Below, one piece after another: positions 1 through 64,000 of a stretch of 64,000 nucleotides of DNA (position 1 is the first letter of the stretch; every line of letters begins with the position of its first letter). The stretch spans positions 186,001-250,000 of the forward strand of contig CAJTEY010000001.1 of NCBI GenBank assembly GCA_910575775.1. The letters run 5' to 3'. The notes beneath the pieces were generated by a model. The model saw only the letters and a list, made by a program, of their open reading frames with translations. It searched no databases and was not told the origin of the DNA. The translations under genes were made by a program, and so were the position numbers. Origin of the DNA: Lachnospiraceae bacterium (GTDB lineage Bacteria; Bacillota; Clostridia; Lachnospirales; Lachnospiraceae).

Positions 1-136
1 ACATAAATAAGACAAGCTTATCTACATACCCTTTCCGCCCAACGCTCCTTGCTGTATCCTATGCGCGGACGGAATGTCCTGACACCGGCGGCCAAGGGTG
101 CCGGCCGCGCCCTGGCCGTAAGTCTGACGGCAGACG

Positions 137-1630
137 CTATGACTCATCAGCCGGATTCTGTATCACATTCAGGCGATCCGGGTGCTCTGCGCTCCTGCTT
201 CGGATATCAATAATCGGCCCGCCGTTTCCTTCAATATATTCCCTGGTGATCGTCACCCGTCCAATATTGTCATCCTTTGGCACCTCGTACATAATATCCA
301 GCATAAATTCCTCGATAATAGCCCGCAGTGCCCTGGCCCCGGTCTCCTTCTCCATCGCCTTATCCGCGATCGCCTCAAGCGCCCCTTCGTTAAACAGCAG
401 CTCCACTTCATCAAGCTCCAGGAGCTTCTGGTACTGTTTCAGAATCGCGTTTCTCGGCTCTTTTAAAATCTGCACCATCATATCGCGGCTTAAGCCCTCC
501 AGCGTGAAGATCACCGGCAGGCGCCCAATGAACTCCGGGATCATACCGAATTTTCTGATGTCCTCCACCGTCACCCTGCTTAAGATATTCTTTTCTTTAT
601 CATACTTGTCCTTCAGCTCCGCATTGTAGCCGATGGAAGTCTTCTTATTCAGTCTCTGCTTGATGATCTCATCCAGATCGGGGAACGCGCCGCCGCAGAT
701 AAAGAGGATGTTTCTCGTGTTTACCGTGGCAAGCGGCACCATAGCGTTTTTGGAGTTAGCGCCCACAGGCACCTCCACCTCCGCACCTTCTAGAAGCTTT
801 AGCATTCCCTGCTGTACGGATTCCCCGCTCACATCGCGGGAATTGGTATTCTTTTTCTTGGCAATCTTATCAATCTCATCAATAAAGATAATGCCCCGCT
901 CTGCACGTTCCACGTCGTTTTCCGCCGCCGCGAGAAGTTTTGACACCACGCTCTCAATATCGTCACCGATATAGCCCGCCTCCGTCAGCGAGGTGGCATC
1001 CGCGATCGCCAGCGGTACATCAAGCAGTTTCGCCAGAGTCTTCACCAGGTAAGTCTTGCCGCAGCCCGTAGGACCTATCATCAGCATGTTTGACTTTTCT
1101 ATCTCAATCTCGTCCATCGTGCCGGTGGCAACCCTTTTATAGTGGTTATAAACTGCCACGGACATCACCTTCTTTGCGTGCTCCTGCCCGACCACATACT
1201 CGTCCAGCTTCTGTTTGATCTTATGGGGCGGCATAATATCCCTGATATCGATCTCCGCCGCCTTTTTCTTCTTTTTCTTCGGTTTCTGTTTGTTGGGAAT
1301 GCCGCCGTCCCCTTTTAAGTCCGCCAGATTCACAAAGCTGATATTGGGAAAACCTTTTCCATTCAGATCCCCCGTATTCGGATTGTTCAAAAGCCCCTGA
1401 TAATCAAACTGGCTGACCGTGTCCATCGTCTTATGCATACAGTCGTCGCAGACGCATATATGGTTGGGCAGGCGGAACATCTTTCCCGTCTTGCTCTCCG
1501 GCCTGCGGCAGATAAAACAGACGTCCTCGTAATCGCTGCTGGAATCATCGTTTCTCTTCTCTTCCGTCACGGAACCATCGCTCTTTTCCAACTCTGTGTC
1601 CTCGTATTTATCGTCTCTATGATCATCCAT
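137..1630 (-). CDS. clpX: ClpX-like AAA+ unfoldase, divergent loops
   Basis: ATP-driven protein unfoldase of the ClpX family, normally delivering substrates to ClpP in the cytoplasm. Numbering from the ATG at 1630 (497 aa): an N-terminal zinc-binding domain with C38-x2-C41 and C61-x2-C64, a lysine-rich linker near 116-124, then one AAA+ module with Walker A GPTGCGKT (186-193), pore loop GYIG (219-222), Walker B FIDEID (about 249-254), arginine finger EFIGRLP and sensor-2 GARALR. The ATG at 1630 is preferred over 1654 because GGAGGG lies upstream of it, although the spacing is long. The tip of the ClpP-docking loop reads IGY (333-335) where IGF is usual, and the RKH loop is replaced by ANSKNAM. 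It may therefore be a second, specialised ClpX rather than the housekeeping copy. An acidic, low-complexity N-terminal extension precedes the zinc finger. A TGC-TATACT extended -10 lies at 1677-1685. Confidence 0.88.
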   Translation of the reverse strand: MDDHRDDKYEDTELEKSDGSVTEEKRNDDSSSDYEDVCFICRRPESKTGKMFRLPNHICVCDDCMHKTMDTVSQFDYQGLLNNPNTGDLNGKGFPNISFVNLADLKGDGGIPNKQKPKKKKKKAAEIDIRDIMPPHKIKQKLDEYVVGQEHAKKVMSVAVYNHYKRVATGTMDEIEIEKSNMLMIGPTGCGKTYLVKTLAKLLDVPLAIADATSLTEAGYIGDDIESVVSKLLAAAENDVERAERGIIFIDEIDKIAKKKNTNSRDVSGESVQQGMLKLLEGAEVEVPVGANSKNAMVPLATVNTRNILFICGGAFPDLDEIIKQRLNKKTSIGYNAELKDKYDKEKNILSRVTVEDIRKFGMIPEFIGRLPVIFTLEGLSRDMMVQILKEPRNAILKQYQKLLELDEVELLFNEGALEAIADKAMEKETGARALRAIIEEFMLDIMYEVPKDDNIGRVTITREYIEGNGGPIIDIRSRSAEHPDRLNVIQNPADES

Positions 1631-1728
1631 ACTTCTTATCTTCCCTCCATTCACCCACGGGCATTGGTCTGCCCATAGTATAGCATACGAATAGTGGATT
1701 ATCTATACTTGAATTTCCATTCCATAGA

Positions 1729-1775
1729 AAATCCCCGGCAGCCGCATCTTCACGATACCGTCCTGCCGGGGATTT
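1729..1775 (-). terminator. Stem-loop downstream of htrA
   Basis: A perfect 13-bp inverted repeat (1729-1741 with 1763-1775, 21-nt loop) starts 25 nt beyond the htrA stop. The minus-strand T tract after it is short (ATTTTCT), so it is a terminator or 3'-end stabilising hairpin rather than a textbook intrinsic terminator. Confidence 0.5.
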
Positions 1776-1799
1776 CGTCTCCACTATATGCCTTCTATA

Positions 1800-3350
1800 T
1801 TATTCGCTCACTTTATTACCCAGCATCAGCTGCTTCGTCACTTCCTCATAACCGGCCACAGTCATGGTCATCACCTTGACCTCCACCTGGTCGCCCTTCG
1901 CGTAAAATTCCAGCTCCTTCTGCAGTTCATCCATAGATCTGATCTTATTGCCGCCAAACTCCGTGATGATATCGCCCTGCCTAAGGCCCGCTGCCGCCGA
2001 TGCCGTACCCGGATAAACCTGCGCGATATACACACCCTCCGGCATGCCGTAAGCCTGGGAGACCTCCTGGGTCACACTGATGCCGGAAATACCCAGATAT
2101 CCCCGCTCTTCCTCAGCCACCTTGCTCTTGGTTTCCTTGAGCATCAGCTCCGCAATGATCGGGCTTGCCGACGAAATGGGGATCGCATAGCCCATGCCCT
2201 CCACAGCGCTGCCGCCGATCTTGTTGGAATTAATGCCGATCACCTCACCCTTGATATTCAGAAGCGCGCCGCCGGAGTTACCGGGATTGATCGCCGCATC
2301 GGTCTGGATAAAAGTACCCTCCACGCTGTCTCCGCTGTAACCGTTGCTTGCCGACAGGCTGATACTTCTGTCAAGAGCGCTGATCACGCCCGTCGTAACA
2401 GACTGTCCGTATCCGAGGGAATTGCCGATGGCAATGGCCGGTTCTCCCACCTCCAGTGCATCAGAATCACCCAGCGTAGCCACTTCAATTGCGTCTAAGG
2501 TCGAATCTGACAGTTCTGTCACCGGCACCGCAATGACCGCCAGATCCATCTTGGAATCCTGTCCTTTGATAAAAGCCTCTGCCTCGCTGCCCTCGTTAAA
2601 CTGCACCGTCAGCTTATCGGTGTCAGCCACCACATGGTAGTTGGACACAATCAAAAGCTCCGTATCATTTAATCCTACGATAATACCTGACCCGCTGGAA
2701 TCCGCCTCACTGTCCATGGACTGGCCAAACCAGGACATCGTTTCCGTATAATGGTTATTCACTGCCACGATAGACGGCATCACGTTTTTCACAACGTCCG
2801 TCACATCGGTGACCACCGTCGTCGCCGTATCCGACTGTTTGATCGAGGGCACTGCCGCCGGAGCCTGAATCTCCGTGTCAATTTCCGCCGCCATGGAAGA
2901 GCTTTCCTCGTTCTCCAGAGCCGAACTTTCCTTATTCGTCATCCCCGTGACTGCCTCCACAGCGTAGAGTCCGATTCCTGCAAAAAGTCCAAAGAACAGT
3001 CCCAGAGACACCGCCACAAGGACTTTCTTAACATAACCGGTGCCCTGTTTTTTCTCTCTGCGCTTCTTTTCCTTCTTCTGCTCCATCTGCGCATAACCGT
3101 TCGGATAAGCGCTTCCATAATGATAGCTTCCTGCGTTCCCCTGGTAAGCGCCGCTTCCCTGCTGGGCGCTGCTGCTTCCGTACAGGTTCTGCCCTGTTGA
3201 CTGTCCGTATACACCGGCTGTCTGATTTCCCGTATTCTGGTAAGACCGATAGCCGATCCCCCTCCGCTCAGACTCATTCCCCGTCTGAAGCCCCGTCTGT
3301 TCCGAACCCGTATGATTGGAATAATCGTTTGGATAATTGTTGTCGTACAT
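1800..3350 (-). CDS. htrA: HtrA/DegP-type S1C serine protease with PDZ domain, membrane anchored
   Basis: Extracytoplasmic quality-control protease, 516 aa. Order: a Tyr/Asn/Gly/Gln-rich cytoplasmic N-terminus (about 1-95), a Lys/Arg block, one transmembrane segment (about 109-135), a trypsin-like domain with the triad H239 (SNYHVV), D269 (SKMDLAV) and S359 (NPGNSGGA), then a single C-terminal PDZ domain (about 415-510). The start is the ATG at 3350 because AAAGGAG lies 7 nt upstream; an in-frame GTG at 3366-3368 would put that ribosome binding site inside the coding region. Domain order matches the Gram-positive HtrA family. Its position beside surface-polymer genes fits a role in secreted-protein stress. 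Confidence 0.93.
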   Translation of the reverse strand: MYDNNYPNDYSNHTGSEQTGLQTGNESERRGIGYRSYQNTGNQTAGVYGQSTGQNLYGSSSAQQGSGAYQGNAGSYHYGSAYPNGYAQMEQKKEKKRREKKQGTGYVKKVLVAVSLGLFFGLFAGIGLYAVEAVTGMTNKESSALENEESSSMAAEIDTEIQAPAAVPSIKQSDTATTVVTDVTDVVKNVMPSIVAVNNHYTETMSWFGQSMDSEADSSGSGIIVGLNDTELLIVSNYHVVADTDKLTVQFNEGSEAEAFIKGQDSKMDLAVIAVPVTELSDSTLDAIEVATLGDSDALEVGEPAIAIGNSLGYGQSVTTGVISALDRSISLSASNGYSGDSVEGTFIQTDAAINPGNSGGALLNIKGEVIGINSNKIGGSAVEGMGYAIPISSASPIIAELMLKETKSKVAEEERGYLGISGISVTQEVSQAYGMPEGVYIAQVYPGTASAAAGLRQGDIITEFGGNKIRSMDELQKELEFYAKGDQVEVKVMTMTVAGYEEVTKQLMLGNKVSE

Positions 3351-3500
3351 AATCCCGCTCCTTTCCACAAATCACGAACTTAAGTCCGCCTGCTTTATTT
3401 CCCCTCGCTGATTATGTCCTAAGTATATCTGCCATTTGTGTTTAAATTGTGTTTATTTGAGGAATAAAATGTGATTTTGCGGAGAATGCCGCATTTCACT

Positions 3501-5330
3501 CTACTCTACCGTCACCGACTTCGCCAGATTCCTCGGCTTATCCACATCGCACCCTTTCCCGACAGCCACATAATATCCGAAAAGCTGTAACGGTATGATC
3601 GCCAGCGAATTGGCAAAATAAGGATTTGTCTCCGGGATATAGATCACATAATCTGCCGCCTTCTCAATCTCCTTGTTCTCCTCACAGGTCACCGCCAGCA
3701 CAAAGGCGCCCCTCGCCTTCACCTCCACCATATTGCTGATGGTCTTCGCATAGAGCGCAGGCTGGGTGGACACCGCCGCCACAAGAGTTCCCTCCTCGAT
3801 CAGAGAGATGGTGCCGTGTTTCAGCTCGCCCGCTGCGTAGGCCTCGGAGTGGATATAGGAAATCTCCTTTAATTTCAAAGACCCTTCCAGGGAAATCGCA
3901 TAGTCGATCCCCCTGCCGATAAAGAATACGTCCTTTGCGCCGATATAGCGGTTTGCAAATCGCTGGATCTTATTTTTATTATTCAAAAGCAGCTCGATCT
4001 GATCCGGCAGGCACCGCAGGTCGCCCAAAAGTGACATGTATGTCATATCGTCGATTTTTCCCCGCACTCTGCCGAACTTCACAGCCAGCAGATAGAGCGC
4101 CACAAGCTGGGCACTGTAAGCCTTCGTAGTCGCCACCGCGATCTCCGGCCCCGCCCATGTGTACATGACATTGTCCGCCTCCCTGGCAATGGAGCTGCCA
4201 ACCACATTGACGATGCCCAGCACCTGGAAGCCTCTCTTCTTAGACTCCCGAAGCGCAGCCAGCGTATCCGCCGTCTCACCGGACTGACTGATCACCACCA
4301 CCATCGCGCCCTCCTCCAGAATCGGGTCGCGGTAGCGGAACTCGGAGGCCAGATCAACCTCCACGGGAATGCGCGCCAGTCCTTCAATCACATATTTTCC
4401 CGTGACACCCGCATGATAGGCGGAACCGCACGCCACAATATGAATCTTGCTCACCACGCGGATCTCCTCATCGGTCATGTTAAGCTCCTCGATGACGATA
4501 TCGTTATCCTTAATGCGGGGCAGGATCGTATCGGTCACGGTCTTTGGCTGCTCGTACATCTCCTTCAGCATGAAATGCTCATATCCGGCCTTCTCCGCCG
4601 CACTGGCATCCCAGTCAATAAAGACAGGCTCCTTTGTGGTCTCCTCCTCATCCACCGTATAGAAATGCATGTGATCCGCCCGCAGGCGCACCACCTCCTG
4701 GTTATCCACATAATAAACTTTCCTGGTATATTTCAGGATTGCCGGCACATCCGAAGCGATAAAGCAGCCTTCCTCATTCTGCCCCACAATCAGCGGGGAA
4801 TCCTTTCTGGCCGCAAAAATCTGGTCGGGACAGTCCGCAAAAAGGATGCCCAGCGCATAGGAGCCTTCCACACGGTGAAGCACCTTTGTGACCGCCTCAA
4901 GAGGATTCCCTTTATAATAGTAATCCAGCAGATGGGCCAGCACCTCCGTATCCGTCTCCGACACAAAATGATACCCCTTGTCCGTGAGCATTTTGCGCAG
5001 TTGGATATAATTCTCAATAATACCGTTATGTACCACGGTAATCGTTTCCGCCTCATTGAAATGCGGATGTGCGTTTGTGTCGCTCGGCACGCCGTGTGTC
5101 GCCCACCGTGTATGCCCGATGCCGCAGATTCCCGGCATGGTCTCCCCGCCCCGGGTGATATTTTCCAGAATCTTAAGGCGCCCCACCGATTTGGTGATAT
5201 TGATCTTTCCCCCGCCGTCATAAATGGCCATACCTGCCGAGTCATACCCCCGGTATTCCAGTTTAGACAGACCGTCCAGAATGATAGGTGCCGCCTGCTT
5301 TGTTCCGATATATCCTACAATTCCACACAT
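3501..5330 (-). CDS. glmS: Glutamine-fructose-6-phosphate aminotransferase (isomerizing)
   Basis: Makes glucosamine-6-phosphate from fructose-6-phosphate and glutamine, the first step to UDP-GlcNAc for peptidoglycan and surface glycans. The 609-aa length is normal. The N-terminus MCGIVGYIG exposes the catalytic Cys of the class II glutamine amidotransferase domain; two SIS sugar-isomerase domains follow (SQSGETADT is the sugar-phosphate loop of the first). The C-terminus DKPRNLAKSVTVE is the conserved GlmS end. A GGGAGG ribosome binding site precedes the ATG. Only 52 nt separate its start from the stop of the upstream gene, so a glmS ribozyme, common upstream of this gene in Firmicutes, cannot fit in the gap. 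Confidence 0.98.
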   Translation of the reverse strand: MCGIVGYIGTKQAAPIILDGLSKLEYRGYDSAGMAIYDGGGKINITKSVGRLKILENITRGGETMPGICGIGHTRWATHGVPSDTNAHPHFNEAETITVVHNGIIENYIQLRKMLTDKGYHFVSETDTEVLAHLLDYYYKGNPLEAVTKVLHRVEGSYALGILFADCPDQIFAARKDSPLIVGQNEEGCFIASDVPAILKYTRKVYYVDNQEVVRLRADHMHFYTVDEEETTKEPVFIDWDASAAEKAGYEHFMLKEMYEQPKTVTDTILPRIKDNDIVIEELNMTDEEIRVVSKIHIVACGSAYHAGVTGKYVIEGLARIPVEVDLASEFRYRDPILEEGAMVVVISQSGETADTLAALRESKKRGFQVLGIVNVVGSSIAREADNVMYTWAGPEIAVATTKAYSAQLVALYLLAVKFGRVRGKIDDMTYMSLLGDLRCLPDQIELLLNNKNKIQRFANRYIGAKDVFFIGRGIDYAISLEGSLKLKEISYIHSEAYAAGELKHGTISLIEEGTLVAAVSTQPALYAKTISNMVEVKARGAFVLAVTCEENKEIEKAADYVIYIPETNPYFANSLAIIPLQLFGYYVAVGKGCDVDKPRNLAKSVTVE

Positions 5331-5382
5331 TAGTCCTTACCTCCCTGCTTTTCCTTTCGAGAATGCCTCTTTTGACATACTC

Positions 5383-6312
5383 TCAACGCCAGTACTCCCT
5401 GTTGGAGGACAGCTTCAATATCAGCCGTCCCGGCAGCCGGCGGTATCTTTTTCCCATCACATATCCCGTGTACTTAAAGCCACTCTGGATAATAACATCT
5501 GGTATTTTGCTGCGCATCCCCTTCTTTTTCAAATGCTCCACCGTGCTCTTAACCAGCCGGATTCCCTCTGACTCCGAGGGATAGGCCGCAAACACCTCCG
5601 GGTGGTCCGCCTGGGAAACGCCCAGGTCAAAATTCCGGCGAAACTGCTGTCTGTATGTGTAATTATGGGAATGGTATACCTTGGCCTGCGCCACATAAGC
5701 AATCCCATACCCTGCCTCTACCGCCTTTGCGGCGTAGAGCATATCCTCATTGAAGATAGCCCGGTTTACAAATCCTCCCAGCTCGTCGAAAACATCTCTC
5801 CTGTAAGCCGCACAGACATTGGAACAAAAAAAAGTTTTTATACCCATTTCGGGAAGATCTGCCTTCGTCTTTACGCGGGATTCCTCGGGGTAGTTAAACC
5901 CTCTCGTGAACCGCTCCGCCTCGCTGCATTCCCTGTCTGGAAGCTGTCTGGCGTAAGCCGCCGCCACTTTTTCCCCGCGAAGACTCTCCAAAAGCCGCTC
6001 CACAAGGTACTCGTCCGCAGGCATGGCATCCTGGGTCATCATAAGAAATGCATCTGCATCCGAGAGTTTCACCCCCTGGTTTCTCGTCCGTCCGTGGTCA
6101 AACTCTCTCTTTGACAGATGCCTCACTGTTATATTATTATGATTCTCTCTCTCCAGGGTAGTACCGTAAAGCAGTCTGTCCAGATATTTCTGTTCCGTAT
6201 TCATAACAATAATGTGATTTACCGGCACTGTCTGCGCCTGCAGCTTCTCTATCATCGTCAAAAACCCGCTATCAGGCTTGTAGACGGGAATAATCACGTC
6301 CACTGTCTCCAC
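5383..6312 (-). CDS. GT2 family glycosyltransferase (rhamnosyltransferase-like)
   Basis: Predicted GT-A sugar transferase acting on a lipid-linked glycan at the inner membrane face. It opens with DVIIPVYKPD, the nucleotide-binding beta strand of GT2 enzymes, has an MMTQDAMP metal-binding region, and a FNEDMLYAAKAVEAG acceptor/catalytic segment. The GTG at 6312 is chosen (309 aa) because GGAGG lies 7 nt upstream; upstream in-frame starts lie in or beside a 10-bp hairpin at 6348-6372 with no ribosome binding site. It sits between LCP and glmS on the same strand. Donor and acceptor cannot be read from sequence; rhamnosyltransferase is the nearest style by inspection only. Confidence 0.8.
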   Translation of the reverse strand: METVDVIIPVYKPDSGFLTMIEKLQAQTVPVNHIIVMNTEQKYLDRLLYGTTLERENHNNITVRHLSKREFDHGRTRNQGVKLSDADAFLMMTQDAMPADEYLVERLLESLRGEKVAAAYARQLPDRECSEAERFTRGFNYPEESRVKTKADLPEMGIKTFFCSNVCAAYRRDVFDELGGFVNRAIFNEDMLYAAKAVEAGYGIAYVAQAKVYHSHNYTYRQQFRRNFDLGVSQADHPEVFAAYPSESEGIRLVKSTVEHLKKKGMRSKIPDVIIQSGFKYTGYVMGKRYRRLPGRLILKLSSNREYWR

Positions 6313-6347
6313 TCTTTCTTCCTCCGTCCGCTTTGATAAACGCATAG

Positions 6348-6372
6348 AAGGGGCTTGCAAGACAAGCCCCTT
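6348..6372 (-). terminator. Perfect 10-bp stem-loop after the LCP gene
   Basis: 6348-6357 pairs perfectly with 6363-6372 around a 5-nt loop, beginning 6 nt past the LCP stop codon. The T-rich flank is on the plus-strand side, so on the minus strand it lacks a proper U tract. Confidence 0.5.
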
Positions 6373-6377
6373 TGCTT

Positions 6378-7547
6378 TTACTTTGTTAAATATCCACTGG
6401 TATCCTGATAAATCTTCTCACTGCATTCCTTTACGGTAGCGGACGGCTCGTAGTCGCTCGCATCAAACAGGAACTCATGCAGCCATTTCACATTTTCCTC
6501 CAGACTGGTAGGAATGACACAGGAGCCTTTCGAACCGATGGTGCCGGTAGCACGCATATCCTCCTGCGGGAAGCCGTCCGTCTCCGTAATCTGGTAGGCT
6601 CCCACATCACCCAGCATCTCCACAATCTCAGACAGATCCAGGGAGGTATACACCTCTTCAAACACGGAGTTCGCTGTCTCTGTCAGCTTCGGCAGCGACG
6701 CCTTCTTCGCCTGATCGGCCACTGCGGAAAGCACCTCTCTCTGTCTCTCGGCACGTTTGAAATCATCACCCGCTGTGTAACGGATCCTGCAGTATCCTGT
6801 AGCCTGCAGGCCGTCCAGACGCTGGTAGCCGGTCTGTGTCACTGGCGTGTACTCCCTCTTCAAATCTTCCGCAATGCAGAGCTGGTAGTTATTCAAGTGG
6901 CTGACCTCCGACTCGTCCACCTCGATATCCACGCCGCCCAGCGCATCGATCGTATCCGCCAGTCCGGCAAAACCAACCGTCACGAAATCCGTGATATTCA
7001 TATCCAGATTCATATTCAGCATGTTGATGGCCTGCTCTGGACCGCCCTTTGCGTACGCCGCATTACATTTATTATAAGAATCGTTGCTCAAATTCAGGTA
7101 TGTGTCACGATATACGGAAACCAGCTTGCACTCTCCCGTGTCCTGATTGATGGACGCGATCATAATCGTATCGCTTCTCGTATTCTTCGTCAGCGCGCCC
7201 GTGGTGGAGTCCACACCGAAGAGGGCAATATTCCGATACCCCTTCATCGTCGTCTCCTGTGCCTCCTGTACGGTCTCGTTGATGATAATATCCTTCTCCT
7301 TCAGCTCTACCTTTCCGCTTTTCGTACCGGCAAGAACAGCGTAGAGAATTACCACCGCGATCAGCAGGATAATGATCTCTATAATAAAAAGAATGATGCG
7401 CCTGCGCTGTTTCTTCGCCTGCGCCTTCTTGCCGGATTTCTTTTTGCCGGAACTCTTTCTTCCGGAAGAACTGCCGCCTTTCCCGGAAGATTTCTTCCGG
7501 GGTCTTATTTCCTCGTCGTCATAGTCATCCACGTATCTCTTAGCCAT
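6378..7547 (-). CDS. LytR-CpsA-Psr (LCP) family glycopolymer transferase
   Basis: LCP enzymes move undecaprenyl-phosphate-linked glycopolymers onto peptidoglycan outside the membrane. The 389-aa protein has a Lys/Ser/Gly-rich cytoplasmic head (1-50), one transmembrane segment (51-72) and an extracellular LCP domain (from about 105). LCP signatures are visible: RSDTIMI, VSVYRDTYL and the basic RYTAGDDFKRAERQR patch that contacts pyrophosphate lipid. It has its own promoter (7647-7674) and an AGGAG-type site before the ATG. Location among initiation and chain-assembly genes suggests it anchors the polymer made here. The substrate (teichoic acid-like or rhamnose glycan) is not defined by sequence. 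Confidence 0.93.
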   Translation of the reverse strand: MAKRYVDDYDDEEIRPRKKSSGKGGSSSGRKSSGKKKSGKKAQAKKQRRRIILFIIEIIILLIAVVILYAVLAGTKSGKVELKEKDIIINETVQEAQETTMKGYRNIALFGVDSTTGALTKNTRSDTIMIASINQDTGECKLVSVYRDTYLNLSNDSYNKCNAAYAKGGPEQAINMLNMNLDMNITDFVTVGFAGLADTIDALGGVDIEVDESEVSHLNNYQLCIAEDLKREYTPVTQTGYQRLDGLQATGYCRIRYTAGDDFKRAERQREVLSAVADQAKKASLPKLTETANSVFEEVYTSLDLSEIVEMLGDVGAYQITETDGFPQEDMRATGTIGSKGSCVIPTSLEENVKWLHEFLFDASDYEPSATVKECSEKIYQDTSGYLTK

Positions 7548-7646
7548 ACTCTGTACTCCCTCAATCTCCTGTCAAATTTCAAAAGTCCGTTTTCCATTTT
7601 GTCATATTTTGTCCAAAAAAGCAAGCTTTTGTGGAACTCTTATAAG

Positions 7647-7674
7647 ATTATACTACATCTTGATATAATTGCAA
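7647..7674 (-). promoter_or_regulatory. Sigma-A-type promoter for the LCP gene
   Basis: TTGCAA (7669-7674), 16-nt spacer, TATAAT (7647-7652), reading toward the LCP gene; the leader is about 95 nt. Confidence 0.75.
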
Positions 7675-7731
7675 TATAATTCCCGTTTCTTCCGAAAGTC
7701 TTTCACTATTCTTAAGATTTTAGTATCTCTT

Positions 7732-9141
7732 CTAATAGGCATTTTTATTGATAAATCCCTTGAAAATCGTGAGAAACATAATCTTGATATCAAAGGACAT
7801 GGTCCAGTTTTCGATATAAAAAATGTCGAATTCTATTCTTCTTTTTATAGAAGTATCGCCCCGGTAACCGTTGATCTGCGCCCAGCCGGTCAGACCCGGC
7901 CGCACCTGATGTTTGACCATGTACCGGGGAATTTCCTCCTTGAACTGTTCCACAAACTGCGGTCTCTCGGGTCTCGGACCTACCACACTCATATCTCCCA
8001 TCAGAATATTAAAAAGCTGGGGCAGCTCGTCAATGCTTGTCTTCCTCAAGAACTTACCCACCTTCGTGACACGGGGATCGTTCTTCGTCGTCCAGCCTTT
8101 CTTCTCGGCGGAAGGCTTCTGCACCTCCATCGTGCGGAACTTGTACATACGGAAAGGCTTATTGTGCAGACCGATCCGCTCCTGTTTGAAGATAACCGGC
8201 CCTCTGGACGTACAGCCCACGGCGATGGCGGACACAATCATCACGGGCGACGCCACCACAAGCCCCACCAGAGACACAAGGATATCGACCATCCGCTTCA
8301 TCCACCAGTTCAAGGTGTTCGTCAGCGGCACATGGCGTATATTGATCACCGGCAGCCCCATCAGATCCTCCGTGTAGGGGCGGCTCGGGAACAGACTGTT
8401 GTAATCCGGAATAAACTTCGTGTGCACGCCGGATTTTTCACACAAATCCACGATGTGCTCCAGATTGTCGTAATCCCTCAATGACAGGGTAATCGCTATC
8501 TCGTCCAACTTATTTTCCGGGAGAATATAGAGAAGGTTTTCAATCGTTCCCACCACTTTCACGCCCTTGTAGAGTGTGCCGGCAGGGACATGATCATCCA
8601 GAATGCCGCGCACCACATAACCCCACTGCGGGTTAGAATTGATACGCGTAATATACTCCTCCGTGGCGCGGGAATACCCCACAAGCAAAATATATTTCAG
8701 ATTATAGCCTTTTTCACGGAAATACTGCAAAAGGATGCGGATGAGCGAACGCCCAAGCGTGGTCAGGAAAATATTGATGACGTAAAACATCGCCATCATG
8801 GTACGTGAAAAGTGAATCTGCGCAATCATGTACCAGCCGGCCATCATGATTACCATACCCACTGTATTCGCCTGAAAAATATTCAGGATCTCATATCGGT
8901 GTACCGTAGCTCTCTTGGGAGAATAAAGATTGAACGCATAGTATAAAATCAGATACCCGGGCACGATCAGATAGAGCATTTCAAAATATGTGCCCATAGA
9001 AAGAGCACCGACATTAGGGTCGATGTCCGAAAACGGGCTGGCAAACTTCAAGTACCATGCCAGCATATAGGACGCCGCTACGATCACGGCATCCAGCACG
9101 ACGTGCAGTCTGTTGAAATACTTCTGGTTGTCTTTTATCAT
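7732..9141 (-). CDS. Polyprenyl-phosphate sugar-1-phosphate transferase (WcaJ/WbaP-type)
   Basis: Starts glycan assembly by moving a sugar-1-phosphate from a nucleotide sugar to undecaprenyl phosphate. The 469-aa protein has a multi-pass N-terminus (about 12-135), a central Rossmann-like cytoplasmic domain (ILLVGYSRATEEY, 151-163), and a C-terminal bacterial sugar transferase domain (about 281-469). Motifs: KRMVDILVS membrane re-entrant helix, FKQERIG, YKFRTM, TSIDELPQLFNI and GDMSVVGPRPE. This full architecture matches large PHPT enzymes, not the short PglC form. It has its own promoter (9197-9225). Which sugar (Glc, Gal or other) is unknown. Confidence 0.93.
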   Translation of the reverse strand: MIKDNQKYFNRLHVVLDAVIVAASYMLAWYLKFASPFSDIDPNVGALSMGTYFEMLYLIVPGYLILYYAFNLYSPKRATVHRYEILNIFQANTVGMVIMMAGWYMIAQIHFSRTMMAMFYVINIFLTTLGRSLIRILLQYFREKGYNLKYILLVGYSRATEEYITRINSNPQWGYVVRGILDDHVPAGTLYKGVKVVGTIENLLYILPENKLDEIAITLSLRDYDNLEHIVDLCEKSGVHTKFIPDYNSLFPSRPYTEDLMGLPVINIRHVPLTNTLNWWMKRMVDILVSLVGLVVASPVMIVSAIAVGCTSRGPVIFKQERIGLHNKPFRMYKFRTMEVQKPSAEKKGWTTKNDPRVTKVGKFLRKTSIDELPQLFNILMGDMSVVGPRPERPQFVEQFKEEIPRYMVKHQVRPGLTGWAQINGYRGDTSIKRRIEFDIFYIENWTMSFDIKIMFLTIFKGFINKNAY

Positions 9142-9196
9142 AATCAGTCTATGCTCTGCGCATTTTTACCATAAGTAGGATGTGACATTATGATTT

Positions 9197-9225
9197 ATTT
9201 TATAATAAACGCACACAAAAAACAA
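9197..9225 (-). promoter_or_regulatory. Probable promoter of the initiating sugar transferase
   Basis: TTGTTT (9220-9225), 17-nt spacer, TAAAAT (9197-9202) on the minus strand; an overlapping TATAAA reading with a 15-nt spacer is also possible. About 55 nt upstream of the start codon. Confidence 0.55.
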
Positions 9226-9257
9226 CCTCATATTGCAGGGCACAAAATTGCTGTTCC

Positions 9258-10247
9258 CTACAGGCGGATTTTATACCATATATTGCGCCACAGCTCCCAC
9301 TGTATCACCAGATAGGCCGCCAGCCGTTTCCGGGAAAAGGGCACCCGTCTTTTTTTTCCCTGTAAAGAACAGCACAGGCGGATCCCTTTCCGGGTTCCCT
9401 TCCACCAGCTTCCGCCAAGCCCTTTCCGGCAGTAGAAGAGGAGTTTTAGCACAAAGCCCACCAGCAAAAACGGCAGATTAATCAGAATCTGCGCGGGGGG
9501 CATATTTTTGTACACCACATAAACGCTGTTTGCGGCGGTGAGCTCCGCCTTAAACGCATTGTAACGGGAACCTGTGGATGCGCTGCCTGCATGATACACC
9601 ACCGCCTCCGGCACATAGAGGTTCCTGTAGCCGAACAGCTTTGCCCGGTAGCCAAGATCCACGTCCTCCAGGTAGGCGAAATGGTTTTCGTCCAGCATGC
9701 CGGTCTCTCCGAGAATACTGCGGCGGTAGATACAGGCTCCTCCGCAGGCGGAAAAGATCTCCCTCTGCCTGTTGTAACGTTGTGCGGGCTTGTCCTTTCC
9801 TGCGGCAAAGGCCCAGCCCAGCGCGCAGTAATAGTCTCCCGCATCGTCGATCAGCTCGGGCCGGCGCATGTTCACCATCTTTGCCGCCCCGGAAAAGACT
9901 CTCGCGTCCTTCTCAAGGGCCGCCTCCAGCGCACGCACAAAGCCGGGTCTGACCGTGGTATCGTTGTTTAACAAAATAACATACGCTGTGTCGCTGGCTT
10001 CCATGCCCCGGTTAACCGCCGTGCAGAAGCCAGAGTTTTTCTCCAGTGCGATCATCCGCGCACCGGGAAACTTCTCCTGCACCAGTTGTCTGCTGCCGTC
10101 CGTGGAACCGTTGTCCACCACAATCACCCGGGCAGGCTCGTCCGCCAGGGATGCCAGGCAGTTCTCGATATAGTTGATACCGTTAAAGTTCGGAATAACA
10201 ATTGTAGAACGGATTCCACCATCCCTCCCCGCTATTTCCTCTGACAT
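9258..10247 (-). CDS. GT2 family glycosyltransferase
   Basis: Single-domain GT-A transferase, 329 aa from the ATG at 10247, which has AAGGAG about 8 nt upstream; an in-frame ATG at 10322 lacks such a site. It begins with TIVIPNFNG, has VVDNGSTDGS, a LLNNDTTV metal-binding motif and the late AYLEDVDLGYRAKLFG motif typical of rhamnosyl/WcaA-type GT2 enzymes. The C-terminal 60 residues hold a hydrophobic segment and a basic tail, suggesting peripheral membrane attachment. It follows the neighbouring GT (10342-11769) on the same strand with a short gap. Donor and linkage unknown. Confidence 0.85.
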   Translation of the reverse strand: MSEEIAGRDGGIRSTIVIPNFNGINYIENCLASLADEPARVIVVDNGSTDGSRQLVQEKFPGARMIALEKNSGFCTAVNRGMEASDTAYVILLNNDTTVRPGFVRALEAALEKDARVFSGAAKMVNMRRPELIDDAGDYYCALGWAFAAGKDKPAQRYNRQREIFSACGGACIYRRSILGETGMLDENHFAYLEDVDLGYRAKLFGYRNLYVPEAVVYHAGSASTGSRYNAFKAELTAANSVYVVYKNMPPAQILINLPFLLVGFVLKLLFYCRKGLGGSWWKGTRKGIRLCCSLQGKKRRVPFSRKRLAAYLVIQWELWRNIWYKIRL

Positions 10248-10341
10248 GCTCTTTCTCCTTACCGTCCGCGTCGGTTTCTTATTTGTCCGTCCCATAAGAC
10301 ATACGTAGAACGCAGGCTTCACGCATTCGCGCGCAGCGCCT

Positions 10342-11769
10342 TCACAGGCGGATTGTGATCCCGGGATCCCACACGACCAGATAGCCTTCCCGGCGCACCG
10401 CTTCTCCTAACGCCATGCCCAGCTTTCGATATCCCGCCTCGTCACAGGTCAGTCCCGCCACATCCGCGATGCGGATTTCTCTCGTCTTCCTCCCACGCCC
10501 CTCCTTCACCCGGAGCGTTTTCTCCCGGTAAGGCAGTCCCGTGATCTCCGTAAATAACGGCCGCAATTCTTTCTGCAGCCTCATACAACGGATGTCCACC
10601 GCAGCACAGTTCTGTCTCAGCACCGCAAGATGCGTGCTCCCTCCTGTAAAGCGGGCCGGCAGTCCTTTATACAGACACTGCCCCTCCTTATCATAACCAC
10701 CCGCAAAAACACGTCCCTTTTCGTCGAGAATCCGTCCGCCCACTATGCCCGCGTCCCGCCTCACTGTCAGCAGATCCGGCTCATAGACAATGCGGTAAAA
10801 ACCCAGATGCAGACTGTGCTCCACCTGTGCGAGAAACCCTCTTCTTTTGCAGAAGTCTGCAAGGGCACGCCGTCCCGCCTCGTAAGCGTAAGTTTTGCTG
10901 CCCGTGTTAAGCGCCGTGGAATCCCTGTGGGAGCGCCAGTGATAGAGCACTTTCGGGATGTGACAGATACGAGCCTGATCCGGGACAATCGCATCCTCCG
11001 GCCAGAGACTGTCCACAATCCGTAACACCAGGTCGTAGTCCTGCGCGCCGTCATAGTCCCCGCGCAGTTTCAAGCGTTTCAACACCCCCGCCTCCACCGC
11101 CGTAAAATGGCAGATATAGTTGTTTGATAAAATTAAATCCAGGTTAAACTTTTTCTTTTTATTAGGAAATACAAAGGTTTGCGCCGCCTCATCGTACTTG
11201 TCCTCATCTGAGTACAGAAGAACGGGCGGGCATCCCTCCTGTCTGCCCCGGTGCACACAGCAGGCCATCTCATATAACGCATCAGGTGTTATGAAATCAT
11301 CATGATCGAGAAGGGCAATGTAATCTCCCCCCGCCAGTCCAATTCCTGCATTGGTGTTCTCCGCAATGCCCTGGTTCTCTGAAAGGCGGCTGTAGCGTAT
11401 CCGCAGATCTCTGGTCTCATGAATGATCTGCCGCACCACACGCTCCACGGCTGCGCCTGCGCCCGCATCCATGATAAGCAGCTCCCAGTGCGGATAGCTC
11501 TGTGCCTGCACAGAGGCAATCATTTCACGCAGGTACGCCTCCGCCGTCTCATATGCGGGCACGACAATGCTGAACAGATACGGATAATCCGCCGTCTCCT
11601 GTCTCTGCCTGGCAAGTGTATGTGCGTCTGGAAGCAGATACCGGTAATCCGCTTTTCTCTCCTCCTGCACACGTTCCGCCGCTGCATAGAAAGTGCCCGC
11701 CAGTCCGTTCTTCTTTAAATAATTCACTGTTTTTCTCACATTGTCGATTCTCAGTATCCGATTTCCCAC
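10342..11769 (-). CDS. GT2 family glycosyltransferase with N-terminal helical extension
   Basis: 475-aa glycosyltransferase. The N-terminal ~70 residues are a helical extension; the GT-A domain starts at FSIVVPAYET and carries ALLDHDDFITPDAL (DxD-type metal site) and DYDLVLRIVD. About 150 further residues follow the GT-A core. The start is GTG at 11769 with AGGAG 8 nt upstream. It resembles the large rhamnan/capsule GTs also found at 13992 and 16094. It is immediately downstream of pgcA in transcription, separated by a stem-loop. Sugar specificity is not readable. Confidence 0.83.
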   Translation of the reverse strand: MGNRILRIDNVRKTVNYLKKNGLAGTFYAAAERVQEERKADYRYLLPDAHTLARQRQETADYPYLFSIVVPAYETAEAYLREMIASVQAQSYPHWELLIMDAGAGAAVERVVRQIIHETRDLRIRYSRLSENQGIAENTNAGIGLAGGDYIALLDHDDFITPDALYEMACCVHRGRQEGCPPVLLYSDEDKYDEAAQTFVFPNKKKKFNLDLILSNNYICHFTAVEAGVLKRLKLRGDYDGAQDYDLVLRIVDSLWPEDAIVPDQARICHIPKVLYHWRSHRDSTALNTGSKTYAYEAGRRALADFCKRRGFLAQVEHSLHLGFYRIVYEPDLLTVRRDAGIVGGRILDEKGRVFAGGYDKEGQCLYKGLPARFTGGSTHLAVLRQNCAAVDIRCMRLQKELRPLFTEITGLPYREKTLRVKEGRGRKTREIRIADVAGLTCDEAGYRKLGMALGEAVRREGYLVVWDPGITIRL

Positions 11770-11883
11770 TGCAGCATCTCCTGTTTTATTCTCTGTTTCA
11801 GCCGGGGAATCTCTCCCTGCCCGTCGTCCCGCCCCATGCCGCGCATACGGCGTTATGCTTTTGCAGGCGCGTGCATATAGGCA

Positions 11884-11915
11884 GACCGCCCCGCACTTGC
11901 CATGCCGGGGCGGCC
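11884..11915 (-). terminator. GC-rich stem-loop after pgcA
   Basis: Ten-bp GC-rich stem (11884-11893 with 11906-11915, one G-U on the minus strand), 15 nt past the pgcA stop. An A-rich run lies 5' on the minus strand and T residues are sparse 3', so termination is uncertain. Confidence 0.5.
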
Positions 11916-11929
11916 TTTTCTTCTTAAAA

Positions 11930-13651
11930 TCAGATGTTCTTCTTGACTTCTTCCGTCAGTCTGTCAAGTCTCGCCTGGGCATCTTCAAGGCTTGTGCCCT
12001 TTACACCCATGTAGAACTTGATCTTCGGCTCCGTGCCGGAAGGTCTTGCACAGCACCAGGAGTCATTCGTCAGATCAAAATAGAGAACGTTGGACTTCGG
12101 CAGCCCGGTTTCTCCCGCCTCGCCCGTCTCCAGATTCAGCGTCTTTCCTGTATCATAATCCCTGAATTCCTTCACCGTCAGCTCGCCAAAGCTCTTAGGC
12201 GGATTCTGGCGCAGCTTGTTCATCAGCTCCTCGATCTCCTTCGCGCCCTCAACGCCCTTCTTGGTGATAGAATACTGGCTCTCTTTGTAGTAACCGTACT
12301 TCTCATAGAGGCTGATCATCTGATCCCAGACGGTTCTTCCGTTCTTCTTGCACCATGCCGCCATCTCGCACAGACACATTACCGCCACAATGGCGTCCTT
12401 ATCCCTGGCGTGGGTGCCTGCCAGACAGCCGTAGCTCTCCTCCAGGCCGAACACATAGTTGTTGGAGCCGGTCTGCTCAAAGAGTTTGATCTGCTCACCG
12501 ATAAACTTAAAGCCTGTCAGCACCTCAATGAATCTGGCCTTATAATCCTCCGTGATCGCACGCGCCATGTTGGTGGTCACAATCGTGGTCACAAGAGCCG
12601 GATTCTCAGGCATCTTTCCTGCAGCCGTCCGCTCTCTCAGAATGTATTCCGCAATCAGCATGCCTGACATGTTGCCCGTGAAAGGCACATATTCGCCGGA
12701 CTTGGTGTCCAGTGCGTAGATGCCGAGTCTGTCTGCATCGGGATCCGTTGCCAGAACGATATCGGCGTTTTTCTCCTTCGCCAGCTTCAGTGCGAGGGTG
12801 AATGCCTTGGGATCTTCCGGGTTGGGGTACTCAAGCGTCGTGAAGTCGGGATCGGGCATCTCCTGTTCGGGCACAACGTATACGTTCTTAAAGCCAAGCT
12901 CGGAGAGAATCCGCCTTACAGGCACATTGCCCGTGCCGTTAAAGGGCGAATAAACAATCTTCATATCCTCCGCCATCTCCTCAATCACTTCGGGATGGAT
13001 AATCTGCTTTTTCAGCTCCGCCATGTACTTGTCGTCGATCTCTTTGCCGATGACCACATAGAGGCCGGCTTTTTTCGCTTCCTCCTTGTCCATTGTCTTC
13101 ACGGTATGATAATCGGTCACGTTGTTGACTTCCTCAATGATCTCCACATCCTTGGGAGCCGTAACCTGTGCGCCATCCTCCCAGTAACACTTGTAGCCGT
13201 TATACTCCGGCGGATTATGGCTGGCCGTAATCACAATGCCGGAAATGCAGCCCAGCTCCCTGAGCGCAAAGGATAACTCGGGCGTAGGCCTGAGCGCGTC
13301 AAATACATATGCCTTGATGCCGTTGGCCGCAAGGCACAGAGCCGCCTCATCTGCAAATTCGGGAGACATCCTTCTGGAATCGTAGGCAATCGCCACACCC
13401 TTCTCCTCACCGCCCTGTTTCTTTATGTAATTAGCCAGACCCTGCGTTGCTTTGCGCACCGTGTAGATATTCATACGGTTCGTGCCCGCGCCGATCACGC
13501 CGCGCAGCCCTCCCGTACCGAAAGCAAGTTCCTTGTAAAAACGGTCCTCAATTTCCTTCTCGTCATTTCTGATCGCCAGAAGCTCCTGCTTCGTCCCCTC
13601 ATCAAAGTAGGAATCCTCCAGCCAGAATTCAAACTGCTCTTTGTAGCCCAT
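11930..13651 (-). CDS. pgcA: Phosphoglucomutase/phosphomannomutase (alpha-D-phosphohexomutase)
   Basis: Interconverts glucose-6-phosphate and glucose-1-phosphate, feeding RmlA and UDP-glucose synthesis. The 573-aa length fits the long PgcA-type Firmicute mutase. Catalytic phosphoserine S144 is in TASHNPPEYNGYK, the Mg loop is DPDADRLG (D303, D305, D307), and the phosphate-binding RPSGTEPKIKFY motif is near the end. AAGGAGGG precedes the ATG. It is transcribed behind a strong promoter at 13894-13922 together with the small frameshifted gene. The name pgcA is by family architecture; mannose activity cannot be excluded. Confidence 0.93.
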   Translation of the reverse strand: MGYKEQFEFWLEDSYFDEGTKQELLAIRNDEKEIEDRFYKELAFGTGGLRGVIGAGTNRMNIYTVRKATQGLANYIKKQGGEEKGVAIAYDSRRMSPEFADEAALCLAANGIKAYVFDALRPTPELSFALRELGCISGIVITASHNPPEYNGYKCYWEDGAQVTAPKDVEIIEEVNNVTDYHTVKTMDKEEAKKAGLYVVIGKEIDDKYMAELKKQIIHPEVIEEMAEDMKIVYSPFNGTGNVPVRRILSELGFKNVYVVPEQEMPDPDFTTLEYPNPEDPKAFTLALKLAKEKNADIVLATDPDADRLGIYALDTKSGEYVPFTGNMSGMLIAEYILRERTAAGKMPENPALVTTIVTTNMARAITEDYKARFIEVLTGFKFIGEQIKLFEQTGSNNYVFGLEESYGCLAGTHARDKDAIVAVMCLCEMAAWCKKNGRTVWDQMISLYEKYGYYKESQYSITKKGVEGAKEIEELMNKLRQNPPKSFGELTVKEFRDYDTGKTLNLETGEAGETGLPKSNVLYFDLTNDSWCCARPSGTEPKIKFYMGVKGTSLEDAQARLDRLTEEVKKNI

Positions 13652-13695
13652 TTTGAAACCCTCCTTAATATTATTTTATAAAAATCGTATACAGA

Positions 13696-13856
13696 TTACT
13701 TCTGATCCTTTGCCACCGCTATTTTATCTAAAAGTTCCACGATCTCATCTGTTGTGTGCTCCTTTTATCTCCCTGTGTAAAAAGCAGTCTTAATTCATAA
13801 AGTGTAGACATTTTCACACTCTGCATCTCTTTTTCAGTTATACCAGTAACCCCCAT
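13696..13856 (-). pseudogene. Small gene with a -1 frame disruption
   Basis: An AGAGGAGG site and ATG at 13856 open a 42-codon frame (MGVTGITEKEMQSVKMS...) ending at 13728. In the -1 frame, from the run AAAA at about 13765, the sequence continues as KEHTTDEIVELLDKIAVAKDQK and stops at 13696-13698. One extra A would join the parts into a ~54-residue soluble acidic/basic protein with a helical C-terminus. It lies 37 nt behind an excellent promoter and just ahead of pgcA. It is either a recent single-base deletion, a base-call error in a homopolymer, or a programmed -1 shift. No family recognised. Confidence 0.55.
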
Positions 13857-13893
13857 ATTGATTCCTCCTCTCGGATTGACCGCCCTTACAAAG

Positions 13894-13922
13894 ATTATAG
13901 TAAAAGCGGATGCTTCGGTCAA
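13894..13922 (-). promoter_or_regulatory. Strong sigma-A promoter for the small gene and pgcA
   Basis: TTGACC (13917-13922), 17-nt spacer, TATAAT (13894-13899), followed by a ~37-nt leader and an AGGAGG site at the small gene. Confidence 0.85.
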
Positions 13923-13991
13923 GGTATTTCGGCTTGCACATATTGCCTGCCACAATAACTTTTCACACCGCGCCATGCACCTGCCGTATGT

Positions 13992-16016
13992 TTATTTTTC
14001 CACTTTCAGCGCAAAATCACTGCGGTCAAGCGAGAAATTGGGATTATAGTAGGGATCTCCCTGCTCCAGCAGTTCCTTCCACCGCTCCCTGAAGAGCGCC
14101 GACTCCTTCTCGTAGCGCTCGGCACCCGCGCCTGTCAGGTCTGTTCCTCTGGACGCCGACTCATAGTGATAGAGCTCCGCAAACGGGGTGAAAACATTGA
14201 CCCGCCCGGCCTTCCATGCGCGGACGCAAAGATCCACGTCATTCAAAGCCACGGCAAAGGCCTCATCCAGCCCGCCAAGCTCCTCGTAGAGAGCCTTGCG
14301 CATCATCAGGCATGCCCCCGTCACCGCCATCACGTTCTGCGCATAGCAGAGCCGCCCCATATAGCCAAGATTGCGGTGATCCACCCGGTAATGGCTGTGT
14401 CCTGCCGTCCGGTGCGCCCCAAGCCCAAGCACCACGCCTGCATGCTGGATCGTTCTGTCCTCGTAGTAGAGCTTCGCACCGACCGCTCCCACATCCTTTC
14501 TCTGGGCATACATCAGCAGCTCTTCGATCCAGTCCGGCGTTATGACACTCGTGTCGTTATTCAGAAGAAGTACATATTCGCCCTCCGCCTTAGAAACGCC
14601 CAGATTGTTGATTTTTGAATAGTTAAACTCCCCCTTATAGGTGATAACACGAACCGCCGGATTCTCCTGTATTTTGTTATAATATGCAGCGATCTCCTCC
14701 GAGACGCTGTTGTTTTCCACCACAATAATCTCATAATTGTCATAAGTGCTGCGCTCCAATATGGAGGTAATACAGCGCGTCAGATCCTCCAGATGTTCCT
14801 TGTTCGGAATCACGATGGACACCTTCGGATTCCCCAGAATCTCGTATTTAATCTGGAAAATGGTCTCAAATGCCTTCGTGGAAGTAATCTCAAAGTTTTT
14901 AAAACCCTGCGACGTCAGATGGGCCGCCACCGCTCCCTTTGCCGCCTCGATGGCATAGCTCTTCGCACTGATGTCGGAGGCCACACTGCCCGCGTGGGAC
15001 CGCCAGTAGTACATCAGCTTTGGCACGTGCACCACACACTTTGCACGGGCGGTGAGGCGCAGTATCATGTCATGGTCCTGGCTGCCGTCAAACTCGGAGC
15101 GGAACAGTTCCGTCCCGCCCAGAAGCCGTCTCGCAAAAGCACTGAAATGGCAGATGTAGTTGTTCGCCCGCAGATTGTCCGGCGCATAATCCGGCTTAAA
15201 ATGCAGGGTAATCATGTCGTCTACGGTTCCGCTGCCCTTGAATGTGGCTTCGTCACAGTAAATATAATCCGCCCCTTTCTCGCAGATCACCTTCATATAT
15301 TCATAGAGAACGCAGGGGTGCAATACATCGTCATGGTCAAAAAGCGCGATATAATTCCCCGAGGACATGGCCAGGCAAGCGTTGGTGTTGCCGGATATAC
15401 CCTCGTTTTTGGACAATTTTTTATACAGGATCCGGCAATAGAGACTGCTGCTTGGCCGCAGATACTGTTTATCCTTCTCCATGTATTCCCGGCAGATCTG
15501 CTCCACATAAGCATGCTCCTCATCGGAACCGTCCGCCAGACACAGTTCCCAACCCTCGTAAGTCTGATTCATGACGGATTCTATCGCCTGCCGCAGAAAT
15601 TTCTCGGGCGTGTTGTAGAGCGGTATCAGAATACTGAATTTGACCTCCCTGTTGAACTTATAGAGACGCTGTCTCGCCGCCTCCTCAATCTCTGGAAAGC
15701 TGGCCGATCCATGCTGCTCTCTGGCCTGCCGCTCAATCATCTTGGCATTCAGCTTGCGGGCGATCCCCTTCAGGTTCCCGTAGCAGCCAAGACGCTCCTT
15801 GAGCCGTGCAGCCTTGTGAAACAGCGTACGAAGCGGCCTGGACATGCGCCAGAGCAGGCTTCCCTTGATTTTGGCAAGCTTCTCCTCCGTCTGCGCCCTG
15901 TTATGCTCCGCCTCCGCCAGTTTTCCCGTAAGTGCGCGTCCCCGGCGTTTCTCTCTCTCATAGGCGTCCTTACAAACGCGGAGCTCCTCTGTCTCCGTCA
16001 TCCCTTTCCTATCCAT
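13992..16016 (-). CDS. Two-domain GT2 glycosyltransferase with N-terminal coiled coil
   Basis: 674 aa from the ATG at 16016 (AAGGGA upstream; the ATG at 16034 has none). Residues ~10-60 are heptad-rich coiled coil, followed by LLWRMSRPLRTLF. First GT-A domain from about 135 (FSILIPLYNTPEK, ALFDHDDVLHP); second from about 395 (KVSIVIPNKEHLEDL, LLNNDTSVITPDW, VALNDVDLCVRAW). Both domains keep acidic metal motifs, so the enzyme could add two different linkages, as in bifunctional polymerases of capsules and O-antigens. It is the last gene of the rmlB unit, behind a terminator-like hairpin at 16039-16079. Confidence 0.87.
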   Translation of the reverse strand: MDRKGMTETEELRVCKDAYEREKRRGRALTGKLAEAEHNRAQTEEKLAKIKGSLLWRMSRPLRTLFHKAARLKERLGCYGNLKGIARKLNAKMIERQAREQHGSASFPEIEEAARQRLYKFNREVKFSILIPLYNTPEKFLRQAIESVMNQTYEGWELCLADGSDEEHAYVEQICREYMEKDKQYLRPSSSLYCRILYKKLSKNEGISGNTNACLAMSSGNYIALFDHDDVLHPCVLYEYMKVICEKGADYIYCDEATFKGSGTVDDMITLHFKPDYAPDNLRANNYICHFSAFARRLLGGTELFRSEFDGSQDHDMILRLTARAKCVVHVPKLMYYWRSHAGSVASDISAKSYAIEAAKGAVAAHLTSQGFKNFEITSTKAFETIFQIKYEILGNPKVSIVIPNKEHLEDLTRCITSILERSTYDNYEIIVVENNSVSEEIAAYYNKIQENPAVRVITYKGEFNYSKINNLGVSKAEGEYVLLLNNDTSVITPDWIEELLMYAQRKDVGAVGAKLYYEDRTIQHAGVVLGLGAHRTAGHSHYRVDHRNLGYMGRLCYAQNVMAVTGACLMMRKALYEELGGLDEAFAVALNDVDLCVRAWKAGRVNVFTPFAELYHYESASRGTDLTGAGAERYEKESALFRERWKELLEQGDPYYNPNFSLDRSDFALKVEK

Positions 16017-16038
16017 ATCTTCCCTTTCTGTCATACAG

Positions 16039-16079
16039 AAAAACTTAACGCTTCCAGGCCGGCTTTGCCAGCCCGGAAG
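16039..16079 (-). terminator. Intra-operon terminator or attenuator
   Basis: Thirteen-bp stem (16051-16063 with 16067-16079, two G-U pairs on the minus strand, AAA loop) followed on the minus strand by CGTTAAG and TTTTT. It lies between the stop of the 798-aa GT and the start of the 674-aa GT, so could reduce expression of the last enzyme. Confidence 0.6.
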
Positions 16080-16093
16080 TTCTTTTCGCGTTT

Positions 16094-18490
16094 TTACACT
16101 GTCAGCGTTCGTTCAGACCAGTCCACGAAAGACAGCCCCGGCTCCGTCTCACTCACCGCTTCCGTCTCCGCCAGCATACCGACCCGGTACTCTCCCTGCG
16201 CCAGTTCCTCCCGCCGCAGCCGCAGTACAAAGCCGGCCAGCCCGATATGTTTCTCCTGCGGCAGAATTTCCTCCACATCCGTCCTGTGCCAGTCTGCCGG
16301 AACTGCCAGATAGCCTGCCCCGTCCGTTCTCTGTAAAATTACTTTTCTTTCAAAGGCCGCGTTATCGGCGCCGGAAACATAGCTCCATCCCATAATCCAC
16401 AGGATATCCGGCTCATCAGCCAGTATCTTATGCTGGGGGCCGGCCAGATCCGTCGTCAGCCGCAGTGCACCCTTCCCTGCCCTTTTCACCAGTTTACGCA
16501 TGGCCGTTTTTGGCAGAAATACCGCCTCCTGCGTACAGAGATGATCCTCGTGCGGAAGCTTATAATTGCACACATAATTTGACGTATTGTCTATCAGATC
16601 CTTGTGATAAAAAGGATCCGTCCCCCGAAACTGCGGATGCTTTCCGTAAAGCGTCTCCTTCTCGGCAAGCAGTCTCTCCCATTTTCCCTCATTCTGCTCA
16701 TCCAGTCCACGGCTCAAAGACTCATGGTGGCAGAGAATCACATCATTTCTCTGTACATTAACATAGCCCGCCTCCAGCAGCTTGAAACAGAAATCCACAT
16801 CATTGTAGGCTATCGGCAGACTCTCATCCAGACCGCCTACCCTCTCGTATTTTTGCCGCGACACCATCAGACAGGCCGCCGTCACCGCCGCCACATTGTA
16901 AGTGACCCGGTTTCTCCCGAAATAGTAATCCTCCTCGTCCGGAAAGGTAACCAGCTTGTGGGAGGGTCCGATTTTCAGATTTGTAACGCCGGCGTGCTGG
17001 ATCTTCTCCGTACCCGCATACCACAGCTTCGCCCCTACGGCTCCCACATGGGGCAGAAGCGCCTGTCCCGCCATACGTTCCAGCCAGCTCCCCTCAATGA
17101 TCTCTATATCATCATTCATCAGAAGAAGCAGGTCTCCCTTTGCCTTCTTCTCTCCCAGATTGCACATTTTGGAGAAATGAAAGGGCATCGGCTCATAAAT
17201 ATAAGTAAAGCCGTAAACTTTCTGCAGCGCCTCCATTTTTTCCCTGTTCTCCTCGCTGCTTCCATTGTCCACCACAATCCACTCATAATAGCGGTACTGC
17301 GTCTTATTCCTAAAGGAACGAAGGCATTTTTCCAGCACTTCGGGGTGGTCTTTGGAGGGAATGATCACGGACACCACACGGTGCGGCGCAATCGCCGTAT
17401 TTTCACTGCCTGACCGGGTGCAGCGCTCCGTGCCTGAAACGGAAGTGTCGTAGAGCAGATGGTAAATATCCGGGTCTGCTCCCTGCCGCAGCACGCCGCG
17501 GCCGCCTCTGCGCATCAGCATGTCTTCCTTGAGCGTCACATATTTGGAGGAAGCGCCCGTCAGAAAACGGCCCTCTGAAAGCTCCTTTTTCAGACTCTCC
17601 TGGACAAGAGCAAACTGCTCCCGGGGCGAAACAGCCTGTCCCATTCCGACAGCATTTCTCTCAGGCAGATCGTATCTTCTATGGTATAGAATGGAATCCA
17701 GATGCCCGATAGCCTCTCTCCTCCTTCTGAAATACCCCTCCGAAAGTTCCTCAATCTTCTCCTCCAGCCGCAGGCAAAGCTCGTAAAAACCGAGATCGGG
17801 ATCCTTCATGCTCACCATACGGTAATTCATACTGTCAAGCACACTGACCCGGACAGCCACAAAATGCCCCCAGTACTGGAATGCAAGGAGGGTATCCGGG
17901 GAATACGCCGGCTTCAGCCATGGTTCCATCCGCTTCGACAGATCTTCCCAATAAAAATCTTCATCCGCGTATGCCAGAAGACATGCACTGTTTTTCGCAA
18001 AATAGCTCCGCACCTCGGAAAACACAAAAGGCGCCAGCAGACCGTCTCCGTAAGTCAGAATACAGACATCCGTCTTTGGCACTACAATCTCCCGGAATCC
18101 CTTTATCGCAATCGGTTCCGGCGGTTCTGTAACACCCGTATTTTTATTTTCATGCACCGCGATCCATTGCAGATAGGGGTTGGACTGCTGCCAGAGCGTC
18201 TCCTCGTACGCCTGCTTTCTCTCCTCTGAAGCCTGTATCTTTGACAGCTCCTCCTCCGATATCACAGTTCCTCTCATTCTGCGCACCGCACCCCGCAGGG
18301 GAGCCGACGCTTTGGCCGCTATCCGATACAACGGATTGGCACAGATGCGGTTCAGATTATCCTGCAGATCCGCCTGTTTTCTCTCCGCGTCCGCAATGCG
18401 TCCGGCCATCTGGGTATTTTTTTTTCGCTCCTCCTCGTAGGCAGCCATATAGTATGCCACCCAGTCATAGCGGTTTTTCTGAATGCTCAT
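16094..18490 (-). CDS. Large GT2 glycosyltransferase with degenerate first domain and beta-rich C-terminus
   Basis: 798 aa. A coiled-coil head (~15-60) and NPLYRIAAKASAPLRG segment mirror the neighbouring 674-aa GT. Residues ~130-280 look like a degenerate GT-A fold (CILTYGDG, YADEDFYWED) and the clear GT2 domain begins near 370 (VSVIIPSKDHPEVLEK, LLMNDDIEI, IAYNDVDFCFKLLEAG). The last ~110 residues form a predicted beta-sandwich-like region, similar in style to the C-terminus of the preceding methyltransferase/kinase. Its ATG overlaps the stop of that gene (TGATG), so the two are translationally coupled. Confidence 0.85.
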   Translation of the reverse strand: MSIQKNRYDWVAYYMAAYEEERKKNTQMAGRIADAERKQADLQDNLNRICANPLYRIAAKASAPLRGAVRRMRGTVISEEELSKIQASEERKQAYEETLWQQSNPYLQWIAVHENKNTGVTEPPEPIAIKGFREIVVPKTDVCILTYGDGLLAPFVFSEVRSYFAKNSACLLAYADEDFYWEDLSKRMEPWLKPAYSPDTLLAFQYWGHFVAVRVSVLDSMNYRMVSMKDPDLGFYELCLRLEEKIEELSEGYFRRRREAIGHLDSILYHRRYDLPERNAVGMGQAVSPREQFALVQESLKKELSEGRFLTGASSKYVTLKEDMLMRRGGRGVLRQGADPDIYHLLYDTSVSGTERCTRSGSENTAIAPHRVVSVIIPSKDHPEVLEKCLRSFRNKTQYRYYEWIVVDNGSSEENREKMEALQKVYGFTYIYEPMPFHFSKMCNLGEKKAKGDLLLLMNDDIEIIEGSWLERMAGQALLPHVGAVGAKLWYAGTEKIQHAGVTNLKIGPSHKLVTFPDEEDYYFGRNRVTYNVAAVTAACLMVSRQKYERVGGLDESLPIAYNDVDFCFKLLEAGYVNVQRNDVILCHHESLSRGLDEQNEGKWERLLAEKETLYGKHPQFRGTDPFYHKDLIDNTSNYVCNYKLPHEDHLCTQEAVFLPKTAMRKLVKRAGKGALRLTTDLAGPQHKILADEPDILWIMGWSYVSGADNAAFERKVILQRTDGAGYLAVPADWHRTDVEEILPQEKHIGLAGFVLRLRREELAQGEYRVGMLAETEAVSETEPGLSFVDWSERTLTV

Positions 18491-20634
18491 CAGTTAAACA
18501 ATCCCCTTTTCTGCAAATGTTTCACGGTTTCCGCCGGCATCGCGGTCACCTCCATGACCGCCTCCAGATGATTCTCCTCCTCAGAGGGAAGTCCCCAGAG
18601 GGAAAGGGTGATGTTCGGATCTTCCGTAGGAAAAGCGTATGTGTCCTCCCCGATCTTAAACCCGTTCATCTGAATCTGCTTTCCTTTTAAGGAAATTTCC
18701 CCACCGTTCCAGCTGATTCTCTTGATATAAATCACGCAGGTATGACTACCCGGGTCAATCCTTACCGCGCTCCGTCCTCGCGCAATGCGTACGGAAAGCT
18801 CCACCATACCCTCGCCGGTTCGCAGAACCTGTTCACCGTCCTCCTCCGGGAAAAAGGACTGCTCCTCAAGGAAACCTCTCCCGGTATCCTCATAAATCTG
18901 TATACGATTGTCCACAGACTTATTGGTCAGCCCCTCGCAGAAATCTGCCAGCCGGTAAACGGGCTGACCGATGGCCTCCCTGATCTCCGCCATGGAAAGC
19001 CGCTTTCCCGTCACATACTTCTGGAATTTCATCTCCTGCCTGCGGTACTGTTCCGCCTCGACAGGTCCAATCTGTAGTCTGCTCATTATCAAATCAGGAT
19101 TTAATCCATTTCTTTTTTCATCCTCAAGCAGATAGCAGTAGAGGGCGCGAAAAGCAATTTCTCTTGTCTCAATAGCCCTGTCAAAAGTCCATTCGCAGTC
19201 AATCAGCCCCCACTTTTCCTCATTTATATAACGTTCGATATTAATATTCCGATTTGAGTCCCCATTTTCATCACACGCGTTACTTCCTTGTGGAATCAAG
19301 AGATTTGCGAAAATCAAGTCATAGTCGGCAATCTCTTTCTCCTCTCCCCATGTGATCCGTTTCAAGTACTCGTCGAAGAGACTGTGAAAACCTTCAAGGT
19401 CATTTTTCTCCAGACACTCGTCAAGAATTTCTTCCAGTGTCCGCCCTTCCAAAAATTTAATCGTGATATAAGGTGTGCCGTCAGCCTCTCTTTCCAGCTT
19501 GCACGCATTGACCTCAAGGCGACTCCCCTCATACCGTTCGGCCAGCTTGTCGCAGGCCGCAGCCGTGGCTTCGATGTGCTCCCAGGCTCTTTTTGATAAC
19601 GGATGTTTCTCTATTCTTCTGCCAAATCCGATACTCCTCTGTAACGTTTTGATCTGAAATTCTTCCTTTCTGTCGTTGGAGTACTTCACATATTCCTCTG
19701 ACAGGGCAGGGCCCAGAAGGAGCATATAGGAATTGGAAAAGAGAGGAAACTGTCCTTCCTTCAATACGGTGTCAAAGACACGCTTCTCATCAAAGAGCTG
19801 CAGTCTGTCACGGTCAAAATTACGCATGTTATTTGATAATTCCCCGCGATTCGGAAGCCTTCTGTCGGAATAGAGTGTTGTCATAAACTTATAGTCGGGA
19901 TAAGGATAATACATCTGCATCTCCGAAAAGCCGCATCGCCGGGCTATGGCGAGAAGGCCGTCTCTCGTAAAGGTGCGCACCACACCGCCCTCCGGGTAGT
20001 CCTCAATTCCCCCAAAATACGTGCCCAGATGGTCTTCTCTGCATCCGGCCCAATACTTTAATCCAAATTTATTTTCTATGGCAATCGCAATATGCCCCCC
20101 GGGCTTCAAGTGCTTCTTAATAATCCGCAGAAAATCATCAAATGGCGTTTCCGAGCCGATATACGCCTGCGCGTACTCAAAGACGCCGATCAGACAGATA
20201 TAGTCATAGTCATCGGGCAGATCCGGCTCCACATCCTGAAAATTGCCCACATGGATCGTCACATTGTCCGCGTCCATATGACGGTAGGCATTGATCATGC
20301 TCCGCTTTTTGGACAGCTCCACACATGTCACTTCCCCGGCCCGCCTTGACAGGGCCCCCGTGATCGCGCCGCAGCCTGATCCGACTTCCAGTACCTTCAT
20401 GGCACGGCTGACCGGCAACCACTCCACAATATTTTCCCGGAGCGGAGAGAGGTGGTACAAAATCTCCCAGCTCTTTCTCTCTTCTATGATTCTCTGGTAC
20501 TCCACCTCCGCACAGTCCCTTGCAATGGCGAGCAGCTCGTCTTCTATCTCTCCGTCACAGTAGAAATCCTCGCCCGGGTAATGAGTTAAATCCAGTTTTA
20601 TTTTTCCTATTCTCTCTGTTTTATCTTCCGGCAT
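18490..20634 (-). CDS. WbdD-like SAM methyltransferase fused to kinase-like domain
   Basis: 714 aa. The N-terminal class I methyltransferase has SAM motif VLEVGSGCGAIT (81-92), an acidic strand VELS and LKPGG. After ~310 a protein-kinase-like region follows: possible ATP-lysine segment EKHPLSKRAWEHI, hinge-like FLEGRTLEEIL, catalytic-loop-like DYDLIFAN with Asp439 and Asn444 spaced exactly as in HxDxxxxN, and metal-binding-like LIDCEW (Asp479). A beta-rich domain ends the protein (~600-700). E. coli WbdD is a methyltransferase/kinase of similar size that caps O9a mannan and sets chain length. Gene order permease-ATPase-this-GT parallels wzm-wzt-wbdD-wbdA. The capping role is inference; the C-terminal coiled-coil ruler of WbdD is not seen. 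Confidence 0.72.
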   Translation of the reverse strand: MPEDKTERIGKIKLDLTHYPGEDFYCDGEIEDELLAIARDCAEVEYQRIIEERKSWEILYHLSPLRENIVEWLPVSRAMKVLEVGSGCGAITGALSRRAGEVTCVELSKKRSMINAYRHMDADNVTIHVGNFQDVEPDLPDDYDYICLIGVFEYAQAYIGSETPFDDFLRIIKKHLKPGGHIAIAIENKFGLKYWAGCREDHLGTYFGGIEDYPEGGVVRTFTRDGLLAIARRCGFSEMQMYYPYPDYKFMTTLYSDRRLPNRGELSNNMRNFDRDRLQLFDEKRVFDTVLKEGQFPLFSNSYMLLLGPALSEEYVKYSNDRKEEFQIKTLQRSIGFGRRIEKHPLSKRAWEHIEATAAACDKLAERYEGSRLEVNACKLEREADGTPYITIKFLEGRTLEEILDECLEKNDLEGFHSLFDEYLKRITWGEEKEIADYDLIFANLLIPQGSNACDENGDSNRNINIERYINEEKWGLIDCEWTFDRAIETREIAFRALYCYLLEDEKRNGLNPDLIMSRLQIGPVEAEQYRRQEMKFQKYVTGKRLSMAEIREAIGQPVYRLADFCEGLTNKSVDNRIQIYEDTGRGFLEEQSFFPEEDGEQVLRTGEGMVELSVRIARGRSAVRIDPGSHTCVIYIKRISWNGGEISLKGKQIQMNGFKIGEDTYAFPTEDPNITLSLWGLPSEEENHLEAVMEVTAMPAETVKHLQKRGLFN

Positions 20635-20699
20635 CTTCCATTCCTTCCCATCAGCAGCTTTCTTTCCTGCCCACAGTGTCCGCCCATAAATATCATGCG

Positions 20700-22028
20700 C
20701 TATTTTACCACGACTTTAGAATTCATGTCGTAAAATCCCACCGTATCTTTATCGGAAATCACCGTCACGCCCAGCACGTCGTAGAGCCGGTGATATACCG
20801 TGAAATCATCCTCCTCATACCCGGTCACACCAAGCGAAAGAAGGTACTCTCCTCCCTGCAGATTCATATCCTGGGTGAAGGTGATTTCCTTCGTCTCCCC
20901 GGCCTCCACAGATTCGAGAAACGCTTTCTCAAACATCGTGTTGGTGCCCGTGATCTCCGTACCGCGCACCGTTTTGATGGTGAAGGCAAAAATCGGCGCG
21001 GCAATCTTTTCCGTCATCTCCACACGCATATGAATGGTAAACGCGCTTCCCTTCAAAATGGTGGCAGTTCTCGTCCCCTTCTCATCCGTAATATAGTATT
21101 CCGTAATCTGTGCCTTTTTAGAACCGTATTCCAGCAGCTCCGGGTTTTCCGCACACCCGGCCGCGCCGGAGACATTCCTTTTTCCCGGCTCCGCCCCGTC
21201 CATCTTGCTGCCGTCCACGCCCTTCGCCGCCATCGCCCGAAGCTGTTCATCGTCCAGCAGCCGCTCGCCTTCCGACTCAGGCGCCGTATACTGTCCGACC
21301 AGCACCTGCTTGTATGTGTCTATCATCTGCTTGGGCGCGCCTTCTCCCAGTTTGATTCCCTGGTTTAAAAGCACCACCCGGTCACAGTATTTGCTGATAC
21401 TGCTCAGATCATGGCTGACGAAGACAATCGTCTTGCCCATCTCCTTAAATTCCTCAAATTTGTGATAACATTTGGCTTGAAAAAAAACATCGCCAACCGA
21501 AAGAGCCTCATCCACAATCAGGATCTCCGGGTCGATGTTGATGGCTACCGCAAAAGCCAGCCGCACGAACATACCGCTGGAATAAGTCTTGGCAGGCTGA
21601 TATACATAGTCTCCGATGTCTGCAAATGCCAGAATTTCATCCAGCTTCTGGTCGATCTCCTTCTTGGAAAAGCCGATCATCGTGCCATTTAAGTAAATAT
21701 TTTCAATGCCGTTGTACTCCATATTGAATCCGGCGCCAAGCTCCAGCAGCGCAGAGATGCGCCCGTTGACCTCCACCTCGCCTGCCGTAGGAGAGAGAAC
21801 GCCTGTTATTATTTTTAAAATTGTGGATTTCCCGGAACCGTTGGTGCCGATAATCCCGACGCATTCCCCCTGCCTTATGGTCATATTGACCCCTTTTAAA
21901 GCACGGTGCTCCGTATGATGTTTTCCACGCCCGATGTGCAGCGCCTCCTTGAGCCGTTCCGAAGGCTTGTCGTAGAGTTTATACACTTTTTCGAGATCTG
22001 TGACCTTGATCGCGATATGATTATCCAT
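20700..22028 (-). CDS. wzt: ABC transporter ATPase with Wzt-type C-terminal carbohydrate-binding domain
   Basis: Energises export of lipid-linked polysaccharide. 442 aa from the ATG at 22028 (GAGGAAAT upstream; the ATG at 22058 has no site). The ATPase part has Walker A GTNGSGKST (61-69), signature TYSSGM (149-154), Walker B ILIVDEA (169-175) and H206. Beyond ~290 comes a ~150-aa beta domain ending DTVGFYDMNSKVVVK, the layout of Wzt C-domains that bind the finished, capped non-reducing end. TagH, the teichoic acid ATPase, lacks this kind of domain, so Wzt is the closer type. Partner permease is upstream across a 145-nt gap. Confidence 0.9.
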   Translation of the reverse strand: MDNHIAIKVTDLEKVYKLYDKPSERLKEALHIGRGKHHTEHRALKGVNMTIRQGECVGIIGTNGSGKSTILKIITGVLSPTAGEVEVNGRISALLELGAGFNMEYNGIENIYLNGTMIGFSKKEIDQKLDEILAFADIGDYVYQPAKTYSSGMFVRLAFAVAINIDPEILIVDEALSVGDVFFQAKCYHKFEEFKEMGKTIVFVSHDLSSISKYCDRVVLLNQGIKLGEGAPKQMIDTYKQVLVGQYTAPESEGERLLDDEQLRAMAAKGVDGSKMDGAEPGKRNVSGAAGCAENPELLEYGSKKAQITEYYITDEKGTRTATILKGSAFTIHMRVEMTEKIAAPIFAFTIKTVRGTEITGTNTMFEKAFLESVEAGETKEITFTQDMNLQGGEYLLSLGVTGYEEDDFTVYHRLYDVLGVTVISDKDTVGFYDMNSKVVVK

Positions 22029-22129
22029 ACCATATTTCCTCGCATGATATATGGGCATTGCCGCCGCCCGAATCCGCTTTGCTGCTTCTCGCTCGCAGGC
22101 TGGCGCCCTGTTTCATTCCGCAGTTACGC

Positions 22130-22151
22130 CGAGGCTGCGTAGCAGTCCTCG
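22130..22151. repeat. Short palindrome in the permease-ATPase gap
   Basis: CGAGGCTGC and GCAG-T-CCTCG pair around GTA (one bulged T). It sits in an otherwise featureless 145-nt spacer between the two ABC transporter genes (22029-22173). No ORF with a ribosome binding site is visible there. Confidence 0.4.
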
Positions 22152-22173
22152 TGACCGGGCTTGCTCGATCGGC

Positions 22174-23208
22174 TCATAGCACATCTGCAAAATGACTGCG
22201 CAGCCTTCTGAACACCAGTGTCCCGATACAGAACATACTGATTGTAAAAATCCAAAAATAAGTGGAAGAGTAGAAGTGTTCCCAGAACCACACTTCCTCA
22301 AAAATCGCGCTCCGATAACCGTTTACAATATATACAAGCGGATTCAGCTTAAAAAGCGTCTTCATGTTATCACTGGGCAGCATATTGATGTTCCACATAA
22401 TAGGCGTCGCCCACATGCCGATCTGAAGCGCAATGCTGATCACCTGCTGCAGATCTCTGATAAAAACTACCAGTGCGCTCGTCAGATAGCTCAGTGCCAG
22501 CACAAAGAAAACCAGACAGAGACTGTAGTAGAGAAGCTGCACCGTGTAAATCGAGGGGGTGTAACCGTAGCACACCGCCACCACCAGCAGAATGCCCACA
22601 AAAAATACATGAATGAACGTGGCCGCAACCACCTTGATGATGGGCAGGATACTGATGTTAAACACCACTTTCTTAACAAGATAGGTGTACTCCACAAGCG
22701 CCATCGTCCCCTGGGAGATTGCCTCCGAGAAATAGAACCAGGGCACCAGTCCCGCCATCAGATAGAGTACATAGGGCGGCGCTACGCCGTCCGATGCCAG
22801 AAACTCCACCCTCGCCTGAAATACTTTGTCAAACACGATCCAGTACATCAGCACCGTCACCACAGGCTGCGCCAGCGCCCACACAATCCCGAGATAGGAT
22901 CCTGCATACCGCTTCTTAAAGTCGTTTTTCGCCAATTTCCAGATCAGTCCCCTGCTCTGGAAAAGCTCCACCGGAATGGTCACGATCCTGTCATGATAAA
23001 TCGTAAATATGATACAGGTGAAGGTAATCAGTACGCAGCCGCTTACCTTCTTCATCTGCTCCGTCACCTGATCGGCAAGCGGATTGTGATGAAGAATCAG
23101 CACAGATGCCAAAAGCAGGCCAAATCCCCAGAATACAGCTATCGCCGCTGACTTCGGAAATTCCTTTTTCCTTATGCAGTTTTTCTCTTCCTGTCTCTTT
23201 TCGCTCAT
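22174..23208 (-). CDS. wzm: Polysaccharide ABC transporter permease (Wzm/TagG type)
   Basis: ABC-2 membrane subunit of a polysaccharide exporter. 344 aa from the ATG at 23208, which follows an AAGG-containing site; upstream in-frame starts overlap the end of rmlC. A short cytoplasmic head with one hydrophobic helix pair is followed by the family core beginning LFQSRGLIWKLAKNDFKKRYAGSYLG in two parts (amphipathic interface helix, then WALAQPVVTVLMYW), with about six transmembrane segments in total. NPLVYIVNGYRSAIF near the end is a typical Wzm/TagG motif. It works with the Wzt-like ATPase just downstream. The extra N-terminal hydrophobic hairpin (~18-60) is longer than in common Wzm proteins. 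Confidence 0.9.
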   Translation of the reverse strand: MSEKRQEEKNCIRKKEFPKSAAIAVFWGFGLLLASVLILHHNPLADQVTEQMKKVSGCVLITFTCIIFTIYHDRIVTIPVELFQSRGLIWKLAKNDFKKRYAGSYLGIVWALAQPVVTVLMYWIVFDKVFQARVEFLASDGVAPPYVLYLMAGLVPWFYFSEAISQGTMALVEYTYLVKKVVFNISILPIIKVVAATFIHVFFVGILLVVAVCYGYTPSIYTVQLLYYSLCLVFFVLALSYLTSALVVFIRDLQQVISIALQIGMWATPIMWNINMLPSDNMKTLFKLNPLVYIVNGYRSAIFEEVWFWEHFYSSTYFWIFTISMFCIGTLVFRRLRSHFADVL

Positions 23209-23246
23209 GTTACTGCCTTCTTGATCTGCAAAGAATGCCGCGTTTC

Positions 23247-23810
23247 TCACGCCCGGTACTTCTCTGTAAAGGAGGAAAGGCCCTCCCACTTTTTATCCTT
23301 GTCGGACATCACAAGTTCCATCCCCCCGGGAATCGGCCACTCCACACCAATCTCAGGATCACTGTAAAGAATACCGCCCTCATCATTGGGATGATAAAAG
23401 TCCGTACATTTGTAAGAAAATTCTGCGTAGTCGGAAAGCACCAGAAAGCCGTGGGCAAAGTTCTTCGGAATAAAAAACTGCTTTTTGTTCTCAGCAGAAA
23501 GGGTTACACCGTACCACTTGCCATAAGTCGCGGATCCCGGCCGCAGATCCACCGCCACGTCAAACACCTCGCCGGCAATCACCCGTACCAGCTTGTCCTG
23601 CGGATAATTGATCTGAAAATGCAGCCCTCTGAGCACGCCCTTCACCGACGCGGACTGGTTATCCTGCACAAAAACCTGATCGATTCCCGCCGCCTTATAG
23701 TCCTCGTAATGGTAAGTCTCCATAAAATAACCCCTGTTGTCCCCAAACACCGCCGGAGTAATCACCTTAAGCCCTTCAATTTCGCACGTCTCCACTGTTA
23801 TTTTTCCCAT
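23247..23810 (-). CDS. rfbC: dTDP-4-dehydrorhamnose 3,5-epimerase
   Basis: Third step of dTDP-L-rhamnose synthesis. At 187 aa it has normal RmlC size. Conserved features: FGDNRGYFMETY, VQDNQSASVKGVLRGLHFQ (with the active-site His in RGLHFQ), FDVAVDLRPGS, and FIPKNFAHGFLVLSD with FSYKCTDFY. AAGGAGG precedes the ATG. It lies between the GH25 gene and the exporter permease in the rmlB unit, tying rhamnose-type sugar supply to the exported polymer. The C-terminal DPEIGVEWPI is standard. Also called rmlC. Confidence 0.97.
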   Translation of the reverse strand: MGKITVETCEIEGLKVITPAVFGDNRGYFMETYHYEDYKAAGIDQVFVQDNQSASVKGVLRGLHFQINYPQDKLVRVIAGEVFDVAVDLRPGSATYGKWYGVTLSAENKKQFFIPKNFAHGFLVLSDYAEFSYKCTDFYHPNDEGGILYSDPEIGVEWPIPGGMELVMSDKDKKWEGLSSFTEKYRA

Positions 23811-23844
23811 CGTAATTTCCTCCTTGTTTACCGGTCTGGCTGAA

Positions 23845-25197
23845 CTATTCTACCGGTACATTTCCCGTATCCCCGTTCACCACGCCGGAATACCCTGCGG
23901 CGCCTTTGGCGTGATTGATGGAAGTATCAATATTCATGTAGCACAGGTTCAGATCCACATTTGTGGAAATGCCGTCCACCGTTCCCTTTGAGGTATACTG
24001 CCACATATGATAATAATACGCATCGTATGTAGGCGCATCCGCGTACTCCGCCAGCCAGATTCTGTAATCCGACAATCTCGACATATCAAGCCTGTCATTG
24101 AGCCAGTTGCGGGAAGCGTATACGCCCGTCTCATAACCCGCCGCCTCAATAGTCTGCAGGAATGCCCTGTGCGCCCTTGTCCGCTCATCACTGTCCAGCC
24201 CGTCGGCTCTCCCCCTGCCACCGGCGCTCTCACTGTCGAGAAATACCGGGTAATCCACATCATAATTTTCGATCAGACGGATCACCATGGAAGCCTCCTC
24301 CACAGCCTCCACCTCATCCAGAGCCTGGGTGAAGAAGTAAACGCCCACGGGAATGCCTGCCGAGATGGCGCCCTCTATGTTCTCCTCGTATCTGGGATCG
24401 ATAACCAGCGCACCTGTCGTCGCACCCCGGTATCCACAGCGGATAATGGCAAATTCCACACCCGCATCCTTCACCGCCTCCCAGTTGATTTCCTGATTCC
24501 ACTTGGAAACATCGATGCCGAGCTTCGCGCTGCCTTTGTCAAACTGCAGCTCCATATTCTCTGTGCCGTCCGCATCCTCCTCGGCGCTGTTGACCGCCTT
24601 ATCCTCCTTTTCCGGGTCGATGTCTTCCTCCGTCACCATCAGATACTCAATATTGTCAAGCACCCGGTACTCGATATCCTGGCGTACTTGTATCGTAGTG
24701 ATGGTGTTCGGCACACGGAAGCCGTCTTTTTCGTTGAGAAACACACTGTACTCCCCGGAGCGCAGGCCGTCCACATAAATCACGCCGTCCTTGTCGTTAT
24801 CTGTGTATTCGCCCACATCCTGAATCGTGACAGTGAAATCCGCTCCTGTCACCAGGCGTCCAACGCTGTCTACCACCATGATCCGCAGATCCTTGGCCAC
24901 GGAGCTCATCATCAGGGACACACTCCTGCCGGAGTAGGATTCGATGCTCTTAAACTTGACCTCCGGGTCAAAAAAGGTCTCATCCCTCAGAAAAGCAGAC
25001 AGGTCGCCTCCGATCTGCCCATCCTCCGTCTCCACCGCTTCCTCCTGCGCAGTCATCTCCTCCTGCACCGGCTCCCTCTCCGCAAGGCCGAGTTTTTGTT
25101 TCACCGTATCTAAATTCACAATGGCGATCACCGCAAACACCACCAAAAATACAACGATCATGCCGGCCATCGCCCATTTCATCCGTCTAGAGCCCAT
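23845..25197 (-). CDS. Membrane-anchored GH25 muramidase
   Basis: 450 aa. One N-terminal transmembrane segment (~10-28), a linker, an Ig-like or transthyretin-like beta domain (~75-180, [20 protein letters not shown] split over two strands) and a C-terminal GH25 lysozyme domain (~225-425) with [20 protein letters not shown] and FLDSES catalytic Asp/Glu. GH25 enzymes cut the MurNAc-GlcNAc bond. The ATG at 25197 has GAGG 7 nt upstream and overlaps the end of rmlA by 11 nt, so translation is coupled. Its beta domain and catalytic domain resemble the muramidase at 32741-35638. A short tail of ~20 residues follows the catalytic domain. Confidence 0.9.
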
Positions 25198-26056
25198 TTG
25201 CAACCTCTACTATATACTGTCCGTAAGCAGTCTTCATAAGCGGCTCCGCCAGCTTAAGAAGCTGCTCCTTGGTGATAAACCCTCTCCTGTAAGCGATCTC
25301 CTCAATACAGGAAATATAAAGCCCCTGTCTCTTCTGGAAAGCCGCCACAAAATCCGCCGCATCGAGCAGCATGTCATGACTTCCCGTATCCAGCCACGCG
25401 AAGCCGCGGCCGAGTGTTTCCACCCGCAGCGCTCCTCTTTGCAGATATTCATTGTTAATGCTTGTAATCTCTATTTCTCCTCTGGCAGAAGGCTTCACAT
25501 TCCTTGCGATCTCCACCACGTCATTGTCATAAAAATACAGTCCCGGCACCGCGTAGTTGCTCTTCGGATGCTCCGGCTTCTCCTCGATGGAGAGGGCCAT
25601 GCCGTTCTCGTCGAACTCCACCACGCCGTACTCCCTCGGATCTCTCACATAATAGCCGAAAATGGTGGCGCCGCTCTCCCTTGCCGCCACTTCCTTAAGC
25701 ACCTTGGAAAAACTCTGTCCGTAAAAAATATTGTCGCCGAGAATCAAGGCCACGCTGTCTGTCCCGATAAAATCCGCACCGATGATAAAGGCGTCTGCAA
25801 GCCCTCTCGGATATTCCTGGACCGCATACTCCATCCGAAGGCCAAGCTGCTCTCCCGTGCCGAAAAGTTCCCGAAAAACCGGCACGTCCCTGGGTGTGGA
25901 AATGATCAGGATCTCCCTGATTCCCGCCAGCATCAGAATAGACAGCGGATAATAGATCATCGGCTTATCATAGATCGGCATAATCTGTTTGGAAACCGCT
26001 TTGGTCAGCGGATAGAGCCTGGTACCCGAGCCGCCTGCTAAAATAATTCCTTTCAT
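25187..26056 (-). CDS. rfbA: Glucose-1-phosphate thymidylyltransferase
   Basis: First step of dTDP-rhamnose synthesis: glucose-1-phosphate plus dTTP gives dTDP-glucose. 289 aa, the usual RmlA length. The nucleotide-binding [13 protein letters not shown] is at the N-terminus, with [34 protein letters not shown] and [10 protein letters not shown] in the expected order. It starts downstream of the DUF4956 gene and overlaps the GH25 gene by 11 nt. Also called rmlA. Confidence 0.97.
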
Positions 26057-26094
26057 CGCTTTTTTCTCCCATTCATTAAAATAGTATTCTGTGA

Positions 26095-26769
26095 TCAGAA
26101 AGTCACTTCTCCGTCGTGATCAACAAGGGACGCGGAAGTAACGCTGTCCAGATCCATCAGTTCCTCCACCAGCCTGCCGCCCTCCCCGGTTTTGACCTCA
26201 ACCGCCATGTTCAGCTTATCCTTCGTCAGATTGCGCGCTTTCACCTGACACATACCGCAGTGTTTCTCCACAATCTCCATGATCCGCCCCTCTGTCTTGT
26301 AGTCGGAAGCGTTCACCAGAAGGATCACTGCCGGTACGCCTGCGGGCACCCTGTCAAATAATAATATTATCACAGTTATGATGATTGATGCAACTACCGC
26401 CACCACGGCAAAGCCTGCGCCGCATATGATGCCCACACTGATTGACCAGAACAGAAATACCAGATCCATGGGGTCTTTGATGGCCGTACGAAATCTCACA
26501 ATCGACAGCGCGCCCACCATGCCGAGGGAAATCACGATATTGGACTGGATCGTCAGGATCACCGCCGCTGTAATCACGGAAAGCGCAATCAGTGAGAGAT
26601 TAAAGTTCCGATTATAGAAAGCATTTTTATTGACCGTGCGGTAAATCAGAAAAACATAGCCCGCAATCAACACCGTTATCACCATGCACATCACGATCTG
26701 TGCCACATCAATCCTGACGGACGCATAGCCCTCCAGAAACGATTTTTTAAAGATATCAATGAAGTTCAT
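26095..26769 (-). CDS. DUF4956 family membrane protein
   Basis: 224 aa from the ATG at 26769 (GGGGGAGTGAGGGT upstream). Four predicted transmembrane helices lie in the first ~145 residues, with the conserved cytoplasmic motif [20 protein letters not shown] between helices, then a ~75-aa soluble C-terminal domain. Its start overlaps the stop of the VTC gene (ATGA). DUF4956 proteins occur beside VTC-type polymerases and CotH genes in many bacteria; the function is unknown. The conserved Arg-rich loop could bind an anionic product such as polyphosphate, but that is speculation. Confidence 0.88.
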
Positions 26770-27467
26770 ACCCTCACTCCCCCGTAGCAATTATATTTTC
26801 GGCACAGATAATATTTGGAAAAGCTCGTCCACTGTAAGGAATCGAGCGCCAGCCGGTCCTTGATATAGGAGGGCAGAAACTCGTCCCACTTTACCTCCAG
26901 AATGCTTTCCCCCGTGCCAAGCACACACCGAAGCGGAATCTCCGGCTGCAGAAAGCCGGCAATGTCATTCGAGGAGACGATATCGTCATCAAAGGTCACC
27001 CTCACATTGCCCGCATCACACACAAAAGGCGCGCGGATATACTGCACAATCACCACCGGGCGCAGACTTTTCAGCCGCATCTGCGTGAACATGGCCTCCT
27101 GTTTTATGGAAATTTCCCGCTCCGGCTTTGGTATCTCTCCCGCCATAAACTGCCTGCACTGGTCAGGCGTAACCGGACACGCGGTTTTTTTCGTCATGCC
27201 TCTGGACTTTGCCTTGCATTCCAGACTGATCCGGGAAGTGTCGCAGTTGTAAAAGCGTATACGGTATTTCTCCCGGGGATCGTCCCCGTTCTCATTTTCA
27301 TAAAAACAGTCGTCCTCCGGGCTGTCAAAATAGAGGCTGCGGATCAGATACGCCCCGTCCGTCCCCGCGTGGACATCCCGCTCCAGAATGCCCTGCGCCC
27401 GCAGCCGCAGTACCGCCCTCTGTCTTGCGTCTATTCTATATTTATACTCGTGTCTGTACTCTGTCAC
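26766..27467 (-). CDS. VTC-domain polyphosphate polymerase-like protein
   Basis: 233 aa from GTG at 27467 (AGGGAAT upstream, 19 nt after the preceding stop). It matches the VTC domain, a triphosphate-tunnel fold that in yeast Vtc4 makes polyphosphate from ATP: EYRHEYKYRI at the start, IRSLYFDSPEDDCFY, YRIRFYN, LECKAKSRGMTKK, VIVQYIRAPF, and ILEVKWDEFLP at the end. Alternating basic and acidic strand residues are those of a TTM tunnel. It overlaps the DUF4956 gene by 4 nt. Whether it makes polyphosphate here is unproven. Confidence 0.85.
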   Translation of the reverse strand: MTEYRHEYKYRIDARQRAVLRLRAQGILERDVHAGTDGAYLIRSLYFDSPEDDCFYENENGDDPREKYRIRFYNCDTSRISLECKAKSRGMTKKTACPVTPDQCRQFMAGEIPKPEREISIKQEAMFTQMRLKSLRPVVIVQYIRAPFVCDAGNVRVTFDDDIVSSNDIAGFLQPEIPLRCVLGTGESILEVKWDEFLPSYIKDRLALDSLQWTSFSKYYLCRKYNCYGGVRV

Positions 27468-27486
27468 ATTCCCTGCGCTCCCCGCA

Positions 27487-28413
27487 CTATTCCATACACC
27501 CCTGCGCAATATAAGCTGTCCCCTCCGCACGCACCTTTTCCTCCACGGCATTGACGCTGCAGCGGCCGCCGTACAAATACACATCGGAAGCCGCACTGAC
27601 ACCGTTTTGCCCGGCAATCACCGAAAGCGTACCGCCGCTTATCTCTATGACGCCCCGGTCGTCCGCACCTTGATTTACCGTGCGAAGCCCGTTTTTCTCA
27701 CTCTCTATACGCACAGACGCATTCTGCATATAAATGCCGTCGTTACCCCGGACGCCGTCGCCTTTGGCCTGCACCGAAAGCGTGCCGTCCAGAAGTTTGA
27801 TTCTGTCTCTGCTGCGGATGCCGTCCTCGTGATAGCCAGTAATATGCAGCGCACCATCCCCGTTGATCGTCAGATCACAGGCACTGTAAAGACAGGCCGG
27901 CGTCTCCTCATAATCCGTGTAATCGGGTGAGTCCGTCAGCACATTTTCCGTGTCTGACACCAGTGTCATAATTACTTTGAACGCCTCCTCCACGCGGAGC
28001 GCCGGACCGTTTGGAGAAGTAATCTCGACCCCAGCCAGATACAGATGCACCAGCTCGTCCTCCTCCGCGTCAATCACAAGCTGACCGTCCAGACTTCCGG
28101 AAATCCACATATCGCCGCCGGCCGAAATAATAACCTCCCCTGCTTCGTAAGCATCCAGATCTGTCTGCTTTGTCTGTTCCATATCCTGCGGCTCTGTCCT
28201 CAAGTCATGCTTCGTTCTCCCGTCCCGCTTCATCCGCACGGTCAGCCAGTCTTCATCCTGCCCTGCCTTTTCCGAAACCGTCTCACCTGATTGGCCTGTC
28301 TGCGCATCCTGCCCGTTTGAGATCCCTTCTCCTGACGCCAAATCCTCACCGGCGCAGGCCGTAAGAAGCATGGCCGCGCACACAGCTGCAGCCGTACAGA
28401 CCGCCCGTCTCAT
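27487..28413 (-). CDS. Lipoprotein with parallel-beta carbohydrate-binding domain (DUF4353-like)
   Basis: 308 aa from the ATG at 28413, which overlaps the stop of the preceding gene (ATGA) and has AGGAAAGCAGG upstream. A signal peptide ends in the lipobox LLTAC, so it is lipid-anchored outside the membrane. After a polar linker (~30-65) come repeated beta-strand rungs such as GGDMWISGSLDGQLVIDAE, NGDGALHITGYHEDGIRSRD and NGLRTVNQGADDRGVIEISGG, separated by strand turns, consistent with a right-handed beta-helix. Such proteins are commonly encoded next to CotH and VTC genes. Ligand unknown. Confidence 0.8.
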   Translation of the reverse strand: MRRAVCTAAAVCAAMLLTACAGEDLASGEGISNGQDAQTGQSGETVSEKAGQDEDWLTVRMKRDGRTKHDLRTEPQDMEQTKQTDLDAYEAGEVIISAGGDMWISGSLDGQLVIDAEEDELVHLYLAGVEITSPNGPALRVEEAFKVIMTLVSDTENVLTDSPDYTDYEETPACLYSACDLTINGDGALHITGYHEDGIRSRDRIKLLDGTLSVQAKGDGVRGNDGIYMQNASVRIESEKNGLRTVNQGADDRGVIEISGGTLSVIAGQNGVSAASDVYLYGGRCSVNAVEEKVRAEGTAYIAQGCME

Positions 28414-28760
28414 GAATCCTGCTTTCCTGCAGGGCGAAAAAACTTCCCTGCACATCGTTCCAGAACGCCAAGCCCGGCCGCCGCAAGAAGCGCCAGCACG
28501 GAATAGCGGAACACAAAGCTGATATCATAAATGGAATAACAGACCGCTTCCCCCAGATAATCCGTGGAAAAACTGACGGTAACCGCGCCTTTCATAAGAT
28601 AGAGCGCCGCGTACACCAGGCAGGCAATGACAAGGTCATGCACCAGCCAGTTGACAGCCGCCCTGCCCGCATCCTTCCAGTCTGCAAGCTCCCTTTCTCC
28701 CGCGATCTTCCATGTAACCATTCCCGGCACAAGCAATAATAGGATAATCATACAAACCAT
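28410..28760 (-). CDS. Small membrane protein of unknown function
   Basis: 116 aa, three hydrophobic helices (about 1-18, 38-60, 78-98) and a short basic tail with FFRPAGKQDS. GGGGAGG lies 12 nt upstream of the ATG and the stop overlaps the next gene's start (ATGA). It is wedged between the CotH gene and the carbohydrate-binding lipoprotein, so is probably an accessory membrane part of that module. No family recognised. Confidence 0.7.
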   Translation of the reverse strand: MVCMIILLLLVPGMVTWKIAGERELADWKDAGRAAVNWLVHDLVIACLVYAALYLMKGAVTVSFSTDYLGEAVCYSIYDISFVFRYSVLALLAAAGLGVLERCAGKFFRPAGKQDS

Positions 28761-28778
28761 ATATAAATATACCTCCCC

Positions 28779-31556
28779 TTACGGTTCCTCCGGCACGAAT
28801 ACCGCCCGCAGGCAGATTCCTTCCTCTGTCACAGCCGCCTCAATCGTTTTCTCCCCGGACTCGTAAGTACCCTGCCAGCCTGCAAACCGATAACCTTCCG
28901 CAGGCACAGCCGTCGCCGTCACGGAATAGTCGGTGAAATAAGTGCCCCGCCACTCCCCGCCTTTCAGATCGGGGGTGATGGTATTCAGGCGGATCGTGCC
29001 CCCCGATGCGCCTGTGTCCTTCATTTCTGACACTCCCGTCATTTCTGACGCATTTGTCATATTGCTAATCTGTAGTATCACTTCCCCGGTCTCCCCGGAA
29101 AGTCCGAGCGCATCTGCAAAGTCGGGCACCACATAGTCTGCCCTCTTCTCATAAAACTCATCTATCACACCGATATTCTCCCAGAAAGTATCCTGGGTAT
29201 ATATCCCGTCGTTAAAGCGGTGGTAACTCTTCTCCATAGGCGCCGCGTAAAGGGCCGCCATCTCATATAGTTTACCATGAACATCCCCGTACGCAAAGTT
29301 TTTATTTGCCATATCCATGAAGGTCAAGGCAAACTGCTGCCGGAACGTTTCGTTTTCTATGAGATTGGACATCAGCGGCGTTGTCAGGGGCGCACCGAAC
29401 CAATGCGACTCCTCCGAAAAGGGATCGGACGCATAAGTGCCCATGCCGTCCTTGTAAATACCTGTGGACTCATCGGTATCGTACACACCCCAGCGCCATC
29501 TCCCATCCTCATAATCGGACGCTCCGTCTTCCTTTCTGCTGCGCCAGCAGCACAGGTTGTTCAGCGGCCAGTCCGTGTTGGCAATATAGATTTCAAAACA
29601 GTAATGGTCTATAAAACTCTGTATATCCATCATCCGTCCGATTTCCCGGTAAGCCTCCGGGTCAGACAGATCCGCCTCGCGGGCATAAGACACCAGCTCC
29701 TGATAAAACGAAAGATCCGTCTCCCTGCCGACAGATACCCGGTTATCCTGCTTCACCACAATGACCTCGTCCTCGGAAAGCCCGTATTTCTCCTCGAAAT
29801 ATCCCGCACTGAAGCGCGACTGCAAATTATAGAGTCCCCAATATTCCCCGTTTAAAAACACAGCGCACGGTTGTCCCGGCTGCGTCTCCAGCTCCCGGTC
29901 CTCCACCAGTGACTGGTTAAACACATCCCGCAGCATAGTCACGTTCGTGTCAATGGATCCCGACGTCCGAAGCATTTTCGACCGCAAACCAAGCACATCC
30001 TCCCCGTACTCCTGCCTTGCATAAAAATTAAATCCCTTCTGCCGGAGATTTCTGGACGATCCGCCACGTACTCTGACGCCGATCCGCTCCTCACCCAGAA
30101 GCTTCCCATCGGCATCAAAAAGCGCCGCCGTAACCGGCCGTTCCTTCGTCTTATCGGAATGGGTATAATTCGCCATAAAGGAACGCCAGACCACGCTGCC
30201 GTAATCCCAGGAACGTCCCTGCCCCCGGTATTCCTCCTGTTTCCGATAATCCCTGTAATTTACAAGCCATGCCCGATAGTCATCGCCCAGCATATAGATG
30301 CCCCGGTCCTCGGAAAAGAAATCCTCCGGCGCCACCGTCAAAGACAGCGTCATCACATTCTCATATCCCGCCTTTTCCCCGAATCCCACAAAATATACCG
30401 CCGATGCGGTTTCACTGACCTCTCCGGCTTTGTTGACTGCAGCCGCTTTCACCACCGTTCCCTTGTCAATGCGGTTCTCCGGCCGGTAATCCCCGTCCTG
30501 GGAAATGCCCGCAATAGCGGCGTAACAGTTCTCCCTGGCGCTGCCGTCCTCTATGACGACCGGCTCCGTGTAAAGCGTCGATTCCGTCGTCGGCTCGCTC
30601 CCGTCCGTGGTATAATAAATGCGCTGCCCCTGCCCTGCCGCCAAAGACAATGTAAAAGGCTGCCCATAAAAACCGCTTGCCGCCGAAAAGGAAGGCTTTT
30701 CCAGTGTGGGAAGCACATATGCCCTCAGACCTTCGTTTCCCTCCCCCGGACTTCCGTTTTTGACAAGGCTCCACGTATCTTTTCCGTCTTTCTGCCTGGC
30801 ATAGGAAATATCCGCCGCCAGAGGAGGCACATCCACCTTGTCCACCGTATTCCCGCTGCCGTCCGCAAGCGTCAGCGTTTCCCCCGCTTCATTCAAGCGA
30901 ATTCCCAGATAATAGCATACTTCCCCGCTCTCCTCGTTCTCACTGCGCCCGGCAGCGCCGTCCGCAAACAGCAGGAGGTATGAGCGGGGTCCGATCACCA
31001 TTTCATGCAGACGGGTATTTTCCGAAAGCTCCTCCTGATCCGTCAGATACCATCCGTCCAGCGATACCGCCGCGAAAGACGGATTGTATAATTCAATATA
31101 ATCACTGCTTTTTCCCCTGTGATCCAGCACAAGGCTCAGGTTATGGGCGCATACCTCGTTAATCACGACATGGCGCTTCGCGTAATCGTCATAGGCTATT
31201 CCCGCAAGCACAACGGCCCACAGGCCGGTAAAGACAAGCAGAAGCTTCCGCCCTCTAGCGTCGGCGCCAGATCCCCTTTGGCGTCGAAACATCCCCAGAA
31301 CAAACGAGAAGCCGTATGTTCCCGCAAAGCAGAAAACATACAGCAACACGTCCCCCTGATATTTGACCAGAAAATCACCATCGCCGAACAGCGCATACAG
31401 GATGCCGGAGACAGCCGCCAGAATCAGAAACGCATAGCACAGCGTATCCGCCGCAAGCTGCAGCGGATTTTTCTTTTCCCCGTTCCCGCACCGCAGGACA
31501 GCCGCTATATAACCAGGTATGATAAACAATATAATGCTCGATAGAAATTGCCCCAT
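28779..31556 (-). CDS. Polytopic membrane protein with lamin-tail, chitobiase-like and CotH kinase domains
   Basis: 925 aa. Four transmembrane helices (about 2-22, 33-55, 70-90, 105-122) precede an extracellular part: lamin-tail domain (~128-245; VINEVCAHN, SDYIELYN, LDGWYLTD), a chitobiase C-terminal-like beta domain (~285-390; YYTTDGSEPTTESTLYTEP), CotH kinase domain (~400-800; VRVRGGSSRN, LNGEYWGLYNL, WPLNNLCCWR, WRWGVYDTD) and a Listeria-Bacteroides-type repeat (~845-920; YRFAGWQGTY). CotH proteins in Bacillus spores are atypical protein kinases. The start is 9 nt past the rmlB stop with AAAGGTG as binding site, so it is the second gene of the rml unit. Target unknown. Confidence 0.87.
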   Translation of the reverse strand: MGQFLSSIILFIIPGYIAAVLRCGNGEKKNPLQLAADTLCYAFLILAAVSGILYALFGDGDFLVKYQGDVLLYVFCFAGTYGFSFVLGMFRRQRGSGADARGRKLLLVFTGLWAVVLAGIAYDDYAKRHVVINEVCAHNLSLVLDHRGKSSDYIELYNPSFAAVSLDGWYLTDQEELSENTRLHEMVIGPRSYLLLFADGAAGRSENEESGEVCYYLGIRLNEAGETLTLADGSGNTVDKVDVPPLAADISYARQKDGKDTWSLVKNGSPGEGNEGLRAYVLPTLEKPSFSAASGFYGQPFTLSLAAGQGQRIYYTTDGSEPTTESTLYTEPVVIEDGSARENCYAAIAGISQDGDYRPENRIDKGTVVKAAAVNKAGEVSETASAVYFVGFGEKAGYENVMTLSLTVAPEDFFSEDRGIYMLGDDYRAWLVNYRDYRKQEEYRGQGRSWDYGSVVWRSFMANYTHSDKTKERPVTAALFDADGKLLGEERIGVRVRGGSSRNLRQKGFNFYARQEYGEDVLGLRSKMLRTSGSIDTNVTMLRDVFNQSLVEDRELETQPGQPCAVFLNGEYWGLYNLQSRFSAGYFEEKYGLSEDEVIVVKQDNRVSVGRETDLSFYQELVSYAREADLSDPEAYREIGRMMDIQSFIDHYCFEIYIANTDWPLNNLCCWRSRKEDGASDYEDGRWRWGVYDTDESTGIYKDGMGTYASDPFSEESHWFGAPLTTPLMSNLIENETFRQQFALTFMDMANKNFAYGDVHGKLYEMAALYAAPMEKSYHRFNDGIYTQDTFWENIGVIDEFYEKRADYVVPDFADALGLSGETGEVILQISNMTNASEMTGVSEMKDTGASGGTIRLNTITPDLKGGEWRGTYFTDYSVTATAVPAEGYRFAGWQGTYESGEKTIEAAVTEEGICLRAVFVPEEP

Positions 31557-31565
31557 ATCACACCT

Positions 31566-32648
31566 TTACTCCGCCTGATACATCTCCTCATAATACTTCT
31601 GGTAATCGCCGCTGGTCACGTTCTTCATCCAGTCCTCATGGGCAAAATACCACTCGATGGTACGGCGGATGCCATCCTTAAACATCGTCTCCGGCTCCCA
31701 TCCGATCTCCTCCCTGATCTTGTCAGGCGCGATCGCATAACGCCTGTCATGCCCCTTGCGGTCCTCCACATACGTAATCAGATCCTCCGTCAGATGCGTT
31801 CTTCTTGCATCCGTCTCCGGGAGCATGTCACGGAGTGTCTCTATGATAATCTTCACGATCTCTATATTCTGCTTTTCATTGTGTCCGCCCACATTGTACG
31901 TTTCAAAAAGCCGTCCTTTCTCCTGCACCATGTCGATGGCCTTGGCGTGATCCTCCACATAGAGCCAGTCACGCACGTTTTTGCCGTCCCCGTAGACAGG
32001 AAGCTTCTTGCCCTGCAGTGCATTGTTGATGATCAGGGGAATCAGCTTCTCCGGGAACTGATACGGCCCGTAATTGTTGGAACAGTTTGTAATGTTAGCC
32101 GGGAAATGATAGGTGTCCATATAGGCCCTCACCAGCATATCTGACCCCGCCTTGCTTGCGGAATAAGGGCTGTGAGGCGCATAGGGCGTCGTCTCGTAAA
32201 AATACCCTCCGTCCTCCTCAAGGGAACCGTACACCTCGTCGGTGGACACATGCAGAAAACGCCTGTCCTCCTTAAAACTGCCATCCGGCAGTTCCCACGC
32301 CGCTTTCGCGCAGTTTAACATCACGGCTGTCCCGTACACGTTCGTCTGCACGAACACCTCTGGATTTTTGATGCTTCTGTCCACATGGCTCTCCGCCGCG
32401 AAATGGACAACCCTGTCTATCTCATTTTCGGCAAAAATTTTCTCGATGGCCGCCTTGTCGCAAATATCCGCCTTGATGAAGGTGTAGTTGTCCCTGCTCT
32501 CCACCTCCTTCAGATTTTCCGGGTTGCCCGCATAAGTCAGCGCATCTACATTGATGATGCGGATGGAATCGCCGTATTTCCCAAACATGTAATGAATATA
32601 GTTGGAGCCGATAAATCCGGCGCCGCCTGTTACCAGATATGTCTTCAT
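31566..32648 (-). CDS. rfbB: dTDP-glucose 4,6-dehydratase
   Basis: Second step of dTDP-rhamnose synthesis; makes dTDP-4-keto-6-deoxyglucose. 360 aa. Rossmann motif TGGAGFIGSNYIHYM, HFAAESHVDRSI, STDEVYGSLEE (catalytic Asp-Glu) and the YSASKAGSD short-chain dehydrogenase Tyr/Lys pair are all present. It is the first gene of the long minus-strand unit, behind promoter 32699-32727. Also called rmlB. The fourth gene of the pathway, rmlD, is not in the window. Confidence 0.97.
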   Translation of the reverse strand: MKTYLVTGGAGFIGSNYIHYMFGKYGDSIRIINVDALTYAGNPENLKEVESRDNYTFIKADICDKAAIEKIFAENEIDRVVHFAAESHVDRSIKNPEVFVQTNVYGTAVMLNCAKAAWELPDGSFKEDRRFLHVSTDEVYGSLEEDGGYFYETTPYAPHSPYSASKAGSDMLVRAYMDTYHFPANITNCSNNYGPYQFPEKLIPLIINNALQGKKLPVYGDGKNVRDWLYVEDHAKAIDMVQEKGRLFETYNVGGHNEKQNIEIVKIIIETLRDMLPETDARRTHLTEDLITYVEDRKGHDRRYAIAPDKIREEIGWEPETMFKDGIRRTIEWYFAHEDWMKNVTSGDYQKYYEEMYQAE

Positions 32649-32698
32649 CCGTTTTACCCCCTGTCTCTTTTATGAAAAATTCTTTTCATTCCTGTTAT

Positions 32699-32727
32699 AT
32701 TATCCGTGAAGCCTCATAAAAATGCAA
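32699..32727 (-). promoter_or_regulatory. Promoter of the rmlB transcription unit
   Basis: TTGCAT (32722-32727), 17-nt spacer, GATAAT (32699-32704) on the minus strand, about 50 nt ahead of the rmlB start; GGGGG precedes the start codon. Confidence 0.65.
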
Positions 32728-32740
32728 GCACCGCCACACC

Positions 32741-35638
32741 TTAATAATTTACATAGCTTATATTCATATCCACATTCGTGCTGATGCCGCTGACCTTTCC
32801 CTTCGAAGAATACTGCCACAGATCATAGCGGGTTGCCGTATATGTCGGTGCGCTTGCGTACTGCGCGAGCCACAGCTTATAGCTCGTCAGGCTCGCCGTA
32901 TTGATCTTTTCGGTAAACCACGTCTTATTCGCATAAATCCCCGCCGATATCCCGGAATTCTGCACTGTCTGACAGAATGTCCTGCAAACTGCGGTTCTGG
33001 TATCGCGGCTGATACCGTCAGCCCTGCCGCCGCTTGCCTCCACGTCGAGGAAAAGCGGGTAATTCAGGCCGTAGCCCTTCACCAGATCAATCGCCATGGA
33101 TGCCTCCTCCACGGCTTCCACCTCGTTGACCGCCTGACTGAAGAAGTACGCTCCCACCTTAAGGCCCGCCGCCTTTGCACCTTTGATATTGCTTCTGAAC
33201 TTCGGGTCCTCCACCAGCACGCCCGTGGAGTAACCGCGGTAGCCGCAGCGGATGATCACATAAGAAACACCGGAGTTTTTCACTGCGTTCCAGTCAATAT
33301 TGCCGTTGTGCTTGGACACGTCAATTCCCATGGCACCCGAGCTTTTTGCCAGTTTTCCGTCGCTGCCGAAGCTGTATTTTGCACCCTGGATAACTTGTTC
33401 ACCTGTTACATAATTTCCGTTTTTATCATAAAAATAAACATGTCCGTCAATGGTCTGCCACCCGGTATACTTATATGCCGATGCCGTCGTCCCTTTTCCC
33501 TTTTTATAAAAAGTTTCCCGTTTTCCGTAATCCTCGTAAGTCGCTTCTACATACTCTTTATTAGAATTGCGATAGTAAAGCTGATTGCCGTCCTTGTCCT
33601 TCAGTTTTGTGTTTTTGTCAATCTCAACGTCCTCTTTCACCACCTTGATCTTGAAGGATTCTTTGATATCATCAACGTCTTCCGGGTTCTTGCAGACGGC
33701 CCGGATCTTCACCTCGCCCTCAGCGACACCCGTAACCTCGCCCTTCTCATTTACCGTTGCTATCTTTTCTTCGTCGCTGCTCCAGGTAACCTTGCCGCCT
33801 TTGGGATTTGTCTCCGCCGTCAAAGTCACCTTTTTTCCAACCTTGACTTCACTTTCGCCGCTTATGGACAGTTTGGTATAGACCTTCTGCTCCTCCTTAT
33901 CCTTATCTTTGTCCTTATCTTTGTCTTTATCTTTATCTTTATCCTTGTCCTTGTCGTTGTCTTTATCCTTATCTTTATCGGCATCCTCTTCCTTATTCTC
34001 ATCGTCCTTCTTGTCCGAATCCTCTTCCCCGGAATCTTTCACCATAACGGAGCAGTTAAATTCCTGAATCATGCTCCCCACGACCACACGCGCCGTGACG
34101 GTGGCGCTGCCTGTCCCAACTGCCGTAACCGTGCCGCCTTCCACCGTTGCGACAGAGGTATCTGAAACGCTCCACTCCACGGAATACTCCACCTGGCTGC
34201 TGCTGACAGATATCTTCAGGGAATCGCTCTTTCCTTTTTCAAGTGTCAGACTGTCCTTATTGATGGATACCTGCACGTCGGCATAGGGATCATCCCCTCC
34301 GTCTTCTACCATCTTCCGAAACGCACTGCCTGTCTTCCACGGATCCGCAATGTTCTCCATGGGCACCTTCTCGTACTCCGCTGTCTCCTCTCCGATCGGC
34401 GTCTTTGTGGACTCCACCCATTCCACCGTATCCTTCAGGGCGGATTCCACCACGGTATTCTGCTGGGTGGCTTCCTCCTTGGCCACATTGATTTCCGCCT
34501 CGGTCTTCACCTCGTCCGCCACATCCACTTTCTGATAAGCGATCTTGTCCGTCACCTTGACGCTGCTGCTCTTCGATGGGAGCGTATACTTTTCTGCGGC
34601 CGCGCCGGATAACGGCAGGATCCTGACATCATATGTACCGGCAGCAATCTCCGTCTGGTAAATCACACCGTCCTTATCGTCATCCTTCCACTGAAAGCTC
34701 TTCGCCCCGGAAACTTCCACTTCAAAGGGCACGCCACCGATCAGCTTGCCTGTCTCTTTATTGACAAACTTAATCTTCATATCCGAAAGGATTGAGGTCA
34801 GGTGAAGCTCTACCCCCACTTCTCCCTTCTGATCCTCGTGATCCTTCTCTTCCTGCTCCTTTTCGGACTCCTCTCCCGATTCCTCTTCCTCCACATTGAT
34901 CATACCGCCAAGTCTCGCGGACTCCGACACCGCCAGAAGACCGCTCTCCCCGATCACGGAAATGCCCTCGATCTCCTCTCCCATATCGGCAAAAGTTTCC
35001 ACCTGTTTCTCCACGGATTTTGCATGGACATAGATGCCGCCGGTAGCTATCGCGCCAACCAGCACCAGAATTCCCAGAAGGGCCACGGCCACATCCAGCG
35101 CGCTCATCTCACCGATAAAGTACATCAGACGGGCAGCAAAGCCGTCATCCTCATCGTAGTCGTCATCATCGTAATCGTCGTCTTCATAGTCCTCATCATC
35201 GTAATCATCGTCTTCATAGTCCTCGTCTTCGTAGTCGTCGTCCTCATAGTCCTCGTCTTCGTAGTCGTCGTCCTCATAGTCCTCGTCTTCGTAGTCGCCG
35301 TCCTCATAGTCCCCGTCTTCGTAGTCGTCGTCTTCATAATCCTCGTCTTCGTAGTCGTCATCCTCATAGTCCTCGTCTTCGTAGTCCTCGTCCTCGTAAT
35401 CTTCTTCCACGCGACGGACAGGACGGGCTTTCTCGGACACACTTTTCCCGTATTTTGGGGGATGGGTTCGCTGATAAGCTTCAATCATTTCATCATCAAG
35501 ACTCAAAAACTCCAGTGTATCCTCAGTCACACTGTCAAAATCCTCATCATCAAACCGGTCATCCTCCAGCAGATCCTCAAACCGAACGGATCTGTGATGA
35601 TTTTCCGTATGTTTCCTCTTATTTTTCTTATTTTGCAT
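32741..35638 (-). CDS. Large GH25 muramidase with acidic Tyr-repeat tail, Big_2 domains and wall-binding repeat
   Basis: 965 aa from the ATG at 35638 (GGGAG upstream; an in-frame GTG at 35650 would contain it). Order: basic head; acidic cytoplasmic repeat of DYEDx units (~78-164); transmembrane helix (~181-203); Ig-like beta domain shared with the other GH25; a bacterial Ig-like (Big_2) domain; a Lys-Asp low-complexity run; a second Big_2 domain; choline-binding-like strands (TGWQTIDGHVYFYDKNG); and GH25 at the C-terminus (GIDVSKHNGNIDW, FLDVEAS). It is a type II membrane protein with the muramidase outside. It has a perfect promoter and is followed by rmlB. Confidence 0.9.
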   Translation of the reverse strand: MQNKKNKRKHTENHHRSVRFEDLLEDDRFDDEDFDSVTEDTLEFLSLDDEMIEAYQRTHPPKYGKSVSEKARPVRRVEEDYEDEDYEDEDYEDDDYEDEDYEDDDYEDGDYEDGDYEDEDYEDDDYEDEDYEDDDYEDEDYEDDDYDDEDYEDDDYDDDDYDEDDGFAARLMYFIGEMSALDVAVALLGILVLVGAIATGGIYVHAKSVEKQVETFADMGEEIEGISVIGESGLLAVSESARLGGMINVEEEESGEESEKEQEEKDHEDQKGEVGVELHLTSILSDMKIKFVNKETGKLIGGVPFEVEVSGAKSFQWKDDDKDGVIYQTEIAAGTYDVRILPLSGAAAEKYTLPSKSSSVKVTDKIAYQKVDVADEVKTEAEINVAKEEATQQNTVVESALKDTVEWVESTKTPIGEETAEYEKVPMENIADPWKTGSAFRKMVEDGGDDPYADVQVSINKDSLTLEKGKSDSLKISVSSSQVEYSVEWSVSDTSVATVEGGTVTAVGTGSATVTARVVVGSMIQEFNCSVMVKDSGEEDSDKKDDENKEEDADKDKDKDNDKDKDKDKDKDKDKDKDKDKEEQKVYTKLSISGESEVKVGKKVTLTAETNPKGGKVTWSSDEEKIATVNEKGEVTGVAEGEVKIRAVCKNPEDVDDIKESFKIKVVKEDVEIDKNTKLKDKDGNQLYYRNSNKEYVEATYEDYGKRETFYKKGKGTTASAYKYTGWQTIDGHVYFYDKNGNYVTGEQVIQGAKYSFGSDGKLAKSSGAMGIDVSKHNGNIDWNAVKNSGVSYVIIRCGYRGYSTGVLVEDPKFRSNIKGAKAAGLKVGAYFFSQAVNEVEAVEEASMAIDLVKGYGLNYPLFLDVEASGGRADGISRDTRTAVCRTFCQTVQNSGISAGIYANKTWFTEKINTASLTSYKLWLAQYASAPTYTATRYDLWQYSSKGKVSGISTNVDMNISYVNY
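33896..33981 (-). repeat. Hexanucleotide repeat encoding a Lys-Asp run
   Basis: About fourteen AARGAY-type hexamers encode (KD)n with one ND, forming a charged linker between two Big_2 domains of the GH25 protein. Confidence 0.8.
35147..35407 (-). repeat. 15-bp tandem repeat encoding DYEDx units
   Basis: About seventeen 15-nt units, often pairing as 30-nt units, encode DYEDE/DYEDD/DYEDG/DYDDD pentapeptides in the cytoplasmic tail of the GH25 protein. Confidence 0.9.
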
Positions 35639-35713
35639 TACCGCTCCCACCTTACTTTTTCTTGACTATTCGTCTATGTTTATGTAAACCTCTATTCAAA
35701 ATAATTCTTTGAA

Positions 35714-35742
35714 ATTATAGCACAAAAACAGCGTAATATCAA
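35714..35742 (-). promoter_or_regulatory. Strong promoter of the 965-aa GH25 gene
   Basis: TTGATA (35737-35742), 17-nt spacer, perfect TATAAT (35714-35719) on the minus strand. The 317-nt divergent spacer 35639-35955 holds this and the plus-strand promoter; nothing else was seen. Confidence 0.85.
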
Positions 35743-35875
35743 GATTTTTGTCGTGTCCGCAGGTGCGTCGGATTATGTAAATTGACACTCTCTGCCGTAT
35801 TTACGCCTTTTCCGCGATAATTGCGCGATATTTTACACCCATATTATGGCATTTCTCGCTAATATGCGCTTGACT

Positions 35876-35903
35876 TTGACCGCTCCAACTGACACAATAT
35901 AAG
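35876..35903 (+). promoter_or_regulatory. Promoter of the zinc-ribbon gene
   Basis: TTGACC (35876-35881), 16-nt spacer, TATAAG (35898-35903), about 50 nt ahead of the start codon. An overlapping TTGACT/CACAAT pair also exists. Confidence 0.7.
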
Positions 35904-35955
35904 GGCAACAGACAAACGGTTACCTTACAGGGATCAATGGAAAAGGGGAATTTTC

Positions 35956-36279
35956 ATGATGTACATGCATTACTGTAAGCGTTGCCAGCGAGTTCACATG
36001 TTAAATGGGCATAAACAGTTTTGTCCCAGATGTCAGGGAACGATTACCGAGCTTAAACTCAGTTATCTGGATTATGCCTCTATGGATGAATCGCAGAGAG
36101 TTTCTTTTACGGTCTGCTGTGCCGACGATGAGCAGCTCAGGAAACTGAGCACTACATATCGGATGTACAAGTACAGCAAATGGTATAAAGAACTGCAGCG
36201 GCAGCTTGCGCAGCCGGCGATCCATTCTTACGCCGCACCGAAACCGTGCCCGCTGGAAAACGCCGTATCCATCGTGTGA
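35956..36279 (+). CDS. Small zinc-ribbon protein, function unknown
   Basis: 107 aa. The N-terminus carries a four-Cys zinc ribbon (HYCKRCQRVH, FCPRCQG) followed by a helical region rich in Tyr/Lys/Gln (YRMYKYSKWYKELQRQL) and a CCADDEQ segment. AAAAGGGG lies ahead of the clustered ATGs (35956, 35959 and 35965 are all possible starts). It is transcribed alone from a good promoter and ends in a terminator at 36297-36341. It resembles short conserved hypothetical proteins of Clostridia; no function can be assigned. Confidence 0.78.
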   Translation: MMYMHYCKRCQRVHMLNGHKQFCPRCQGTITELKLSYLDYASMDESQRVSFTVCCADDEQLRKLSTTYRMYKYSKWYKELQRQLAQPAIHSYAAPKPCPLENAVSIV

Positions 36280-36296
36280 TACGAAAACAGAGAAGA

Positions 36297-36341
36297 AGAG
36301 CGCAGATCGAAGTCTTCGGATTCCGGGCAGCGCTCTCTTTC
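36297..36341 (+). terminator. Terminator after the zinc-ribbon gene
   Basis: AGAGCGC (36297-36303) pairs with GCGCTCT (36330-36336), with a small inner hairpin and a following CTTTCT tract. Confidence 0.55.
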
Positions 36342-36477
36342 TGTGATCAGTCCGATAAGAAGTTATTAAGATTTTATGAGGGCACTTTTTCCTGTAGATT
36401 TTTGGAAAAAATAATAGTAGAATAGATGAAAACCAGACGAAACGAATAAGACTTTCAGGAAAGGGTATGAATAAAAC

Positions 36478-37521
36478 ATGGGAGAAAATCAGGAAAAAAA
36501 TACAATACAGGAAAAAAATATGACAAACCTGTCAGAATCTTCACCAAAGCCTAAAAGAAAGAGCGGTCTTCTCGCCAATATCCAGCTCATTCTGCTGGCA
36601 GCCATCGTGCTGGTCATCGGGTTCTCGGCTTTCCGTCTCTACAAATGGAACCAGGGAACGCCTTCCGACTACGATCCGGACTACCAGACCACGGATTTCG
36701 ATATAGAAGTTATGGACAATCTGATTCCGCTTGCCCCGGATAAACGCGAGGGGTTTGTGGACGACGGTGTGACCACCATCCTCTGCCTGGGCGACGATCC
36801 ATTCTCTCTGGAGCAGGGAGAAAACGGTCTCGCCGGACAAATCGCCAAAAAAACAGGAGCCACGGTCTACAACGGCTCCTTCACGGGAACGACCATGGCA
36901 GCACAGTTTGCCTCATATAACGACGGCTATATCCTGGATGCTTTCTCCTTCTCCTATGTGGCAAAAAGCCTTGCGAGCGGAGATTTCGACCTGATGAAGA
37001 CAGCCGCCACCTACAGTTATGACGAAAACTTTGCGAAAACGACACAGATGCTCTCCGAGCTTGACATGAACATTGTGGATATGATCTGCGTGATGTATGA
37101 CGGCAGTGACTATGTCAACAAGCGTCCCTGCGACGATCCCAACGCACCATACGCGGAGATCACCTACACAGGTGCGCTGCGCTCGGGTGTAAAAGCCATT
37201 CAGGAGGCTTATCCCCACATCCGCATCGTGGTCATGTCCCATACCTTCTGCCACAGCATCAATGAGGAGGGCAACTTCCAGAACGGTGACAGGGTGGATC
37301 TGGGGCATGGTACCCTGAGCCATTATCTGCAGAAAGAACGGGACGCCACCATGGACGTCAGTGTTTCCTTTATAGACAATTTCTACGGCTCCATCAACGA
37401 GGACAATTATCTGGATTATATGACGGATTATATTCACTTTAACGACGCCGGGCTGGAAGTGCTGGCTCAGAGATTTACAGACTGCATGTTCCCGGAACTG
37501 GCAGAGCAGGCGTCCGAATAA
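36478..37521 (+). CDS. SGNH-hydrolase-like membrane-anchored protein lacking the nucleophile
   Basis: 347 aa. One transmembrane helix (~33-52) and an extracellular SGNH-like fold. Aligned by eye with the canonical SGNH protein at 56025-57134: block I reads LGDDPFS (Asp107 where GDS Ser is expected), block II FTGTTMAA versus MGGTTAA, block III MYDGSDY in place of GVND, while the final block TDYIHFNDAG keeps the Asp-x-x-His pair. The esterase triad therefore appears incomplete, so it may be a binding protein or use other chemistry. It is monocistronic with a good terminator at 37548-37577. Start could also be the internal ATG at 36520. Confidence 0.75.
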   Translation: MGENQEKNTIQEKNMTNLSESSPKPKRKSGLLANIQLILLAAIVLVIGFSAFRLYKWNQGTPSDYDPDYQTTDFDIEVMDNLIPLAPDKREGFVDDGVTTILCLGDDPFSLEQGENGLAGQIAKKTGATVYNGSFTGTTMAAQFASYNDGYILDAFSFSYVAKSLASGDFDLMKTAATYSYDENFAKTTQMLSELDMNIVDMICVMYDGSDYVNKRPCDDPNAPYAEITYTGALRSGVKAIQEAYPHIRIVVMSHTFCHSINEEGNFQNGDRVDLGHGTLSHYLQKERDATMDVSVSFIDNFYGSINEDNYLDYMTDYIHFNDAGLEVLAQRFTDCMFPELAEQASE

Positions 37522-37547
37522 ACAATTCCAGAAAATCTACAACGAGA

Positions 37548-37577
37548 GAACCGGCACACCAGCCGGTTCTTTTATTT
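37548..37577 (+). terminator. Intrinsic terminator between convergent genes
   Basis: Perfect 8-bp stem GAACCGGC/GCCGGTTC (37548-37555, 37562-37569) followed by TTTTATTT on the plus strand. Confidence 0.85.
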
Positions 37578-37603
37578 CAAAGCCCCATGCATCTGTTTCT
37601 CCG

Positions 37604-38659
37604 TCAGTATTCCACCGAAAACAGCTCCTCGAAGTCAAAACGTTCTATCATATCCCGCGTCTCCTCCAGCGCCCGGTCCATCTCCTCCATGTTCTTCACC
37701 TCGCACGTTCCATCGGCAAAACACTCTGTCATAAAACGGTTAAATCTCGCGTGGTAGTGGGTATAGTCCGCATAATTGTTCAGATCCGTCACAATCTCCT
37801 CCCGGTTCGGGAAATAAAACACACGCACATTGTCGTAGGATAGAAGCGTCCCCGCGATATGCGCATACTCCTTCATGGTAGCCTCCATATGATTCTCCTG
37901 CCCGACGTCGTTCCAATAGAGGATGCTGTAGGGCGGGAAAAAAATATAGAAGGTAGTTTCCGGGTTCTGCTCGATATAAGGGCAGAGATTGACCCGCAGG
38001 TTTTGATCCGTACTCTCAAGAAAGGCGTCCGGCTCCGTCTCCTCCTCCACCTTTACAGGCGGCTCATAGTTGTGCATCACCCATTGGATATTGTAATATT
38101 CATCCGTCCACCAGCTCTGGTACACGGTGGCAAGATCCGTCTGATCCGGGTCAGCCAGCGGACGCAGCACATAATTCAAAAGCACGTCCTTATTCAGCAC
38201 ATACTGTATATCGTTCAGATAATTGTCGTCATAGAGATAGGCAGGAAGCGGGTATTTCGTCTCCTCCACGCCACCCGTATAAGTCGTCACATCGACCCCC
38301 AGGAAAACCGACTTCACCTCATGACCGCTGTCAAAGATAATATCCATGATATTCGCCTGATCCTTCGGGTAGGCGCCGCTGTAGCTAAGTTTGACCGCCT
38401 TAAGTCCCATCAGTTCCTCAAACCAGTTGGTGTTAAAATTCACCGTCATGGAGGACCCCAGGATCACACTGTCGTATTCCATGTGCTTCGCCATTCCCGG
38501 ATTCTGGGTGAGCTGGTTGTCCACCAGATAGGGAAAGTCCGCAAGCGGCGCATGGTACTGGAAAAAAGGATCTACCCAGACCACCAGCGCGGCCGCCAGT
38601 ATAAGCCATATGAAAGTGAGGGACACGATGGAGAAAATCCATATTTTAAACCGCTTCAT
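37604..38659 (-). CDS. SGNH-like extracellular partner of the MBOAT acyltransferase
   Basis: 351 aa from the ATG at 38659 (AAGGA upstream, 13 nt after the MBOAT stop). A single N-terminal transmembrane helix precedes an extracellular domain with YDSVILGSSMTVNF, an SGNH block-I-like motif with Ser, and a late YADYTHYHARFNRFM segment supplying an Asp-x-x-His pair. Membrane-tethered SGNH proteins (AlgJ/AlgX, DltD, PatB) work with MBOAT proteins to O-acylate extracellular polymers; the tight spacing after an MBOAT gene supports the same here. Acyl group and acceptor are unknown. Confidence 0.75.
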   Translation of the reverse strand: MKRFKIWIFSIVSLTFIWLILAAALVVWVDPFFQYHAPLADFPYLVDNQLTQNPGMAKHMEYDSVILGSSMTVNFNTNWFEELMGLKAVKLSYSGAYPKDQANIMDIIFDSGHEVKSVFLGVDVTTYTGGVEETKYPLPAYLYDDNYLNDIQYVLNKDVLLNYVLRPLADPDQTDLATVYQSWWTDEYYNIQWVMHNYEPPVKVEEETEPDAFLESTDQNLRVNLCPYIEQNPETTFYIFFPPYSILYWNDVGQENHMEATMKEYAHIAGTLLSYDNVRVFYFPNREEIVTDLNNYADYTHYHARFNRFMTECFADGTCEVKNMEEMDRALEETRDMIERFDFEELFSVEY

Positions 38660-38672
38660 GCCATTACCATCC

Positions 38673-40244
38673 TTAAAAATTGAAGTACAAAAACGTGCTG
38701 ACACCGGAAAAGCTTAAGATACACCACACCGCCAGAACCACAAAAACCGCCGCCGACACCGGCCCGTATTTCAGGCGCGCCACCCTCTCATTCGCGTTTC
38801 GTCCCGCCATCGACAGATACAGCCCGGCTCCCAGAATCAAAAACATCAGAATATAACGGCTGAAAGACAGGTTGTCCAGATGCAGGACTTTGATCACATA
38901 CCAAAATTCATCCGGCTGCAGACATTCCGCCAGATCCATGGAAATCTTTTTCACCTCTCCCCTGCATGCTGTCCGAAGAAGCGCATTTGCCTGTGCGATA
39001 TTTTCTGCCCGGAAATAGACCCAGGCGACGCTGACATAGAGAAATGTGGCCGCCTGCGACACGATTGTCATCACTTTGCCGCGCATCCGGCCGTGACATT
39101 TCCCGCCTCCGCCCTCGCTATTAATGACACTTCTGTCATTTTTTTGCTGCATATGCACCTGCCAGAAGCGGGTAGCCACATACAGCCCCCCATGCAGCAT
39201 CCCCCAGACAATAAAATGAAAACCTGCCCCATGCCAGAGACCGCTTAAGAAAAAGACGAGCAAGAGATTCAGATACATCCGTCCCTGTCCCTTGCGGTTG
39301 CCGCCCAGCGGAATATAAATATATTTGGTGAAAAAACGGTTCAGGGTAATGTGCCACCGTTTCCAGAAATCCACTATGTCAGTCGCTTTGTAGGGAGAAT
39401 GAAAATTGACGGGGATCTCTATCCCTAACATCCTGCCGATTCCTACAGCCATATCGCAGTAACCGCTGAAGTCAAAATAGAGCTGAAGAGCGTAGAACAG
39501 GATCACCAGACACGCGTCCGCCCGGCCAAGAACAGCCAGATTATCATAACCGTAATCTACCCCCGCACCAAACGTGTCCGCCAGAAGCACCTTCTTGGAG
39601 AGGCCCAGAATAAAAAGCGCTGCTCCTCCCGCAATCCGTTCCCAGTCCGCCTTTTTTTTGCCAAGCGCCCGGAATTGCGGCAGCATCTCACTGTGATTCA
39701 CGATAGGACCCGCTATGAGCTGAGGAAAAAAGGAGACAAACAGCGCGTACTCGGACAGCGAACAGTCCGCCACCTCCCCCCGGTAAGTGTCCACGATAAA
39801 GGAAATCTGCTGGAAGGTAAAAAAACTGATTCCCAGAGGAAGGAGAATACCCCGCAAAGCAAAACCGGCTCCGAACACGCCGTTCACGGTATCGAGAAAG
39901 AAGTCAAAATATTTGAAGTAGAACAGCACGCCCAGATTCAGCGCAACCGCCAGAACCAGAACTGCCCTGCGGGACGAAGTCCCGTGTCCTGAAACGTTTC
40001 CATGTCCCATGCGCCGCAGCCGGAGACTCTTCCCGGACAGCAGTCTGTGTAACAGATAGTTCCCGGCAATACTGCAGACCATTAGGAACAGATAAGACAG
40101 ATTAAAATAACCGTAGAACCATAATGACATTGCTGTCAGAAACACGCGGGCTGCCCCGGGCCGCCCGCCTCTCAGAAGGCTGTAATAACCGAGCAGACAT
40201 ATGGGAAAAAACACAAACACAAATATATATGAATTAAATAACAT
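38673..40244 (-). CDS. MBOAT family O-acyltransferase (AlgI/DltB-like)
   Basis: 523 aa, about ten to twelve transmembrane helices. MBOAT signatures: FTFQQISFIVDTYRG, LIAGPIVNHSEMLPQF, DFSGYCDMAVGIGRMLG, FWKRWHITLNRF and the catalytic His in FLSGLWHGAGFHFIVWG. MBOAT proteins of this branch pass acyl groups across the membrane to surface polysaccharides. Followed 13 nt later by its likely SGNH partner. It differs from the MBOAT at 62109 in both sequence and length, so the two probably serve different steps or acceptors. Confidence 0.93.
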   Translation of the reverse strand: MLFNSYIFVFVFFPICLLGYYSLLRGGRPGAARVFLTAMSLWFYGYFNLSYLFLMVCSIAGNYLLHRLLSGKSLRLRRMGHGNVSGHGTSSRRAVLVLAVALNLGVLFYFKYFDFFLDTVNGVFGAGFALRGILLPLGISFFTFQQISFIVDTYRGEVADCSLSEYALFVSFFPQLIAGPIVNHSEMLPQFRALGKKKADWERIAGGAALFILGLSKKVLLADTFGAGVDYGYDNLAVLGRADACLVILFYALQLYFDFSGYCDMAVGIGRMLGIEIPVNFHSPYKATDIVDFWKRWHITLNRFFTKYIYIPLGGNRKGQGRMYLNLLLVFFLSGLWHGAGFHFIVWGMLHGGLYVATRFWQVHMQQKNDRSVINSEGGGGKCHGRMRGKVMTIVSQAATFLYVSVAWVYFRAENIAQANALLRTACRGEVKKISMDLAECLQPDEFWYVIKVLHLDNLSFSRYILMFLILGAGLYLSMAGRNANERVARLKYGPVSAAVFVVLAVWCILSFSGVSTFLYFNF

Positions 40245-40286
40245 TCGCCATTCTCCTATCGCCCAAGCCTGTCATTCACGGATCTT

Positions 40287-41057
40287 TTATGAATCCTGCA
40301 GTGTCATATCTTTGTAAATCACATATTCTCCCACCCGGCCGTAATCCGAATAGCCGTAATCCGTCAGCGGCTCCTCCATTTCGCGGTCTTCTTTTAAGAT
40401 TACATAGGCACACGGATACGTCCTCGCCAGTTCAGCAAAAACCGGCGTGTCAATCACCTCCGCCTCCTCCATCGCCTCATACATGGCATTGTAATAATCC
40501 CAGCGGGCGATCAGCATTTCCCGTCCGTAAGGCAACTCTATATCCGTGCTGTACTGCCTCACATAGTAGATCAGGTCGGCAGGCACAAGCACCGTGATCC
40601 GCCCCTCCTCAGGCTCTATCATATCCACAATGTCGACCGCCGCCTGGGGCAGATGGTAAGCGTTCTGTGCCCGTGAAATATGTTCGCTGTCATATACATA
40701 GTCGCCACATGCGACAATCGCCAGGCAGACCGCCGCCAGACCGATCCGCCTGTGCTTTCCCATCAGCCTGATCAGACCGTAGGCGCTGACTATGCTCATC
40801 TGTAGAAGCCATAAGAGCCGGTAGTAAGTCTCGGAATCCTCCATAAGCCGCACAAACACCTTGCGGAACAGAGGACAGAAAAACAGGAACAGAATCAAAG
40901 TGGGCGCGTAGACAAACAGAATCCGCCTGCGCCTGTCCTTCTCCACAAGCCACAAGTAGAGGAGTACCAAAAGATAGATCCCCGCCAGAAAATGATTCTG
41001 ATGGAATCCCATATAATTTTTAAATATAACGACGCTCTCTAAAAAAATACCCCACAT
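40287..41057 (-). CDS. C-terminal part of a split DUF6077-like membrane protein
   Basis: 256 aa if read from ATG 41057. Four hydrophobic helices (~23-38, 45-62, 82-100, 105-120) precede a ~130-aa soluble domain (ITVLVPADLIYYVRQYS, YVILKEDREME). It is in the same reading frame as the gene upstream: the TAG stop of that frame is followed by four codons and then this ATG, with only a weak G-rich site. The simplest reading is that both pieces are one ~628-aa polytopic protein interrupted by an amber codon. Translation of the fragment alone is uncertain. Confidence 0.6.
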   Translation of the reverse strand: MWGIFLESVVIFKNYMGFHQNHFLAGIYLLVLLYLWLVEKDRRRRILFVYAPTLILFLFFCPLFRKVFVRLMEDSETYYRLLWLLQMSIVSAYGLIRLMGKHRRIGLAAVCLAIVACGDYVYDSEHISRAQNAYHLPQAAVDIVDMIEPEEGRITVLVPADLIYYVRQYSTDIELPYGREMLIARWDYYNAMYEAMEEAEVIDTPVFAELARTYPCAYVILKEDREMEEPLTDYGYSDYGRVGEYVIYKDMTLQDS

Positions 41058-41069
41058 ATGCCGCCCCCG

Positions 41070-42173
41070 CTATTTTAAAAGGTAACTGTACGCCATAAAG
41101 ACATAAACCGCCATATACACCACATTCGGAATGCAGGCGGCTCCCACCTTGAACAGAATCTTCCAGTCCCGCTCCGCCACCGCCAGACAGAAAGTCGTCA
41201 CCGCAGTCAGAATGCAGACGAGGAACACCGCAATGGAGCTGCATACCCCCGCCGCCATATTGACAGAAACAAACAGAATCCAGATCCCCGCGTCTGTCCG
41301 TCCGTTTTTGACACCCTTGTCATAAATCTGCATGAACACCCAGAACAAAGCCGGGATTACAAGCGCGCCCGCCACCGCCTTTCCCTGCCAGGTACGGGTC
41401 AGGAAAAAAGTTTCATTGGTATAAATGGACACATTCCCAAAAATCTGGAACATCGCCATGATAATCATAAAGCTTGGCAGGTTCTGCTTCTGAAACACAT
41501 GCCCGCCGGCCTGCCGGGTTTTCGAAAAGAGCAGCCGCCCGATCTCATAGTACAGAAGATAGGTCAGCGGAATCAGCGCAAGGGGCATCACCACATGGGA
41601 GACAATGGTCGCGTGCACCCCTGCCCGCACCGAAATATAGGCCACCCACATAGGAAATACCGCCATCGCATGGCGCACATCCAGTCCCGTGGAACCTCCC
41701 GTCAGAGGCAAAATGCGGTACATCACGCCCGCCTCCTGCGCGATCAAAGACTCCACCACATAGTAGGCGTCGTCGCCGTCAAAGGAAGCAAACGCTGCCG
41801 CCCTGTAAAGCTGGAAGCCCAGCAGGAGAAAGAAGATCAGCCACATGATGCCTGCTTCCGTAAGCAGACTTTTCACGGGGAACGGCTTCCATCCCACTAT
41901 GATTCCGTTTCGGCATAGGAGCAGGATGCCTGCCGCCGCACAAAAGAGGGTAAGCACCGTAAATACTGCGGAAGCCGCTTTGAAGTTATTGTACTCCACC
42001 CACAGAACCGCCGGAACCGCCGCAATCTCAAAGAGCGCCCACATGCCGAAATACCCGGAAAGCAGCACAAAACCCGGACTTCTCTTTTCCGCCGGAATGA
42101 AATTTGCAGGGATCAGCCCGATACAGAAGGGGATGATCAAAAGCCAGAAAATAAAACTGATTACAGGAAGCAT
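41070..42173 (-). CDS. N-terminal part of a split DUF6077-like polytopic membrane protein
   Basis: About 367 aa from the ATG at 42173 (GAGG 7 nt upstream; in-frame 42209 lacks a site). Roughly ten transmembrane helices with an acidic first extracellular loop, [17 protein letters not shown], reminiscent of the Asp-rich loop of GT-C glycosyltransferases. The frame ends with a TAG inside a hydrophobic helix ([15 protein letters not shown]), then continues in frame as the gene at 40287-41057. Family name DUF6077 is a best guess. Possibly a lipid-linked-sugar glycosyltransferase inactivated by a nonsense mutation. Confidence 0.6.
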
Positions 42174-42257
42174 ACATACGCCTCTTTCTTTTCCTTGATT
42201 ACAAGACAATAGTCAGTAATACTATAGCATATACCATTTTATTTTTCCACATTCCCG

Positions 42258-42286
42258 TGTACATCCCCGTCCAAACATGTTATAAT
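42258..42286 (+). promoter_or_regulatory. Promoter of the FAD oxidoreductase gene
   Basis: TGTACA (42258-42263), 17-nt spacer, perfect TATAAT (42281-42286), 33 nt ahead of the start codon. Confidence 0.7.
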
Positions 42287-42319
42287 AGCCGCGAACAGTA
42301 TAAAACAATGAGGTATTAC

Positions 42320-43915
42320 ATGAAAAAAGTATATGTAATCGGCGCCGGCCCCGCAGGTCTGACCGCCGCTTATGAACTGCTCACGCAGGATAAAAACAAA
42401 GAATATTCGGTCACGGTTCTGGAGGAATCCGAAGCCATGGGCGGCATCTCCAAAACCGTAAACTACAAGGGAAACCGCATGGACATGGGCGGACACCGTT
42501 TTTTCTCCAAAGTGCCGGAAGTCAACGCATGGTGGGAACACATGCTGCCCACACAGGGTTCTCCCACCTACGACGATATCGTGCTGCACCGGGAAATGAC
42601 ACTCTCACCCGGAGGCCCTGATCCAGAGAAAGAGGATCATGTGATGCTGCGCAGACACCGTGTATCGCGCATCTATTTCAACCAGAAATTTTTCGACTAT
42701 CCGATCTCCTTGAAGCCGGAAACTTTTATCAATATGGGTTTTCTCGCAACCATGCAGGCTGGTTTCAGCTACCTGGCTTCCATGATTCACAAGCGGCCGG
42801 AAAATTCTCTGGAAGATTTTTATGTAAACCGTTTTGGAAAAAAACTCTACTCCATGTTCTTTGAAAATTATACGGAAAATTTGTGGGGAAGGCACCCTTC
42901 CGAAATCGCTCCGGACTGGGGCGCACAGCGGGCAAAGGGGTTGTCCATCGCCGCCATTTTAAAAGATGTCTTCTCGAAGATGCTGCCCGGAAAGAAAAAC
43001 CGGGAGGTGGAGACATCCCTGATCGAAGAGTTCAGTTATCCCAAGCTCGGCCCCGGCCAGCTCTGGGAAGTGACTGCGGACCGAATCAGGGAGCTCGGCG
43101 GAGAAATTCTGTGCAACAGCAAGGCAGTAAAGCTCCACAAGGACAAAAACAACCGCATTACCTCCGTCACATATGAGACGCCGGAGGGCGAGGTGACCGC
43201 AGAGGGCGACATTTTCATTTCCTCCATGCCTGTCAAAGATTTGGTGGCAGGATTAAACGATGTGCCGAAAGCCGAGGCAGAGATAGCCGCAGGCCTTCCC
43301 TACCGCGACTATATGACCGTGGGGCTCCTGTTGCCAAAGCTGAACTTAAAAAATAAAACAAATATGAGAACCATAAACAATATCGTGCCGGACTGCTGGA
43401 TTTATGTGCACGACAGAACCGTCCGGCTGGGAAGATTCCAGATCTACAACAACTGGTCTCCCTATATGGTACGCGACTTAGAGCACACCGTATGGATCGG
43501 TCTGGAGTATTTTGTCTCAGAAGGGGACGAGTATTGGACCATGTCTGACGAGGATTTCACCCGCTTTGCGGTAAAAGAGATTGTCAGCATGGGGCTGATC
43601 GATAAGCCCTCCGACGTGATCGACTCCCATGTGGAGCGGGTGAAAAAGGCGTATCCCGCCTACTTTGACACTTACAAGGATATAGACAGGCTGACCGCAT
43701 ATCTGAAATCCATCGACAATCTCTACTGCGTGGGCAGGAACGGCCAGCACCGTTACAACAACATCGACCACTCCATGATGACCTCCTTCGAGACCGTGAA
43801 AAACATTTTGGGCGGCATTTCCTCCAAGGATAATATCTGGAATGTCAACACGGAAAAAACCTACCATGAGGAGGTAAAGAAGGCTGAGCCTGCAGATCAG
43901 ATCGAAGTGGATTGA
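42320..43915 (+). CDS. NAD(P)/FAD-dependent oxidoreductase, UDP-galactopyranose-mutase/protoporphyrinogen-oxidase-like
   Basis: 531 aa from the ATG at 42320 (GAGG 7 nt upstream). Starts with the FAD-binding [19 protein letters not shown] dinucleotide fold in which GAGPAG is the glycine motif, then [14 protein letters not shown] and [14 protein letters not shown]. The body contains [21 protein letters not shown] and a C-terminal [18 protein letters not shown] flavin-binding segment. Members of this group often occur in polysaccharide clusters and resemble UDP-galactopyranose mutase in overall fold, but the substrate is not established. It is one of the few plus-strand genes here. Confidence 0.85.
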
Positions 43916-43919
43916 TCCA

Positions 43920-45050
43920 TCAGCGGCGACGGCTCTGTATCCGCTGTAATACGGCGCTTACCAGAATCAGGATCACCGTATAGACAGCCATTCCATATAA
44001 GTAACGAGTGTTATGAATAGATTGCAGATAATACCAGGGCGGGAGCAGCAGTTTTCCCGCCCTGAAATGCTGCAGATTCAAAAAGATGGGACAGAGCGCC
44101 AGCATCGCCGCCAGAAGCGGCAGAAAAAACATCCCTGATCTCCGGGGCGTACGGCACAGCATCCGCAGCAGATTTGCAAAAGCCAGGACGCAGACTGCAA
44201 AAACCGCGCAGCTCACCACTTCCCTCTTCCAGTCTGTAAACACCCCCGCCAGCTTACAAGATAACAGCAGCACCAGAGCCGCATCCAGTAGGAACACAGC
44301 CCCCGCAATATAAGAAGCCGAAAGCCGTCTTGTCACAGGAATGCGCCCGTAGACACCGCGCTCTTCATCCTGCATGAAGCAGAGCGAAGCCGCCAGACCC
44401 ACAAAGGTAAACCAGAGGGCAAGGATTCCCCGCAGAGGCGCCTGCACATAGGTAAAATCTTCCGCCTCCCCGGAGGTCTCGTCGGGATACACCATCTGAA
44501 ACAGGCTCCCCTCCACTGCCATCCTGTCATAAATCCGACGCAGCTCCTCATCAGTCATTTCCTCAAATCCCAGTTCCTCCCGCACATAGCCTGCATAGAC
44601 CGCATAAGAAAAGGAAGGGTATATGGCGGATGACAAAATTTCCCGCCCAAGAGTGAGGGCCACGCTGTCCCTGCGCTCCACCACCGTCACCACCGGCCGT
44701 ACCCTGCGCTTTTGCGCAAGCGCCGTGATCTGCTCCGACAGATCTTCAGAAAAAATCCATGCGGCGTCCGCCTTCCCGGTTTCTACCTGCATCCGCGCTT
44801 CCTCCTCATTCTCACATGACAGATACCGCAGAACGCCCCTGCCATCCAGAAGTCTTTCGGAAACCGCCTGCGCTGCCGCATCACCCTCAGGCAGATACAG
44901 CGCGATCGTGGCAATCCCGGCGGATTCTTCAGAAAGCCGCCCGACGCCTGCCGAAAGCAGCGGGGCCAGACAGAGCATCAAAAGAAAACTGTATCTCTTC
45001 AACAGCCTTTTCTGCAAGAGTATAAACCGTACAAACATCCGTCCCGGCAT
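43920..45050 (-). CDS. ABC-2 type transporter permease
   Basis: 376 aa. An N-terminal transmembrane helix (LLMLCLAPLLSAGVG), a ~170-aa extracellular domain (~40-205), then about five transmembrane helices at the C-terminus. This is the ABC-2 half-transporter layout of drug and lipid exporters. It is the last gene of a set with the permease at 45133 and ATPase at 46397, so the two permeases likely form a heterodimer. Its stop lies 4 nt from the end of the convergent oxidoreductase gene. Substrate unknown; a surface lipid or glycan precursor is possible from context. Confidence 0.82.
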   Translation of the reverse strand: MPGRMFVRFILLQKRLLKRYSFLLMLCLAPLLSAGVGRLSEESAGIATIALYLPEGDAAAQAVSERLLDGRGVLRYLSCENEEEARMQVETGKADAAWIFSEDLSEQITALAQKRRVRPVVTVVERRDSVALTLGREILSSAIYPSFSYAVYAGYVREELGFEEMTDEELRRIYDRMAVEGSLFQMVYPDETSGEAEDFTYVQAPLRGILALWFTFVGLAASLCFMQDEERGVYGRIPVTRRLSASYIAGAVFLLDAALVLLLSCKLAGVFTDWKREVVSCAVFAVCVLAFANLLRMLCRTPRRSGMFFLPLLAAMLALCPIFLNLQHFRAGKLLLPPWYYLQSIHNTRYLYGMAVYTVILILVSAVLQRIQSRRR

Positions 45051-45132
45051 GTTCCTGCCCTCCTACCGTTCTCCCATTCGCCTCTCCGTCAGTTCCTCGG
45101 CGCTCCGTGCCGCACGGCCTTTTGTCTCCCCG

Positions 45133-46374
45133 TCAGCTCCTCTCGATTCTGCCTCTCCTGACCGCCGACGCCAGAAGCAGAAACACCGCCGTCCAGACAA
45201 AGACTGCCGCCCACAAAACCGCCGGTATTTGCCCCAAAACCCCCGCCTGCGCAAAGCGAGCCGCCGCGCCGGAAGGCAGAAATTCTCCCAACGCCCTCAT
45301 TCTCTCGGGAAAAAAGGCAGAGGGATAAAAATACCCGGAGAGATATCCCATACCGATTCCACAGATCAACTGCATCAGAATCCCGTTCACGATCCCTGCC
45401 GCCGCCTCAAAGAGGAAAAACTGCAGCGCGGCAAACAGCGCCGTCACAGGCAGGAGAAGCGGTACAAATGCAGCAAAAGGCGCAGCCCCCATGCTTTCCC
45501 ATTCGGGAATCCGCAAAAGATCCCGCTCCAGCCCGAAGCCGAGAGGCAGGCATAACATGAAAAACCCCGTGGACACAAGCAGCAGATAAGCCAGATATTC
45601 TCCAAGAATCTGCCGAAACGCCCCTACTCTCCTGGCTTTCAGAAAGCGGGAAAAGGCACCGTTTCCATACACAAAAAGAGCACTGTTCAAAAGCCCGGAA
45701 AGTAAAAGGAACAGTAAAATCATGCTGCAGAAATAATACAGCTCCAGTGACAGGCCGTCCCCATAGCCCAGCGCCTCCACTTCACAAAAATCCCCCCGGG
45801 ACAGCACCAGACTGATCAAGGCCAGATTCAGTTTATCCGTTTCCCTGCCAGTTTCCTCCTCCCTGCCCTGATCCGCCAGCACCCGCTGCATGGCATAGAT
45901 CGCGCTCTGGGAACAGGTCACCAGTGTGGAGGCCATATCCGTGATCTCTTCCATCACCATAATTCCCAGGCCCTGCTGCCCTTGTATGGGGGTATAAGTG
46001 ACAGCTTTGTCATTTTCTCCGTATACGATAGATTCCATCAGCCCCTCCGGAATCCGCATCACGGCATAAAGATCCCCGCGCCGGAAAGCTTCCCCGGCTT
46101 CCTGCTCGGACATGGGTACAAGCTCGATCATAAAGCGGGAATCATCCATCTCCTGCACGGCTGTAATGCCAAATCCCAGATAGGAATCCGACAGATCTCC
46201 CACCATGCCGATCCGATATCTGCTTCCCCCCGCTGACAACGCTCCCTGTGTGATCAGCAGACAGGCAAGCGTACCCACACAGAGGCAGACCGCCAGGTTC
46301 ACAAGAATCTGCCCGGGCAGAAGTCTTGCCGCCCTTTTCAGTTGTGCCAGAAAATAAGCTGCTGTCTGTCGCAT
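45133..46374 (-). CDS. ABC-2 type transporter permease
   Basis: 413 aa from the ATG at 46374, which has GGAGG 7 nt upstream; the ATG at 46449 would overlap the ATPase gene. One N-terminal helix (~18-40), a long extracellular loop (~45-205, YRIGMVGDLSDSYLG...), then five helices (~210-405). Same architecture as the next permease, indicating heterodimer formation. 22 nt after the ATPase stop. Confidence 0.82.
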   Translation of the reverse strand: MRQTAAYFLAQLKRAARLLPGQILVNLAVCLCVGTLACLLITQGALSAGGSRYRIGMVGDLSDSYLGFGITAVQEMDDSRFMIELVPMSEQEAGEAFRRGDLYAVMRIPEGLMESIVYGENDKAVTYTPIQGQQGLGIMVMEEITDMASTLVTCSQSAIYAMQRVLADQGREEETGRETDKLNLALISLVLSRGDFCEVEALGYGDGLSLELYYFCSMILLFLLLSGLLNSALFVYGNGAFSRFLKARRVGAFRQILGEYLAYLLLVSTGFFMLCLPLGFGLERDLLRIPEWESMGAAPFAAFVPLLLPVTALFAALQFFLFEAAAGIVNGILMQLICGIGMGYLSGYFYPSAFFPERMRALGEFLPSGAAARFAQAGVLGQIPAVLWAAVFVWTAVFLLLASAVRRGRIERS

Positions 46375-46396
46375 TTGATCCTCCGCATCAGAATGG

Positions 46397-47089
46397 TCAT
46401 GGTCTGCATCCCTGCTCCAGCTTCCCCGCCAGTTTATGAAAATCCCCATCGTACTGCTGCGGGTGAAGGCAGCCGTCCTTTAGAATATAGCACATATTAC
46501 ACAGCTCCAAATCCTGCGCGTCGTGGGTTGCCATCAGCACGATGCCACCCTCTTTTCTATAAACTTCCAGATAACTGCGGATGTTTTCCTTACAGACCGG
46601 GTCAAGTGCAGCCGAGGGCTCATCCAACACCAGAATCCTGGGATGGGAAACCACCGCACAGCCGATGGAAAGTCGTTTTTTCATCCCGCCGGACATCCGT
46701 CTTACAGGCGTCTTCAGAAAGCCGTCGATGCCAAGCAGCCCAAGCGCGCCGTCCGCAAGCTCCCGTTTCAGTGTCTCCCTGTCATACCACATGCGCAGAT
46801 TGTCCCATGCATTCAGCTCCTCCATCAGCGGATCCCCCTGCGGCACATAACCAAGCGCCTTTGGAATCTGCCTGGGATGGCGCAGCAGATCAGTTCCTTT
46901 ATAAAAAAAGGAGCCGCCGTCCGCTCTGCGCACGCCTGCCAAAATGGAAAGCAGCGTGGATTTCCCGCTGCCGTTACTGCCAAGGATGGCTGCACAGCTC
47001 CCGGCCTCCATGGAAAACGATATATCTGTAAGTACTCTCTTTCGGGAATACGCTTTTCTTATCCCGGCCACCTCTATTTCCATAGACAT
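46397..47089 (-). CDS. ABC transporter ATP-binding protein
   Basis: 230 aa nucleotide-binding subunit of the exporter with the two downstream permeases. Walker A GSNGSGKST, Q-loop region YVPQGDPLME, signature RMSGGMKKR, Walker B ILVLDEPSAALD and H-loop ATHD are all intact. It opens the three-gene operon. ATG at 47083 (GGGGG upstream) is an equally good start to the one at 47089. Confidence 0.92.
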   Translation of the reverse strand: MSMEIEVAGIRKAYSRKRVLTDISFSMEAGSCAAILGSNGSGKSTLLSILAGVRRADGGSFFYKGTDLLRHPRQIPKALGYVPQGDPLMEELNAWDNLRMWYDRETLKRELADGALGLLGIDGFLKTPVRRMSGGMKKRLSIGCAVVSHPRILVLDEPSAALDPVCKENIRSYLEVYRKEGGIVLMATHDAQDLELCNMCYILKDGCLHPQQYDGDFHKLAGKLEQGCRP

Positions 47090-47197
47090 CCCCCGTTTCC
47101 GCGCCCCTGCGCTTCCCTGTCCGCAATCCGTCCTGCTGCGCCGAAAGCCTCCACTCCACTCACGGCGTCAGCCGCACCAGCCGGTCTGTACCTGCGT

Positions 47198-48181
47198 CTA
47201 CCGGGCCGAAAGCGCCTCTTTCACCGCCTCCGCAATCCGCTCCATGCCCGCAGCCGTGGGATGCACCCCGTCGCTTGTCATCTCCTGCAGATTATCTATG
47301 GTAACGCCGCAGTCAGACAGATTGATCACCGAAAGTCCCCTGTTTTCCGCAATATTCGCGATTGTCTCCCCATAGTCTGCGGACGTCAGTCCCTCGCCGT
47401 TGACAAATTCCACATAAGGTGTTTCCGTCCCGTAATCTCCCACCGGAAGCAGGGTACAGCAATAAATTTCCGCCAGTGGATAATTTGCCTGCACTTTGTC
47501 AAGCATCAGAGTGTAAGCGTCGCTGAAGGCAGCCACTTCACCCTCTTCCACCAGTCCCGTACCGTCGTTGTCTCCCAGCGGAACGGCTTTCAGCATATCA
47601 TTGGTTCCCAAATATATGACAACCCTGTCAGGGCACATTCCCTCCGGGCCGGAAAGATCATTGGTACGAAGCTCATTACAAGCGCACTGGGGATCTTCTG
47701 TTCCCGTGGAATCTCCCGCAACAGTCGCCCCGGAGCTGGATCCATTCGTGTAGAGGGTAAGCTCCAGATCATCCGCCACCCGCTGCCACCACGTATCTTC
47801 CGCCCGCTCCACTTCTCCGCTTTCCGGGAAAAAGGCATAATATCCCATCGGATTATACCCCTGGAAGGTGGAAATACTGTCCCCCAGAATTGAAAAAGTA
47901 GTGCCCGCAAGCTGCACCTCCTCTGTCTGGGTGCTCCCCTGTCCATCTGTACTGTCCGACGGATTTTCTCCGCTCTGTGCTGCCGCACCTTCATTTATGC
48001 CCTGCCCGGCATCCGCATCGCTGTGATCCGCCACACTGACATCTGTGCCCTGTCTGTCCACATCCGCACGCTCCATGCCGCTCTCATTCTGTGCATCCGC
48101 GCCCGCCGGACCACCACCGCAGCCCCACACCACCGCAGAGACCGCCAGCGCGCACACCGCCGTACAAACTTTTCTCTTCAT
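47198..48181 (-). CDS. SGNH/GDSL hydrolase lipoprotein
   Basis: 327 aa. Signal peptide with lipobox VVWGC (lipidated Cys21), an acidic/polar linker (~25-90) and an SGNH domain with GDSIS (Ser102), VIYLGTNDML and the Asp-His pair in SDGVHPTAAG. Such lipoproteins deacetylate or de-esterify surface carbohydrates. It lies between the radical SAM gene and the ABC exporter on the same strand. All triad residues are present, in contrast to the protein at 36478. Confidence 0.88.
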   Translation of the reverse strand: MKRKVCTAVCALAVSAVVWGCGGGPAGADAQNESGMERADVDRQGTDVSVADHSDADAGQGINEGAAAQSGENPSDSTDGQGSTQTEEVQLAGTTFSILGDSISTFQGYNPMGYYAFFPESGEVERAEDTWWQRVADDLELTLYTNGSSSGATVAGDSTGTEDPQCACNELRTNDLSGPEGMCPDRVVIYLGTNDMLKAVPLGDNDGTGLVEEGEVAAFSDAYTLMLDKVQANYPLAEIYCCTLLPVGDYGTETPYVEFVNGEGLTSADYGETIANIAENRGLSVINLSDCGVTIDNLQEMTSDGVHPTAAGMERIAEAVKEALSAR

Positions 48182-48202
48182 ATGTCTGCCGCCCTCGTTT
48201 TC

Positions 48203-49183
48203 TCACTTCTTCTTGAACATAGATTGTCTCGCGCCATGCATTTCCCTGTGCTTTAACACATCGTCCACCGCGTCCATACGCAGGCCCGCGTCGATAAAGT
48301 CGCAGTATTTGCAGAACGGGTAGTTGTGTCTGCCCGTTGCGATCGCTTCCCGGAGCTTTCTGTACTTTTCGCTGTTCCATCCTTCCCGAAGGGAGGTGTC
48401 GTTTAAATCCGCCATCTCCGTCACCTCGAAATTGTCACAGCAGCAGATCCCCAGCTTGCCGAATGGCGTGATCCACAGATCCGTGAAGGGCATCAGACAC
48501 GTCTCTTTTACAATCTTCCCCTTGGACTGCTTGTTGGGGGCGCTGCCCGCACGGTTGGTCAGCACCTCCTTCAAATAACGGATCTGCACGAGAATATCCA
48601 CATCTTTAAATTCATCCGGGTTCGCTTTCACATAATCATAGATCACCTGCACGTTGTCGTGCATCCTCATCTCCATGCCGTAGTTGTTGATGATGAGCTG
48701 ATCCACATAGGGAACGATCTGCTTCACCCTGTCCACATTGAGAAGAAGGCCGTTTGTGGACATGAAGATAAAGGCGTCCGGCAGCTTCTCCCTGGCATAC
48801 TTATGAAACGCCACAATGCGCGTGTCAAGCCATGGCTCGTTGTTCCCGTAAAGGGTCAGATGCCCCTTGTAACCCCAGTCGTGAAGCTGGTCAATCACAG
48901 AGTAATAAAGCGCGTCATCCATTTTCTTGTAGGGGCGCTTTTCCGCATGGATGTTGGCAGTACAGAACTCACATGTGCTGTTGCACCGATTCACTGTCTC
49001 CAGATTCACGACCAGCGGATGGGGCGCCTCCTTGTGGCTCAAAAAAAAGTCAATATACCCTTTCTGGGATCTCCTGCGGCTGACAAACTGCAGTTTTAAA
49101 TAGCTCTCGCTGGCAACCCAGGGCAGATACTTTTTCGCGTTCCATCCGATCACTCCTCCGAAATTGTGCACTCTGATTGGCAT
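48203..49183 (-). CDS. Radical SAM/SPASM domain protein
   Basis: 326 aa from the ATG at 49183 (AAGGAG 9 nt upstream). The radical SAM 4Fe-4S motif is CNSTCEFC (C67, C71, C74). A C-terminal SPASM-type cysteine set follows: CLMPFTDLWITPFGKLGICCCD and FCKYCDF (motif spans parted by ~60 residues). SPASM enzymes modify peptides, proteins or small molecules by radical chemistry. No precursor peptide or obvious substrate is encoded adjacent; neighbours are a GT-C-like protein (35 nt upstream) and an SGNH lipoprotein (22 nt downstream), so sugar modification is a possibility only. Confidence 0.87.
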   Translation of the reverse strand: MPIRVHNFGGVIGWNAKKYLPWVASESYLKLQFVSRRRSQKGYIDFFLSHKEAPHPLVVNLETVNRCNSTCEFCTANIHAEKRPYKKMDDALYYSVIDQLHDWGYKGHLTLYGNNEPWLDTRIVAFHKYAREKLPDAFIFMSTNGLLLNVDRVKQIVPYVDQLIINNYGMEMRMHDNVQVIYDYVKANPDEFKDVDILVQIRYLKEVLTNRAGSAPNKQSKGKIVKETCLMPFTDLWITPFGKLGICCCDNFEVTEMADLNDTSLREGWNSEKYRKLREAIATGRHNYPFCKYCDFIDAGLRMDAVDDVLKHREMHGARQSMFKKK

Positions 49184-49218
49184 GCGTCCATTCTCCTTTC
49201 CGTTTTCGCCGTGCAGGC

Positions 49219-51042
49219 TCAATGCTTATACGCATATATCGTCATACTCCCGTCCTGTGCCGTATACTCCCCAAATAGGGACAGCCCGGTCTCCTGCGCG
49301 TTGGACAGCTTTATTCTGGAAAAAAGATATTCCCCTCCAAGCGCCCGGAAAGCATCTGCGTCCATGTAAATATGATCATCCGTGGCATACACCGTCTTTG
49401 TGGCGCTGACAATGCTCAAGTCCGCCCCCGAATACAGATAGGCTCTGGCGCCCCAGTCATCATAATAGATTCTGGTAGCCTCCACCCGCTCCAGCGCAGG
49501 GGCAATGACCTTCCGAAAGTCCTCCTTGTACTGCTGGGAGTAGAAACCGAGATACCCGTCCAGCGTGGCAATCCCGTTGTACTCCAGCACCGCCGGATGG
49601 AAGCCGTAGGCTGCCGCCCACTCTCCCTGATAATTGAGATCCGCCTTGATCTCTTCAAACAGATCCACCGCGTAAAACTGTTCATAGGACAGCTCGTCCA
49701 CCTCCTGCGCGTGAAAATGCTCGTAAGCCCTGTTGTAACATGTGCTGTACAAATCATTATAGCGGGTCGGCGCAAGAATCACCGCAAGCGCCGCAATGCA
49801 CACAATGCCGTTAGCCAGCCACATCTGCCAAGGCCCCTCATCGTAGAGCCTGCGCAGCACAAGAAACAGCGCCGCATACCAGAGAAACGGGTTAAAGAAG
49901 ACCGTCCTGTTAAACTGCCAGCCCTCCAGGGGCGGAACCAGCTTTTCGACCAGCGAGCGCAGCGGCTCGAAATCGTAGAGGCCGTATACCACGCAGTTAA
50001 ACAGAATAAAAAGCAGCAGCAGGTTAAAGGGATCGCGCAGCATGGCCTTCCCCTCTCTCCTGCGCACATACAGCGCGTTGTTTACCACAAAATAAATCAT
50101 GCACACAGGAAGCGCCACTTTCCCATGTACGCCGTCCGCGTGAAAAATGCCCTCCCGGAACACCTGTCCGATTTCCCTGAAAATCTCCGGCAGGGAAAGG
50201 CTTCCATTCACAATGGAGGAGCGGATTGTCACCTCATCGCTAAAGAGCATCTGGCCAAACAGCCGGTATTCACAGGCCACGAACCCGGCGGCAAGCACAA
50301 ACAACGCTCCAAGAAGCCGCCATGCCGCCTTTCCTTCCTGCGGTCTCTCCCCGCTTTTGGAAGGTCTTTCCCGGCCTTTCCTTTTTCGCAGGTATGCCTC
50401 TCTGCAAAAGAGCCACAAAACCGCAAGCGCAAGATACCCCAGAATAAAAATGCCGTGGTAGGAAAAGTAAGATACAAGCGGGTATGCAAATAATGCCGCA
50501 TACCAGAGATACCACCGCCTGCCCTGTCCTTTGTATATCTTCATCAACAGCCAGACGCACAGCGGAATCGAGGCAAATGCGAAACCGAAGGCGGGAAAAA
50601 ACCAGCAGATCCCATACACAAAGCCGGTCATATAGACAATCGGACGGTACGTCTCAAATCTTCCGCCAAACAGTTCTCCCGCCAGCAGGCGGAAGGAGAA
50701 CATGCCAATCAGAATTTTCCCAAAAAGTCCGAGCACATAAGCCGTGTAAGTGGGAAAAACCATGAAAAGCAGGCTGTACAGCGAAAGCTCCGAGGGCAGA
50801 TTGTCCCGGCTGACGCCGCCCAGAAAGGGCACGTCCACGCCGTGCTTCCAGAAGGAATCCGTATTTTTGAGCATCTGGAACTGCGCCAGAAACAAGTCCA
50901 TATTATCGTGAACGCCGATGTAACTGCGCTCCCCGTACCCGAAAAACACCGCCGCCGCAAGCAGCAAAAACCCGGTGACCGGGAACAGAAACCAGTATTT
51001 TGTTATCCAGATAAACCACTTCTGTTCCGTCAATTTCTCCAT
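49219..51042 (-). CDS. Polytopic membrane protein, DUF6044/YfhO-like (GT-C type)
   Basis: 607 aa with about twelve transmembrane helices and a soluble C-terminal domain (~430-607). The first extracellular loop carries YIGVHDNMDLFLAQFQML, an acidic motif typical of DUF6044-like proteins, which are GT-C-like in topology. A Lys/Arg-rich cytoplasmic loop (~210-235) lies between helices. Likely a lipid-linked-sugar glycosyltransferase acting outside the membrane; it sits downstream of gtrA (59 nt), and GtrA/GT-C pairs commonly act together on polyprenyl-phosphate sugars. Confidence 0.72.
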   Translation of the reverse strand: MEKLTEQKWFIWITKYWFLFPVTGFLLLAAAVFFGYGERSYIGVHDNMDLFLAQFQMLKNTDSFWKHGVDVPFLGGVSRDNLPSELSLYSLLFMVFPTYTAYVLGLFGKILIGMFSFRLLAGELFGGRFETYRPIVYMTGFVYGICWFFPAFGFAFASIPLCVWLLMKIYKGQGRRWYLWYAALFAYPLVSYFSYHGIFILGYLALAVLWLFCREAYLRKRKGRERPSKSGERPQEGKAAWRLLGALFVLAAGFVACEYRLFGQMLFSDEVTIRSSIVNGSLSLPEIFREIGQVFREGIFHADGVHGKVALPVCMIYFVVNNALYVRRREGKAMLRDPFNLLLLFILFNCVVYGLYDFEPLRSLVEKLVPPLEGWQFNRTVFFNPFLWYAALFLVLRRLYDEGPWQMWLANGIVCIAALAVILAPTRYNDLYSTCYNRAYEHFHAQEVDELSYEQFYAVDLFEEIKADLNYQGEWAAAYGFHPAVLEYNGIATLDGYLGFYSQQYKEDFRKVIAPALERVEATRIYYDDWGARAYLYSGADLSIVSATKTVYATDDHIYMDADAFRALGGEYLFSRIKLSNAQETGLSLFGEYTAQDGSMTIYAYKH

Positions 51043-51101
51043 CTATTCATCCCAACAAGCATGTTTACGCACTGCGCCTTCCTCTAGTTGTGACACTCTT
51101 G

Positions 51102-51584
51102 TCACCTTTCTCCGTCTGCATGACGGCCCGTCCGAAACACAAACAGCTTCTGCCCGAAGAAATTCATCACGATAAAAATTCCCATGCCGAAAATCATGGC
51201 AACATTGTCAAAAAGGGCCTGCGAGAATGTCCCGCCGCGCGCCAGTCCCGACACATCCAGAAGCCAGGTGACGAGAGGCTGCGCCACACTGAAAGATATC
51301 AGGTAGCACACGATGATGTTTAAGGCAAACCGCCAGGGCAGCCACTTGTCCCTGCTCTCCACCTTAAAGGTCAGCTTCGCGTTGGCGTGGTACGAAAATA
51401 CGCTCCCGATAAAATAAGATATCCCGCTGGAAAGCCAGTAGTTCATGTGGATCAGGTTATAGAGCACCGCCATGATCGCCCAGCCCATCAGCGTGTTGAT
51501 CACGCCCACCATACCGAAGTGTATGACCTCCATAATAAAATCCTTGTATTTCAAGTACAGCGCTTTCATCCGTTTAAGCCGCAT
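51102..51584 (-). CDS. GtrA family membrane protein
   Basis: 160 aa with four transmembrane helices. The GtrA signature region HFGMVGVINTLMGWAIM and FSYHANAKLTFKV is present. GtrA proteins are thought to flip polyprenyl-phosphate-linked monosaccharides. The ATG at 51569 (MKALYL) is an alternative start. It precedes the DUF6044-like protein, a likely user of the flipped sugar lipid; the DPM-type GT2 at 61105 could supply the sugar. Confidence 0.87.
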   Translation of the reverse strand: MRLKRMKALYLKYKDFIMEVIHFGMVGVINTLMGWAIMAVLYNLIHMNYWLSSGISYFIGSVFSYHANAKLTFKVESRDKWLPWRFALNIIVCYLISFSVAQPLVTWLLDVSGLARGGTFSQALFDNVAMIFGMGIFIVMNFFGQKLFVFRTGRHADGER

Positions 51585-51733
51585 CCTTTCCCAAAATCAG
51601 CGTCCCTGTCATTTTGTGATGTTTTTTTTCCTGTTATGTGTTATGATGAACCCACGCGGATATCCTTATCCGTATCTGATCATTGATACCGCGCAAAGGC
51701 AGGATGTCTGCCCGCCAAAAATAAGGAGTGTCT

Positions 51734-52129
51734 ATGCCAACATTAAAAATACACCATATCGGCTACTTAGTCAAAAAAATAGAGAAAGCAAAAAAAACAT
51801 TCGAAGTCCTCGGCTACCATATCGAACAGGACACTGTATATGATGAGATCCGCAAAGTGGACATCTGCTTTCTCATAAAGGACGGTTACCGGGTGGAGCT
51901 GGTCTCCCCCGTCTCTGCGGACTCCGTGGTCTCGGGGCTTCTGAAAAAATATAAAAACACCCCCTACCACATCTGCTACGAAGCCGAGGATCCCGAAGAG
52001 GCCTGTCAGGAACTGACCTCCAACGGTTTTATCGCCATCGACACCCCCACGCCCGCACCCGCATTAGGCGGCCGCCGCGTTGTCTTTCTGACAAGTCCTG
52101 TCATCGGTATGGTGGAACTAATATACTGA
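51734..52129 (+). CDS. VOC (glyoxalase-like) family protein
   Basis: 131 aa from the ATG at 51734 (AAGGAG 5 nt upstream). Two betaalphabetabetabeta modules: IHHIGYLVKKIEKAKKTFEV, in parts KIHHIGYLV, and the second YHICYEAEDPEEAC. Metal-site residues are His (HHIG), Glu (RVELVSP), His (YHICYE) and Glu (GMVELIY), as in methylmalonyl-CoA epimerase-like enzymes. Substrate unknown. Its 3' end overlaps the convergent gene by 12 nt. Confidence 0.85.
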   Translation: MPTLKIHHIGYLVKKIEKAKKTFEVLGYHIEQDTVYDEIRKVDICFLIKDGYRVELVSPVSADSVVSGLLKKYKNTPYHICYEAEDPEEACQELTSNGFIAIDTPTPAPALGGRRVVFLTSPVIGMVELIY

Positions 52130-53665
52130 CCAGGTATTTCGCACATACATGGTGATGGTTCCGCACTTTTTCTCCGTGAAATCCGACAGATCCAGACTCG
52201 GCTCATAACACCAGTGCCGGTCTTCCTCGTTGTACATCACGATCACATCTATCTGTGCAAAATCCGCCTGCTCATCCTCTCTGGGTCCGTAGGAACGATT
52301 GATCTTTTTCTCGTCCTCCTCCCAGTAAAACACCTCATCATAGCCGTGGAGACGAAACCAGTGGTACATGGTCTTATTCCCCTCCCCGTTCGGCGCAAAG
52401 CAGGACAAAACCTTTCTGTCCGTTCCCTGCACCAGCTCAAGGGTCGATTCCATCATGGTCTTAATGCTCTCCCCCCGGTAAGTGAAATACTGCGCCTCCC
52501 GAAGGGCCACCCTGCCGTGGGCCGCCAGCATCAGAAGCAGGCACAGCATATAGGCAATCCGCCGCTTGCCGCTAAGGGGCCGGAAAGTGCACCCCACAAT
52601 CACGAAAAAGAACGCATATCCCAGCACGCACGGCAGAATGTAGCGCTCCTCCAGGGCCGTCTTGCTGTATGTGACACACTGGGGCAGGATAACCGCCGCC
52701 GCAAGCAGCATTTCCCAGCCCAGCTTCTTCACATGTTCCCAGTAAGTCAGAAGAATCAGCCCCATCAGCACACCAAACCTGACATACCATTTCAGATTGT
52801 TCCCCGCCGCATTGCGCCATACCTGCACATACTGGTCGAGGGTTATACTCTCGTCCAGACCTACATAGGAATAATTGTTTGTACCGACCATAAACAGGAT
52901 CAGCAGCATTTCCACCGTAAAAATGACACCGATCGTCAACAGATAAGGAAACCGGCGTCTGATCACTTCCCACAAATGCGGAATGGTCACCTTTTTTCCC
53001 CTCATCCCGTCATACAAAATATAAAGCCCCACAAAAGGCAGAAGCAGGATAAAAGGCTCCTTGTAAATGGACATCAGGAAAAAAGCGACCACACTGATAA
53101 CCGCATACCGCTTTTTCTCTGTGGAAAGCCATCTCAGCAAAAAGCAAAATCCCACCGCAAACATCATCATATCATAGGATTCCTGCGGCCCAAGCTTCCA
53201 CCACACCGCCGACTGGTATCCCACCATCACCGTCATGGAAAAGAGCGCCGCATAAACCATATTACACTTCATCTGCCTTGCGCAGTAGTAGAGCGCCACA
53301 AGCGCTGCCACGATCTCCGCAGCCTTTACAACTGACATAGCTGTCAGATTTATGCCAAACACATAGGCCATCAGAATACGGTTGATATAGTACAGCGGCC
53401 GAAAGCGGAGTGTCAGATCATAACTTACAGTATCCCGCAGGCAGTCCCACAGGCTCCGTTGATCCAGCTTCATCCAGTCGATATACTGTGCAAACTCCCA
53501 GTCGTCCACCAGATGAAAGCCCGACGTCAGCGTACCCGTAACAGTCACCACACCGAACACCAGCGCGGCAAAGAAAGCCCATATCAAAACGGCCTCTCTC
53601 TTTTTACTTATCTTCTCCAATTTTTCGTAAAACGCCTGTACCCTGTCCAGAAATCTGTTAACCAT
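52118..53665 (-). CDS. Polytopic membrane protein, GT-C glycosyltransferase-like (DUF6056 type)
   Basis: 515 aa from the ATG at 53665; an upstream TTG at 53719 falls inside the structured repeat at 53701-53785. GGGGAGAGG lies 14 nt ahead, a long spacing. About ten to eleven transmembrane helices. The first extracellular loop has SGFHLVDDWEFAQYI, whose Asp-Asp pair matches the catalytic loop position of GT-C enzymes, and RFRPLYYINRILM follows. A C-terminal soluble stretch of ~100 residues ends the protein. Follows the ACP gene on the same strand. Family assignment by topology and motif style. Confidence 0.72.
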   Translation of the reverse strand: MVNRFLDRVQAFYEKLEKISKKREAVLIWAFFAALVFGVVTVTGTLTSGFHLVDDWEFAQYIDWMKLDQRSLWDCLRDTVSYDLTLRFRPLYYINRILMAYVFGINLTAMSVVKAAEIVAALVALYYCARQMKCNMVYAALFSMTVMVGYQSAVWWKLGPQESYDMMMFAVGFCFLLRWLSTEKKRYAVISVVAFFLMSIYKEPFILLLPFVGLYILYDGMRGKKVTIPHLWEVIRRRFPYLLTIGVIFTVEMLLILFMVGTNNYSYVGLDESITLDQYVQVWRNAAGNNLKWYVRFGVLMGLILLTYWEHVKKLGWEMLLAAAVILPQCVTYSKTALEERYILPCVLGYAFFFVIVGCTFRPLSGKRRIAYMLCLLLMLAAHGRVALREAQYFTYRGESIKTMMESTLELVQGTDRKVLSCFAPNGEGNKTMYHWFRLHGYDEVFYWEEDEKKINRSYGPREDEQADFAQIDVIVMYNEEDRHWCYEPSLDLSDFTEKKCGTITMYVRNTWSVY

Positions 53666-53700
53666 GCCGTGCGTTACTGCCTCTCCCCATTGATTATCCC

Positions 53701-53785
53701 GTGTGAGAGGGAGTTGCAAAGCAACTCCTAGAGTTTCTTGGCGTCCCGTCCTATGGCGGGACGTCTTTAGAAACTCTTCTCACAC
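53701..53785. repeat. Three-way-junction palindrome (possible structured RNA or small repeat)
   Basis: Four nested perfect stems: 53701-53708 with 53778-53785 (8 bp); 53711-53717 with 53721-53727 (7 bp, AAA loop); 53731-53738 with 53769-53776 (8 bp) enclosing 53742-53748 with 53757-53763 (7 bp). The ACP stop codon lies in the outer stem and the structure fills the gap to the next gene. Confidence 0.75.
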
Positions 53786-54025
53786 TGTGATCTGACTGAT
53801 AATGATATCCGCCATCTCGCCCACATTCTTCATGGACACTACCTGTCCCATATTGAACTTCATGCCAAACTCCTGCTCCACAGCCGCCAGAAGATTGATG
53901 TGCTCCAGAGAATCCCACTCCTCGATATCGTCCGCTGTAGTGGCGTCCGTAACGGTGATCTCCTCATCGTCAAACACGTCCCGGAATACCTCATTTAACT
54001 TTTCAAACACTTCTTCTCTGCTCAT
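53780..54025 (-). CDS. Acyl carrier protein
   Basis: 81 aa, acidic four-helix carrier. The phosphopantetheine site is WDSLEHINLL with Ser39. AAAGGAG precedes the ATG, which overlaps the HAD-IIIC stop (ATGA), so the two are translationally coupled. This is a dedicated carrier, not the fatty-acid AcpP, judging by its partner and lack of fab genes. FkbH-type enzymes load D-glycerate from 1,3-bisphosphoglycerate on such carriers; that is the likeliest cargo, by inference. Confidence 0.92.
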   Translation of the reverse strand: MSREEVFEKLNEVFRDVFDDEEITVTDATTADDIEEWDSLEHINLLAAVEQEFGMKFNMGQVVSMKNVGEMADIIISQITV

Positions 54026-55911
54026 ATGCGCTCTCCTTTTTCCACTGCAATTACTGTATTTTTTTTCTCATAATCCGACGGGATCACAAACTTCCAAACC
54101 GTGACACCTGTGTCAGTTTCATCTGTCTTCTCAAAACCCATCGTCTCATAAAATGTCTTCACCATGGCATTTTTCGCTGTCGGATAATAGTAACCTATGA
54201 TCGTCCCGGCGCCGCAGTCCCGGCACGCTTCCACCATGCTGTCCAGCATGGCGCACTCCATATCCCGCTTTAAGACGCGGCAGCTCATCAGCCACAGCTC
54301 CAGATGAAGTACATCTGCGCCAGCCGTTTCCTCCGCATCCGGCAGCTCATCCTGTCTGCTGCTCTCCGTATCCGGCCGCTCACCACGCCTGTAAATGTCC
54401 ACTTCGGCCATCGTTCCCCTTCTGCCGATCACCACGGAAACTACGCCGTTATCGCCGAATCGGTCGGACAGCTTGCCATAGCGGGTGATATAGTGCGAAT
54501 CCGCCGCAAATGCCTCAATCTCCCCCTGCGTAAACCGCCTTGTGGTCAGATTGAACTGATTGCTCTTGTTCGTAAGCTGCGCGATCCTCGCCATGTAGAT
54601 TGGCTCAAAGGGGCGGATCGTCCCCTGCATTTCCAGGGAAAGCAAGTATTCCCGGTAATCGGCGAAACGCTCCTGCTGCACTTTTCTCGCCATGTTAGCC
54701 CGGTACATCTCGTTCCGCTTCCTGTCGTCTTCCGACAGACTTGTCACTTCGAAAAAGCCGCTGTGATCCAGCGCCCGGATATACTGTTCCGGCGTGCCGA
54801 TCTCAGGGACGGCCGTCCCCGCTGTCTGGGCGCGTACGATCTCCCTCTCCGCCGGATTGTCATCCACGAACACCAGACTGTCCGGCAGGATGTTAAGCTC
54901 CTGCGCAATGGCAGTGATATTGCTGCTCTTCGGCTCCCAGTTTGCCTTCATCAGCACGAAATCCTCCGGCTTGAGAACGCCCTCCGGGTGGCTTAAGCCC
55001 GCGATGGCATTTTCGTGCTCATTTTTGGAGTTCACGGCCAGCATGACGCCAATCTCCTTCTGCGCCTTCACATAACCCTGAAACTCCGAATAAACCTGTC
55101 CCATCGGCGTCTCCTGCCCGATCTCCAGATTTTCCGGGCCGTCGTCGCCAACAACGCCGCCCCAGAGCGTATTGTCCAGATCCAGGACAAGCGCCTTCCT
55201 GTTTCTGCCAAAAACCGATTTGATGATATTCGAAAGATTGTGGGCGAAGACAGGAACTGCCTGCATACAGCAGGCATATTTGTACATATGCCAGTACAGG
55301 GGATCCGCCCACCTGTCAAGCCCGTAGGAAGCCGACAGATACTGGATGTCATGGATATAAAAATTCCCGTGTTCCCGCGCATACTGATAAAATTTCTCAT
55401 TCAGCCTGTTGATAAAAGAGATCCGCCCCTGGGGAAATACCCCTTCCTGGTTGCCAAGCAGCCGGTAAAAGGGATATTCAAAATTGTTCTGGATCACGGG
55501 ACAGTGATACACCTGTGCAATCTTGTCCCACATCACCCGGAAATGGGAATACTGTTCCGAAAGCAGTTCCTCCACCCGCTCCGATGAATCCGAGACGGAA
55601 GGCCATGCCGTAATATTCCGATTGGAAGTATGGATAAAAATCAGATCCGGGGCAAACGAAAGAAGCTCCGGGTTATCGAACATCACATCCTGCCAGTACT
55701 GCGCATACTCCGACTCATAGAACACGGGCCGGATGCCCTGGTCCAGCAAAAACAGCTCCAGAATACGAATGATATCGTGGGTCGTGCTGCCTCCCAGAAC
55801 CGCGATCCGCTTCTCCAGAAAATCAGACCGTTCCTCTGACAGCGCGCGCTTCAGCTTCTTTGACTTTTTTAAGATAAGCTCCCCGTCGAAGGGATATTCC
55901 AGTTCCCGCAT
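54022..55911 (-). CDS. HAD-IIIC family FkbH-like protein
   Basis: 629 aa from the ATG at 55911 (GGGGAG upstream). N-terminal SGNH-like domain (~35-230) with IAVLGGSTTHDI and APDLIFIHTSNRNI; central HAD-IIIC domain with LVLDLDNTLWGG (Asp244 and Asp246), LAVNSKNEHENA and VFVDDNPAEREIV; C-terminal GNAT-like region (~450-610). This is the FkbH/BF1531 layout that dephosphorylates 1,3-bisphosphoglycerate to load glycerate on an ACP thiol. It is directly followed by its ACP. A surface-modification role is suggested by nearby MBOAT and SGNH genes. Confidence 0.9.
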   Translation of the reverse strand: MRELEYPFDGELILKKSKKLKRALSEERSDFLEKRIAVLGGSTTHDIIRILELFLLDQGIRPVFYESEYAQYWQDVMFDNPELLSFAPDLIFIHTSNRNITAWPSVSDSSERVEELLSEQYSHFRVMWDKIAQVYHCPVIQNNFEYPFYRLLGNQEGVFPQGRISFINRLNEKFYQYAREHGNFYIHDIQYLSASYGLDRWADPLYWHMYKYACCMQAVPVFAHNLSNIIKSVFGRNRKALVLDLDNTLWGGVVGDDGPENLEIGQETPMGQVYSEFQGYVKAQKEIGVMLAVNSKNEHENAIAGLSHPEGVLKPEDFVLMKANWEPKSSNITAIAQELNILPDSLVFVDDNPAEREIVRAQTAGTAVPEIGTPEQYIRALDHSGFFEVTSLSEDDRKRNEMYRANMARKVQQERFADYREYLLSLEMQGTIRPFEPIYMARIAQLTNKSNQFNLTTRRFTQGEIEAFAADSHYITRYGKLSDRFGDNGVVSVVIGRRGTMAEVDIYRRGERPDTESSRQDELPDAEETAGADVLHLELWLMSCRVLKRDMECAMLDSMVEACRDCGAGTIIGYYYPTAKNAMVKTFYETMGFEKTDETDTGVTVWKFVIPSDYEKKNTVIAVEKGERI

Positions 55912-55967
55912 AAATTCTCCCCGCATCTATCCTGCCTCTGCCGTCTTCTGACTCTGTTTATACGCGC

Positions 55968-55994
55968 AGAGGGCAGGTTTTGCACCTGCCCTCT
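55968..55994 (-). terminator. Perfect 11-bp stem-loop after the SGNH gene
   Basis: 55968-55978 pairs with 55984-55994 (loop of 5), 31 nt past the SGNH stop and ahead of the FkbH-like gene. No U tract follows on the minus strand. Confidence 0.5.
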
Positions 55995-56024
55995 ATCATA
56001 CCATATTTTACCCGATCTATGCAA

Positions 56025-57134
56025 TCATTCCTCCGGCGCGAAGTCATTATGAATGATTTTTGCGATCTTCTCCGCATACACTCTGGCTCCCAGAGGCGTC
56101 ATATGGACGCCGTCAGCCAGATACTGATCTGCGGTACCCGCATCAATGCCGCTCTCCTCAAAGGCGTTGAAGAACATCACGCCATCCTCCTCGAACAGCC
56201 CTGCCACATAGCCGGCGCCTCTTGCGTAAGTAATCAGCGGGCCATAGCCATAATCCAGGGAATAGCCGTCACCGATGAACGTACTGCCGTTAAAGACCTG
56301 ACAGTAATGGGGGGCAACGATCAGAATCCCCGCATTGGGGAAACGTCCTTTCAGCCTGCTGACCGCGTCCTCAAGCGCCCCGGTGTAGGTATGGGTGCCG
56401 TCCACCGCCAGCGTATCTCCTCCTTCCAGATATCTGCTGTTGGGAATCTGCCCTGTCAGGAAATCGTTCACGCCATATTCTATGATAAAGTAATCCGTCT
56501 TGTCAAAATCGCAGGTATCCAGCACATCGCCAGCCGCATAACCGTCAAAGATATCCGTGTTGATATTGCCGAGAATCCCATTCACCACACCAAGCAGACA
56601 GCGTGATTCCCAGGTCGCAAAATTATACTGGTCATTCGGCAGAAGCGCCGCCGTGGTGCCGCCCATGGACATATTATAAATCTTCGCGTCCAGCTGCTCA
56701 CCGATGATATCCGCCGCGCCACTCTCCGTCCGATCCCCGTCCATGATACTGTCGCCCAGAATGACAATCTGCATACTGTACTCTCTGTCATCCTCCTCTC
56801 CGGTCTGAGAATCTTCTTTCTTTTTTTCCTCTTTTTTCACCGTTTCCTGCTTTTCGATTTTGGCAGGCGCACTCTCCGGCTGATCTGCCTCGCTGGCTGC
56901 GGGAGCCGCTTCGCTCTCGGCGGTCACCACGCTGGAGCCCTCCCTCAGACTACGCCATTCTTCCTTGAGTTCTTCCACCGTCTGGCGGTTCTGCTCCTCC
57001 AGATCCAGCCGCTCCCGTTCTACCTTCATCTGCGCCTGTCCGTATGCAATCTCAATGATCGCCAAAACACAAAAACCGATCAAAACTACCAGAAGCATAT
57101 TTATATTCTGTCTGCCTCGCCTCGTATTTCCCAT
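56025..57134 (-). CDS. Membrane-anchored SGNH/GDSL hydrolase
   Basis: 369 aa from the ATG at 57134 (TAGGAAG upstream). One transmembrane helix (~13-32), a coiled-coil/charged linker (~35-115, Lys/Glu-rich), and an extracellular SGNH domain: LGDSIMDG (Ser129), MSMGGTTAA, IIEYGVNDFLTG and ADGVHMTPLGARVY with the Asp-x-x-His pair. All four blocks are intact, so it is predicted active on an ester of a surface polymer. It is paralogous to the inactive-looking protein at 36478. Own promoter at 57193-57220. Confidence 0.88.
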   Translation of the reverse strand: MGNTRRGRQNINMLLVVLIGFCVLAIIEIAYGQAQMKVERERLDLEEQNRQTVEELKEEWRSLREGSSVVTAESEAAPAASEADQPESAPAKIEKQETVKKEEKKKEDSQTGEEDDREYSMQIVILGDSIMDGDRTESGAADIIGEQLDAKIYNMSMGGTTAALLPNDQYNFATWESRCLLGVVNGILGNINTDIFDGYAAGDVLDTCDFDKTDYFIIEYGVNDFLTGQIPNSRYLEGGDTLAVDGTHTYTGALEDAVSRLKGRFPNAGILIVAPHYCQVFNGSTFIGDGYSLDYGYGPLITYARGAGYVAGLFEEDGVMFFNAFEESGIDAGTADQYLADGVHMTPLGARVYAEKIAKIIHNDFAPEE

Positions 57135-57192
57135 CTTCCTACCGACCTTTCCTCTATAATAATGATACTTGCTCCCCTTTCCCCCTGCAATC

Positions 57193-57220
57193 TTTATATA
57201 CTTTACCACATTTTACCCAA
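57193..57220 (-). promoter_or_regulatory. Probable promoter of the SGNH hydrolase gene
   Basis: TTGGGT (57215-57220), 16-nt spacer, TATAAA (57193-57198) on the minus strand. The divergent gene at 57343 has a TATAAT at 57286-57291 but no clear -35. Confidence 0.5.
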
Positions 57221-57342
57221 TTTTCCTATCACATACGGCTGGAATTAAAAAATTCTTCCATAAATCTTAATATGTTATGGTATATTATAATAGAGACAAC
57301 TTTAAAATATGCGAAGCAATTCATTTACGAAAGGATAAACCG

Positions 57343-59160
57343 ATGCCATTAGTTAACCCGGGGGCGCAGCCTGAATCGCCCTCCTTCGGACATAGATACA
57401 GACAGACCTCCAGCAGAAAAATACCTTCCCCTTTACAGGGAGATCTTCTTTTCCTTCTGCTCCTTTTTGTCTCTTACGCGATTCTGCTGTTTTACATAAA
57501 GCCTGTGGATGCCATCAACGACGACTGGGGCATGTACAGCATCCTCTCGGGCGCCTATACGGGAACACCTGACGCACATGTCATGTTTTTTCTCTATCCG
57601 CTCTCCTGGGCGCTTTCCAGACTCTATAGCCTGTGGAGCTTCGTTCCCTGGTACGGCCTCTTCCAGCACGCTGTGCAGATCCTCTGCCTTTTTACGGTTT
57701 ACCGGCGCATTCTGCGGATCCGGCAGAGGCACAATCCCCAGGCCGCAATCTGGCCTCCTGCCCTGACCGCTTTTATCCTGCTATTTTTCATTATCAATCT
57801 GAACGTAATGGCGGAGGCGCAGTACACGACGACGGCGGGACTGGCGGCAGCCGCCGCGCTGTTTTGTTTTACCACTTCCCGCATCAATCAGTCGAATGCC
57901 GGATTTTTTCTGGATAACATACCGACCCTTCTCCTGGCCTGGGTCTCCTTCAGCATGCGCCAGAATATTTTTTATCTCATGCTGCCTATGGCCGGCATGC
58001 TCTGGCTCTCCAAATGGATGATCGCTGCCAAGAATGAATACGAGGGCGCCGCCGTCAGGCTCCTCGGCTTCGCCCTGTTTCTCGGTGCAGGCATGGGGCT
58101 TCTCTGGGGCGCGAACGCCGCCGCCTATTCCTCCTCCGAATGGTCTGATTTCCGAAAAATCAACCACTATCGGGAGCGGGTTGGCGATTTCTACGGCTGG
58201 CCCGAATATGAGGAGTGCCAGGATGAACTGCAGTTGCTCGGTTTGGATGAAGAGGCGTATATGTACCGCAGAAACGGCGCACCGCACATCGGATATGACA
58301 TGTCTGTCACTGACTGGAAACAGATGCACGATCTGGCCAGACGCTGTTATCTGGCCCGCACGAGCCTTTCGGAACGGCTGAAAAATATGGCAGTTTCCTC
58401 CGTGAACGTATTTTTTTACCAGGCCGGCATGCAGCCCGCCAACCTGCTTGCCGGCCTGCTGCTGATTCTGACCCCTGTGCTCATTTTTTTTGAGCGCAAT
58501 GCCCGCGCACTGTTTGTCTACCTGATGTATCTGTTCGGGCGGTGTGTGAGCTGGGGCTATGTGCTCTACGAGGGCCGTTTCCCCAAGCGCATCGTCCAAC
58601 CACTGATTACCGTGGATTTCCTGATCCTTCTGGGAATCATCCTCGCTTTTAATCTTCTGGCCCCTGAAAGACGCAGGCAGTATTATGTGCTTCTCCCCCT
58701 GCTCTGCTGTCTCGGTCTTTTCTCGGTGTATGTCACGCACCGGGATGTGGCTGAAAGTTACCGAGTCCACGAGAAGACCTGGCAGGAGCTTCGGGAATAC
58801 TGCAGCGCCCGCCCGGACAATTTCTACATATGGACTTACGGTTCCGGGACACTGGAGCACTTTTACGAGACACCCTTTGGCCGCGGACAGGATACATACC
58901 AGAACTTCATCTACACCAACTGGGGTGTGGTCTGCAACCCCAACACACAAAAAAAGCTCGACGCCCACGGAATCGGCAATTTCGGCCGGGATCTGGTGGA
59001 CAGCGAGCATGTGTACTTTATCCTGCAGGAAGCCCCTTACAATGAGGAGCACCCTGTCATCATGTATTTCAGACATACTTACCGGGCAGATCTTGCCGTT
59101 GCCGATACCTTTACCGCAGGGGATACCACTTATATGGTATACCGGCTCTACCCCCTGTAA
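57343..59160 (+). CDS. Polytopic membrane protein, GT-C glycosyltransferase-like
   Basis: 605 aa from the ATG at 57343 (GAAAGGA upstream; an in-frame start at 57277 lies over the -10 box). About ten to eleven transmembrane helices. The first loop holds VDAINDDWGMYSIL, with an Asp-Asp pair where GT-C enzymes bind the lipid-sugar donor. The C-terminal ~110 residues are soluble (YIWTYGSGTLEHFYETPF). Donor and acceptor unknown. Its 3' end overlaps the convergent gene by 13 nt. Confidence 0.7.
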   Translation: MPLVNPGAQPESPSFGHRYRQTSSRKIPSPLQGDLLFLLLLFVSYAILLFYIKPVDAINDDWGMYSILSGAYTGTPDAHVMFFLYPLSWALSRLYSLWSFVPWYGLFQHAVQILCLFTVYRRILRIRQRHNPQAAIWPPALTAFILLFFIINLNVMAEAQYTTTAGLAAAAALFCFTTSRINQSNAGFFLDNIPTLLLAWVSFSMRQNIFYLMLPMAGMLWLSKWMIAAKNEYEGAAVRLLGFALFLGAGMGLLWGANAAAYSSSEWSDFRKINHYRERVGDFYGWPEYEECQDELQLLGLDEEAYMYRRNGAPHIGYDMSVTDWKQMHDLARRCYLARTSLSERLKNMAVSSVNVFFYQAGMQPANLLAGLLLILTPVLIFFERNARALFVYLMYLFGRCVSWGYVLYEGRFPKRIVQPLITVDFLILLGIILAFNLLAPERRRQYYVLLPLLCCLGLFSVYVTHRDVAESYRVHEKTWQELREYCSARPDNFYIWTYGSGTLEHFYETPFGRGQDTYQNFIYTNWGVVCNPNTQKKLDAHGIGNFGRDLVDSEHVYFILQEAPYNEEHPVIMYFRHTYRADLAVADTFTAGDTTYMVYRLYPL

Positions 59161-61004
59161 GACCGGCGCTCCGCCGGCCTGCCGCGTCCGAACAGCAGCA
59201 GCGACAGCACCGTAACCGACAGCATCAGCGGGTATACATAGCGGGTCAGCACGCAGGGGCCCAGAAGCAGCGTCCCTGCAAGCGCCAGCAGATACACCGC
59301 CGGAAGCAGCAGCGCCGTTTTTTTCAGCCCGATGCAGCACAGACAGTAAAACAGGAGCAGATAGCAGTAAAAGGCCGGCTGCATCACTAGCGCCACAGGC
59401 GGGCAGTACCGCCACAGTTCACCTCCGGCCGCAAAATACCTGTAGAGAGACTGCAATGGCTGCAGTTTCTGATGTCTCACATATCCCGGCGCAAGCGCCT
59501 CCATGTAGGGCTGCTGATCGCCGGGATAGGTAATCTGCAGATACCCTTTCGCATAAGAGTACACATCGTTCAGATACGTCACATCCGTCAGATCCCACAT
59601 GCCCTTATTTTTCAAAAGGAATGCCTGCAAATACTCTCCGGGATAGCGAAGTCCAAGGGACACCCACTCCCCGGCGAAAATGCGCAGTGTCTCCCTGTCC
59701 CCTGCGATATCCTTCTTGCTCCTGTCCGCAATGGCAGGCACATATTCCGGCAGGTTTTCTCCCCATACTGCGGCAAGGGCTTCTCTGTCCTCCTGCGTCA
59801 GCTCCTCCTCGTGAAACTGCACCGCCCTGGCGATCTGCTGGGCCGGCACACTGAGCATCTCCCTGGCATAAGTACTGCTGGTGGCCGAAACCGCCTGCAC
59901 CATCAGCGTGTTAACAGCCAGGTACAGCAGGAAAGCCGCCCCGTGAAACGCACATGCCTGTCTGAAAAAAGGTTTCCTGCGAAGCGAAAAGAAAGAAGCC
60001 GCAAACACATATAAAATCCAGGCGTAAACGCTGTTGTTGCGGAACAAAAGAAGCAGCGCCGTAAACAACGTATAGCGGACAAACCAGCCGGCTCCCGGCT
60101 TTTCCTCCCCCGTCGACAGATCATAGGCAAATGCCGTAAACACCATGGTAAGCGCCGCATATATGGTATCTTTCGTGATGGAGACCGCCAGCATCCCGTG
60201 GGTGGGAAAAATTGCCGCACACAGGACGAAAACATAGCAGAGCCATCTTGACACGCCGTGTCTGACAAGAAAACAATAGACATAGGCAAAACAGGCCGCC
60301 ACAACAGCCATCTGTATCAGAGAATATGCCGCCAGACCCGCACGATCCGCATTCGGCAGGAAAGACAGAAGCTCTCCCAGCGTCAGACACCCTTTCAGCA
60401 TCAACGTGTGGATCAGGGGATGATGGGTCGTCAGACCGCTGACCCGGATCTGATCAAGCTGGGGAATCACATCGTAAGCCATAATCGCCGGATAATAAGT
60501 GGCAAAGGGAATGCAGAAGCCGCCAAAAATCAAGGCAAAAGCGCCCCAGAAAGCACCTTTTCGAACGTTGTGTTCATCTGCCGCAGCCGCGCCTTTTTCT
60601 GACACATCTGTCAGTTCTTCAGCCCGCCACTTTGCCAGAAAGAAGAGCCTGTTCAGTCCTGCAAAGGCTGCGGGCGTAAAGCAGACTGTCCACAAAACCG
60701 CCTCCGGCACGCCAGTAATTCCCGGATGGCTGTATAAAAGCCCCAACACCTGCAGTGAGGTAAATCCCGCCGCCAGAATAAGCCGCACGGGCACGGAGAA
60801 AAGAGCATTCTCCTGAAACAGCGCCCCTTTCCACAGGCAGTACAGCCCGAACAGCAGCGTCAGCGGAAAAATTCCCATTGTATACACACTGCCCTGGGCA
60901 CGGAGCAGTAAAAAAATCCGCACCGCGCAGACAAGCGGTAAAATCGCAGCGGCACCCGACAGTGCCAGTTCCCTCGCCGAACCGTTTTTTCTTATACGTT
61001 CCAT
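59148..61004 (-). CDS. Polytopic membrane protein, DUF6020-like (GT-C type)
   Basis: 618 aa from the ATG at 61004 (GGGAG upstream), about thirteen helices. The YPAIMAYDVIPQLDQI and GLTTHHPLIHTLML segments (first extracellular loop, Asp and His-His) are typical of DUF6020-like proteins. It is the third gene of an MBOAT-GT2-GT-C operon, so the DPM-type GT2 upstream likely makes its polyprenyl-phosphate-sugar donor. Confidence 0.7.
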   Translation of the reverse strand: MERIRKNGSARELALSGAAAILPLVCAVRIFLLLRAQGSVYTMGIFPLTLLFGLYCLWKGALFQENALFSVPVRLILAAGFTSLQVLGLLYSHPGITGVPEAVLWTVCFTPAAFAGLNRLFFLAKWRAEELTDVSEKGAAAADEHNVRKGAFWGAFALIFGGFCIPFATYYPAIMAYDVIPQLDQIRVSGLTTHHPLIHTLMLKGCLTLGELLSFLPNADRAGLAAYSLIQMAVVAACFAYVYCFLVRHGVSRWLCYVFVLCAAIFPTHGMLAVSITKDTIYAALTMVFTAFAYDLSTGEEKPGAGWFVRYTLFTALLLLFRNNSVYAWILYVFAASFFSLRRKPFFRQACAFHGAAFLLYLAVNTLMVQAVSATSSTYAREMLSVPAQQIARAVQFHEEELTQEDREALAAVWGENLPEYVPAIADRSKKDIAGDRETLRIFAGEWVSLGLRYPGEYLQAFLLKNKGMWDLTDVTYLNDVYSYAKGYLQITYPGDQQPYMEALAPGYVRHQKLQPLQSLYRYFAAGGELWRYCPPVALVMQPAFYCYLLLFYCLCCIGLKKTALLLPAVYLLALAGTLLLGPCVLTRYVYPLMLSVTVLSLLLFGRGRPAERRSYRG

Positions 61005-61055
61005 CCTCTGTCTCCCTGTTTCATCCAAAATATTTCCTATCTCTGCATAACCAAA

Positions 61056-61080
61056 GGCATGTCCAGTCACTGAACATGCC
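61056..61080 (-). terminator. Stem-loop after the DPM-type GT2 gene
   Basis: GGCATGT (61056-61062) pairs with ACATGCC (61074-61080), with three inner pairs after one mismatch; minus-strand follow-on is TTTGGTTAT. Starts about 24 nt past the GT2 stop. Confidence 0.45.
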
Positions 61081-61104
61081 CCGCCTGTTTATGCACACAT
61101 CATT

Positions 61105-62037
61105 TTACTTTTCCCGCAGACGCCTCGTCACTAGGGTCAGCCGGTATTCAAAGTCCCGCCTGTTTTTCAGCGCCATATTGGACAGCATCAGTCCCGCAAA
61201 CAGAGACTGCAGCGCCGCCAGACCGATAAAACCGCAGACGAAAAGCGTGGGGAACCGATCCACCATCCCTGTCTCAATATAAGTGATGAAAATCGGGATA
61301 AAAAGCACCACCGCAATCAGTGTCAGCAGGATTGAACACAGTCCGAAAAATCCGAAGGGCTTGTAATCCCGGTACAGCTTCATAATCGTGTGCAGCACCT
61401 TAAAACCGTCCGAAAACGTATTTAATTTTGATTCGCTGCCCTCGGGCCTGTCCCGGTAATCCACAATCACATTCTCAATCTGCATGTTGTTGTAGACCGC
61501 ATGAATCGTCATCTCCGTCTCAATCTCAAAACCCGTGGAAAGCACTGGGAATGTCTTTACAAAGCCATAGCTGAACGCGCGGTATCCCGTCATAATATCT
61601 TTGATTTCACAGTGAAAAAGTCTGTTGATGCTGCCGCGCACGACAGAATTTCCAAAATTGTGGAACGGTCTTTTATTCTCCGTAAAGTATGTGGAGGAAA
61701 GCCTGTCCCCCACCACCATATCCGCATTGTGCTGAAGAACCTTGTCCGCCATCTCTCTGGCATACTCCATAGGATAGGTGTCGTCGCCATCCACCATAAT
61801 GTAACACTCCGCCTCTATTTCCCGGAACATTCTGCGGATCACATTGCCTTTGCCCTGCATGTGTTCATATCGGATCACCGCGCCGGCGTCCCTTGCAAGC
61901 TCCACCGTGCGGTCGCTGGAATTATTGTCATAAACATAAACCACCGCCTCGGGCAGCGCTTCTCTGGCATCCCCAACTACTTTCGCAATGGTCTTTTCCT
62001 CATTATAACAGGGAATTAATACTGCTATCTTATCCAT
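61105..62037 (-). CDS. GT2 dolichyl/polyprenyl-phosphate sugar synthase-like
   Basis: 310 aa. GT-A domain of the DPM1/GtrB class: AVLIPCYNEEKTIAKV, YDNNSSDRT, MVDGDDTYP (DxD metal site), VVGDRLS and DIMTGYRAFS, followed by two C-terminal transmembrane helices (~230-255, 265-290). This class makes polyprenyl-phosphate-hexose from a nucleotide sugar, the donor for GT-C enzymes. It sits between MBOAT and GT-C-like genes. Confidence 0.9.
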   Translation of the reverse strand: MDKIAVLIPCYNEEKTIAKVVGDAREALPEAVVYVYDNNSSDRTVELARDAGAVIRYEHMQGKGNVIRRMFREIEAECYIMVDGDDTYPMEYAREMADKVLQHNADMVVGDRLSSTYFTENKRPFHNFGNSVVRGSINRLFHCEIKDIMTGYRAFSYGFVKTFPVLSTGFEIETEMTIHAVYNNMQIENVIVDYRDRPEGSESKLNTFSDGFKVLHTIMKLYRDYKPFGFFGLCSILLTLIAVVLFIPIFITYIETGMVDRFPTLFVCGFIGLAALQSLFAGLMLSNMALKNRRDFEYRLTLVTRRLREK

Positions 62038-62108
62038 TCTCTATCTCCCGTACTCTCAATCTTACTTTTCAGTTTACCACAGTTTGTCATTCTTTACTAT
62101 CCGAATTT

Positions 62109-63653
62109 CTAAAATCCCTGATAGATAAACTCCGACGCGCTGTACCCGGGTCCATAATACCCTAACAAAATGACCGCAAACAGAAGCATATACCACAACA
62201 CCCAGCGCAGAGGCAGCGGTTTTTTCGAAACCCATTCCCGCACCGGCTCCTTTCTCTGTTTCACCGACACCGCCCACAGAAGCAGAAGTGACAGAACTGT
62301 CACTGCCGTCTCAATCCCGTCAAGACCGAGCTGCAACAGAGAACCATCCCAGAGAACCTGCGGATTCCACACCCGCACCGCCCCTCTCAGCATAGCCAGC
62401 GCGTCACCCACAGAGGCGGCGCGGAAAAACAGATCACCGATACACACAAGAAAGAAGGTTCGCAGGATACGGATGCCGTTTAAAACCCATCCCTCCCCGC
62501 TCAAATGAAGCCGTTCATTCAGACGTGCGAAGGGCGGCGCAAGCAGCTCCTCCATCACAATATAAAACCAGTGCAGCAGCCCGGAACCGATCACAAACTT
62601 CCAGTCTCCGCCGTGCCAGATGCCCACCGTCAGCCACAGAATGAACATGGCCGCAAACGTGGCGTACTGTTTTCCACGCTTTTTCCCATATTTCTTTTTC
62701 AAGGACTGGTTCAGGTTCGTAAAGAGCCCAGAACGAAGAAGCGGATAAAAAACATAGTCCTTCATCCACACGCCAAGCGTAATATGCCATCTGCGCCAGT
62801 ACTCCGCCACGCTCTTTGCAAAAAAGGGCGTCTGAAAGTTTTCCGGCAGGGCGATGCCCAGACTCTGTGACAGTCCAAGCACAATATCCATACAGCCGGA
62901 AAAATCCGTGTAAAGCTGGAATGCGTAACAGACGGTGGCCACCCAGATATACGCACCCGGATACCCCTCATAATCCCCGTAAACCGTATTCACTAAAACG
63001 CCAAGCCGCTCGGCAATCACCAGCTTCTTAAAAAATCCCCATACCATGCGCTGTAAGCCCTGCGTCACCTGCTGATAATCAAAATCATGGGGCGCAAAAA
63101 ACTGTTCCGCATGCTCCCTGTACTTTAAGATCGGCCCGGAAACCAGGTTTGGGAAATACAGCCCGTAAAGGGCCAGCTTCAAAACGTTCTTCTGATGCGC
63201 CGCAAGCCCGTAATAGACATCAATCACATATCCCAAAAGAGAAAAGGTATAAAAACTCACACCCAGAGGCACAAGAAAGTCCACACCGGCAATCAGCCTG
63301 TCCGGCCCGCCAAAAAGATGCACCACGCCGTCCACGGTATTGATAAAGAAATTCACATATTTGAGGGCAAAGAGAATGTCTATATTGACCAATATGGTCA
63401 TCAGCAGAATCCACCTGCGCCTCCCTGCCGCCTCCGCCGGTGCCGCTTCAAGCAGTGCGGTTCCAATGTGACAGGCTCCCACGGAGACAAACGGATAGAT
63501 AACCAGCGCCCCCTGCCTTGCAAGCAGGCAGTACGCTACACTGCAAAGCAAAAGAAATCCCCACTGGAACCTACGGGGAATGCTGTAATATACGACTAAT
63601 AAAACGGTAAAAAAACACAAAAAATAAAAGGAAGTGATACCCATATTATTCAT
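62109..63653 (-). CDS. MBOAT family O-acyltransferase
   Basis: 514 aa, about ten to eleven transmembrane helices. MBOAT motifs: GVSFYTFSLLGYVIDVYYG, NLVSGPILKYREH, DFSGCMDIVLGLSQSLG, EYWRRWHITLGVWM and WLTVGIWHGGDW with the catalytic His. First gene of a three-gene operon with a DPM-type GT2 and a GT-C-like protein. Starts at 63653 or 63644 are both possible. It has no dedicated SGNH partner immediately adjacent, unlike the MBOAT at 38673. Confidence 0.92.
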   Translation of the reverse strand: MNNMGITSFYFLCFFTVLLVVYYSIPRRFQWGFLLLCSVAYCLLARQGALVIYPFVSVGACHIGTALLEAAPAEAAGRRRWILLMTILVNIDILFALKYVNFFINTVDGVVHLFGGPDRLIAGVDFLVPLGVSFYTFSLLGYVIDVYYGLAAHQKNVLKLALYGLYFPNLVSGPILKYREHAEQFFAPHDFDYQQVTQGLQRMVWGFFKKLVIAERLGVLVNTVYGDYEGYPGAYIWVATVCYAFQLYTDFSGCMDIVLGLSQSLGIALPENFQTPFFAKSVAEYWRRWHITLGVWMKDYVFYPLLRSGLFTNLNQSLKKKYGKKRGKQYATFAAMFILWLTVGIWHGGDWKFVIGSGLLHWFYIVMEELLAPPFARLNERLHLSGEGWVLNGIRILRTFFLVCIGDLFFRAASVGDALAMLRGAVRVWNPQVLWDGSLLQLGLDGIETAVTVLSLLLLWAVSVKQRKEPVREWVSKKPLPLRWVLWYMLLFAVILLGYYGPGYSASEFIYQGF

Positions 63654-63681
63654 CCGCCTCCGCTTTCACTATAGCACATGG

Positions 63682-63710
63682 TTGTAAATATTTCCACAAT
63701 ACAGTAAAAT
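63682..63710 (+). promoter_or_regulatory. Promoter of the terminal MBOAT gene
   Basis: TTGTAA (63682-63687), 17-nt spacer, TAAAAT (63705-63710), about 31 nt ahead of the start codon. Confidence 0.65.
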
Positions 63711-63741
63711 AATTAGGAAACGCAAGCGATTGGAGGCAGCC

Positions 63742-64000
63742 ATGCTTTTTAATTCTCTAACCTTTGCCGTCTTTTTACTGGCGGCTTTTGTCCTGTATCA
63801 TATCGTGCCTGTCAGATTTCGATGGGTTTTCCTGCTGGCGGCAAGCTATGCCTTTTACATGAATCTGCATGTGGCTTACGGCTTTCTGCTGTTTGGCGCC
63901 ACCATTCTGACCTACTTTTTGGCGCTCCGTCTGGAAAAGGCCCCTCTGCAGGCGAAAAAGCGGATCTGCCTGCTTGGCGGCATTGTGCCCCTTGTGGGCA
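63742..64000 (+). CDS. MBOAT family O-acyltransferase, 5' part (cut by window end)
   Basis: An open frame of 86 codons runs to the window edge with no stop. The ATG at 63742 has TTGGAGG 5 nt upstream. It begins MLFNSLTFAVFLLAAF and continues RWVFLLAASYAFYM, the characteristic N-terminal two helices of AlgI/DltB-type MBOAT proteins (compare MLFNSYIFVFVFFPI at 40244). Divergent from the MBOAT at 62109. Third MBOAT in the window. Confidence 0.82.
   Translation, partial: MLFNSLTFAVFLLAAFVLYHIVPVRFRWVFLLAASYAFYMNLHVAYGFLLFGATILTYFLALRLEKAPLQAKKRICLLGGIVPLVG

Follow-up and report, generated by a model that had tools for sequence, protein, structure and literature searches.

Control of chain length by an end cap that is checked by the exporter is best known from E. 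coli O9a. Klebsiella O3 groups with E. coli O9/O9a among the wzm-wzt-wbdD-wbdA systems, in which WbdA is a GT4-type enzyme. In E. coli HS the O9 cluster consists of wzm, wzt, a gene for a 708-residue class I SAM methyltransferase and wbdA, in that order. PMC3482155 gives the O9 cap as methyl phosphate and the O8 cap as methyl without phosphate, and PMC9445017 describes Trp362 of the Aquifex aeolicus Wzt protein stacking on the methyl cap.

Capped S-layer glycans are also described for Geobacillus and Clostridioides difficile (PMC2943079, PMC6254364). The Geobacillus stearothermophilus slg cluster (Wzm-Wzt-WsaE) has a methyltransferase fused to rhamnosyltransferases and makes a terminal 2-O-methyl cap, while C. 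difficile Ox247 (SLCT-11) carries a terminal modified phosphate on rhamnose in an ABC-exported glycan (PMC6254364). The TarGH/TagGH exporters of wall teichoic acid share the transporter core discussed below, where the TagH models, with scores of 250.8 and 210.8 bits, do not reach their cut-offs. To our knowledge TagH carries neither a Wzt_C domain nor a capping pair.

Here we describe a locus in a window of 64,000 nucleotides from a Lachnospiraceae bacterium. It is like the slg cluster in being Gram-positive, with ABC export and a methyltransferase beside Wzt; in the accessible account of slg there is no mention of a kinase, unlike in the window, and the acceptor is an S-layer protein. With the SLCT-11 S-layer glycan locus it shares membership of the Clostridia, ABC export and, as predicted for the window, a rhamnose glycan bearing a modified phosphate at its end, whereas the acceptor there is a protein and the capping enzyme is unnamed in the text available. 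Like E. coli O9/O9a, it has a methyltransferase followed by a kinase-like domain in a single protein of about 710 residues. We propose that the rhamnose-containing surface chain of this gut-type bacterium is probably given a charged and methylated end before it is exported, by the device used in E. coli O9a, with a kinase for which no sequence kinship to that of E. coli was detected.

Organisation of the locus

All genes discussed are on the minus strand. RmlB (31566..32648) is named from its translation and context, and RmlA (25187..26056; NTP_transferase, 250.1 bits) is so named from the cluster context. RmlC (23247..23810) matches dTDP_sugar_isom with 239.3 bits. Relatives of RmlB adjoin RmlA in several loci, and rmlD is found elsewhere in the genome, outside the cluster.

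The Wzm/TagG-type permease of the initial annotation is present at 22174..23208 (PF01061, ABC2_membrane, 64.9 bits, cut-off 26.9), in an ORF spanning 22174..23289 for which the ATG at 23208 was picked from the sequence as the likely start. Its match to NCBIfam galactan_ABC_perm (50.2 bits) is under the model cut-off. The Wzt ATPase (20700..22058; ABC_tran, 82 bits) is followed by the 714-residue proposed cap enzyme (18490..20634), the gene for which overlaps the next by one base. Multi-domain glycosyltransferases had been noted after it, and these are, with GT2 assigned by Pfam, a 798-residue protein with a helical-looking N-terminus and one GT2 domain (16094..18490) and a 680-residue polymerase candidate with two GT2 stretches (13992..16034). 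The latter also has a helical-looking N-terminus, last letters GSLLWRMSRPLR. The next genes encode a member of the phosphomannomutase/phosphoglucomutase family (11930..13651) and two GT2 proteins (10342..11769 and 9258..10322), all assigned by Pfam. They are followed by a WcaJ-type initiating sugar-phosphate transferase (7732..9141; TIGR03023, 508.4 bits, over the cut-off) and an LCP-family glycopolymer transferase, the proposed wall ligase (6378..7547; PF03816, 121.4 bits).

The gene order equals the wzm-wzt-wbdD-wbdA order of O9, as read in E. coli HS. Unlike E. coli O9/O9a, the locus has GT2 polymerase candidates, rhamnose genes and an LCP protein instead of LPS ligation.

The Wzt protein

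The C-terminal domain of the ATPase is indeed of the Wzt type, as had been proposed. It lies C-terminal to the ATPase at residues 310–445 (20724..21131), where PF14524 (Wzt_C) scores 141.4 bits against a cut-off of 30.4, and it matches PDB 2r5o with E=2e-7; the printed sequence of 2r5o is in turn a match to the O9 Wzt of locus L113. Over 446 residues window Wzt and E. coli O9 Wzt share 38% identity, and the two are collinear through both domains. Arg424 (codon 20787..20789) takes the place of A. aeolicus Trp362 in alignments, and E. coli O9 also has Arg at this cap position. Together with an Asn at the position of A. aeolicus N313, the aligned Arg424 suggests that window Wzt may bind a modified chain end.

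The 714-residue protein

The N-terminal part of the 714-residue protein is a SAM methyltransferase domain (about residues 20–310, 19705..20577), in which Methyltransf_12 matches residues 82–182 with 40.9 bits. It is joined to a kinase-like domain (residues 311–560, 18955..19704) and a C-terminal beta domain (residues 579–698, 18541..18900). Pfam matches no family past about residue 310, the beta domain included. The AlphaFold2 model has a mean pLDDT of 86.7. In the model the strands and helices of residues 313–480 come in a kinase-like order, with K343 in the strand 338–345, and residues 579–698 are mostly beta strands, followed by one short final helix (701–713). Stretches related to the beta domain occur in glycosyltransferases and in other cap enzymes.

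Asp439, Asn444 and Asp479, placed by the initial annotation in a kinase-like region behind the methyltransferase, are at those positions and are each identical in 81 of 81 rows (the window protein and 80 homologs). K343 is identical in 80 of the 81, the remaining row having X there. None of the four varies among 29 divergent kinase regions aligned on their own, where the mean column identity is 28%. The domain thus has the protein-kinase-like signature of a beta3 Lys, a D-x4-N catalytic loop (D439–N444) and a metal-site Asp, here in D479-x-E-W; no glycine-rich loop is seen in the sequence between the first strands. Element order and invariant catalytic residues support a kinase-like region past residue 310, as had been proposed, the kinase being assigned by topology and motifs.

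Profile searches also gave matches to kinases. Against the PDB the kinase-only profile reached a best E-value of 0.024. Of its 55 matches, 54 carry the name of a kinase or phosphotransferase; redundant entries for JAK1/JAK2 make up the greater part of these, and in most cases the alignment covers just the N-lobe. With a whole-protein profile GCN2 was found at 2.4e-4, ranked behind two methyltransferases. When the 29 kinase domains were searched singly, Pfam gave no match for that of the window and weak matches for others, with few kinase families amid unrelated ones: DUF4135 in two domains and Pkinase, Choline_kinase and TCAD9 in one each. We take DUF4135 and TCAD9 to be kinase-like families. 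The 50 matches listed in a structure search with the whole model (VIA-align) are methyltransferases alone, covering residues 20–310.

No sequence kinship to the WbdD kinase was detected. BLASTP of the window kinase against the WbdD kinase gave no meaningful match, and a 44-row kinase profile put the WbdD kinase 51st among 137 sequences, at -2.7 bits. Comparison of the kinase profile with WbdD by hhalign gave 0.1%, like shuffles. WbdD entered as one sequence, and sensitivity is limited accordingly. Nor is WbdD among the 50 VIA-align matches listed; as methyltransferases fill that list, the absence is uninformative. The name "WbdD-like" in the initial annotation is thus not upheld as a statement of descent. 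Unlike WbdD, the 714-residue protein ends in the beta domain and is without a C-terminal coiled coil; the coiled-coil motif of WbdD is found here on a glycosyltransferase protein encoded further along instead, and both this system and that of E. coli O9/O9a include a helical stretch with a W-R-M motif at its end.

The residue at the cap-binding position

In a domain-only alignment the residue at the place of Trp362 is Arg in window Wzt and O9 Wzt, and Trp in O8 Wzt; for O8 a full-length alignment put Lys, not Trp, in that column, and the residues were taken from the domain-only alignment. In a discovery set Arg is present in 103 of 104 kinase-associated loci. It is present in 1 of 14 methyltransferase-only loci, among which L179 was so labelled, unscanned, by its likeness to L177. 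Loci of other or unclear class have Arg in two of seven, L190 and L196, where the L190 residue depends on the alignment (Arg in one, Ala in the other) and the L196 genome has a methyltransferase-kinase pair on another contig (L197). Omitted from the Arg counts were L089, which lacks a full Wzt; L169, with a kinase and a short Wzt; L191, at a contig end; and L170 and L197, whose loci have a kinase and no Wzt that could be used.

Three loci first counted as methyltransferase-only or unsure (L167, L168 and L171) all proved to have kinase motifs. L167 and L171 were re-inspected for having Arg, and the ORFs of L166–L198 were next scanned with a profile including all three. Relabelling by Arg favours an Arg rule, and 27 further loci were therefore fetched and scored afterwards. 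Five of these have Arg, beside a kinase (three), a pyruvyltransferase (one) and a weak sulfotransferase match (one); all three sulfotransferase matches across the sets (L175, L176, L216) are under the Pfam cut-off. The kinase profile matched ORFs of three loci of this later set, all with Arg (hand-computed Fisher test, 10/2925 = 0.0034, uncorrected for kinship). The set includes 15 methyltransferase labels, seven of them given by the MT2 profile alone (L210, at E=2e-3, L211, L214, L223, L225, L228 and L231).

Exceptions exist. L168 has a kinase and His, and L195 (the second cluster of the window's own genome) has a methyltransferase and no detected kinase, yet Arg; L193 has a pyruvyltransferase, yet Trp, and L229 has Gln beside a cytidylyltransferase that may serve a charged sugar. 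On trees the Arg link comes down to 3–4 independent pairs on supported branches, which is not significant; one tree kept the trait column and omitted 16 close rows, and the other dropped the trait column and took 16 of the 80 close loci. This Arg/Trp pattern, as read from aligned sequences, with its exceptions and few independent origins, is the new element of the analysis.

Proposed pathway and alternatives

A capped, ABC transporter-dependent glycan pathway, with a phosphorylated and methylated end, recognition by Wzt_C, export and probable attachment to the wall, is in our judgement likely. It is the best reading because the Wzt C-terminal domain matches that of O9 and because the region behind the methyltransferase has a kinase-type order and invariant catalytic residues. 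The WcaJ-type enzyme would start a rhamnose-containing chain on a lipid carrier, and the GT2 proteins would lengthen it in the cytoplasm. The kinase domain of the 714-residue protein would phosphorylate the non-reducing end and the methyltransferase domain would methylate that end, at either the phosphate or the sugar, so that the cap is best read as phosphate or methyl phosphate on a probable wall glycan. Capping would stop chain growth and could in this way control length. The Wzt C-terminal domain would recognise the charged end, with Arg424 in place of the aromatic residue that serves for a neutral methyl cap, and the capped chain would leave through Wzm-Wzt. The LCP protein, a putative attachment enzyme on the basis of gene neighbourhood, would then probably tie the chain to the wall.

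Many Gram-positive wall glycans bear non-terminal phosphate groups, and the kinase and methyltransferase could decorate the chain internally, with the Wzt domain reading this decoration or something else and no terminal cap. We consider this unlikely, as the methyltransferase-kinase pair lies close behind the Wzt gene (-60 to 250 bp, same strand) in 71 of 80 named-genome loci, the Wzt gene being upstream in 79; the slot behind Wzt is often occupied by a methyltransferase in other Bacillota, and the Wzt domain is collinear with that of O9, for which recognition of the chain end is known. It is improbable that the kinase domain is dead or structural and the cap methyl only, like those of E. coli O8 or Geobacillus WsaE. 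The failure of Pfam to recognise the domain and the absent glycine-rich loop would fit a dead kinase, but even very divergent members all keep K, D-x4-N and D-x-E-W, and in the pocket of Wzt there is Arg, as in O9, rather than the Trp of O8. Kinase-like folds act on many substrates, and the domain can be a gene of its own, both of which would suit a kinase whose substrate is not the chain but a protein, a nucleotide sugar or a lipid carrier, while the methyltransferase alone makes the cap. The kinase is, however, fused to the methyltransferase or to glycosyltransferases in many of 20 selected loci and accompanies Arg in the cap pocket, and we regard this as very improbable.

An unchanged cap and export could also serve a protein acceptor of the S-layer type, an explanation that overlaps the capped wall-glycan pathway and differs from it in the last step alone. 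The Gram-positive capped ABC glycans found in print are, in the accessible parts of the reports, S-layer glycans (PMC2943079, PMC6254364). Against this, an LCP gene comes after the WcaJ gene in all four homologous loci with room for it, and we think a protein acceptor unlikely.

We put forward more tentatively a wider proposal in two parts, which we consider quite possible when taken together. Lachnospiraceae and some other Bacillota may have independently recruited, for an anionic end-cap, a kinase family with no sequence relationship to WbdD, and a single Wzt pocket position (Arg versus Trp/Tyr) may tell a charged cap (phosphate, sulfate, pyruvate) from a neutral methyl-ether cap in Gram-negative and Gram-positive exporters, making cap chemistry predictable from transporter sequence. 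If so, an enzyme would be named for a class of phosphate caps and placed in a large gut-bacterial family, and a one-residue rule for cap charge could be tested by a binding experiment.

Distribution

A search of mainly open-access literature by title and abstract found no report of this kinase family or of a Lachnospiraceae methyltransferase-kinase cap. The view that such a pathway would be unusual in Firmicutes is nevertheless too strong, given the Geobacillus and C. difficile precedents, the presence of Wzt_C in 34 of 299 genomes of the phylum and relatives of the 714-residue protein in 100 of 200 genomes of the same family. If the proposal is true, about half of the sampled species of the family would make surface chains with phosphate-type caps that are checked by the exporter.

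The 20 selected family loci all have a Wzt gene, directly upstream in 18, and in them the methyltransferase and kinase are often separate genes or fused to glycosyltransferases. An apparent Wzt-kinase fusion in L062 (a 1170-residue ORF) was rejected, since the stretch is full of undetermined bases (N) that probably mask a stop codon.

Comparison with E. coli O9 and WbdD

The ATPase Wzt (20700..22058, minus strand) has a C-terminal domain that matches Wzt_C (PF14524) with 141.4 bits. The closest solved structure to this domain by sequence is 2r5o (E=2e-7), whose printed sequence is the O9 Wzt C-domain as read from E. coli HS. The whole protein is 38% identical to E. coli O9 Wzt over 446 aa, and the HS O9 cluster has the same order as the window, with wzm, wzt, a 708-aa SAM methyltransferase and wbdA. 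WbdD, the capping kinase-methyltransferase of O9/O9a, is described as having 708 residues (PMC3482155).

The initial annotation likened to WbdD the 714-aa protein (18490..20634, minus strand), which joins a methyltransferase to a kinase-like domain and a beta domain; the coordinates and residues given there are correct. BLASTP between the two proteins gave nothing meaningful, and hhalign aligned 83 columns of the methyltransferase part, a generic stretch, at 45.5% probability. A profile of 44 family kinase domains placed the WbdD kinase at rank 51 of 137 sequences, a set made up of that kinase, the methyltransferase region of WbdD, 20 shuffles and 115 ORFs from E. coli. With hhalign this profile matched the WbdD kinase no better than it matched shuffles; as WbdD was entered as a single sequence and three of the 44 rows extend past the kinase, distant kinship could be missed. 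The WbdD kinase is matched by Pfam as APH/Pkinase, whereas the kinase-like domain of the window has no Pfam match. Given this difference and with no sequence link detected, the 714-aa protein may work like WbdD without being a WbdD.

Distribution and domain architecture of the kinase

The 714-aa protein has a match in all 37 genomes of the genus, including its own (in G010 a fragment only), and in none of 24 genomes from other families of the order (both at E<=1e-20). Relatives are present in 100 of 200 genomes of the family and in 10 of 299 of a phylum sample, six of them outside the family (E<=1e-10); the named records with the closest relatives are mostly Lachnospiraceae. Wzt_C alone was found in 34 of 299 genomes of the phylum sample (29 above cut-off), in 31 of 299 of the class of genome G477 (26 above cut-off) and in 4 of 97 of the class of G468.

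Among 80 loci in named genomes 79 have a same-strand Wzt gene upstream, at a distance of -60..250 bp in 71 cases; the remaining locus, L062, has an N-rich junction. A gene related to the 798-aa or 680-aa glycosyltransferase (GT) follows within 200 bp downstream in 76. A further 20 loci from the family survey were picked for split or very long ORFs and so are not a random sample. In these the methyltransferase and kinase are encoded side by side, or the kinase forms a fusion with GTs, and in some all three share one protein of up to 1890 aa; no methyltransferase part was detected at L143. Wzt is present in all 20 and directly upstream in 18, other ORFs separating it from the kinase or methyltransferase genes at L135 and L140. 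K, D-x4-N and D-x-E-W are retained in all 20 rows, and R322, T330, K343, D439, N444, D479, E481 and W482 are invariant in a 29-row alignment with 28% mean column identity.

The beta domain of the 714-aa protein (18541..18900) carries an R-(I/V/L)-D-P motif and is met again in kinases, methyltransferases and GTs encoded by such clusters (L189 and L166 by profile; L171, L184 and L186 by eye). It was not assigned to any Pfam family.

The gene following Wzt and the cap-pocket residue

Elsewhere in the Bacillota a Wzt_C-type Wzt is often followed by a methyltransferase, which either stands by itself or is joined to coiled-coil-like stretches (coiled coils were assigned by eye) and GTs. At L180 the gene directly after Wzt encodes an FkbM-type methyltransferase whose long tail is coiled-coil-like, a layout resembling that of the O8 methyltransferase. 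Sometimes the position is occupied by sulfotransferase-like proteins (L175, L176 and L216, each under the Pfam cut-off), pyruvyltransferases (L193 and L212) or others, which suggests sulfate or pyruvate end-caps at these five loci.

The coiled coil of WbdD terminates in SRSWRMT and that of the O8 methyltransferase in SRSWRIT; in the window a motif of this type sits at residue 59 of the 680-aa GT (13992..16034). Within the N-terminal 140 aa a loose form occurs in 51 of 79 relatives of this GT, 24 of 80 relatives of the 798-aa GT (16094..18490) and 1 of 584 background proteins. The order at L171 is Wzt, methyltransferase, kinase; this kinase contains a beta-like stretch and closes with a helical tail whose last residues are NSRSWRIT. 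At L167 one protein comprises methyltransferase, kinase, coiled-coil-like stretch, SSSWRIT and three GT2 stretches.

In A. aeolicus Wzt, Trp362 is reported to stack on the 3-O-methyl group of the cap (PMC9445017). The domain alignment places Trp at this position in O8 Wzt and Arg in O9 Wzt; the O8 cap is described as methyl and the O9 cap as methyl phosphate (PMC3482155). The window's Wzt has Arg424. In the discovery set Arg is found at 103 of 104 kinase loci (80/80 close, 21/21 more distant, and L167 and L171; L168 has His), at 1 of 14 methyltransferase-only loci (L195), at both sulfotransferase-like loci and at 2 of 7 others. In a later set Arg is present at 5 of 27 loci, namely L209, L213 and L220 (kinase), L212 (pyruvyltransferase) and L216 (weak sulfotransferase). 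None of the 22 non-Arg loci matched the kinase profile, and in 15 the first ORF is a methyltransferase. Trees give 3-4 independent pairs with branch support; averaged, 1.9-2.8 of these point the expected way and 0-0.5 the opposite way, which is not significant.

L195 is a second Wzm-Wzt(Wzt_C) cluster in the same genome (C2:278000-297000). After it comes a protein of 1228 aa arranged as methyltransferase-coiled coil-GT2-GT4, a layout like that of WsaE. The cap position of the L195 Wzt is Arg, yet no kinase was detected.

Relation to known capped glycans

Geobacillus S-layer glycans are reported to carry a 2-O-methyl cap, and its addition is attributed to WsaE, whose gene neighbours Wzm-Wzt (PMC2943079). 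In C. difficile Ox247 a terminal modified phosphate on rhamnose was read as cyclic, and the authors liken it to O9a (PMC6254364). These caps are prior art and limit the novelty of the present system. What appears to be new is a kinase without detected sequence kinship to that of WbdD, the distribution and modular fusions of this kinase, and the proposed association of Arg in the Wzt pocket with a charged cap; no report of any of these was found in the open-access literature, subscription papers lying mostly outside the search.

Organisation of the cluster

The host genome comprises 4.88 Mb in 176 contigs. All genes of the cluster lie on the minus strand. Read from high to low coordinates, RmlB (assigned from sequence and context) comes first, and CotH, Cthe_2159, VTC and DUF4956 genes (26095-31556) lie between it and RmlA. 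RmlA is followed by a GH25 protein, RmlC, Wzm, Wzt, the 714-aa protein, the 798-aa and 680-aa GTs, a PMM-family enzyme and two GT2 proteins. Next, towards lower coordinates, come a WcaJ-type initiator, an LCP protein, one more GT2 protein and a GlmS-like protein.

Together these genes fit an ABC pathway in which the chain receives a charged cap and, as RmlC and RmlA are in the cluster and rmlD is elsewhere in the genome (C1:489017-489844), contains rhamnose. The LCP protein may tie the exported chain to the wall, as an LCP gene follows WcaJ in all four loci with room for it.

The DUF4956-VTC-Cthe_2159-CotH group looks like a variable insert, since it adjoins RmlA in L033, L034, L036 and L037 and is absent there in L038, L041 and L043. 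Two GH25 lysozyme-family proteins (23845-25203 and 32741-35650) lie inside or adjoin the glycan cluster; among the loci listed, many have a relative of the first beside RmlC.
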